Assembly: GCA_902785935.1 (NCBI GenBank)
Contig: CADAAN010000009.1
Coordinates: 1-34,067, forward strand
Direction: 5' to 3'
From: an uncultured Pseudomonadota bacterium
Lineage (GTDB): Bacteria > Pseudomonadota > Alphaproteobacteria > RF32 > CAG-239
Length of the DNA stretch: 34,067 nucleotides
Numbering within the stretch: the first letter of the stretch is position 1; every line of letters begins with the position of its first letter. Of the stretch, positions 1-34,067 are shown in pieces. Position numbers and translations under genes: made by a program. The notes under the pieces were generated by a model that saw only the letters and a program-made list of their open reading frames with translations, was not told where the DNA came from and did not search any database.

Positions 1-243
1 AAACTTTCAAGCAGTAACCTGCCGCAATAAATAAAAACGCGTTTAACATGCGTTAATGCGCTGAAAGTTTTGAGCGATGTGTACAAAAAAGCATACATAG
101 GCAAAAACTTTCAAGCAGTAACCTGCCACAATAAATAAAAACGCGTTTAACATGCGTTAATGCGCTGAAAGTTTTGAGCGATGTGTACAAAAAAGCGTAC
201 ATAAGCGAAAAACTTTCAAGCAGTAACCTGTTAAACGCGTTTT
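1..243. repeat. 104-bp tandem repeat, about 2.3 copies
   Basis: A unit beginning AAACTTTCAAGCAGTAACCT starts at 1, again at 105, and partially at 210, so the period is 104-105 bp. The first two copies differ at only a few positions. Each unit contains an inverted repeat (AAACTTTCA near its start, TGAAAGTTT about 60 bp later) and an ACGCGTTTAACATGCGTT segment. The array lies immediately downstream of the virB8 stop codon and starts at the window edge, so more copies may lie outside. Short reading frames inside it are repetitive and have no recognisable product. I see no convincing promoter or terminator in it. Confidence 0.85.
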
Positions 244-245
244 TT

Positions 246-998
246 TTATAAGATTTCGACTTCGGTTTGCGAATACCTGACAACCGTGAACCCTAAAGGA
301 TTCATCAGCCTTTTGGCCATAAACATACGTTCTTTGATAAAAAATGCCGTTACGGAAGCTGTCCAATAGCGCGTTGTTAAAACCATACGACCTGTCTCTG
401 AATTTTGCGTTTGAGGAGATAAATCATATGTTCTGAAATCAACCTTCCATACCGGACTGCGCTCACCGCCGACTTTGGCAACAGATATCACCTCAACATC
501 ACGCACAACTTTTTCTCTGAGTAAATTGTTCATTTCAGGCACTTGTTGATTGTTAAAATCGATAAAAACGCGTGGCGCCGAAAGATAGTTGACAATGCCG
601 CCTGCAAACCATCTTGCCTGCATTTCGCGTTCGTCATTAATGACGGCATTGCGCATCGTGACATATTGTTTAATAAATGTTTCCATCATCTGTTTGTTGG
701 AGGCCATATCTTGCGCAATTGTCTCATACCTGACCATTGAATCGGAATTATCCTGTCTGATAATTAAAAACGGCTCAATCGTCACCAATGGCGCCATCCG
801 AAACAAGACAAGCGACGCACTTGCAAAAAAAGCAAGCGAGACAATGCACACCAAAATAGTCAACCTGGCAACCCACTGATAGTACGCTTCTTTTAACTTC
901 GACACTTTGGGCGCATCGACTGATACATACGCTTGATTTAAACCATTAGGAGCATCAAGACTTAATGTTTGTTGATTATTTTCTAAGCGATTATTCAT
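246..998 (-). CDS. virB8: VirB8-like type IV secretion inner-membrane protein
   Basis: The 250-residue product has a short cytoplasmic N-terminus, one transmembrane segment at about residues 45-68, and a periplasmic domain of the VirB8/TrbF type (NTF2-like fold). The periplasmic part carries MAPLVTIEPFLI followed by an ETIAQDM...FIKQYVTMRNAVINDE block, which is how VirB8 proteins look after the membrane helix. VirB8 is a bitopic scaffold that joins the inner-membrane complex to the periplasmic core in VirB-type systems. The ATG at 998 is preceded by GAGG at a suitable distance and follows the 1303-residue gene by 14 bp, so it belongs to the same operon. It is the last gene before the tandem repeat. 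VirB9, VirB10, VirB11 and VirD4 are not visible and may lie beyond the left edge. IcmL/DotI is a related alternative. Confidence 0.75.
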   Translation of the reverse strand: MNNRLENNQQTLSLDAPNGLNQAYVSVDAPKVSKLKEAYYQWVARLTILVCIVSLAFFASASLVLFRMAPLVTIEPFLIIRQDNSDSMVRYETIAQDMASNKQMMETFIKQYVTMRNAVINDEREMQARWFAGGIVNYLSAPRVFIDFNNQQVPEMNNLLREKVVRDVEVISVAKVGGERSPVWKVDFRTYDLSPQTQNSETGRMVLTTRYWTASVTAFFIKERMFMAKRLMNPLGFTVVRYSQTEVEIL

Positions 999-1012
999 TG
1001 ACCATCCTCATT

Positions 1013-4000
1013 TTAGTATCTCGCTCTGAAGGGTTCTTCAAATTGTTCCATATTTCTTTCAAACTCGGCCATCGCTTCTTCACCGTATCTGCCGATAACC
1101 TGATTATCTGCACGCTTTGTTTTAATCTTTTCTGTCAGTTTCGTATCAGGCTCTGTATTATCCGAAATAAAAACAAGCTCTTCATTATCCATTTCCAATG
1201 CGCGGCGCATACGATCAAGTTTAGCTTTGCGCTCAATCAAGTATTCACTTTCAAATGGCATGGGCAATTGACCTTCAAGCTTCAAACCTTCAGAAATAAA
1301 CAGATTCTTGTTGTCTTCTAAACATTTCAAAACAGCATCATATGTCGTTTGGTTAGCAATATATTCGGCAACACTCAATTTTTCAGGCATCGGAATATTC
1401 GGGCAATAAGCATCTTGTAATACCTCTTCTATATCACGCCGCGCTTCATCCATTTTGACTTTAAGATTATCAAGCTCTGTTTGATAAATTTCTTCGGTAT
1501 CAACAAACATCAGATAATCACCAATTTGATTGCGCGTCAAAAGGCGATGCTCATATTCTTTTATCTCATCTACATCGGCTTCGCTGTCTTCATCAAAATA
1601 AGCCATAATGTCCATAATTGACTTTGTAAATGTCAAGCCGTCATCATACTTAAGCAAAAGTGACAATTCTCCAACCGGTAGTTTTGCGGGACTTTCACCT
1701 TTTGCTTTCAGAAATTGTTCATTTTCGACATATTGCTTTATATCACTTAAAAAAGCTGTCAACGGATTATTTGACTTTTCTCTGCCATTTAAGATTTGAG
1801 CAACATCAACATCGCGTTCAACAAAACCATTTGGTTCCAATATCAGCAGCCAAATCTCCGGCACATAATTGATGGCTGCTAAAAATTCTTTGCGCGATGT
1901 TTTGACCTGATTATTCGGCAAAATTATTTTCAAGACATTTTCAAAATCTGCCCCGTCAAAGTGCAAAACTTCGCGCAACGGCGGATATCTTTCAGCCGTC
2001 AGCGCTTTCGGCGCCGTAAAATCACGGGCTTTCGGAGTTAAACCTACAAAGTAGAGCGTATCGGGTTTATCACAACCTGCACCGGCGCAATCACCATTAA
2101 GCATTGCAAGATAAATGACATCAGATGCATTATTGACAACAGAACTGCTGCTGATAACAATGCCCGCTAAACGCTTTGTTACCGACGCTACTGCTGCTTT
2201 TTTAATTTCTGCAAGCATTTGTTTATGAATACTCAAAACCAACTCGCCTTGTGTATACTTTTCTTCGCCCAAAGCAACAATTTTTTGATGCGCGCGGTTA
2301 ACGGCCTGCTGTGCATTTTGCCTAAAGCCCTCAAACACGGAACGTGCTATGGCATAAATTTCATCTGTATAAGTATCTCCTGGCGGCGCACCTGCAATAA
2401 CGGGCAAACTTAAACCGGAAAGATTTGCATCAATCAGGTGATGCATATCATCAAAATAGGTTGCTTCTAAGGCAACGGCTTCGGTAATATAATCTTTTTG
2501 TGCCGATTTTATATCTTCATCATATTTTCTGACATTTTCATTTAATCTTTCCATTGTTTCTTCATCAGCTTCGACACCTTCTAAAACCGTTTCTGCCTGA
2601 CTTTCCGCGCTTTGAGCGATATTTTCCTGCTCTTTGATATTTTCATCGGCAGTTTCTTTGTCTCGACTGACATATGACGGATCTTTTTTAAGTCTTTCAT
2701 CGGCCACATTTTTTGAAAGATTTTCACTTTCGATTTGTGAACGCGCGCCGTCAACTTCGCTTTTAAGCGTATTATAATGCGTTTTTTTCTCGTTCATTTT
2801 TGCTCTTAAATCGTCAATTTGAGCAAATGCTTCTTCCTTCTTTTCTTCCAAAAGAGCTTTTGTCTTTGCATATTTTTCAGACAAATCAAGCATATCTTGA
2901 TCAAATTTTTGTTTCAAAGCGGCAAGAGCTGACTGTTCCGTCGTCGCAAATTTTTTTTCAAAAGCTGTTGCATCTGAAGAAATTCGCGTTGAAGTCTGAT
3001 TTTTTATCTGATGCAATTTTTCTTCCAGTTTTTTTCTGTAAGCAGCAACTTTTTGAGCTTTATTTTCATCATCATCTGATAAGCTGTTCTTATACGCATT
3101 AACATCATTTTCATCAATTTTCATAGCATTGCTTATTTTTTTTGCAATGTCAAAAACCGCCACTTGCGCCTGAGGCTGATTAAAAAAGACCAGCATATTT
3201 TTGTATTTTTCTAAGATATATTGATCATAAAAAAGCTTTTGATCTTCCCAAATAGGATATGAAATTTGTCCGCCTTCATCTTTTCCGAGCTTTTTTGAAA
3301 TTTCAGAACCGATTTGCCAACGATTAAGATCCTGAGCTCTTAATTCCTCTTCGGCATATTGCCCCGTTGATTCGTCCTCAAGCTTTTGATTGCCTATAAC
3401 CGCCGATAAACTTTTTTCACCTGAAGATAAATCAACGTCTGCATTCGTATTGATAATCGGCAGATTTAAGGCATCATTACCAAGCGCAAGCACACTATCT
3501 GCTTTTGCAAGCTTAAAAGCATCAATTGCTTCTGCCGACAAACCGCGTCTTTTATCATATGCCGTCACGGAAAAAACATCATCAGGACAAGAGATAAGAG
3601 GACGCTCATAAATTTCATAACCCGTATCTGCCACACAACCGGTGGGGCTGATGCATCTTTCGCCGACCTTAACGCTTTTATAGTTGCATCCTTTTCCAAA
3701 CCACAAATCCGCGGCATCTTCGGCAGGCAAATATGTGCGCCAATAATCATAAACGTTTTTTTCAGATTGAGCCAGTTTTTCAATAGCCTTTTCGTGCAAC
3801 AAAGTCATCTTGGCATATTCGATAAAAGGCCCTCGCAAATCAGGCATTTGCTGTTTCATATTATGCATTTTTTGCGCTTTGGAATAAAGTTGATATATGC
3901 CGTCCAAAACAGGCAATGCCTTTAAGTTATCTTCTGCCCCCTCAAACGGAGAATGTTCTTTATATTTGGGCGATGGCACAAGCTCTAGCCCCTTAGGTTC

Positions 4001-4924
4001 TGTTTTCGGCGATGAAACAGTCTTTTCCTTTTTGGGCGCGACAGATTCTTTTTTTACCTTTTCTGTAAGAAAAGCTTGTGCAAATGAACTTTTTTGCGTC
4101 TTTTCATAATGCTTTAGGTCAAAACTTGTCTTATCCGAATCCTTAGAATCCTTAATTTTTTCATCTTCATTAACGGGTTCCAAATTCTTTTGCAACGACA
4201 TTGCCGCTTGTGATTGAATTTTAAGCGCAACCAATTCTTGCATCATACGCGCATAATTATCTTTAATCTTATGAAGCTTATATTCATTGACCACATTGCC
4301 CAGTTCTTCATCTGAAGGCGATGCACTTTGACATGTTGCGGATATACCTTCGTTGCCCTGAACAAAACACTTGCTGAGCTCTTTGATTTCTTTTTCAATG
4401 GCGGGCAATCTTTTTTCTTCCAAATCCCTGACGGCAACGTCAAGCTCCAACGTACTGTCATTTGCAAATTCAATACGCTTGTTTCGATAAACTTTTTTGG
4501 CATATTCGCGATTTTCAACCGGCAAATAATTGATTAAATCCATCGGATACTTTAAAAACAGTTCGTGAAATTTTTTAGACACCTCTTCTTCATTCGTAAT
4601 ATCAATTGTTTTTGACGGCACAATTTCTTTTAATGCGGGATTTGTCGGTTCTCCGTCTTTTTTCTTTAAAGGAGATTCATCTGTTTTGAAAGGAATAAAA
4701 TTACCAGCCGATTTAATGTCATTTAAGTTACCTTCGAGATCTTTTTGAAAATCTTCAATTTTCGTCTGCGCATCCTTAAAAAAGTTTTTGACAGCCAAAA
4801 TCGCATCTTGAGGGATATGAGCCGTCGGCGTACCGGGTCCCGGAGGTGGTTCCATAAAAGCAAATGATGCCTTTGTGATAAAAAACAGGATACCTGCCAA
4901 AACAAAACTTTTATGTTTTTTCAT
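1013..4924 (-). CDS. Giant secreted coiled-coil protein in the T4SS operon
   Basis: The 1303-residue product starts with a signal peptide (MKKHKSFVLAGILFFITKAS, ending near SFA) and a Pro-rich stretch. Long charged alpha-helical segments follow. The clearest coiled coil spans roughly residues 625-820 (many EEKK, LRAKMNEKK and ERLKKD runs). A Cys-rich patch lies near residues 415-460 (KGCNYKSVKVGERC, SPTGCV) and a GDCAGAGCDK motif near residue 940. I recognise no catalytic domain and see no polytopic membrane region. It starts one base after the preceding stop, with AGGAGA five bases upstream, so it is translationally coupled. Its place between virB4 and virB8 suggests an exported structural or surface component of the secretion apparatus. 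That function is inferred from context only. Confidence 0.7.
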   Translation of the reverse strand: MKKHKSFVLAGILFFITKASFAFMEPPPGPGTPTAHIPQDAILAVKNFFKDAQTKIEDFQKDLEGNLNDIKSAGNFIPFKTDESPLKKKDGEPTNPALKEIVPSKTIDITNEEEVSKKFHELFLKYPMDLINYLPVENREYAKKVYRNKRIEFANDSTLELDVAVRDLEEKRLPAIEKEIKELSKCFVQGNEGISATCQSASPSDEELGNVVNEYKLHKIKDNYARMMQELVALKIQSQAAMSLQKNLEPVNEDEKIKDSKDSDKTSFDLKHYEKTQKSSFAQAFLTEKVKKESVAPKKEKTVSSPKTEPKGLELVPSPKYKEHSPFEGAEDNLKALPVLDGIYQLYSKAQKMHNMKQQMPDLRGPFIEYAKMTLLHEKAIEKLAQSEKNVYDYWRTYLPAEDAADLWFGKGCNYKSVKVGERCISPTGCVADTGYEIYERPLISCPDDVFSVTAYDKRRGLSAEAIDAFKLAKADSVLALGNDALNLPIINTNADVDLSSGEKSLSAVIGNQKLEDESTGQYAEEELRAQDLNRWQIGSEISKKLGKDEGGQISYPIWEDQKLFYDQYILEKYKNMLVFFNQPQAQVAVFDIAKKISNAMKIDENDVNAYKNSLSDDDENKAQKVAAYRKKLEEKLHQIKNQTSTRISSDATAFEKKFATTEQSALAALKQKFDQDMLDLSEKYAKTKALLEEKKEEAFAQIDDLRAKMNEKKTHYNTLKSEVDGARSQIESENLSKNVADERLKKDPSYVSRDKETADENIKEQENIAQSAESQAETVLEGVEADEETMERLNENVRKYDEDIKSAQKDYITEAVALEATYFDDMHHLIDANLSGLSLPVIAGAPPGDTYTDEIYAIARSVFEGFRQNAQQAVNRAHQKIVALGEEKYTQGELVLSIHKQMLAEIKKAAVASVTKRLAGIVISSSSVVNNASDVIYLAMLNGDCAGAGCDKPDTLYFVGLTPKARDFTAPKALTAERYPPLREVLHFDGADFENVLKIILPNNQVKTSRKEFLAAINYVPEIWLLILEPNGFVERDVDVAQILNGREKSNNPLTAFLSDIKQYVENEQFLKAKGESPAKLPVGELSLLLKYDDGLTFTKSIMDIMAYFDEDSEADVDEIKEYEHRLLTRNQIGDYLMFVDTEEIYQTELDNLKVKMDEARRDIEEVLQDAYCPNIPMPEKLSVAEYIANQTTYDAVLKCLEDNKNLFISEGLKLEGQLPMPFESEYLIERKAKLDRMRRALEMDNEELVFISDNTEPDTKLTEKIKTKRADNQVIGRYGEEAMAEFERNMEQFEEPFRARY

Positions 4925-4925
4925 G

Positions 4926-6158
4926 TCATTCTCCTTTCCTGCCGCCTTGTTCTAAGTCGCCTTTAGTCGTTTTATATTGATCTAAGTCAATCTGTGCAGA
5001 ATTTTTGTTTGGGTTGTTTTGCCGATAATCTTGGTGAAGCAATGTTTCTGAACTTTCCAGTTTTAAAATCGCTGATTCGATAACAAAATCATCTGCCATT
5101 CGCTCAAATATCATAACCGCCTGATCGTTTGTAATCGCCCTTCTGGTATCAACCGCCACATCGGCTTCTTTAATATTAAACTTTGTATCATCATTTTTTT
5201 CTTCAACTTCGTTTGTTTTTATTCTGGTATTCGCAATTGCCACAAAAGCAGAAGCAATATCATCTTTAAATACCTCTCGTCTGTTTTTATTGATTTTTTT
5301 TGCGCTTTTATCATCTAAAGCTTTGTCGGCAGATACAAAATTGGCATCTTGAGCCTCATCATACATCTTCTTTTTTTGCTCTTTTGTGTATGAAATCAGT
5401 TTTCCGACAGCCATCGCCGCGATACCGCCCGCAGCCCCAATCAGGGCAGTTTTGGCATCTTCAAGTTTTTGATTTGTTTCTTCCAACTTTCGATTTAAGT
5501 TTTGATATTCTTCATCGCTTTCAAAATAATCATCATTTCCGCCCAAAACATCGGCTAAATTTTGCTCATACGTCGACTTTTGATCTTGCGTTTCCTTAAT
5601 TTTTTCATCCGCAAGTGCTTTTTCCTCATCCGTTGATGCCAATTCGGCAAGCGCCTGATATATCTTTTCATTTTCGGCCGCATTTTGAACACGCGCCGAC
5701 AGCTCTTCTTTTAAGACCTTTTTTCTGGCATTGATATCCTCATTGATCTGTGCGCGCTCTTTTTCCAGCGTCAGGGTCGATGCTGTTTGAGTACTTTCAA
5801 GATGCTCCATTCCCTCTTCATAAGTACTTTTTCCGATATCATAGACTTCTTTGCCTTTGTCATATGTTTTTTTGGCCTCATCGTACATTTCCTTGCCGGC
5901 TTTGATGTCACTTTTAAGTTTACCGAGTTCAGCTTGCGCTTTTTCATAAGCAACAATCAGTTTTTGGCCGGTTTTGCTTTCCTGAAATTTTTTTGCCGCC
6001 GCGTTAACTTTGTCAAGCGCATTGGTTTTTAGTGTCGAAATGGTAGCCGATGCGCTTTCTCCTTCTGCGGCAACATCAATTTTCAACCCTGCCGATGCTA
6101 AACCGGCATGCAAGACAAAAAAAGCAAAAATGATATAAAAAAGTCTTTTATTATTCAT
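4926..6158 (-). CDS. Secreted coiled-coil protein of the T4SS operon
   Basis: I place the start at the ATG at 6158, because GGGAGG lies five bases upstream and this start gives a clean signal peptide (MNNKRLFYIIFAFFVLHAGL, cleavage near ASA). The upstream in-frame ATG at 6173 overlaps that ribosome-binding site. The product is about 410 residues. A long heptad-rich region (YDEAKKTYDKGKEVYDIGKS and similar) covers about residues 40-235. It is followed by a Gly/Ala hydrophobic segment (ALIGAAGGIAAMAVGKLI, about residues 235-252) that could be membrane-associated, and a charged C-terminus. The start overlaps the previous stop by eight bases. The compositional style matches the neighbouring coiled-coil genes. 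No known domain was recognised. It might be a very divergent VirB5-type protein. Confidence 0.65.
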   Translation of the reverse strand: MNNKRLFYIIFAFFVLHAGLASAGLKIDVAAEGESASATISTLKTNALDKVNAAAKKFQESKTGQKLIVAYEKAQAELGKLKSDIKAGKEMYDEAKKTYDKGKEVYDIGKSTYEEGMEHLESTQTASTLTLEKERAQINEDINARKKVLKEELSARVQNAAENEKIYQALAELASTDEEKALADEKIKETQDQKSTYEQNLADVLGGNDDYFESDEEYQNLNRKLEETNQKLEDAKTALIGAAGGIAAMAVGKLISYTKEQKKKMYDEAQDANFVSADKALDDKSAKKINKNRREVFKDDIASAFVAIANTRIKTNEVEEKNDDTKFNIKEADVAVDTRRAITNDQAVMIFERMADDFVIESAILKLESSETLLHQDYRQNNPNKNSAQIDLDQYKTTKGDLEQGGRKGE

Positions 6159-6867
6159 CTTGACCTCCCTCATCTTCGGCGCTGCTTCTGACCATACCGC
6201 TCAAAGCCGTTGACATTCTGTATTCTTGGAGTGTCGCTTCAAGCAAAATGTTTTCGCGATACCGCTTGATAGAAGCAATCTGAGCCTCTTGAGCAAGCTT
6301 TTGTGCCGTTAACATGTCTTCGGGATTTTCAATTTCATCGGATTCCTGAGCCAGTTTTTGACGCGTAACAAATGCTTTTGCAAATGCATTGGCAACCTCA
6401 ATACCCTCTTTCCCGTTCAAAACTTTGGCCAATTTTTTCTGATTTTCGATGGAATTATCACCCTTTTCGCGCGTCATTGTTTCTAAAACGGCATCTTCCT
6501 GTTCCGTTGTCACTTTTGAACCGTCAAACAAACCCTTTATGCCGGATAATTCAACATTTTGCAAAGCGCCCATAATATCACCGTTTTTGATTGCTTCTAC
6601 CGTCGCCATTGTCTTTTTGACGGTATCTTCTATGGCCGATTTTGCAGAATCAAATTGTCCTTTTGCTTGGTTTAATAATCCTTTTGCTTGTGTTTCGGTC
6701 GCTTTGACGGCAGACTCAGCCTTTTTAACAGCAGCAACTTGTTCTTTAAAAGATTCTATTTTAGTAAGTTCCCGCTCTGTTTTTTCCACCGGTTCCATAT
6801 CCGCTTTTACTTCAAAAGTCAAAAGCGTCATTATCACCAAAACAACAATGTCAATTACTTTTTTCAT
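6151..6867 (-). CDS. Secreted VirB5-like helical protein (tentative)
   Basis: The chosen start is the ATG at 6867, which overlaps the upstream stop as ATGA. It begins with a signal peptide (MKKVIDIVVLVIMTLLTFEV, then KA). A longer in-frame start at 6894 would put nine extra residues before the signal sequence. The product is about 238 residues and almost entirely helical, with an Ala/Lys-rich first half (KAESAVKATETQAKGLLNQA) and a C-terminal part rich in Leu and Glu (YRENILLEATLQEYRMSTAL). This size, export signal and helical make-up, two genes after virB4, fit a VirB5/TrbJ-type minor pilus component. No diagnostic motif is visible, so the assignment rests on position and composition. Confidence 0.6.
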   Translation of the reverse strand: MKKVIDIVVLVIMTLLTFEVKADMEPVEKTERELTKIESFKEQVAAVKKAESAVKATETQAKGLLNQAKGQFDSAKSAIEDTVKKTMATVEAIKNGDIMGALQNVELSGIKGLFDGSKVTTEQEDAVLETMTREKGDNSIENQKKLAKVLNGKEGIEVANAFAKAFVTRQKLAQESDEIENPEDMLTAQKLAQEAQIASIKRYRENILLEATLQEYRMSTALSGMVRSSAEDEGGQDE

Positions 6868-8684
6868 TGCTGAGCATCCGTATAGTTTTGACAATATGAT
6901 ACAATCGAATCAATCACCGACATCTCTAAGATACCGGCCTTGATTAAAAGCGTATCTTTTTGCACGTCGACATCAACACTTGTAATTTCCGCATTGCCGC
7001 CTAACTGACTTGTCACAGACCCCGAAGCCGCGGTTTTGACATTGTCAAGATCTTCTTCGGTTTGTGTTGTCGAATATTTTTGTTTCATCTCTGAGGCAAA
7101 AGCAAAATTAGCCGCAATCGCCTGTGCACGCAATTTATTAAACCTATCCATATTTTCTTGCTGAACACTGCTATCAGTTGCATTTAAATCCTCACAAATC
7201 GTTTTAATACAGCACGACATGGCATCTTCATCAATTTCAAAGCTCTCATCAGTTGCATTATCAAATCCGATGCAACACCAATCTGCAAGTTCATCGGGCA
7301 ACACACGACCTGATTTTTCATTAAAACCGACTTTGCCGCAGTTCTTCGGACACGTTTGTTCCTCGGCAAAACTCATTGAAATATAGCTGTTGTACGATAC
7401 TCTACCGAAAGCCTTCGGCCCAACATCTTTTTGCGGAGAAACTGCTTTAGGAGCAACTGATTGTGTACTTTGCGGTGAGGTGTTTTTCATAATCGCAGGT
7501 TCTTTGCTTTGCGACGGAGCTACAGAAACGGCAGATGCTTTTTTATCATTATTTGCGGCACCTTCTTTTATCAAATCACCTTTTTTAAGCTCTGCATCAG
7601 CATTCAGTTTTCCTTCTGTTATATCTGACGCTTCTGTGCCGGTATCGGCGCCCTCTTCCCACATGCCGTCAAGCGCCTCGATATCCTCCTTAGTAACAGG
7701 AGATACAACACCTTTTTGTTCTTTAATTAAAATGTCTTCACTCTGAGCCTCATCTGTGCCAAACATTTCACTCGGCAAAACAGGCGCAACCGCAGGCAAA
7801 ACAGGTGTAACACCCCCCGTATAGTTTACACCGGAGGGATTAGTGGATATAACGGCAGGCCTTGCAGGCGCAATCGTCTGAACTGCTGGCGCATTATAAG
7901 GCAACGTATCTTCATCATCTACAAACAAATCATCCGTGATATTAAAATTCTCTTCTTGTGCATACCAAGAACCATCATCACTTTCAAGCGTACTGCCGAT
8001 TGAAAAACCAGTTCCGCCCAAAGCTTCCGACCCTGAACTCTCTCGTCCAAAAGCCTGACTGACCGTATCTTTAGCATTATTGATTTGATTTTTGGCTTCA
8101 TTGACCGTATTAACGGCGCCTTCAATCTGGCCTCTTGCACTGTTAACGGCCTCTTGTGCGTCATTATAGGCTTTTTTGGCTTCATTAATGGCTGAATCAA
8201 CCTGCTTTTTTCCTTCTTCATAAGCTGTTTTTGCTTGTCCGTAGGCCTCTTTTGCATCATTGATATAACCTTCAGCCTGTTTTTTGACACCGTCAACGTC
8301 CTTTTTTACCTCATCATATTTCTTTTTAGCTGCGTCATATTTCTTTTTGGCTGCATCATATTTTTTCTTTAGCTCAGCAAATTTTTGCATTCTTTTTTGC
8401 TGTTTTTCCATTTTTTCTTTTTTCTTTTGCGCTTCCTTTGCCGGATCTTTTAATTTGGTAATACCTGCCAGATTATCACCGAGCGTTTGCTGAATATTGA
8501 CGGTCGACATGGTCGATTCAACCTCTGACATTTGTTTTTGCGCTTCTGTTGCTTTTGTTTCAATCGCTTGCGCTATAGCTGATATATCAAATGTCGGCCA
8601 CAAAAATGCATTTGCCCGCGCCGAATACAGCATCAAAACAGCTGCCATAACACCGCTTGTTTTCAAAAAACATCTTTTCATCAT
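6864..8684 (-). CDS. Secreted coiled-coil and Cys-rich T4SS-operon protein
   Basis: The 606-residue product starts MMKRCFLKTS with a signal peptide ending near ANA. AGGAGG lies five bases before the first ATG. Residues about 20-70 (FDISAIAQAIETKATEAQKQ) resemble the N-termini of VirB5/TrbJ-type proteins. Residues about 75-215 form a long Lys/Ala coiled coil with near-exact KKKYDAA repeats. A Ser/Thr/Pro-rich linker follows, then a C-terminal Cys-rich domain (TCPKNCGK, WCCIGF, SCCIKTICEDL) that probably forms disulphides in the periplasm. A 66-bp gap separates it from virB4, larger than elsewhere in the operon. A weak TTGAAA with 17-bp spacing to AAGATT lies there, so an internal promoter cannot be excluded. 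The function is unknown; context suggests an exported T4SS component. Confidence 0.65.
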   Translation of the reverse strand: MMKRCFLKTSGVMAAVLMLYSARANAFLWPTFDISAIAQAIETKATEAQKQMSEVESTMSTVNIQQTLGDNLAGITKLKDPAKEAQKKKEKMEKQQKRMQKFAELKKKYDAAKKKYDAAKKKYDEVKKDVDGVKKQAEGYINDAKEAYGQAKTAYEEGKKQVDSAINEAKKAYNDAQEAVNSARGQIEGAVNTVNEAKNQINNAKDTVSQAFGRESSGSEALGGTGFSIGSTLESDDGSWYAQEENFNITDDLFVDDEDTLPYNAPAVQTIAPARPAVISTNPSGVNYTGGVTPVLPAVAPVLPSEMFGTDEAQSEDILIKEQKGVVSPVTKEDIEALDGMWEEGADTGTEASDITEGKLNADAELKKGDLIKEGAANNDKKASAVSVAPSQSKEPAIMKNTSPQSTQSVAPKAVSPQKDVGPKAFGRVSYNSYISMSFAEEQTCPKNCGKVGFNEKSGRVLPDELADWCCIGFDNATDESFEIDEDAMSCCIKTICEDLNATDSSVQQENMDRFNKLRAQAIAANFAFASEMKQKYSTTQTEEDLDNVKTAASGSVTSQLGGNAEITSVDVDVQKDTLLIKAGILEMSVIDSIVSYCQNYTDAQQ

Positions 8685-8750
8685 CTCGACCTCCTGTTTT
8701 ACATCAATCTTAACACAAGTATTTATACTTTCAAAATAATTTCGTCTTTA

Positions 8751-11183
8751 TCAGGCAATATTTAAATATTTTGTAACAAAGTTGTCTTCACCGTATTCTT
8801 TGATTAAACTTTCAACCAATAAAACATTCTTTCTGCCCGAATTATAAAGCTTTAAGTACGGGCCCAAAGCACCTAAATTGACATCCAAAATCACCGATTC
8901 GCCGGTTGCCGGCCGTGAAAGCAAAATAGCATACGGAAAATCGCGATATGTCTTGCCAAACACAAAATCAAGTTCACTTTGCGTTAAGTTCCACGTCGCA
9001 TAATCTTCAGGCATGGCTTGCGGGTTTCTGAAAAACAAAATCGTTTGGCATTGACCGCGGATAACCTCACCGACGCCTAATTTATCAATGATATTGGGCT
9101 GTTGAAAGGCGCACAGATAAGCCTGACGTTTTTTACGACCTTCCTGCAAACCGATGATAAAATAATCTCTGAACATCGGGTGCTTAAGCATCGGCGCCGT
9201 TTCATCGATCATAATCAGCGATGGCACGCCCGTTTCACCCGTTTCGCTTTGAATACGATGCATAATATAGCTGATGACGGCCGGTGCTAATGTATCATCT
9301 TCAAAAATATGCGTAAAGTCAAACGCCATAAAACGTTTTGATTTCAAATCAAGACTGTCGTTTTCGGCATTAAAAATATTACCGTACTGCTCAGGATTAA
9401 CCCAGCGATACATTTCCCGCCTCATATTTCCCGTCGGCGAAAAACAGCTTTTATAAAGGTTTTTCATAATCCTTTCTTCCGGCCTTAAATAATCAAATGC
9501 GGTTGTCACGGCACGCCCGATTTCACGCTCTGACAAGGCATCATCCGTCATCGTAATAGCCTTCATCCAGCGTCTTAAAAAGGCGCGGTTGTTCGGGGTA
9601 TCGGCCGCATCAAACGGGTTTAACGACACATTTTTGTTATCTCCGTCAAAACCGACATAAGCCCCTCCGATGGCGCGTGTAAAGATTTCCGCACCCCGGT
9701 GACGATCAAAGAAAAATACTTTCAAATCCGCATGTCGCATGGCTTGTCCGGCCAAAAACGTCAACAAAGTCGTTTTACCTTGACCTGTCGGACCGATAAT
9801 GCAACAGTGCGCCACAGCACTTTCTTCAGAAGATACATGAAATTGAAAACGATAAGCTGAACCTGACATTGTCCTGAAAACCGTAATTGCCCCCGGCCCC
9901 CAGTCTGACTTATCAAAACCGGCCGCCGGCTTATCAAATGACAAAGCAAGCGCCACAATCCGTGACAAATAGCGATAAGTTCTGGGATACGTATCATAAG
10001 TCGGAAATTGGCTGAAAAATGTGGCTTGCGTCACCCAGCCCTCTCTGACCGGCGTCACCGAAAACGTACGGCAAATACGCTGAACTTCACTTTCACCGAA
10101 ATCAAGTTCTTCCTGCGAATGGCCTTTGATAATCACGCTCATTGCATATTCGGTCAAAGCTTGATAATCCGCATCACTGTTTTCAATCGCGGACAAGGCT
10201 TCACTGTATTGATCCACGACACCCGCAGAAAAAGATGTCAGCGTCGCCATTCTTTGTTGTTGTATCAGCATCATTCTGGCTTGCGGCCTAAAAATCGGAC
10301 GGATATTGTGCATCAGCACCAATTCGCAATCAATCGCCAAAAGAGAAGTGACCATACTTTCATCCATATAATCACCTGTTGTACGGATACCCATCACAAT
10401 TTCGTACAAGTCTTTATCGCCCGAAAAAAAGCGAATAATACCTTTTTCTTTTGTAAAGTGGATATGATCACCGGTCAACATCTCATTAAGCTCAGGCCCT
10501 TGAGCTTGGCGCACCTTCGGCGTCGGCTTTGAAACAGGGCTGCACAACCTTGAAAACACATAAAACGGACTGTCCGTTGCCGGACTGTCTGCGCTTTCAT
10601 ACATCTGAAACACCCCGTATTCACCAAGGGTTGCAATAATTGATTGGCAGGCGTAATTGAGGTCTTTTAAGGCGTCTTTTCTGTCCGCAACACTGACAAT
10701 CATATAATGCGTGTTTGAATATAATCTGTCCATATTTTCTGACCACACTTCGGATACTTTTTGCAAAATCGCATTATTAAAGTTTCCGCTGTCGGCTTCT
10801 TTTTGCGTCCGCTCACGAAGTGTAATGACGCGACAAACAATCGACAACTCGGACAAACTGTCAATGGTCGATTTTCTGGCTTCCATCATTGAATATGCTT
10901 TTTCAGGCGTCGCTGAGGATAAATCAACACCGTTTAGCCTGAAAACACGCACATAACTTCCGTTAATGCATTTAATCGTGATACCATCTTCCATCAAACT
11001 TGCAAACGGCAAAAAATCCGACACGCGCGATTCTCTGGGAGAAGGCAAAACCCAATTACCGAATTTTGTGGCAAGCAACACGGCAAATGCCGCGGCCGAA
11101 ATCATACCGACAATGGCAAGCATCACCTCGACGCTTGTCAAGCCTTCTACAAAAATAGATGTAAAATCAAAACTAGGGTTCAA
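8751..11183 (-). CDS. virB4: VirB4-type T4SS ATPase
   Basis: The 810-residue product is the VirB4 ATPase that energises assembly and substrate transfer at the cytoplasmic base of the secretion channel. It has an N-terminal hydrophobic stretch (about residues 15-40), the VirB4 N-terminal region, and a C-terminal RecA-like domain. Walker A is GPTGQGKT at residues 464-471. Walker B is LIMIDETAP, with D660 and E661. Later motifs (GLQEGRKKR, AFQQPN, RGQCQT) are typical of the family, and length is normal. The start is a TTG at 11183, supported by GGAGG eight bases upstream. That ribosome-binding site lies inside the last codons of virB3, so the two genes overlap by 11 bases and are probably coupled. 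Confidence 0.95.
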   Translation of the reverse strand: MNPSFDFTSIFVEGLTSVEVMLAIVGMISAAAFAVLLATKFGNWVLPSPRESRVSDFLPFASLMEDGITIKCINGSYVRVFRLNGVDLSSATPEKAYSMMEARKSTIDSLSELSIVCRVITLRERTQKEADSGNFNNAILQKVSEVWSENMDRLYSNTHYMIVSVADRKDALKDLNYACQSIIATLGEYGVFQMYESADSPATDSPFYVFSRLCSPVSKPTPKVRQAQGPELNEMLTGDHIHFTKEKGIIRFFSGDKDLYEIVMGIRTTGDYMDESMVTSLLAIDCELVLMHNIRPIFRPQARMMLIQQQRMATLTSFSAGVVDQYSEALSAIENSDADYQALTEYAMSVIIKGHSQEELDFGESEVQRICRTFSVTPVREGWVTQATFFSQFPTYDTYPRTYRYLSRIVALALSFDKPAAGFDKSDWGPGAITVFRTMSGSAYRFQFHVSSEESAVAHCCIIGPTGQGKTTLLTFLAGQAMRHADLKVFFFDRHRGAEIFTRAIGGAYVGFDGDNKNVSLNPFDAADTPNNRAFLRRWMKAITMTDDALSEREIGRAVTTAFDYLRPEERIMKNLYKSCFSPTGNMRREMYRWVNPEQYGNIFNAENDSLDLKSKRFMAFDFTHIFEDDTLAPAVISYIMHRIQSETGETGVPSLIMIDETAPMLKHPMFRDYFIIGLQEGRKKRQAYLCAFQQPNIIDKLGVGEVIRGQCQTILFFRNPQAMPEDYATWNLTQSELDFVFGKTYRDFPYAILLSRPATGESVILDVNLGALGPYLKLYNSGRKNVLLVESLIKEYGEDNFVTKYLNIA

Positions 11184-11463
11184 ATTTATTTCCTCCCTCA
11201 GGATACAAATTTTTAGATACTTTATTTGTCTGACCGAATGCCTGAATCATTGTTGATAAATGCGGTTCTCTGACACCGGCCGCCACGATGGCCAAATGGC
11301 ATGTTACAATGGATAAAACAAAAAGTAAAGGGTTAACATCAGCAATACCCACCGCCATAAACATCACCGGCACCTGAATACCGGCATTGATGGCTGTCGG
11401 CAAAACAGGCCCCCAAAAAAGTTTCGGAGGCTGTGCCACTGCTTTTAATATCATATCCCTCAT
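11173..11463 (-). CDS. virB3: VirB3-like inner-membrane protein
   Basis: The 96-residue product has the size and layout of VirB3: a short N-terminus with an AVAQPPKLFWGPVLP motif (family form: hydrophobic-xxRPxLFxGV), two closely spaced hydrophobic segments (about residues 20-40 and 45-62), and a hydrophilic tail. VirB3 docks the VirB4 ATPase to the inner membrane. The ATG at 11463 is preceded by GGAAG. The gene's final codons carry the ribosome-binding site for virB4. It follows the large VirB2-like fusion gene after an 86-bp gap that contains a hairpin. Confidence 0.85.
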   Translation of the reverse strand: MRDMILKAVAQPPKLFWGPVLPTAINAGIQVPVMFMAVGIADVNPLLFVLSIVTCHLAIVAAGVREPHLSTMIQAFGQTNKVSKNLYPEGGNKFEP

Positions 11464-11510
11464 TTCATCTTCCGTTTTATTTTATCAAATATAATATCTT
11501 AAGGTCTTGA

Positions 11511-11542
11511 GGCAGTTTTATTTTAAGCACTTTAAAACTGCC
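11511..11542 (-). other. Intercistronic hairpin before virB3
   Basis: A perfect 10-bp inverted repeat (GGCAGTTTTA at 11511-11520, TAAAACTGCC at 11533-11542) with a 12-nt loop sits just after the stop of the large VirB2-like gene. There is no T-run directly after it on the minus strand, so it is unlikely to be a full terminator. It may stabilise the 3' end of upstream pilin mRNA or mark a processing site. Confidence 0.5.
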
Positions 11543-11549
11543 TTTCAAC

Positions 11550-13004
11550 CTACTCAATAGAATTGATAATCGTTCCTGTTTGTTCAACACCTTGCTGAAC
11601 GGTACCAAGCGTGCCGCCGACAAAACCCGTGCCGGTATTAATACCATCATGAACATTATCAGCTTTATCGCCAATTTTATCCAAAGCATTACGAAAACCG
11701 GAATTCCACTCACCATCTTCATTTTGGCCGTTCCACCAGTTGCTGTAATTATTTTCACCCGTCGGATTATTTTCATAATTCGTATTAAAGAGTGAGGCCA
11801 AATTGGTCGAACCGCCCATTGCATTGTTCATATTGCTTAAAGTATTCTGCAAACCGCCGTACATATTATTGTTTGCTGTGGTTATTGAACCCATAATTTC
11901 CTGAATACTGTTCGCAATTGCCCCCAAATTGCTGTAATCACCGTTTTGGATGGTCGCAATAATATTTTCAAAACCCTGACCGGTTGTCTTTAATGTATTC
12001 CAAGCACTGACACCCGCACCGATGGCATTTGTTGCCGTGCTGACAGCTTGTTGAGTCCCCTTCATGATATTGTTCAATGTTGTCATGATGCTTGCTTTGC
12101 ATTGACCGAGTTTGTTAATTTTACCGCCCTCGCAAACTTCCGAGCTCGTCATTACGTTGCCGTTTGCGTCTATTTCACAAACCGTTCGTCTTAATGTTTG
12201 AGGGTCCCAAGCCCCTTTCATCGTGATAGGATTGCACCCTGCATTAATGACAGCCGTTCTTTGTTCCATACCGGCAAGACCGCCGCCCAATCCTTCAGTA
12301 GAAACCAAACCCTGAAGATCGGCACTTTCTATCGCCGACAAACCGGCTTTTCGTTGTTCAAATTCTTCTTCGCTCGGCATGTCACCGTCATAAGCTGCAT
12401 TTGTAATTTCTTTATAACCCGTTCCCTGAACATATTCATACGACACATTCGGGTCTAAAAAGCTCTTAAAAGTTAATTCTCGTTGCTGTTGCAACGCCGC
12501 CGTCGTATACCCACTGAAATATTCAATAAACGGAAACATCAAAGCCAAAAGCGAAAGCCCGATCATAATATAACCGAGATGCTTATAGCTGATTTTGTTA
12601 AAAATAGCCATCACGGCAAACATCACAAGTCCGAAACCGGCAATCACATAGACAATTTCACGCAAATCCATCAAAGTATTGTACAGTTTACTCTCAATCG
12701 TCGTGAATATTTCCTTGGCGTTTCCGTCTTGCGCGCTTGAAGATGAACCGCCCGAAGATGACGTTTTAGCACTCGACGAAGATGTGTTTGTAGGAGATGG
12801 CGTTGAGCCTTTGGGTTCAATAATCGAACCATCCCAAAGCTGATTAGAGCTTCCGGGCGTCCAACCGCTGCCTCCGGACGTGCTGTTGCCGTACTGAGCT
12901 TCATATTCTTCCGTGCCCGGCGCCCACTGTGCCTGAGTATCAAAGGACGCAAACACAATAACAAAAGCCAAAACCATTGCAAGTGCTTTTAATATCTTTT
13001 TCAT
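11550..13004 (-). CDS. VirB2-like pilin core with long extensions
   Basis: The 484-residue product has a signal peptide (MKKILKALAMVLAFVIVFAS), then a Ser/Gly/Thr-rich region to about residue 90. A two-helix hydrophobic core at about residues 105-170 (REIVYVIAGFGLVMFAVMAI, then HLGYIMIGLSLLALMFPFIE) matches the core of the two short VirB2-like proteins encoded upstream. The rest, about 300 residues, is a non-membrane extension. It contains four cysteines (NAGCNP, RTVCEI, SEVCEG, GQCKAS) and an Asn/Gly/Thr-rich tail that suggests a surface-exposed adhesin-like region. The family's usual length is about 100-130 residues, so this is a fusion or an elaborated minor pilin. It has a good GGAGA ribosome-binding site and is third in the operon. 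The role as a modified or tip pilin is inference. Confidence 0.65.
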   Translation of the reverse strand: MKKILKALAMVLAFVIVFASFDTQAQWAPGTEEYEAQYGNSTSGGSGWTPGSSNQLWDGSIIEPKGSTPSPTNTSSSSAKTSSSGGSSSSAQDGNAKEIFTTIESKLYNTLMDLREIVYVIAGFGLVMFAVMAIFNKISYKHLGYIMIGLSLLALMFPFIEYFSGYTTAALQQQRELTFKSFLDPNVSYEYVQGTGYKEITNAAYDGDMPSEEEFEQRKAGLSAIESADLQGLVSTEGLGGGLAGMEQRTAVINAGCNPITMKGAWDPQTLRRTVCEIDANGNVMTSSEVCEGGKINKLGQCKASIMTTLNNIMKGTQQAVSTATNAIGAGVSAWNTLKTTGQGFENIIATIQNGDYSNLGAIANSIQEIMGSITTANNNMYGGLQNTLSNMNNAMGGSTNLASLFNTNYENNPTGENNYSNWWNGQNEDGEWNSGFRNALDKIGDKADNVHDGINTGTGFVGGTLGTVQQGVEQTGTIINSIE

Positions 13005-13028
13005 CTTTCTTCTCCTTTATAAAAAAGT

Positions 13029-13406
13029 TTAGTCGTACACAGAACCGGTAGCACCCGTTGTTAATGTGTCCGTAATACCTTTAACCGATACATCGGCTCC
13101 CGTTCCGGCTGTTAAATAACTGACCAAACCGGCCGTTGTTGCAATAACGACAATACCGATGATGATGGCAGCAAGCCATTTCCAGTTTAATGCGCCGAAA
13201 ATCGCACCGATAGCCACCGCAATAACACCAAAACCCGCGGCGGCAAAAATGATTTTACGCATGCCGCCGAAAATTTCCCATCCCGTTGATGTCAAATTTT
13301 CAAAAACGGCATAACCCTCGCTTGCACATAAAATTGAAGACAAAGCAAAGGCCAAAAGCCCCGCAAACAAATATTTGTATCCTTTCTTTAAGTTTATATG
13401 CAACAT
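13029..13406 (-). CDS. virB2: VirB2-like T4SS pilin (second copy)
   Basis: The 125-residue product has an N-terminal signal segment (YLFAGLLAFALSSILCASEG) and two hydrophobic helices (about residues 50-70, RKIIFAAAGFGVIAVAIGAI; about 75-95, WLAAIIIGIVVIATTAG) separated by a short basic/aromatic loop with WKW. This is the VirB2/TrbC pilin layout. Its core closely parallels the genes on both sides. A Gly/Thr-rich tail follows the second helix. GAGG precedes the ATG. It lies 81 bp after the first pilin gene, with a strong hairpin between them, and 24 bp before the fusion gene. Confidence 0.75.
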   Translation of the reverse strand: MLHINLKKGYKYLFAGLLAFALSSILCASEGYAVFENLTSTGWEIFGGMRKIIFAAAGFGVIAVAIGAIFGALNWKWLAAIIIGIVVIATTAGLVSYLTAGTGADVSVKGITDTLTTGATGSVYD

Positions 13407-13442
13407 CTTTTACTCCTCTGTATTCGTTCAAAATAATCTTCC

Positions 13443-13477
13443 AAGGAAGCTTCGAAAGAACGTTTCGAAGCCTCCTT
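13443..13477 (-). other. Strong hairpin after the first VirB2 gene
   Basis: A 15-bp inverted repeat (AAGGAAGCTTCGAAA at 13443-13457; TTTCGAAGCCTCCTT at 13463-13477, one G-T pair) has a 5-nt loop and lies between the first and second VirB2-like genes. The sequence after it on the minus strand (GGAAGATTATTTT) is only weakly T-rich. It could act as a partial terminator or a 3' stability hairpin that raises the level of the first pilin mRNA over the downstream genes. Confidence 0.6.
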
Positions 13478-13487
13478 GATAAAAAAA

Positions 13488-13862
13488 CTACCAGCTGTTG
13501 ATGCTGTCAGCTGAACCCGTACCGGTTTGCTTAAATGTATCACTATAATTTGTGGTCGTAACATTTGACCCTGTTGCGTATTCAATCAAAGCACCGGCAG
13601 CGGCCAATACGCCAAGACCTACGGCGAGCGCACCGAACCAAGGCCATTTGACCTTACCGAAAATTGCCTGAACGGCAAGACCGACAAGACCGAAACCGCC
13701 GATGACGAACACAATCGTTCTGACGGACTTAAAAACGTTACCCGCTTTAACAATTGCATCACCGACAACGGTATTTGCAGCCGAGGCATCACCCGTCATG
13801 GCAACCATCAAAACAAGCGCCAATCCGAACAATGTCCACATGTTATTTTTTGAAAGTTTCAT
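13488..13862 (-). CDS. virB2: VirB2-like T4SS pilin (first gene of operon)
   Basis: The 124-residue product has a signal peptide (NNMWTLFGLALVLMVAMTGD, cleavage near ASA) and two hydrophobic helices, about residues 45-65 (SVRTIVFVIGGFGLVGLAVQ) and 72-92 (WPWFGALAVGLGVLAAAGAL), with a short KVKWPW loop. This matches the VirB2/TrbC pilin family in size and topology. VirB2 forms the extracellular conjugative-type pilus and channel surface. It is the first gene of the long minus-strand operon, has GGAGA as ribosome-binding site, and is followed by a strong hairpin. I infer that it is the major pilin. Confidence 0.8.
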   Translation of the reverse strand: MKLSKNNMWTLFGLALVLMVAMTGDASAANTVVGDAIVKAGNVFKSVRTIVFVIGGFGLVGLAVQAIFGKVKWPWFGALAVGLGVLAAAGALIEYATGSNVTTTNYSDTFKQTGTGSADSINSW

Positions 13863-14271
13863 GATATTTCTCCTTATAAATGAAAACTTCTTTATACAAT
13901 TATAGAATATCAGATTTTTTCGACTTTTGCGAGTCTTTTTTGATTATCCGATTTTTTGCCAACATATTGATTTTTCGTCAAAACCGTTCCGTGTAACAAA
14001 AAATTCATAATCATCTGACATTCAAAAACACTTTTATCTATACCTCAAAAAAGTTAATACATCCTAAATACTTTATATATTGAATATTCAATTTCAAAAA
14101 CACGCAACAAAAACATTTTTAAATGCCTTAAAAAAAACACTTTTCGCCATTAACCCAATTTTAACATAATTTGTGCTATTGTGTTCTAAAATGAACCGAC
14201 GAAAAGCGTTCAATTATGTTTAATTGATTGATTTTTCGCTGTTTTTTAGATTTTGGAGTAATAATAAAAAA
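13863..14271. promoter_or_regulatory. Divergent intergenic region between T4SS and pilus operons
   Basis: These roughly 400 AT-rich bases separate the two divergent operons and must hold both promoters. On the minus strand a TATAAT box lies at 13899-13904, 37 bp before the VirB2 start, without a good -35. On the plus strand a TAAAAT at 14187-14192 with TTAACA at 14161-14166 is only a weak candidate because the spacing is too long. A perfect 14-bp palindrome, ATTGAATATTCAAT, at 14079-14092 could be an operator. No reading frame with recognisable content was seen. Confidence 0.45.
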
Positions 14272-16104
14272 ATGCAAAAAAATAACGTTAAAAGTTTTAT
14301 TTGCAGTTTTATGTTTTCCGTTTTGGGCGTCATTGCCGTCCAAAAGGTCTTCTTTCGTGCGCCCGAAATTAAAAAAACAGAAGATATTTCTGCCGTTGAG
14401 GTTAAAAACATATCGCTTTTTGCCGACAAATCAGTTGAAAAAGATGATTTTTCCGCTCTTCGCGCTGAACAAACGGCAAATATTGACGTATCTGAAATTG
14501 CGGCACTCAGCGCGCCTGAAAAAATCGATTTGCCCGCTTTGGAAGAAAAACCGACTCAAGCACATACTGTTAAAGTGCAACCTGTTGTTACAGAGCAACC
14601 GATTGAGACAGTTCAAAAAGCAGATACAATAACCGATCTTGCCTATGCAAGCGAGATTACGCTTGATCCCGAAGAGATAAAAGAAATTAATGAGACTCAA
14701 AAGCATATCAACAGCGGCATTGTTTATGCAGATATCAGCGATACGCTCTCTGAAATTCCGTCACAAGAAATGCCACAGGATAAAAATCTTGTTGTTGCAT
14801 CGGCACAGGAAACTGCTGAAGAAATTCCTTTGTCTGAAAATGATACGCTTTTGCATAACAAAATCGATGTTTCAAATGAAGAAGTTCAATCCAAAATTGC
14901 CATGATAGAGCCGAACACGCTTATCAACAGCATTGAACAAGATGATATTTTGAGTGAAGAAAAAAATCTTGCCGAGGCAAATATCAAAAACAGCGAACTT
15001 TCGGAAATGTTTGATATATCTCAAACAAATTCAGAGCCTGAAGTTGATGAAAGTGCATGGCAAACGGCCAAAGCTGCCTCAGCAGAAGATTTTGAAGAAA
15101 GCACCGACGTCGCACAAAACCAAGAGGATAAAGACAGCCCTTGGGTCATGGCAAAAGGCAACAAATATGCAAAAAACCATGCTGTTGTTGAAGAATTTGA
15201 GCAAAAAGAACATACCTTAAATCAAAAAGAAAATATTTCTTCTGAGCCTGCTATATCCGAACAAGCAACACCCGAAGACAAGACAGAAGAAACTAAAGAA
15301 CATCAAGAACAGCTTGAAGAGAAAAATACCGATGAAAAATCATCTTTAGGCGAAGAAGTTTCTTTGTTTGATTCAAAAGATGAAGAAGATACTTTTAAGC
15401 AAGCTCTTTCCGAACCGCTTTTAAAACAAAAAAAGACGGATACAAAACTTGCCTATCAGATGATTCAGAACATTTTGATACCGATTCCCCAAGACATTTT
15501 AAACGATGCGGATTTAACGCCTGATTTAACGTCATCTCCGGAAGAAAAAGAACTTTCGGGAAATGTGCGGGTCAAAAAACCGGATTTAAATAATGAAGAA
15601 AAACAAACAGGCTTGTTTAAAAGTATTTCATCTTGGTTTTCTAAAGACAAGAATCAAAGAGATGATGAAGCATCAAAATCCAATGAAGCAGCCTCAAACG
15701 GACAAGCATCCGATTCATCATCCTTAAAACAAAAAGTTTATTCCGCGCTCGGTATGGTTGATGATTATAAACCCATACCTGCCGGTTCAATTATGCCTGC
15801 GGAACTTCGTCTTTCGTTCCAGCCGAACAGAGCCGAAATTTCAGGGCAAACTTTGAAGTGGATATACGCTTTTGCCGACAATGCACGTGACAACAACGAT
15901 GTTTATATCGAAGTGCGCATTGACGGCACAAGTTCGTATGTCTTACAACAAAAACGTTTGAATTTACTCTCAAGCATTTTCAGTGCCCGAGGTGTCGATT
16001 GGCGAAAAATCAACACCATCTTCACTTCACGTGAGCCAAATTCATTTATTATCAGAAATATTCGGTTTAACAATAAAGAAAAGGAAGGACAGAATATGAA
16101 ATGA
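14272..16104 (+). CDS. Membrane-anchored acidic protein with OmpA-like C-terminus
   Basis: I prefer the ATG at 14272, preceded by GGAG 13 bases upstream, over an in-frame TTG at 14224 that adds 16 unlikely residues. The product is about 610 residues. A transmembrane helix lies at about residues 8-28 (SFICSFMFSVLGVIAVQKVF). A very acidic, low-complexity region of about 450 residues follows and is probably disordered. The last 100 residues (ELRLSFQPNRAEIS, then VYIEVRIDGT and QQKRLNLLSSIFSARGVDW) resemble a divergent OmpA-type peptidoglycan-binding domain. It is the first gene of the pil operon. This suggests an inner-membrane-anchored protein that spans the periplasm and steadies the pilus machine at the cell wall. 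It has no clear counterpart in the R64 pil order. The domain call is tentative. Confidence 0.6.
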   Translation: MQKNNVKSFICSFMFSVLGVIAVQKVFFRAPEIKKTEDISAVEVKNISLFADKSVEKDDFSALRAEQTANIDVSEIAALSAPEKIDLPALEEKPTQAHTVKVQPVVTEQPIETVQKADTITDLAYASEITLDPEEIKEINETQKHINSGIVYADISDTLSEIPSQEMPQDKNLVVASAQETAEEIPLSENDTLLHNKIDVSNEEVQSKIAMIEPNTLINSIEQDDILSEEKNLAEANIKNSELSEMFDISQTNSEPEVDESAWQTAKAASAEDFEESTDVAQNQEDKDSPWVMAKGNKYAKNHAVVEEFEQKEHTLNQKENISSEPAISEQATPEDKTEETKEHQEQLEEKNTDEKSSLGEEVSLFDSKDEEDTFKQALSEPLLKQKKTDTKLAYQMIQNILIPIPQDILNDADLTPDLTSSPEEKELSGNVRVKKPDLNNEEKQTGLFKSISSWFSKDKNQRDDEASKSNEAASNGQASDSSSLKQKVYSALGMVDDYKPIPAGSIMPAELRLSFQPNRAEISGQTLKWIYAFADNARDNNDVYIEVRIDGTSSYVLQQKRLNLLSSIFSARGVDWRKINTIFTSREPNSFIIRNIRFNNKEKEGQNMK

Positions 16105-16214
16105 TGTGACAATTCGAATACCTCTGGTAATAAGTTTGTCAAATCGCTTGATTATTCAAATAAGAGCTTTTATGATTGGAAAATAAAATGAAACACACAT
16201 TAAAGGACTTTACA

Positions 16215-17066
16215 ATGGAAAAAACAACAGCTTCTGCGGCACTTTTGGTAGCGCTGCTCGGGTTGTCTTGTTGTACTTTTAACAGGACACCTGCCGAGAA
16301 TCCTGCACCTTCATACGATGCATCAGCTCAAGCGTATTGCCCGGGCGGCGTCTGTGAAGCAGATCCGTTTATCAACTACACGACAACACGCGCCGAATAT
16401 CGCCAATATGGTGAATTATCACCGCGCGACCGCTTGGTCTCGCAGGCTGCTGCCGGCAACAATTTGTCTGCCGCCGTCCCTCCCTCAATTGATGATGAGG
16501 TCATCAGCTATGAGGCTCAGGTTGAAACACAAAATACCGCTGATGCGGCTCCTCAAGTACAAGAAGTTGTCGAGCTTGAAGATAAGGCTCCCGTTGATAT
16601 AAACAACAAACCGGCAGATCAAACACCTGCTCAAGCGCAAAATGAGGCTCCGGCTGCGACTTCCGCTCCGGCCGCTGATGAGACCGCTCAAGCGCCAGTT
16701 GAAGAACCTGCTGAGCAGGAACAGATTGTCTCTGTTCAGGAAACAGTTGAAAATGTATCTCAGGAAGAACCTCAAACCGATGAATACGGCGAAGATGCCG
16801 TCCGTGATTGGTATGCCGAAGAAGGTCAAAACTTAAAAGCTTTGCTTACAGAGTGGAGCGAACAATCCGGTTGGCGCCTTGTTTGGAATTCAAACCGCAA
16901 TTATGTCTTAAATGCGGGCGCAATGTTCAGAGGTCGTTTTGCCGATGTCAGCTCAGCTTTAATCAGAGCATTTGCCAGAGCAAGACCGGCTCCGGTTGCA
17001 ACATTTTATAAAGGTAACCGCGTTTTAGTTGTTGAAACAATGGAGGATGAAAATGCGTTTGACTAA
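16215..17066 (+). CDS. pilL: PilL/TcpQ-like pilus lipoprotein
   Basis: The ATG at 16215 is chosen because AAAGGA lies seven bases upstream and it gives a compact lipoprotein signal (MEKTTASAALLVALLGLSCC, lipid Cys at the end). An in-frame ATG at 16188 is possible. The middle (about residues 60-200) is Ala/Pro/Glu-rich linker. The C-terminal 85 residues contain DWYAEEGQNLKALLTEWSEQ, then GWRLVWNSNRNY, ALIRAFARARP and KGNRVLVVE. This matches the TcpQ C-terminal domain, also found in PilL of R64-type pili. Such proteins sit in the periplasm or outer membrane and help the secretin assemble. The gene overlaps the next start by 14 bases and precedes the secretin gene, as expected. Confidence 0.75.
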   Translation: MEKTTASAALLVALLGLSCCTFNRTPAENPAPSYDASAQAYCPGGVCEADPFINYTTTRAEYRQYGELSPRDRLVSQAAAGNNLSAAVPPSIDDEVISYEAQVETQNTADAAPQVQEVVELEDKAPVDINNKPADQTPAQAQNEAPAATSAPAADETAQAPVEEPAEQEQIVSVQETVENVSQEEPQTDEYGEDAVRDWYAEEGQNLKALLTEWSEQSGWRLVWNSNRNYVLNAGAMFRGRFADVSSALIRAFARARPAPVATFYKGNRVLVVETMEDENAFD

Positions 17067-18651
17067 TCAAATTAATTTAACACTTGCTTTAGCGGCGACG
17101 GCTTTTATTGCTTCTTGTTCGCTTACGTCCGATATGGATGAAACAATCAATCGTGAGATTGACAACGCGACCGAAATGCGTCATGAAGCAAAAATGCCGA
17201 CAGAAGTTGCTAAAACGGATGTCATCCGCGTCAATGATGATATTTGGCTCGGTGATACGAGTGAGGTTGAATACGAAGGTGATCCCGTTCCGTCTTATTT
17301 AGAAACGGCAGACGGCATCACATTGATTTCAAACCGTCCGATTACACTTTACGAAATCGGTTCAATGATTCATAAAATCACCTCAATCGATGTCAGATAC
17401 GAGCAGGAACTTGACGGACAGGTTCAGCAACTGGCCGACGCCAATAAGCCCTCAATGGAAGATATCGGCGCACAGTGGACAGATTCAAACAAAATGATTG
17501 TTTCGTACAAAGGTCCTTTGAGCGGCCTTTTGGATGAGGTTTGCAATCGTTTCGGTATTTGGTGGAAATATGAGAAAAAACAGATTTATTTCTACAAATA
17601 CATCACTAAATCATTTACGCTTTATTCGTTACCGACAAAACCGTCATTATCCGTTGATGTCGGCGGCTCGTCGACAGACGGCAGTGCCGGTTCTTCATCT
17701 GTTTCGCTTTCAAATTCTGTTTCGATTGATTTGTGGGCAACGGTTGAAACAGCCATTCGTTCAATGATTTCAAACGGCGCACAGCTTACGACGGATCAAT
17801 CAAGTGGTGTATTGACCTTAACCGGCACACCGACAGATATCAAAAAAGTGGCTAAGTACATCAATGAACAAAATACTCGTTTGTCACGTCAAGTCGCTAT
17901 TAGTGTCAAAGTATTACAAGTTTCGATTTCAGATTCTGACAAATACGGCCTTAACTTAGGTGCAGTCTTTGGAGGCAATGACCACATTACAAGCTTGGGT
18001 ATTACGGGTGCATCAGGTCAAGCTGACGTTGCAAGCGGTTTGTCGATGGCTATTGTCTCAGGTAAATGGACGATCAACAGTGCTATTCAGGCTTTGTCGG
18101 AACAAGGCAAAACAGCTTTGGTCACTTCCGGTACGGTCACAACGCTTAACAATAAACCCGCACCTATTCAGGTTGTTAAAACACAAAACTATATTTCTGA
18201 AATCACGAAGACAAACTCCGGTTCAGACGGCAGTTATTATGACTTATCAACCGATACGGAAGAGATTGAAACAGGCTTTACGCTTGATGTCTTGCCTCGT
18301 ATTTTGGAACATGGTCGTTTGATGCTTATGTTCAATCTGACTTTATCTGATTTGATTGAACTTCAAAAAGTTAACTTAACCAATGATCCGGAAGGTGGCG
18401 AATTTATTCAAAACCCGGTCATCGAAACGCGTGGCTTCACGCAAGAAGTTGCAATGAAATCAGGCGATACACTTGTGTTGAGCGGTTATGAGCGCGTTGA
18501 GGATACAACACAAAAATCGGGTATCGGTTCTGCTGAAAATTCATTGCTCGGCGGTGCCGTATCGGCAACGGGTACACGCAGTGTATTGGTTATTATGTTA
18601 ACCCCGATTGTACTTGATTCGCCTTTGGCTCCGGAATCACGGATGAACTAA
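17053..18651 (+). CDS. pilN: PilN-family type IVb pilus secretin lipoprotein
   Basis: The start is the ATG at 17053, six bases after GGAGG; earlier in-frame starts overlap that site. The product is about 532 residues with a lipoprotein signal (LALAATAFIASC). A secretin N0/STN-like region follows (NRPITLYEIGSMIHKITSID), then an N1-type domain with a Ser/Gly-rich insert (about residues 210-230), and the C-terminal secretin beta-barrel domain (GFTLDVLPRILEHGRLML ... ETRGFTQEVAMKSGDTLVLS). It forms the outer-membrane ring through which the pilus leaves the cell. The length and lipoprotein status match PilN/BfpB-type secretins. The 14-bp overlap with the PilL-like gene points to translational coupling. 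Confidence 0.9.
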   Translation: MRLTNQINLTLALAATAFIASCSLTSDMDETINREIDNATEMRHEAKMPTEVAKTDVIRVNDDIWLGDTSEVEYEGDPVPSYLETADGITLISNRPITLYEIGSMIHKITSIDVRYEQELDGQVQQLADANKPSMEDIGAQWTDSNKMIVSYKGPLSGLLDEVCNRFGIWWKYEKKQIYFYKYITKSFTLYSLPTKPSLSVDVGGSSTDGSAGSSSVSLSNSVSIDLWATVETAIRSMISNGAQLTTDQSSGVLTLTGTPTDIKKVAKYINEQNTRLSRQVAISVKVLQVSISDSDKYGLNLGAVFGGNDHITSLGITGASGQADVASGLSMAIVSGKWTINSAIQALSEQGKTALVTSGTVTTLNNKPAPIQVVKTQNYISEITKTNSGSDGSYYDLSTDTEEIETGFTLDVLPRILEHGRLMLMFNLTLSDLIELQKVNLTNDPEGGEFIQNPVIETRGFTQEVAMKSGDTLVLSGYERVEDTTQKSGIGSAENSLLGGAVSATGTRSVLVIMLTPIVLDSPLAPESRMN

Positions 18652-18666
18652 AAAAGGATAAAAAAA

Positions 18667-19950
18667 GTGTTAGAAGACGCTAATTTAGATGCAAACAAAT
18701 TAAATACCGGTGCTTATGATACCGGTAGGACTTGGGGTACCAATTTTAAGTTAAATGGTACAACTTATGCCACATCGCTTTTTTGGCAACCTTTGCGTAA
18801 TACGGATGATCCTTATACCGAAATTAGCGAAGCTTCCGAAAATGTTTTGGAAGGCGCAGACCTCTTCTGTGTCAAAAAGGGTAAATCACCTCAATTCGGC
18901 CTTGCTGTTTCTTCACAAGGCTATGACACAAAGATGTCCGTTGCGGCCGTCAGTGTTGTTAATGCGCTTTCTGACACTTCATCATTTTTAGCTGTTTTTA
19001 AGGTTGATAACGGCTGGTGGTACGTTTGCGTCAGAAATGATGTTATCCTTTCCGATGGCGATATGCTTTTCTACAATGAGGAAGAAGCAAAAGAACAATT
19101 CAGGTCAATGCTGGTTGTGCCTGATTGGGGACACAAGATTGCGCCGGCGGATTGGCAAATTGAAGACACAAGAGAAGTTGACCTTTGGCCGCTTATTAAA
19201 AGCGTAGGGAAAGAAAAGCTGCAAAAAGTACATGCTATACGCGGTACAAAACTTTTGATACTTTTAGCGGCGGCCGTTGTTGTTGTCTTATGGCTTCTTT
19301 CAACATTATCTTCCGTTGTTTTTAAGGCAAAACCGCCAAAACCGATTGTTGCCCCTGTATCAATCAAAAAAGTAGATAAAGAAGCACCTCCGCCGGAACC
19401 TAAACCGTGGGAAGCATTGCCAGATCCGGTTGAACTTTTAGGATATTGCTTTAAGGCTATTCAAGATGTCGTAACCATTCCGACACCGGGTTGGCACATC
19501 GGCGGTATTACCTGTTCGGCAGAAGGGCTGGTGACCTCATGGGGCATGGAAATCGGCCGATTGACTTGGATTGATAAGGCGTTAGAAAATTCCGGTGTGA
19601 CTTTCTCAAACAGATCTATTTCACCAAGCGGTCGTGAAGTGATGGCATCCGTGCCTATTCCGAAGATAAACACTTTAAATTCACCGCCGAAATACAATGG
19701 CGTTGACTTAGTCAACACAATCAATGACTTGTTCCAAGGTCTTCAGCTTTCAATTTCGATGAGCTCGCAAACTTGGACATCACCACAAAACAATGTCTAC
19801 AAATCTGTTCGGTTTTCTCTTTCATCAAAGTATGACCCGAAACAGTGGGTTGACATCTTTAAAAGATTTTCAGGTTTGACAATCAGTGGTGTAAAATATG
19901 AAGTAAACAGTAACACTTGGTATTACGAAGGAGCAATCTATGTATTATAA
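18667..19950 (+). CDS. pilO: PilO-family pilus accessory protein
   Basis: The 427-residue product begins at a GTG with AAGGA eight bases upstream. Its N-terminal half is cytoplasmic, with a globular fold holding GWWYVCVRNDVILSDGDMLF, typical of the R64-type PilO family. One transmembrane helix lies at about residues 197-220 (KLLILLAAAVVVVLWLLSTL). A Pro-rich linker and a periplasmic domain follow (WHIGGITCSAEGLVTSWGME ... FKRFSGLTISGVKYEV). PilO of this type is an inner-membrane platform component that links the ATPase side to the secretin. It is not the same protein as PilO of type IVa pili. The length is normal and the 3' end overlaps pilP by 11 bases. Confidence 0.8.
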   Translation: MLEDANLDANKLNTGAYDTGRTWGTNFKLNGTTYATSLFWQPLRNTDDPYTEISEASENVLEGADLFCVKKGKSPQFGLAVSSQGYDTKMSVAAVSVVNALSDTSSFLAVFKVDNGWWYVCVRNDVILSDGDMLFYNEEEAKEQFRSMLVVPDWGHKIAPADWQIEDTREVDLWPLIKSVGKEKLQKVHAIRGTKLLILLAAAVVVVLWLLSTLSSVVFKAKPPKPIVAPVSIKKVDKEAPPPEPKPWEALPDPVELLGYCFKAIQDVVTIPTPGWHIGGITCSAEGLVTSWGMEIGRLTWIDKALENSGVTFSNRSISPSGREVMASVPIPKINTLNSPPKYNGVDLVNTINDLFQGLQLSISMSSQTWTSPQNNVYKSVRFSLSSKYDPKQWVDIFKRFSGLTISGVKYEVNSNTWYYEGAIYVL

Positions 19951-21559
19951 ACTCTTAAACAAAACAATTTTAACGGCTGCCATGATCACCATGATGGGAG
20001 CAACCGCCAGTTCAGTTTGCGCACAGGAAATCATTTTTGAGGATGCAAATACGGATATTTCTTTACCCGCACCTGAAAACAAAATTCCGCCGGTAGTAGA
20101 AGAAAATGACATTATTCCTCTTGAAAATCAGGGTTTGATTTCACCTGAGCCGGTTAAACCTTTACCGCAAAAAGCCCCTGTTATGAATCCGCCGGAGGTT
20201 GTGCCTCCCGCACAAAACAATCCTGCTGTCCCCGGCGATATCATCATCAATGATGATTTTTCACTCAATGATGATACGATTCAAGCTCCGGCACAAGAAA
20301 ATGCAAATCCCGTTATTCTGCCGCAAAATACAAATGCAAATTTACCCAACAAACAGGCAGAACAACCTTTGCCGGCACCTCAGGTTAATAATACTTTGCC
20401 CCAACCAATGGCAGAACAAGCGGCTCCGCAAGTACAACAACCTCAACCGGCACGGCCAAATCCTGCCGAGCGTGCAAACAAAAGACCGCAAGGAGCTAAA
20501 AATGTACCGGCTCAAAATAATATTAAAGCCGCGCCTTCTAAAGATCATCAAGCTCCGTTAGAGCCTAAATTCGGTGATTCCGTATTGGAAAAAGCAAATA
20601 ATGAACTTTTTAGTCAAATGTCTGATATTGAAAAACAGACAACTTTGCTTACCTTAGAGCTTAAGCGTGAAAAAATCTTAAACGAAGTCGAAGCGGCTAA
20701 AGCTGTCCGAGTTCGTGCCGAAGAAGAAAAGAAAGCTATGGAAGAAGCAAAGAAAAGACAAGAAGAAGAGTGGAAAAAAGAGCAAGAAGCTAAAGTTATC
20801 AGAGAGCAAATTGCCTTAAAGCAAAAAGAGATTGAGCTTGAAAAAGTCAGACAGCGTAAAGCATTAACGGCTTATATGAACTCTATGCTTGAGCAAAAAC
20901 AAATGTGGATTGAAGAAAACGGCAAGCTATATGATGAGATTGAGCGTTTGCGTCAAGCCAATAAGGAAATCCGCGCATCATATAAAAGTGATATGGATAA
21001 ACTCTCTGAGCAGACATCTCAATTAAAAACGGATGCAGAAACAGCTAAAAGCAACCACGATCGCATCGTTGCAAGCCTCACAGCTCAGAATGCACAGCTC
21101 AAAAAACGTATTGAAGCCGATGCAGAAGCCGCTCGCCGCGGAAATCAAAATCCTTTTGCTGCAGGAAGTGGTGAAAATGGTGAAGGTTTGTCTACTTCTG
21201 CCGATTCATTTATCAAACCGATTAACATCGCTAAAGAATATGCCATTATGGAAATTACAGGTAAAGGCGATGAATTGTTCGTTAAATTGATCAATAAAGC
21301 CGGTGATTCGTTTGTGGCAAAAGTCGGTACTGTTTTGCAAACCGGACATATGATTGAGGCCATCACGCCGAACTATGTTCAATTTGATAAAGGCGGCTTA
21401 AAAGATTTCTTATATACTTCTGCCTCTGCGCTGGAAGCTGAACCAAACAATGAGGGAGAACTGGCCGGATCTTTGAGGCAAGAGTCTGAAAGACAAGGTG
21501 TTCCTTTGATTGGTGAACAAAAAATACCTTCAATGGCTGATTCAATGTTTGTAAAATAA
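19940..21559 (+). CDS. pilP: PilP-like pilus assembly protein, long form
   Basis: The 539-residue product starts with a signal peptide (LTAAMITMMGATASSVCA). About 190 residues rich in Pro, Gln, Asn and Ala follow, then a long coiled coil at about residues 220-390 (EEEKKAMEEAKKRQEEEWKK). The C-terminal 100 residues (AIMEITGKGDELFVKLINKA, TVLQTGHMIEAITPNYVQF) match the small beta domain of PilP/GspC proteins, which contacts the secretin. R64 PilP is much shorter (about 150 residues), so this protein carries a large periplasm-spanning extension. AAGGAG precedes the ATG. It sits between pilO and pilQ as in R64. The C-terminal domain call is fairly firm; the role of the coiled coil is unknown. Confidence 0.75.
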   Translation: MYYKLLNKTILTAAMITMMGATASSVCAQEIIFEDANTDISLPAPENKIPPVVEENDIIPLENQGLISPEPVKPLPQKAPVMNPPEVVPPAQNNPAVPGDIIINDDFSLNDDTIQAPAQENANPVILPQNTNANLPNKQAEQPLPAPQVNNTLPQPMAEQAAPQVQQPQPARPNPAERANKRPQGAKNVPAQNNIKAAPSKDHQAPLEPKFGDSVLEKANNELFSQMSDIEKQTTLLTLELKREKILNEVEAAKAVRVRAEEEKKAMEEAKKRQEEEWKKEQEAKVIREQIALKQKEIELEKVRQRKALTAYMNSMLEQKQMWIEENGKLYDEIERLRQANKEIRASYKSDMDKLSEQTSQLKTDAETAKSNHDRIVASLTAQNAQLKKRIEADAEAARRGNQNPFAAGSGENGEGLSTSADSFIKPINIAKEYAIMEITGKGDELFVKLINKAGDSFVAKVGTVLQTGHMIEAITPNYVQFDKGGLKDFLYTSASALEAEPNNEGELAGSLRQESERQGVPLIGEQKIPSMADSMFVK

Positions 21560-21572
21560 TTGAGCTGAAAAA

Positions 21573-23225
21573 ATGGCAAGCGAAGAAGAAAAAGAAGAAA
21601 AAATCGAAGAACAAAACGATTCTTATCTTGCAGAAAGTGCAATAGAGCCGGTTAAAAAGGATAATCTGCTCGATATATTGTTTGCCAATGATAATAAACT
21701 GATTACGGCGCGGGGATCGGATTTAAAAATCACGGACGATACGCGCCGAATGGTTGCTCTCTTTTCTGACGGGACTTATTTCGTTTCTGAAGACCATAAA
21801 TTTGACGGCTTGGTTTATAACTTTGAAAAGACCATCAAACGCCGTAAGATCATGATCGGACAACCACAATATGTCAGCCAAAATGAAATAAACGCCATTT
21901 ATGCGTATGCTGAGCGTGGAAGCGGTTTTGCAAAAGCAACCGGCGATGATTTGGAGCGTATGCAGGTCCAAATTGATTTCATCAACATCGTTTCGCGTGC
22001 TGCAATGCAAAAAGTTTCCGATGTGCACATCATTGTCGCCGATGCTACAACGATTGTGTTTCGCATCAACGGCATGATGGTTCGACAGATGGAATACAAT
22101 AAAGAATGGGGCGAAGCTTTTGTTCGTGCCGCTTTTGCATCGGCGGATATTTCAGATGCTAACTATGCTCAAAATGAATTTCAAGGCGCACAAAAATTAG
22201 GTGAAACACCACTTCGCGGATCAGAAGGCAAATTGATGTTGCCGCATAACGTATTGGCTATTCGTTTGCAATTCAATCCGATTGCTTTCGGCTCACAATA
22301 CCTTGTCATGCGTCTTTTGTACGCCGATGACAACCCGAACGGCAGTTCTGATTTAAGAGCACTCGGTTTCGGTGATCGTGAAGAACAATTATTTTATCGC
22401 TTGCGTGCCGTACCTGTCGGCTTAAATATTATTGCAGGTCCGACGGGTTCGGGAAAATCAACAACACTACAACGCAATATGATTAAATTATTGCAAGAAA
22501 AGCATTATGAAATTAACTTAATTACAGTGGAAGACCCGCCAGAGTATCCTATTCCGGGTGCTCGTCAAATGCCTGTGACAAACGCCAACGATGAAGAAAC
22601 AAAAGAGGCCGAATTTACAAAAGCATTAAACGCGGCACTGCGTTCCGACCCTGATGTTATGATGGTCGGTGAGGTACGTTCGCTTTCAGCAGCTGAATTG
22701 ACGTTTAAGGGTGCTTTGTCTGGTCACGGCGTTTGGACAACTTTGCACGCAAACTCGGCACCTGCTATTGTCACACGTTTGCGCGACATGGGTGTTCAGC
22801 CGTATTTGCTGGGTGATCCTGAATTGATTAAGGGTTTGATTTCTCAACGTCTTTTCCGTAAACTTTGCCCACACTGCAGACAATCCGTTAAAAAGCGGAT
22901 GAATGATCCGTCATTCGGCCGCTTAAAAACCGCCTTGGGCGAATATGGCATTGAAAACACATTTGTTCGTGGTGAAGGTTGCAAATATTGCAGAGGTCAA
23001 GGCTTTTCCGGCCGTATGAGTGTGCCTGAAATTATTTTGCCGGACGCTATGTTTTTGCAACTAATGATTAACGGCGACACAAAACGCGCCATTGACTATT
23101 GGATAAGTGAGCTTGACGGCAGAACATTGCGTGATGCGGCAATTGAGAGAATGCTTAAAGGCTATATTGATTTGGATGAGCTTGAGCGCTGGTGCGGCTT
23201 ACTTGATCAGCGCCCGATTTACTAG
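21573..23225 (+). CDS. pilQ: PilQ, GspE-family pilus assembly ATPase
   Basis: The 550-residue product is a type II secretion/type IV pilus hexameric ATPase that works at the cytoplasmic base of the pilus. Walker A is GPTGSGKS at residues 289-296. The Asp box (TVEDPPEYPIPG), Walker B-type segment (SDPDVMMVGEVRSLSAAE) and His box (TLHANSAPAIVTRLRD) follow in the usual order. A zinc-binding CPHC ... CKYC pair lies in the C-terminal part. These are all hallmarks of GspE/PilB/PilQ ATPases. The N-terminal 60 residues are acidic and non-conserved. It starts 13 bp after pilP with a weak ribosome-binding site and is followed by pilR after 11 bp. Confidence 0.93.
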   Translation: MASEEEKEEKIEEQNDSYLAESAIEPVKKDNLLDILFANDNKLITARGSDLKITDDTRRMVALFSDGTYFVSEDHKFDGLVYNFEKTIKRRKIMIGQPQYVSQNEINAIYAYAERGSGFAKATGDDLERMQVQIDFINIVSRAAMQKVSDVHIIVADATTIVFRINGMMVRQMEYNKEWGEAFVRAAFASADISDANYAQNEFQGAQKLGETPLRGSEGKLMLPHNVLAIRLQFNPIAFGSQYLVMRLLYADDNPNGSSDLRALGFGDREEQLFYRLRAVPVGLNIIAGPTGSGKSTTLQRNMIKLLQEKHYEINLITVEDPPEYPIPGARQMPVTNANDEETKEAEFTKALNAALRSDPDVMMVGEVRSLSAAELTFKGALSGHGVWTTLHANSAPAIVTRLRDMGVQPYLLGDPELIKGLISQRLFRKLCPHCRQSVKKRMNDPSFGRLKTALGEYGIENTFVRGEGCKYCRGQGFSGRMSVPEIILPDAMFLQLMINGDTKRAIDYWISELDGRTLRDAAIERMLKGYIDLDELERWCGLLDQRPIY

Positions 23226-23236
23226 GATAATAAAAG

Positions 23237-24358
23237 ATGGCAGAAGATAAAGATCAACACAGAAAACGTTTTGAAAAGGCCATGCGTTCGCTTGGTTCAA
23301 TTGAAACATATTACGCTAAAATTATTTGCAATATGTCCAACTCCGGCCGTTTAAAAATTTACCGTAAATTAGCATCGTTGTTGCGCAACCGATTTTCATT
23401 AATGGATGCGCTTGATATGCTTCATGACGGTCTAACAAACGGTGGCAAAAATAACAGCGAGCCGATGGCTATTGCCATGGCAAGCTGGGGTCATGCTCTT
23501 CAAAACGGTGTGCCGTTTTCAGATGCCCTGAAGGGCTGGGCGCCCGACCGTGAACGCTTAATGCTTTCGGTAGGTGATGTTTCAAACCTTGAAAGCGCTT
23601 TAATGAACCTCATTAAAGTGTCCGAAGGCTCTACAAAGATGATCAGGCCGATTGTCAGTGCCATCGCCTATCCGTCCTTTTTGTTTATGATGTCTGTGGT
23701 GATTATTTGGGCAATCGGTGTTTATATGGTGCCGCCGATGTTAGAGGCCGTGCCGGGTTTACACTGGACCGGAACAGGTAAAACGCTTGTTGATTTGTCC
23801 GCATGGGTGCAGGAAAACTGGCTTTTTGCTTTTGCCGTCTTTCCTGTCGTGGCTTTAATTGTCTATTCGACCATCAGTGTTTGGACAGGCTCTATCCGAG
23901 CAAAATTTGACAACATTCCACCTTGGTCACTTTATAAAATCTTCGTCGGCATCACTTGGCTTTTGGCGCTTTCCGCGCTTGTCAAAGGCGGTGTGCCTGT
24001 ATCTGTTGCTCTTTCAAGCTTAAAACGAGATGCAAGCCGCTATTTGATTGAAAAAATCGACGCAACGCTGGAATATGTCAAAAACGGTGACAACTTAGGT
24101 CAAGCCTTAAATAAAACCGGTTTTCAGTTTCCGGATAAAGAGATTATTGCCGACTTAAAGATTTATGCCGAATTGGATAACTTTGAAGAGGCGCTTGAAA
24201 ATTTGGCCAACAACTGGCTTGAAGAATCGGTTTATATGATTGAGCAGAAGGCCGAAATTTTGAACATGGTCGCGATTTTGACCGTTGCCGCGATTATCGC
24301 ATGGGCTGTGTTCGGCGTGTTCGATATGCAAGACCAAATTACATCGGCAATGGGCTAA
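23237..24358 (+). CDS. pilR: PilR, GspF-family pilus platform protein
   Basis: The 373-residue product is the polytopic inner-membrane platform protein of the pilus machine (GspF/PilC family). It begins with a cytoplasmic helical domain (KLASLLRNRFSLMDALDMLH, GVPFSDALKGW). Two membrane segments follow at about residues 140-165 (AYPSFLFMMSVVIIWAIGVY) and 190-215 (FAFAVFPVVALIVYSTISVW). A second copy of the helical domain comes next (LLALSALVKGGVPVSVALSS), with a final membrane helix near the C-terminus (MVAILTVAAIIAWAVFGVFD). This two-repeat plan and length are standard. It sits between the ATPase and the PilS-like gene, as in R64. Confidence 0.9.
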   Translation: MAEDKDQHRKRFEKAMRSLGSIETYYAKIICNMSNSGRLKIYRKLASLLRNRFSLMDALDMLHDGLTNGGKNNSEPMAIAMASWGHALQNGVPFSDALKGWAPDRERLMLSVGDVSNLESALMNLIKVSEGSTKMIRPIVSAIAYPSFLFMMSVVIIWAIGVYMVPPMLEAVPGLHWTGTGKTLVDLSAWVQENWLFAFAVFPVVALIVYSTISVWTGSIRAKFDNIPPWSLYKIFVGITWLLALSALVKGGVPVSVALSSLKRDASRYLIEKIDATLEYVKNGDNLGQALNKTGFQFPDKEIIADLKIYAELDNFEEALENLANNWLEESVYMIEQKAEILNMVAILTVAAIIAWAVFGVFDMQDQITSAMG

Positions 24359-24361
24359 AAA

Positions 24362-24928
24362 ATGGCAAAAAACGGCTTTTCAGATATCAAAAATATGTTG
24401 CGCCGCAATAAAACGGCGGCGCTTGCGTCGGGCTTAATCGTTGTTTTAGCCATTGTATTTTTGATTTTTTGGGGCTTGTCGTCCTCTTCAAAAACAAACA
24501 CCATTGCGCAAGAGGCGCTTGAAATTAATCAATCCGTCAGAAAAGCCTTTGGTGCGCGTGCCGATTACCGCGGACTTGACAGCTTAAATGCAATAAAACA
24601 AGGCATTATTTCCCCTGCCCTTATTCGCGGCGATAAAATATACAGCCGCCTTCAAAGCGAGATTTTTATCGGCCGAGATGAAGACGGCGCGATTTTACGC
24701 CCCGGTGACTATTATTTTAAGGTCACTTACAAAACCCTTGACAGACGCAAGTGTTTAGCGCTTTTAGAAGGTGATTTCGGCATTGATTCGGGACTGACAT
24801 CCGTTGAGGTCAAAAATGATGCGTATATTGCATTTACATACGGCGGCGAAAATACACTGCCGATAAACACTGAAGCGGCTTCAAAAGCCTGTAAAACAAA
24901 AAATATGATCATTTTAACTTTTGAATAA
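24362..24928 (+). CDS. pilS: PilS-like pilin-fold protein without prepilin site
   Basis: The 188-residue product occupies the pilS position, three bases after pilR. A single hydrophobic helix lies at about residues 19-37 (AALASGLIVVLAIVFLIFWG). The globular part contains RADYRGLDSLNAIKQGIISP, a pattern typical of PilS/bundlin-type type IVb pilins, and two cysteines (RRKCLALL and SKACKTKN) placed like the pilin disulphide. The N-terminus (MAKNGFSDIKNMLRRNKTAA) does not place a Gly directly before the helix and has no Glu at +5. Prepilin peptidase processing is therefore doubtful. It may be an uncleaved minor pilin or an assembly factor. It is the last gene of the operon and is followed at once by a terminator. 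Confidence 0.7.
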   Translation: MAKNGFSDIKNMLRRNKTAALASGLIVVLAIVFLIFWGLSSSSKTNTIAQEALEINQSVRKAFGARADYRGLDSLNAIKQGIISPALIRGDKIYSRLQSEIFIGRDEDGAILRPGDYYFKVTYKTLDRRKCLALLEGDFGIDSGLTSVEVKNDAYIAFTYGGENTLPINTEAASKACKTKNMIILTFE

Positions 24929-24930
24929 AA

Positions 24931-24956
24931 AAGGAGGCTTATGCCTCCTTTTTTAC
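24931..24956. terminator. Bidirectional terminator, pil operon / LRR gene
   Basis: The hairpin AAGGAGGC (24931-24938), TTAT, GCCTCCTT (24943-24950) is followed by a T-run on the plus strand. On the minus strand it is likewise followed by TTTTTTTATTC. It lies between two convergent genes: it starts two bases after the pilS-like stop and its last bases overlap the stop of the LRR gene. Confidence 0.9.
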
Positions 24957-26080
24957 CTGTACCGAACTGAAAAAGTATTTGTCTTGCCGGCAACAAAATT
25001 GGCTTCTTCAATGGTATAGATTCGCCGCACGTCGTAATTGCCTTTTAAAAGGTCGTTAAGGCTTTGATACGTTTTGCCGTTATATTTCAACATATAATTG
25101 CCGTCACTTGCAACCAAAACATCACAATCAGCGCCCGAGCAAATTCCGCGGCTGATTAAAGCCTGCTTTTTGCAATTGCTTAATGTATCAGCGCAAACAT
25201 ACTCAGCTTTTTCTTCAGCGCTTGAAGCCGTATCACCTTTTTTCATATCATCGGCTGAAAGGTAATATGTTTCATTGCCTTCATTATCTTTTAAGATATA
25301 CACTCCGCCATTTGATTCGTATTCTATAACTTTGATATCGTCCAAAGCATTTTGACTACTGGCATAGGATAAAGCGGCTTCGCATTGCTCTTTCATTTCT
25401 GCTGTACAATAAAGGTTTTTAATGCCGGTTGTTTTCCATGCCCAATTTTCTGCGCCGTTTTCCGCAGTAAAAGCGCGTTCAGATATTTCCGTCACACCGG
25501 CAGGAACGACAAAATTCTCTGCTTTAATACCACAAAATGCACTTTCACCGATTTTTGTTAATCCCTCCGAAATATTGACATCCGTGAGAGCGCTGTTTCC
25601 AATACCAAACCTTTTTATCTCCTTGACACTGTTTGGTAAATCAATAGATTTCAAACTGCTCATGGCGTGAAAAGCCACATTTTCAATTTTTTCCAAGCCA
25701 TCGGGTAATGTAACGTCCGTGACTTTACTCATATCTGAAAACGCATGTTTACCAACTGATGTGATACCTTCACCGATTTCAATTTTTGTTATGCTGTTAT
25801 CAATTCCTTCGGCATACCAAGGCGCAGCCTCATTTGTCCCTAAATAAAGCTCATATACAAGCATAGTGGGGGTATTTAAGTAAACATTTCGTTCATAATC
25901 CTTGATTTCAGCCGGTTTTGTTGCATCAATCGGTGTAATTTTCAATGTATATGTCGGATTGTTATCGTCATCAACACCATTTTCGATATAGGAATAAGTA
26001 CAATTTTCACCGCACGAAGGCAATTCAGCTTTTGCATTAAATACCATCACCAAAGCCAACATTAAAACACATTTTTTCAT
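24953..26080 (-). CDS. Secreted BspA-like leucine-rich-repeat protein
   Basis: The 375-residue product has a signal peptide (MKKCVLMLALVMVFNAKA) and several BspA/LRR_5-type repeats at about residues 85-200 (IEIGEGITSVGKHAFSDM, VTLPDGLEKIENVAFHAM, SIDLPNSVKEIKRF). A cysteine-containing region with YILKDNEGNETYYLS follows. The tail RRIYTIEEANFVAGKTNTF, then SVRYR, is almost the same as the end of the LRR protein at 27646-28509. BspA-like repeats usually occur in surface proteins that bind host or bacterial targets. The gene has AGGAGA as ribosome-binding site. Its promoter lies upstream of a structured leader RNA (26109-26327), so expression is probably controlled through that RNA. Ligand and exact location are unknown. 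Confidence 0.85.
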   Translation of the reverse strand: MKKCVLMLALVMVFNAKAELPSCGENCTYSYIENGVDDDNNPTYTLKITPIDATKPAEIKDYERNVYLNTPTMLVYELYLGTNEAAPWYAEGIDNSITKIEIGEGITSVGKHAFSDMSKVTDVTLPDGLEKIENVAFHAMSSLKSIDLPNSVKEIKRFGIGNSALTDVNISEGLTKIGESAFCGIKAENFVVPAGVTEISERAFTAENGAENWAWKTTGIKNLYCTAEMKEQCEAALSYASSQNALDDIKVIEYESNGGVYILKDNEGNETYYLSADDMKKGDTASSAEEKAEYVCADTLSNCKKQALISRGICSGADCDVLVASDGNYMLKYNGKTYQSLNDLLKGNYDVRRIYTIEEANFVAGKTNTFSVRYR

Positions 26081-26108
26081 GATGATTTCTCCTGTTTTTT
26101 ACATTATT

Positions 26109-26134
26109 AAAAAAGTCGCACCTTTAAGAGCGAC
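26109..26134 (-). terminator. Terminator-like hairpin closing leader RNA copy 1
   Basis: On the minus strand GTCGC (26134-26130) pairs with GCGAC (26119-26115) across a 10-nt loop, followed directly by six T residues. It lies between the leader and the LRR gene's ribosome-binding site, the position of a riboswitch or attenuator terminator. Confidence 0.7.
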
Positions 26135-26327
26135 GGGGAGTTCGAAAATCATGTGAAGTGAAATGACTCTGGTGACCTTTAGAATGAAATTCTTGTACAT
26201 CCGTCACCAGCTCCCCAACAATCTCGGGGATAATTGCCATTTAAAAATAAAAATAGCACTGCAAGCAGTGTTATCGGCACTGCACTTCACAAAGAGCTTT
26301 CGACAGCCCCGTACCCTACCGGATACA
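26109..26327 (-). ncRNA. Structured leader RNA, copy 1
   Basis: The transcript runs from about 26327 down to the U-run at 26109, ending 29 bp before the LRR gene start. Its helices match copies 2 and 3 in order. Stem P3 pairs GTGAAGTG (plus-strand 26283-26290) with CACTTCAC (26153-26160). P4 is CAGTG/CACTG with loop CCGATAA. A GATAA/TTATC loop pseudoknot is possible. P7 pairs CTGGTGAC (26203-26210) with GTCACCAG (26169-26176) and carries the invariant ATGTACAAG ... CTAAAGG core. Stem sequences differ from the other copies while pairing is kept. It resembles no riboswitch I recognise. Confidence 0.8.
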
Positions 26328-26333
26328 TTTTTG

Positions 26334-26362
26334 ATTATTTCATAATATAAACCAAAAGTCAA
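26334..26362 (-). promoter_or_regulatory. Promoter of leader RNA copy 1
   Basis: TTGACT (26362-26357) and AATAAT (26339-26334) are separated by exactly 17 bp on the minus strand. The same layout precedes the other two copies. It starts just downstream of the gpsA terminator. Confidence 0.75.
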
Positions 26363-26369
26363 ATACTTT

Positions 26370-26409
26370 TTAAAAAATCCCGAAAATTGCAACAGCAACT
26401 TTCGGGATT
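26370..26409 (-). terminator. gpsA terminator
   Basis: A long inverted repeat (AATCCCGAAA, inner TTGC/GCAA, TTTCGGGATT) ends in ATTTTTTAAAAAG on the minus strand, 26 bp after the gpsA stop. It separates gpsA from the leader RNA promoter. Confidence 0.85.
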
Positions 26410-26434
26410 CTTTGTTTTTTTTCAGGAGCACAAA

Positions 26435-27400
26435 TTAAAATTCGCGCTTAACCTCCCGCTCAAACATGGCTCTGATTGTGGGTTTAATCGGGGCATCCTC
26501 AAACACAACCTTATAAAGCGCCTGACAAATCGGCATTTCAATTCCGTCTCTGTCCGCAATGTATTTGACGGCTTTTAAGGTTGAAACACCTTCTGCCAAT
26601 TTGGCAAATCTTTCACCTTTGGCGAGCATCTCACCATACATACGGTTGTGACTGTTTCTTGAAAAAAGCGTTGCCTCATAATCGCCCAAATGAGCCAAAC
26701 CGTATGCGCTCATCGGATTACCGCCGAAATGTTTGATAAAACGACCGACCTCAACAGGAGCTCTTGCCATCAAAGCGCCTTTTAAGCCGTACCACTCAAG
26801 CCCGTCTAAAATACCGGCAGCGATACCAATAACGTTTTTAAGCGCCGCACCGATTTGGTTGCCGACAACATCACCGCCGTAATAAAAACGAATCAGCTCG
26901 CTTTGCATCAGTTCAATCCAATGCTTTTTTTCCGGCTCTTCACGACTATCAATCACAGCACAGGATGGCACTTTTTTCAAATAATCCTGCACATGCCCCG
27001 GCCCGCCTAAGCAGGCAAAATGAACATCGTTTTGTTTGATTTCTTCGGCCATCACGTCGACCAAAATTTTTGCCCCCGGCTCTTCAAGCCCCTTCATTGC
27101 AAGCAAAAAATGCTTGCCCGATAAATTATAATGGTTGATTTGCTTTGCAAGCTCTCTCAAATGCTGACAGCCGATTGAAATAATGATATCGTCATTTTTG
27201 AAAATTTCATTCAAATCCGGCGTTAATACCATATTGTCACTCAAAGTCAAATACGAATTTTTGCGCGTTTCTTTGAGCTCTAAAAAATTCGGCGACGTCG
27301 GAATGTCATAAAGTACAACTTTATCCACGCAATAATTTGCCATGTACCAGCCGAGAAAAGTCCCCCAGCGACCGCACCCGATAACAGATATTTGTTTCAT
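26435..27400 (-). CDS. gpsA: Glycerol-3-phosphate dehydrogenase [NAD(P)+]
   Basis: The 321-residue product reduces dihydroxyacetone phosphate to sn-glycerol 3-phosphate for phospholipid synthesis in the cytoplasm. The N-terminal Rossmann motif is VIGCGRWGTFLGWYM. The family's catalytic Lys region is NQIGAALKNVIGIAAGILDG, and the C-terminal signature LAHLGDYEATLFSRNSHNR is clear. The usual GPSFA-type loop reads GGPGHVQDYL here, a deviation I would expect to be lineage-specific. Length is normal for the family (about 320-340). GAGG precedes the ATG. It appears to be a single-gene unit with its own promoter and terminator, unrelated in function to the surface-protein genes on each side. Confidence 0.93.
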   Translation of the reverse strand: MKQISVIGCGRWGTFLGWYMANYCVDKVVLYDIPTSPNFLELKETRKNSYLTLSDNMVLTPDLNEIFKNDDIIISIGCQHLRELAKQINHYNLSGKHFLLAMKGLEEPGAKILVDVMAEEIKQNDVHFACLGGPGHVQDYLKKVPSCAVIDSREEPEKKHWIELMQSELIRFYYGGDVVGNQIGAALKNVIGIAAGILDGLEWYGLKGALMARAPVEVGRFIKHFGGNPMSAYGLAHLGDYEATLFSRNSHNRMYGEMLAKGERFAKLAEGVSTLKAVKYIADRDGIEMPICQALYKVVFEDAPIKPTIRAMFEREVKREF

Positions 27401-27436
27401 ATGGACCTCATTTAAACGTTAAAACCTGATAGTTTG

Positions 27437-27465
27437 AGTTTAGGCATACAAAACATTGTTTGCAA
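27437..27465 (-). promoter_or_regulatory. Possible gpsA promoter
   Basis: TTGCAA (27465-27460) and TAAACT (27442-27437) are spaced 17 bp apart on the minus strand, about 37 bp before the gpsA start. Each hexamer matches consensus at four of six positions. Confidence 0.4.
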
Positions 27466-27535
27466 GTCTTAAAACAAACAGTTCACAGGCAAATTATCTG
27501 ATGCTTTCGGAGCGATGACGTTGTTGTTTTTTTTA

Positions 27536-27638
27536 CTGTCATCCGCGGGCGTGTCAATTGTTTTTATTGTCATTAACGGGCGTGTCAACCATAGAGCGAG
27601 CTGTCCCTTTCTGTCATCCGCGGGCGTGTCCCGCGGAT
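27536..27638. repeat. REP-like GC-rich intergenic repeats
   Basis: CTGTCATCCGCGGGCGTGTC occurs exactly at 27536-27555 and 27611-27630, with a degenerate copy at 27567-27586 (TTGTCATTAACGGGCGTGTC). The last copy extends into a perfect 9-bp inverted repeat, ATCCGCGGG / CCCGCGGAT (27616-27624, 27630-27638). GC content contrasts with the AT-rich surroundings. It lies just after the stop of the second LRR gene and may form its transcript's 3' hairpin, although no T-run follows. It resembles repetitive extragenic palindromes seen in alphaproteobacteria. Confidence 0.65.
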
Positions 27639-27645
27639 CCCATCC

Positions 27646-28509
27646 TCATCGATACCTTATCGAAAAAGTATTTGTTTTTCCTGTCACCTGATTCGCCTCA
27701 TCAATGGTATAGATACGCTTGATAGGATTACCTTTTTCATAATCAGACAATGATTTATATTTTTGTCCTTCTAAAACGTATCTGTCACCCTCTTTGCTAT
27801 ACGTCACAAAATTATCAAGCAAATAATTATTAAGCAAATATGTATTTTTAATTTGTTCGCAAGCTCCGGAAACTTTTGTATCACAATAAATAATCGCGTT
27901 TGCATCAAGACCGGCTTGATAGGCATCCGGATGTTGAGGGACAATTTGCCCCATATATGCAAACATAGCTTGTTCCCATTTTCCTTTATTTGGAGATGGT
28001 TCGCTGAGTTGTGTGAAACCATCTCCGATATCAAGTTTTTTTAACGAGCTTGTCCAAGCAAAAGCTGCATATCCGACTTTGTTGACGCTATCAGGGATTG
28101 TTAAACTTTCTAAAGCTGACATTTGGTCAAAAGCTGTATCTCGTATGTTTTGTAAACCATCAGGTAAATTAACGTTTGTAACATGTTCCATGCCAACAAA
28201 AGCAGCTGCACCGATTGAAGTTACGCCCGAGTTGATATTGATTGTTTCAATCAGATTATTGTATTGCCCCCAAGGAGCTGTTGTGCATTCAGGTACGGAT
28301 TTTATATTATTAACATCAAAATATGTATTGCTTGTATAACCGTAATCAGCCATTTCTCCGTTACCCGTAACGGTTAATGTTTTTTTATCATTTGAAATGT
28401 ACCACTTTACATCACCTGTCGTACCGCAATCAAAATAACCTTGTTCATCACACTCGGCAAATGCATTAAAGCATAAAAGAAGGATTAAAATAAAAATCAT
28501 TTTTTTCAT
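27646..28509 (-). CDS. Secreted BspA-like leucine-rich-repeat protein, second
   Basis: The 287-residue product has a signal peptide (MKKMIFILILLLCFNAFA). The BspA-type entry domain contains DCGTTGDVKWYISNDKKTLT, then VTGNGEMADYG. Leucine-rich repeats lie at about residues 85-150 (INSGVTSIGAAAFVGM, VNLPDGLQNIRDTAFDQM, LTIPDSVNKVGYAAFAW). It ends in KRIYTIDEANQVTGKTNTF, then SIRYR, closely matching the other LRR protein's tail. It is likely exported and surface-displayed. The ribosome-binding site and start context (AGGAAAATAATATGAAAAA) is the same as that of the prepilin gene at 31936. The leader RNA at 28605-28858 lies upstream in the same direction, separated by about 95 bases that include an extra hairpin (28558-28585). 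Confidence 0.85.
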   Translation of the reverse strand: MKKMIFILILLLCFNAFAECDEQGYFDCGTTGDVKWYISNDKKTLTVTGNGEMADYGYTSNTYFDVNNIKSVPECTTAPWGQYNNLIETININSGVTSIGAAAFVGMEHVTNVNLPDGLQNIRDTAFDQMSALESLTIPDSVNKVGYAAFAWTSSLKKLDIGDGFTQLSEPSPNKGKWEQAMFAYMGQIVPQHPDAYQAGLDANAIIYCDTKVSGACEQIKNTYLLNNYLLDNFVTYSKEGDRYVLEGQKYKSLSDYEKGNPIKRIYTIDEANQVTGKTNTFSIRYR

Positions 28510-28604
28510 ATTATTTTCCTTTCAAGAAAGAATGTTGATACGTTTGTTTTTTGTGGACCCCTAATCCTCACTTCGCTCGAAGGGGTTACGGGAGAAGAGG
28601 GCGC

Positions 28605-28634
28605 AAAGAAAGACCGCACTTGATCAGAGCGATC
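28605..28634 (-). terminator. Terminator-like hairpin closing leader RNA copy 2
   Basis: On the minus strand GATCGC (28634-28629) pairs with GCGGTC (28617-28612), including one G-T pair, followed by TTTCTTT. The sequence differs from the other copies but position and pairing are kept. Confidence 0.65.
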
Positions 28635-28858
28635 GGGGAAGTAAAAGAATCATATAAAGCAAATGACTCTGATAACCTTTAGAAAAATTCTTGTACATTC
28701 GTTATCAGTTCCCCGAGCAATTTCGGGGATAAATGTTATTTTAAAATAAAAAAACAACACCAAAATACAGTGTTATCCTTCACTGTGCTTTATAAAGGCT
28801 CTTTTACAGCCCCGCACCCTATCAGGGTACTCGACAGACAAATCCCTTTGCCTATCTT
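28605..28858 (-). ncRNA. Structured leader RNA, copy 2
   Basis: The transcript runs from about 28858 to the U-rich end at 28605. P1 is GTACCC/GGGTGC. P3 pairs ATAAAGC (from plus-strand 28787-28793) with GCTTTAT (28654-28660). P4 is CAGTG/CACTG with loop AAGGATAA, which can pair with a downstream TTATCC. P5 is GTGTTGTTTT/AAAATAACAT. P6 is CCCCGA/TCGGGG. P7 pairs CTGATAAC (28701-28708) with GTTATCAG (28669-28676). The unpaired ATGTACAAGAA and CTAAAGG blocks are the same as in the other copies, while stem sequences change in a compensating way. The LRR gene start lies about 95 bases further on. Confidence 0.8.
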
Positions 28859-28864
28859 CCAGAG

Positions 28865-28893
28865 ATTATCTCACAAAAAAATCAGAAAGTCAA
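28865..28893 (-). promoter_or_regulatory. Promoter of leader RNA copy 2
   Basis: TTGACT (28893-28888), 17 bp, GATAAT (28870-28865) on the minus strand. This is close to consensus and identical in layout to the promoters of copies 1 and 3. Confidence 0.8.
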
Positions 28894-28941
28894 ATAAAAA
28901 AATATTTTTTTCATAACATATTGATTTTACAATAAAAATAA

Positions 28942-28965
28942 AGAATGTTTCACGTGAAACATTCT
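28942..28965. other. parS: parS site, possibly also a terminator
   Basis: The core TGTTTCACGTGAAACA (28946-28961) is a perfect parS, the ParB binding site. The palindrome extends to 24 bp. On the minus strand it forms a hairpin with GAAACATTCTTT as its 3' arm, followed by ATTTTTATTG, so it also has the form of an intrinsic terminator just after the last gene of the rsmG-parA-parB operon. The parS call is firm; the terminator role is inference. Confidence 0.93.
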
Positions 28966-28992
28966 TTGAGTGTAAAATTTATCAGTCATAAA

Positions 28993-29238
28993 TTATTTGT
29001 TGTCACTGCCTGTTTTGCGATAGCATCTGCAATGACAAATCCCGTCGCGCTCAATGTCGCTTTTGCATAATTCCGAAATGCAATAACGGTTGTCATTATG
29101 GCCGTCACACGGACATCTTTTCCATTCTTCATCACCGAACATCATATTTTTCGCACGTGCGATTTTTTCGATGTTTTCTGTCGGTTCATAACCTTGTTCT
29201 TTGCAGTTTGCAAGCATTTTTTCGAGTATTGTTGCCAT
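28993..29238 (-). CDS. Small Fe-S protein resembling FTR catalytic subunit
   Basis: The 81-residue product has a Cys pattern like the ferredoxin:thioredoxin reductase catalytic (beta) subunit: C42-P-C44, C53, C58, then C68-H-C70 and C72, within RCPCDGHNDNRYC and DIERDGICHCRCY. In the true enzyme CPC, CPC and CHC motifs hold a 4Fe-4S cluster and a redox disulphide. Here the middle CPC is replaced by separate cysteines and the spacing is shorter. It starts 11 bases after the parB stop with GGA upstream, so it is probably co-transcribed with parAB. A redox or Fe-S role is inferred; disulphide reduction is not proven and no ferredoxin partner is nearby. Confidence 0.6.
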   Translation of the reverse strand: MATILEKMLANCKEQGYEPTENIEKIARAKNMMFGDEEWKRCPCDGHNDNRYCISELCKSDIERDGICHCRCYRKTGSDNK

Positions 29239-29249
29239 TTTTTAGTCCT

Positions 29250-30116
29250 TTACTTTTCAAGTCTGTTTAACAAATTTTCAAGTTCATCATAATTTTTAAA
29301 TTTCAAAACAATTCTGCCACGACCATTTTGAGCAAAATAAATTTCTGTTTTAACACCCAAAACGCGACCTAATTCAATACCAAGTTCATTTTGTTTTTCA
29401 TTCGTAATGACTCTTGATTTTGGTTTTTTACCTTCTTTTATATGAGAAATCAAGTCTTCTGTTTGACGTACACTCAATTCTTTTAATACGATTTTGTCGG
29501 CCAATTCTTCCGCATTTTGCAAGCCGATTAAGGCGCGCGCGTGACCGGTGGAAATCTTTTTATCCGAAACCATATGTTGCACTTTAAGCGGCAGGTCAAG
29601 CAAACGCATTGTGTTTGAAATATAGCTTCTTGATTTTCCGACGGATTTTGAAATATCTTCATGCGTTAAATGATACTCTTTAATCAGTTTTTCAAAACCT
29701 TTTGCTTCTTCTATCGGGCTCAAATCTTCGCGCATAATATTTTCAATCAACGCGATTTCAAAAGCCTCAGCGTCGCTCAAGCTTTTTTTAATGACGGGAA
29801 CTTCATCTAAACCGGCCTCTATTGCCGCACGATAACGGCGTTCACCCGCGACAATTTCAAAAGCACCGCCTTTCGGACGAACCAAAATCGGTTGCAAAAT
29901 ACCCTTTTCTTTGATTGATTGCGTTAAGTCTTTCAAGCTTTCTTCTTCAAAACTTTTGCGCGGTTGATACGGACAAGGCATAATTTGTGATATATCAAGT
30001 TTTTCAATACCGCCTTGATTTTCTCCCTCCGAAACAAATTTATTAATGTCAAAAGCTTCGCTTTCATCTCCGAAAAGCGCATCAAGTCCCCTACCCAATC
30101 CATGTTTTTCACTCAT
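29250..30116 (-). CDS. parB: Chromosome-partitioning protein ParB
   Basis: The 288-residue product binds parS, spreads along DNA as a CTP-dependent clamp and recruits SMC and ParA for chromosome segregation. The N-terminus GLGRGLDALFGD is the conserved ParA-stimulating segment. The CTP-binding region includes GERRYRA starting at residue 91 and ENIMREDLSPIEEA. A helix-turn-helix lies at about residues 145-170 (THEDISKSVGKSRSYISNTM). The C-terminal dimerisation domain ends in LLNRLEK. The start follows the parA stop with no gap, and the ribosome-binding site AGGAGA lies inside parA's last codons. Two parS sites are present within 1.4 kb on either side. Confidence 0.97.
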   Translation of the reverse strand: MSEKHGLGRGLDALFGDESEAFDINKFVSEGENQGGIEKLDISQIMPCPYQPRKSFEEESLKDLTQSIKEKGILQPILVRPKGGAFEIVAGERRYRAAIEAGLDEVPVIKKSLSDAEAFEIALIENIMREDLSPIEEAKGFEKLIKEYHLTHEDISKSVGKSRSYISNTMRLLDLPLKVQHMVSDKKISTGHARALIGLQNAEELADKIVLKELSVRQTEDLISHIKEGKKPKSRVITNEKQNELGIELGRVLGVKTEIYFAQNGRGRIVLKFKNYDELENLLNRLEK

Positions 30117-30893
30117 TTAAATTTCTCCTTCTCTTTTTAAAACTTCTTTTGCCAAATTAATATAGCTTTGCGCGCCGATGCTCTTAAAATCATAAAGCAT
30201 AACCGGTTTGCCGTGTGATGGTGCTTCCGAAACGCGTACGCTGCGCGGAATTACCGTTTCATAGACCAAATTTCCAAAATAATTTCTAACCTCTTTTTCG
30301 ACCATAAAGGTCAGATTGTTGCGCCTGTCAAACATCGTCAAAACAAGACCCTGTATACTCAATTTCGGATTAAAATGCCGTTTGACACGCTCAATATTTT
30401 TCATCAAATCAGCCAAGCCTTCCAAAGCCAAAAATTCGCACTGCAAAGGCACAATCACGCTGTTTGATGCCACAAGTGCATTGACGGTCAGCAAGTTGAG
30501 CGACGGCGGACAATCAATCAAGACATAATCAAATGCATTTTGAAGCGGTAAAAGCGCGTTTTCAAGAACTCTTTCACGATTTGAAACATTGATTAATTCA
30601 ATCTCCGCTGCTGCCAAATCAGGCTTTGACGGCACGATATAGAACAAAGGCACAATTGTTTTTTGTACGGCTTTTAATACATCAATACCGCCAATTAAAA
30701 CATCATATGACGAATAGGGTACTTTGTTTTTTTCAATCCCGAGCGAGGTTGTGGCATTGCCTTGCGGATCAAGATCAAACACAAGCACTTTTTTGCCGAT
30801 GGCAGCCATCGCCGTGGCAATATTAATAGCCGTTGTTGTCTTTCCGACACCGCCTTTGCGATTTGTCACCGAAATAATTTTCATCTTTTTCAT
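30117..30893 (-). CDS. parA: Chromosome-partitioning ATPase ParA
   Basis: The 258-residue product is a deviant-Walker ATPase that moves ParB-parS complexes. The motif KGGVGKTT is at residues 13-20. Later motifs are VLVFDLDPQGNATT and YVLIDCPPSLNLLT, all typical of chromosomal ParA/Soj. The ATG at 30893 overlaps the rsmG stop as ATGA, and AGGAAG lies just upstream in rsmG. A second in-frame ATG nine bases on is less well placed. The rsmG-parA-parB order is the common chromosomal, origin-proximal arrangement, so this region is probably near the replication origin. Confidence 0.97.
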   Translation of the reverse strand: MKKMKIISVTNRKGGVGKTTTAINIATAMAAIGKKVLVFDLDPQGNATTSLGIEKNKVPYSSYDVLIGGIDVLKAVQKTIVPLFYIVPSKPDLAAAEIELINVSNRERVLENALLPLQNAFDYVLIDCPPSLNLLTVNALVASNSVIVPLQCEFLALEGLADLMKNIERVKRHFNPKLSIQGLVLTMFDRRNNLTFMVEKEVRNYFGNLVYETVIPRSVRVSEAPSHGKPVMLYDFKSIGAQSYINLAKEVLKREGEI

Positions 30894-31525
30894 CTTTTCT
30901 TCCTTAAATTTGAAATTTTTAAGATGACGCCGTCGTTTGACACTTCGCTCGAATCAATCTTTACATCAAATCGCCAGTTTTTTTGTGCCTCAATCAACTC
31001 TTGTTCAAAACTTTTACCTTTCGGAAAAATTAGAACAGTGTTCATATCCGACAAAGTTGCGGCAAAAGACAGCAATTTGTTGAGCTCAGCGACTGCGCGT
31101 GCCGTAATAACATCGGCAGGCTTTAGTTTCAAATTTTCGCATCGATTATTGATGATTTCAACATTTTTTAAACCGAGTTTTTCTTTAATATCATTTAAAT
31201 ACAGTGTTTTTTTTGTGATGCTTTCAATCAGTTTAAAGTGCGTTTGTCGTCCGTCGATTTGTGAGGCTATTGCAAGCACAATTGCCGGAAAACCTGCCCC
31301 CGAACCGATATCATAAACATATTTTGTATCAGCGTTCAAGTATTTATAAAGCTGGTACGAATCGGCAACATGCCGCGTCCAAATTTCATTAAAAGAATTT
31401 GGGCTGACAAGATTCATTCTTTGTCGCCATTCATCTAATATATTGATATAGCGAGAAAAAACATCAAATGTTTCACGTGAAACATTGTATTTTGAAATAA
31501 AATTTTCCATAAAAATTTTATACAT
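30890..31525 (-). CDS. rsmG: 16S rRNA (guanine-N7) methyltransferase RsmG
   Basis: The product of about 211 residues methylates N7 of a 16S rRNA guanine (G527 in E. coli numbering) using SAM. The SAM-binding motif is YVYDIGSGAGFPAIVLAI. Downstream features (IESITKKTLYLNDI, ADVITARAVAELNKL) are typical of RsmG/GidB. The start is uncertain: GTG at 31528, ATG at 31525 or ATG at 31510 are all in frame and none has a strong ribosome-binding site. I use 31525. The codons for NVSRET near the N-terminus contain a perfect parS, a known feature of this gene in many bacteria. It overlaps parA by four bases. Confidence 0.93.
   Translation of the reverse strand: MYKIFMENFISKYNVSRETFDVFSRYINILDEWRQRMNLVSPNSFNEIWTRHVADSYQLYKYLNADTKYVYDIGSGAGFPAIVLAIASQIDGRQTHFKLIESITKKTLYLNDIKEKLGLKNVEIINNRCENLKLKPADVITARAVAELNKLLSFAATLSDMNTVLIFPKGKSFEQELIEAQKNWRFDVKIDSSEVSNDGVILKISNLRKKR
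31469..31484. other. parS: parS site inside rsmG
   Basis: TGTTTCACGTGAAACA, a perfect parS palindrome, lies within the rsmG coding sequence and encodes part of its N-terminal NVSRET segment. With the site at 28942-28965 it brackets the parA-parB genes. Confidence 0.95.
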
Positions 31526-31622
31526 CACTTCAAGAACCTTATCAACCGCATTTAAAAGTTACAAACAACGATTTTAAAAATAGCGAAAATTTAAGAAGAT
31601 AGAAACATTTATAAAAAAAATA

Positions 31623-31651
31623 TTGACCTTTAACTTTTTTAATGCCATAAT
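31623..31651 (+). promoter_or_regulatory. Promoter of leader RNA copy 3
   Basis: TTGACC (31623-31628), 17 bp, CATAAT (31646-31651). The predicted start is at about 31658. The spacing is the same as at the other two copies. It is divergent from rsmG. Confidence 0.75.
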
Positions 31652-31657
31652 AGACGG

Positions 31658-31905
31658 CAGACAGAGAGATTTGTCTATTCAGTACCCTGATAGGGTACGG
31701 GGCTTTAACGAGCCTTTATGAAGAGCAGTGAAGGATAACACTGTTTTTGATGTGTTGTTTTTTGTTTTAAAAACAACGTTATCCCCGAAATTCTGATCGG
31801 GGAGTCGATGGCGAATGTACAAGATTTATTCTAAAGGTCATCGAAGTCATTTCTCTTCATATGATTCGTTAACTCCCCGTCGCTCTTAAAAGGTGCGACT
31901 TTTTT
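31658..31905 (+). ncRNA. Structured leader RNA, copy 3
   Basis: P1 is GTACCC (31682-31687) with GGGTAC (31693-31698). P3 is ATGAAGAG (31718-31725) with CTCTTCAT (31853-31860). P4 is CAGTG (31726-31730) with CACTG (31739-31743). Its loop GGATAA can pair with TTATCC (31779-31784). P5 is GTTGTTTTT (31754-31762) with AAAAACAAC (31769-31777). P6 is CCCCGA (31783-31788) with TCGGGG (31797-31802). P7 is TCGATGG (31805-31811) with TCATCGA (31838-31844) and holds the invariant ATGTACAAG/CTAAAGG core. CGGGGAG (31798-31804) can alternatively pair with CTCCCCG (31873-31879). The prepilin gene starts about 30 bases after the end. Confidence 0.8.
31879..31905 (+). terminator. Terminator-like hairpin closing leader RNA copy 3
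   Basis: GTCGC (31879-31883) pairs with GCGAC (31895-31899), followed by six T residues. It sits between the leader RNA and the prepilin gene's ribosome-binding site. Confidence 0.7.
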
Positions 31906-31935
31906 AATTGTATAAACAAGAAAAAGGAAAATAAT

Positions 31936-32508
31936 ATGAAAAACAATGAATCCGGCCGCAGTATGGTTGAAATGCTTGGTATTCTTGCTATCATCGGTGT
32001 TTTGTCGGCAGGTGCACTAAAAGGTTATTCAGATGCAATGTTTAAGCATAAAGTCAACCAAACGATTGATATATTTTCAAGAGCTTTACAACGAGTTCAA
32101 GAACTTGAGCAAACAAATTTAGGCGATGATTTCAAAATAAATTCAAACGATGATTATATTAAATACGGAATATTTCCCGAATGCCAAAAAATCGGAGATA
32201 CCTACTGTAAATTACCAATGGGAATGATTTCTCTTTATAATGACCCTTTTGTTTTAGATGGTGTCCTGTATGGTTCTATAAGCATTTATTTTACTTCGAC
32301 AAAAGAATGTACTGCTTTTGCTTCTGCACATTGGGAAAAAGTCATACCTGTCGATTGGTTTTGGCCTGAGGGTGGAATTGAAATCCCTGAATACAGAATA
32401 GGCTATGATGAAAAATGGACAACAGAAGAGTTTGCACAAGCATGCAAAACCGGATGTCAAGGAGATGAATATGAGTGTGCTATCAGAATAATAATACACA
32501 GCAATTGA
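31936..32508 (+). CDS. Type IV prepilin-like protein
   Basis: The 190-residue product has a short leader ending in Gly7, then RSMVEMLGILAIIGVLSAGA. Glu12 is at +5 relative to cleavage after Gly7, and the hydrophobic helix follows at once, as in type IV prepilins and pseudopilins. The +1 residue would be Arg rather than the usual Phe or Met. The C-terminal part has a globular pilin-like region with six cysteines. It is distant from the pil operon, is preceded by leader RNA copy 3, and has AGGA seven bases before the ATG in the same context as the second LRR gene. It may be a pilin used by the pil machine, or a minor pseudopilin. Confidence 0.85.
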   Translation: MKNNESGRSMVEMLGILAIIGVLSAGALKGYSDAMFKHKVNQTIDIFSRALQRVQELEQTNLGDDFKINSNDDYIKYGIFPECQKIGDTYCKLPMGMISLYNDPFVLDGVLYGSISIYFTSTKECTAFASAHWEKVIPVDWFWPEGGIEIPEYRIGYDEKWTTEEFAQACKTGCQGDEYECAIRIIIHSN

Positions 32509-33222
32509 TTACCTTCTTACCTCAAATTTTTCAAACGCCCCGCTTAAAAAAGAAATCAGCTTTTCATCTGATATCAGCGATTCGCAGACTGTATCCGTTG
32601 TTGATTTGTCTGATTCTATCGGGCGATATTTTTGCAAATAGTATTCTTTGACGCCTTTATTTTTCAAAAATGCGCCGAGTTCAAATAAATCATCAACCGT
32701 TAATTCGCGCGGGTCGCATGTTGTGCGACATTCAAAGTGTATGCCGCTTTGAAGGAGCAAATCAAGGCTTTTTCCCATTGCATCAAATGCATCAAAACCG
32801 CCTGTTAAGGCTTTGTATTTTGCTTTAGGCCCTTTAATATCCAAGCCGACCCAATCCAAGAGAGGCAAAACTTTTCTTAAATGTTCCGGCCGATAGCCGC
32901 CCGTATGAAGCCCGACCATATAGCCCATGTCTTTTGCTTTTTGAACAGCGTTATAAAGCCCTTCTTGCACCAAAGGTTCGCCACCTGAAAAAACAACGGC
33001 GTCGAGCATCCCCTTGCGTTTTTCGATAAATTTAAAAAATTTATCGGCCGTCCATATCGATTCGTCTGTGTTTTTTAAGGGCTGAAGCGACGCATTATAA
33101 CAAAAAGGACACCGCCACGGACAACCTTGTAAAAAGGCAACAACGGCGATGTGAGAAGGAAAATCGACGATGCTGAAAGTTTCAACATCGCCGATTTTTA
33201 TTTCTGTTTTGCTTTCGCTCAT
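32509..33222 (-). CDS. nrdG: Anaerobic RNR-activating radical SAM enzyme
   Basis: The product of about 237 residues has the radical-SAM motif C34-PWR-C38-PF-C41 after VVAFLQGCPWRC. FSGGEPLVQEG and VGLDIKGP are the expected downstream motifs. It resembles NrdG-type activases that install the glycyl radical in class III ribonucleotide reductase. I chose the ATG at 33222, with AAGG seven bases upstream, over a TTG at 33228. It lies directly downstream of the reductase genes. Its stop codon directly abuts that of the convergent prepilin gene, with no room for a terminator. Confidence 0.88.
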   Translation of the reverse strand: MSESKTEIKIGDVETFSIVDFPSHIAVVAFLQGCPWRCPFCYNASLQPLKNTDESIWTADKFFKFIEKRKGMLDAVVFSGGEPLVQEGLYNAVQKAKDMGYMVGLHTGGYRPEHLRKVLPLLDWVGLDIKGPKAKYKALTGGFDAFDAMGKSLDLLLQSGIHFECRTTCDPRELTVDDLFELGAFLKNKGVKEYYLQKYRPIESDKSTTDTVCESLISDEKLISFLSGAFEKFEVRR

Positions 33223-33240
33223 AATCAACCTTAGTGATTA

Positions 33241-33450
33241 TTATTCAGCGGCGCAAGCCAATTCTTCTCTCATGCCTTCCAAAGCTTTTTCTTCGGTAAA
33301 GCAACATTTAGAGCGCTCATAGTACTCCGATTTTTTGCCCTTATTGAATTCGCTTACCGGTCTGTGATAACCCATAACGCGTGTCCAGATTTCGCATTTT
33401 TGGCGTTCGTCGTTGCTGAGTTTAATATCTTCAAAATTTATAACGTTCAT
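33241..33450 (-). CDS. nrdD: Stand-alone glycyl-radical domain of NrdD
   Basis: The 69-residue product matches the extreme C-terminus of class III ribonucleotide reductase: CEIWTRVMGYHRPVSEFNKG, then KKSEYYER. The radical-bearing glycine would be G27 in RVMGY. In usual NrdD this segment continues directly from the zinc-finger region in one chain. Here the large subunit stops 31 bases upstream, and this frame has its own AGGAGA ribosome-binding site. It ends in ELACAAE after a CC pair. It looks like a designed split rather than a frameshift, because both parts have clean ends and their own translation signal. Confidence 0.75.
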   Translation of the reverse strand: MNVINFEDIKLSNDERQKCEIWTRVMGYHRPVSEFNKGKKSEYYERSKCCFTEEKALEGMREELACAAE

Positions 33451-33481
33451 TTATATTCTCCTAAGTAAAATTGTTCTTTTA

Positions 33482-34067
33482 TTATTCGTTAGCGGCCGCT
33501 CTTAGCTTAGCCAATTTCTTTTCTTCATCACAAATCGGGCAATATTCGTGTTCACCTTCCAAATATCCGTGTTTCGGGCAAACAGAGAATGTCGGAGTAA
33601 TTGTGATGTATGGTAAACGGTAGTTACTCAAAACCTTTTTTACGAGTTCACGGCATACTTTTGCAGAAGATATGCGTTGATTCATATAGAGGTGAAGCAC
33701 TGTACCACCGGTATATTTTGTCTGCAGAACAGACTGCAAATCCAAGGCCTCAAACGGGTCATCAGTAAAGCCCATCGGAAGCTGTGAAGAGTTTGTATAA
33801 TACGGATCTTCTTTTGTTCCGGCCTGAATAATACCCGGAAATCTCTTTTTATCTTCTCTGGCAAAGCGATATGTTGCGCTCTCAGCCGGAGTTGCTTCCA
33901 AATTATACATATGTCCTGTTTCTTCTTGAATCTTAACCATTTTAGCACGGATATAATCCAAGAACTTAATTGCAAAGCTTTGTCCCCACTCATCGGCAAT
34001 ATTGTGTTCGTCATTAGTGAAGTTTCTGATCATTTCGTTGATGCCGTTAACGCCGATAGTTGAGAAG
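33482..34067 (-). CDS. nrdD: Anaerobic ribonucleoside-triphosphate reductase (partial)
   Basis: The frame is open to the right edge of the window, so the N-terminal part is missing. The visible C-terminal 195 or so residues include STIGVNGINEM, FAREDKKRFPGIIQAGTKED, GGTVLHLYMNQRI, and a zinc-binding CPKHGYLEGEHEYCPIC. These are hallmarks of NrdD, which makes deoxyribonucleotides under anaerobic conditions. The chain ends at ANE soon after the zinc site, before the glycyl-radical segment, which is encoded by the next gene. The operon continues with nrdG. Confidence 0.9.
   Translation of the reverse strand, partial: FSTIGVNGINEMIRNFTNDEHNIADEWGQSFAIKFLDYIRAKMVKIQEETGHMYNLEATPAESATYRFAREDKKRFPGIIQAGTKEDPYYTNSSQLPMGFTDDPFEALDLQSVLQTKYTGGTVLHLYMNQRISSAKVCRELVKKVLSNYRLPYITITPTFSVCPKHGYLEGEHEYCPICDEEKKLAKLRAAANE

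Follow-up and report, generated by a model that had tools for sequence, protein, structure and literature searches.

Four secreted helical proteins between virB4 and virB8 in a type IV secretion locus of uncultured Alphaproteobacteria: a putative multiplied VirB5 set

In this analysis, we describe four exported proteins, here called slot proteins A, B, C and D, that are encoded between virB4 and virB8 in an uncultured alphaproteobacterium. We consider it reasonably probable that they represent an amplified and enlarged set of VirB5-like proteins forming the stalk or tip of a vertically inherited, chromosomal P-type type IV secretion system (T4SS). In the mechanism that we propose, the four would be exported by Sec as paralogous helical proteins, would assemble in the periplasm on VirB6 in a way analogous to the R388 system, and would form a composite stalk or tip with the VirB2 pilus, contacting other cells. 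The assembly on VirB6 and VirB2, the surface exposure and the binding role are features that we infer by analogy with studied systems. On the same footing, the row with the giant protein D at its end probably makes up the portion of the apparatus through which other cells are met.

The slot genes and their products

The window, i.e., the whole stretch of DNA analyzed, is the complete contig G000:C9 with a length of 34,067 bases; the parent genome of 1.46 Mb is 99% complete and consists of 73 contigs. On the reverse strand, the row is composed of two pilins resembling VirB2, a longer protein in which a third VirB2-like domain is found, VirB3, VirB4, A, B, C, D and VirB8, where the contig ends. 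The two pilins of 124 (13488..13862) and 125 amino acids (13029..13406) match the Pfam family TrbC/VirB2 (PF04956) above its cut-off (E=2.7e-7 and E=2e-7, respectively). The third VirB2-like domain matches below the cut-off (E=1.9e-4) and is embedded in a secreted protein of 484 amino acids (11550..13004), of which relatives have longer forms. VirB3 (96 amino acids, 11173..11463), for which a Pfam search gave no match, is assigned based on its size, one transmembrane stretch, its position before virB4 and 56-95% conservation in relatives. The VirB4 ATPase (810 amino acids, 8751..11183) is recognized by the NCBIfam model VirB4_CagE (E=1e-110), and VirB8-I (250 amino acids, 246..998) by Pfam PF04335 (E=3.4e-17).

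The slot genes lie on the same strand and encode proteins of 606 (A, 6864..8684), 238 (B, 6151..6867), 410 (C, 4926..6158) and 1303 amino acids (D, 1013..4924). The open frames of B and C extend somewhat further upstream (6151-6894 and 4926-6173, respectively, both on the reverse strand), and the lengths given correspond to the ATG codons at 6867 and 6158 as the probable starts. The coupling can be read from the sequence: A and B overlap in the tetranucleotide ATGA, B and C overlap as well, and two bases separate the stop of C from the start of D, while a purine-rich Shine-Dalgarno sequence precedes each of the four starts. An N-terminal signal peptide is predicted in A, B, C and D. Past this signal peptide, the only membrane-span candidate in the four proteins is a weak hydrophobic stretch of C, and among the slot frames of relatives a span after residue 60 occurs in 0 of 194. 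The arrangement described in the earlier note, with four overlapping or abutting genes for proteins with signal peptides between virB4 and virB8, is thus confirmed; the products are mostly helical and none is polytopic. The Cys-rich parts mentioned there are present in A, with nine cysteines of which seven lie between residues 445 and 497, and in D, with ten cysteines, but not in B and C, which have no cysteine. In A, where a coiled coil is accompanied by the Cys-bearing C-terminal part, C470 and C492 are invariant across 27 positional orthologues.

Searches of A-D against Pfam and NCBIfam gave no family matches except coiled-coil noise, and profile searches against the PDB returned generic coiled coils only. 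The AlphaFold2 model of D (residues 105-1303) is fair (pLDDT 78, pTM 0.64) and mainly helical, with an antiparallel coiled-coil hairpin of two helices of ~80 residues each (~170 residues near 666-836). Its C-terminal domain is mixed, and neither Foldseek nor VIA-align singles out a known fold. Resemblances of this model to pore-forming toxins and SMC arms concern helical-hairpin look-alikes only, have Z values usual for long hairpins, and are not read as function. C is predicted to be helical. For B, the model is of low confidence (pLDDT 65); alignment, AlphaFold2 and VIA-align indicate helices with a conserved C-terminal helical hairpin.

Conservation of the locus and the place of VirB6

A search with the VirB4 of the window, restricted to one genome per species, yielded 80 loci in relatives. 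Nearly all are from uncultured Alphaproteobacteria, many of them from rumen or gut samples and including 'Azospirillum sp. CAG:239', and we take these relatives to represent the GTDB family CAG-239 of the order RF32. Both names have been mentioned together before (PMC7676259). Wherever the available DNA suffices, the order of genes is constant across dozens of relatives: a type IVb pilus operon is divergent from a row of virB2 (one or more copies), virB3, virB4, the slot genes, D, virB8-I and virB8-II. Between virB4 and D, three genes are present in 26 of the 52 loci with a complete D, and two to six in the remainder. The orthologues of D (n=53) align over their whole length with 16 invariant columns, and the D profile finds a match in every one of the 16 genera of the order and in 106 of its 125 genomes, including the sole member of a second family; some of the genomes in which D is missing may be explained by contig breaks. 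A-D were compared as positional orthologues, because clusters built by iterated HMM searches drifted with the coiled-coil composition of the slot proteins and were dropped. The synteny in relatives, in combination with the spread of D across the order, rules out that the four genes are an unrelated insertion, a possibility raised by the earlier note, and shows that their row belongs to the conserved make-up of the secretion locus.

The same conservation bears on the question whether A-D are machine parts at all or substrates of the T4SS, i.e., secreted effectors or adhesins encoded within the operon. Being secreted and fast-evolving, they share traits expected under the latter reading, yet they carry Sec signal peptides, are translationally coupled and occupy a row between virB4 and virB8 with a fixed order across the order and other families, in which the number of slot genes varies while D is almost always there. 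We therefore give the substrate reading a slim chance.

As the earlier note pointed out, Rickettsiales have their virB6 array in just this slot, with the order sodB-virB3-virB4-virB6-1 to -4 (PMC7648143); in the Rickettsiales vir homolog (rvh) system of Anaplasma the virB6 genes directly follow virB4, where the row of A-D sits here. Occupation of this usual virB6 place speaks for a functional replacement of VirB6 by A-D, as first proposed, yet such a replacement is highly improbable in view of the remainder of the genome. A polytopic VirB6 is indeed not visible in the window, but contig C12 of the same genome encodes four tandem TrbL/VirB6-like matches (best E=4.9e-6, at the Pfam cut-off) in frames with up to seven hydrophobic stretches, the first of which is a signal peptide, and one of these frames also carries an M23 peptidase domain. 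A search with one VirB6-like query finds such a VirB6/TrbL array in 11 of the 12 relatives, and in 6 of the 12 it begins 6.6-7.3 kb beyond the virB11 gene of the same locus. A-D themselves have no match to TrbL (PF04610) and no multiple spans, and the proposed replacement of VirB6 is thus not upheld.

As the contig of the window breaks off at base 1, virB9, virB10 and virB11 are found on a separate contig, C44, together with virB8-II; the giant VirB10 parts encoded there bear beta-flower repeats. In three relatives read in detail, D is followed without interruption by virB8-I, virB8-II, virB9, two virB10-type frames and virB11. In 11 of 12 relatives virB11 and virB4 share contig and strand, with virB11 ~20-25 kb further downstream; the twelfth (G133) could not be paired up. 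As to the genes whose presence to the left the earlier note wished to see checked, the gene order of relatives suggests that C9 adjoins C44 in this genome. A third virB8 is located on contig C17, which brings the genome to three VirB8, and a virD4-like coupling protein is encoded at C11:33564-35783 (E=1e-42). The system as a whole comprises recognizable VirB2, B4, B6, B8, B9, B10, B11 and D4, and VirB3 by position. Among the components sought, i.e., VirB2-VirB6, VirB8-VirB11 and VirD4, VirB5 is the one without a recognizable member, and its slot would be filled by A-D. No member of PF03432, a family that covers one relaxase type, occurs in 49 genomes of the order, and on this one type the balance leans towards a T4SS that serves protein delivery.

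Resemblance to VirB5 and the origin of D

A class-wide search retrieved shorter homologues of D (frames of ~430-810 amino acids) in other alphaproteobacterial families. Here, the slot beside virB4 and/or virB8 encodes secreted proteins of ~210-420 amino acids (mostly 210-350), followed by one longer last member. In the outgroup family f74 the slot consists of five proteins, P1-P5, of which P1-P3 have 226-262 amino acids. The first 230 residues of D are matched by P4 (E=3.7e-15, 1.5e-15 and 2e-10 with the D profile in three genomes; hhalign 96%) and the remainder by P5 (E=6e-22; hhalign 99%), so D corresponds to two fused slot genes with long middle insertions. Within the order, D is split into two frames at some loci (L030, L033, L039 and L043). 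According to the translations, folD or an ATP-synthase operon adjoins the slot locus in several outgroup families, which speaks for vertical inheritance of the T4SS locus.

With VirB5, A-D share the position between virB4 and virB8 and a Sec signal peptide. The VirB5 family PF07996 has no match in A-D or anywhere in the genome, nor did ten outgroup slot proteins searched against Pfam match VirB5; this model is insensitive, with matches in 10 of 240 genomes of the class. Scores against a profile of 32 VirB5 proteins, obtained with signal peptides removed and with reversed-profile controls, are those we rely on, since scores were inflated when the signal peptides were left in. The families of the order score 33.8 (A), 26.0 (C), 22.0 (B) and 20.9 (D), and those of f74 31.1 (P3), 24.8 (P4), 22.9 (P1), 19.3 (P2) and 15.7 (P5), compared to at most 19.4 for reversed profiles and five control families and at most 16.9 for further non-slot families; the values of D, P2 and P5 lie too close to the controls for a clear distinction. 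In a family-wide control, the top three 'control' families, and at least one more lower down, proved to be slot proteins from further loci. The corresponding probabilities are low, at most 30%, and the best two among the A-D and P families have 18-30%; we therefore take the profile evidence as suggestive only of a VirB5 ancestry.

The profile matches of B, C, P2, P3 and P4 share the same region of VirB5 (columns ~119-190). In addition, the mature N-termini of A (WPTFDISAIAQAIE) and P3 (QGWPTFDVAKLASLV) resemble that of VirB5 (QGVPTFDGSQLGQLV) with the pattern PxFDxxxxA. Some A proteins and one protein of a sister family match DUF4141 (best E=8e-7, just below the cut-off), which presumably is the start of the TraI proteins of Bacteroidetes conjugative elements, encoded in the same slot. 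When the weak model of B is compared by VIA-align, VirB5 of R388 (7o3v) ranks second and fourth over 136 residues spanning the whole model, with a Z of 9.6 that is within the range common for helical models and a high rmsd of 7.8; Foldseek gave no significant match for this model. The fold of VirB5 itself is a three-helix bundle bearing a small globular appendage. The earlier suggestion that A-D replace VirB5 would agree with the absence of PF07996 from the genome, but the four proteins resemble an enlarged and divergent set of VirB5 more than a replacement.

Alternatively, A-D may be unrelated to VirB5 and form a lineage-specific periplasmic scaffold or sheath that surrounds the channel and connects VirB8/VirB10 with the outer membrane, D being a spacer or collar. 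Such a structure would agree with the lack of a recognized family for A-D, with the very large size of D, its long coiled-coil hairpin and its location directly next to virB8, and with the giant VirB10 parts and their beta-flower repeats, which suggest a generally enlarged envelope complex. We nevertheless consider it unlikely, as A-D hold the VirB5 position, several outgroup slot proteins have the size and the N-terminal motif of VirB5, and the VirB5 profile scores exceed the controls for most slot families.

Comparison with known systems and divergence

Our reading of A-D as a putative composite stalk or tip follows from their being the least conserved products among those compared in the locus, from the multiplication of VirB2, and from precedents in R388 and Bartonella. 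In the R388 model, VirB5 docks on a VirB6 platform and rides the tip of the growing VirB2 pilus (PMC12857230), and in the Trw system of Bartonella both VirB5 (TrwJ) and VirB2 (TrwL) are multiplied in tandem and TrwJ binds erythrocytes (PMC2610397, PMC3406051). As a more tentative extension, the order may possess a T4SS subtype of its own. In it, the single VirB5 tip would have become a hetero-oligomer built from some three to seven secreted helical proteins, one of them a giant fused subunit, and this assembly would be a stalk or surface structure not known from any T4SS studied.

Similar to VirB5/TrwJ/TraC (PF07996), the slot set follows virB4, has signal peptides, includes small helical proteins in the outgroups, shows a PxFD-type mature N-terminus in A and P3, and has a weak collinear profile similarity. 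Unlike this family, which is a single protein of 200-250 residues, it comprises several copies and a giant of 1,300 residues, without family match and with Cys-bearing domains. Bartonella Trw likewise has fast-evolving pilus parts and, in one chromosomal T4SS locus, several VirB2 (here two PF04956 matches above the cut-off and one below) together with several VirB5-like genes, the latter provided that our VirB5 reading of A-D is right. In Trw, however, virB6-virB7 are part of the tandemly duplicated stretch and VirD4 is lacking, whereas here virB6 is not duplicated with the slot set, the latter is old, highly diverged and partly fused into a giant, and VirD4 is present. The rvh T4SS of Rickettsiales (PMC2653234, PMC11077975) is likewise chromosomal and scattered in islets, with several extended VirB6 and several VirB8 genes. 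Multi-copy VirB6 and duplicated VirB8 are its hallmarks (PMC11077975), and it is defined as lacking VirB5, whereas putative VirB5-like slot proteins, though without PF07996 match, are present here. Duplicated VirB4 and VirB9 are further traits of rvh. The IcmX-DotA stalk of Dot/Icm, equivalent to VirB5/VirB6 (PMC12857230), is an earlier case in which a secreted VirB5-like element, itself diverged, stands at the centre of a large T4SS; the gene set of Dot/Icm differs.

A T4SS with multiplied VirB5 is thus already known from Bartonella, as are multi-copy VirB6 and duplicated VirB8 from rvh. Our literature search found no report of a multiplied slot in combination with multi-copy VirB6 and duplicated VirB8, or of an order-wide giant slot protein, and no paper joining the family name CAG-239 to type IV secretion. 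The Rickettsiales, the well-studied Alphaproteobacteria with multi-copy VirB6, have been described without VirB5; in the common, uncultured Alphaproteobacteria of animal guts that make up the present order, it is the VirB5 position that has grown. If the VirB5 reading is true, the series from short outgroup slot proteins to a fused giant would be a natural one for testing how the tip and stalk of T4SSs evolve, and these gut bacteria would stand out for a complete T4SS whose exported parts change rapidly.

Within the locus, the median identity amounts to 26.5-31% for A-D, compared to 84.5% for VirB4, 75% for VirB3, 61% for VirB2 and 57.5% for VirB8. Even where VirB4 is 88-90% identical, A-D are at 28-43% identity. 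Divergence at this pace also fits loosely constrained coiled-coil spacers.

Oversized and composite components of the T4SS

On the minus strand of the window, a VirB2-like domain is embedded in a much longer secreted protein (11550-13004), and in relatives secreted proteins with this domain reach about 1,896 aa (locus L029, from 3864; locus L047, from 3873). The VirB10 region, located on contig C44 of the same genome (L010, 3130-11019), is made up of very long frames that contain numerous beta-flower repeats, and only the last of these frames has the TrbI domain; in relatives the region comprises two frames of ~1,100 aa and 1,240-1,525 aa. Within the VirB6-like tandem array of contig C12, one protein of 986 aa (L008, 13307-16267) bears an M23 peptidase domain and could substitute for the lytic enzyme VirB1.

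Surroundings of the locus

A type IVb pilus operon encoding TcpQ, a secretin, PilO, an ATPase, T2SSF and a PilS-type pilin lies divergently from the T4SS on the plus strand (14224-24928), and adjoins the T4SS in many relatives as well. At the opposite side, a repeated intergenic element 3' of virB8 (1-240) is cut off by the contig end and has probably caused the assembly break there. The public record JAISVX010000001.1 (L042), titled 'Lactobacillaceae bacterium', is probably mislabelled, since it carries an alphaproteobacterial T4SS locus of the same type.

BspA-type leucine-rich-repeat proteins

Two BspA-type leucine-rich-repeat secreted proteins (PF13306) are encoded on the minus strand (24953-26080 and 27646-28509). 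The 1.46-Mb genome holds 90 PF13306 matches, in about 90 places, against at most one per genome in 48 others of the order. A nearly identical C-terminal tail of ~24 residues (RIYTIDEANxVAGKTNxFxIRYR), present in 24 of 29 inspected frames, a few of which were counted double, resembles a C-terminal sorting or anchoring signal.
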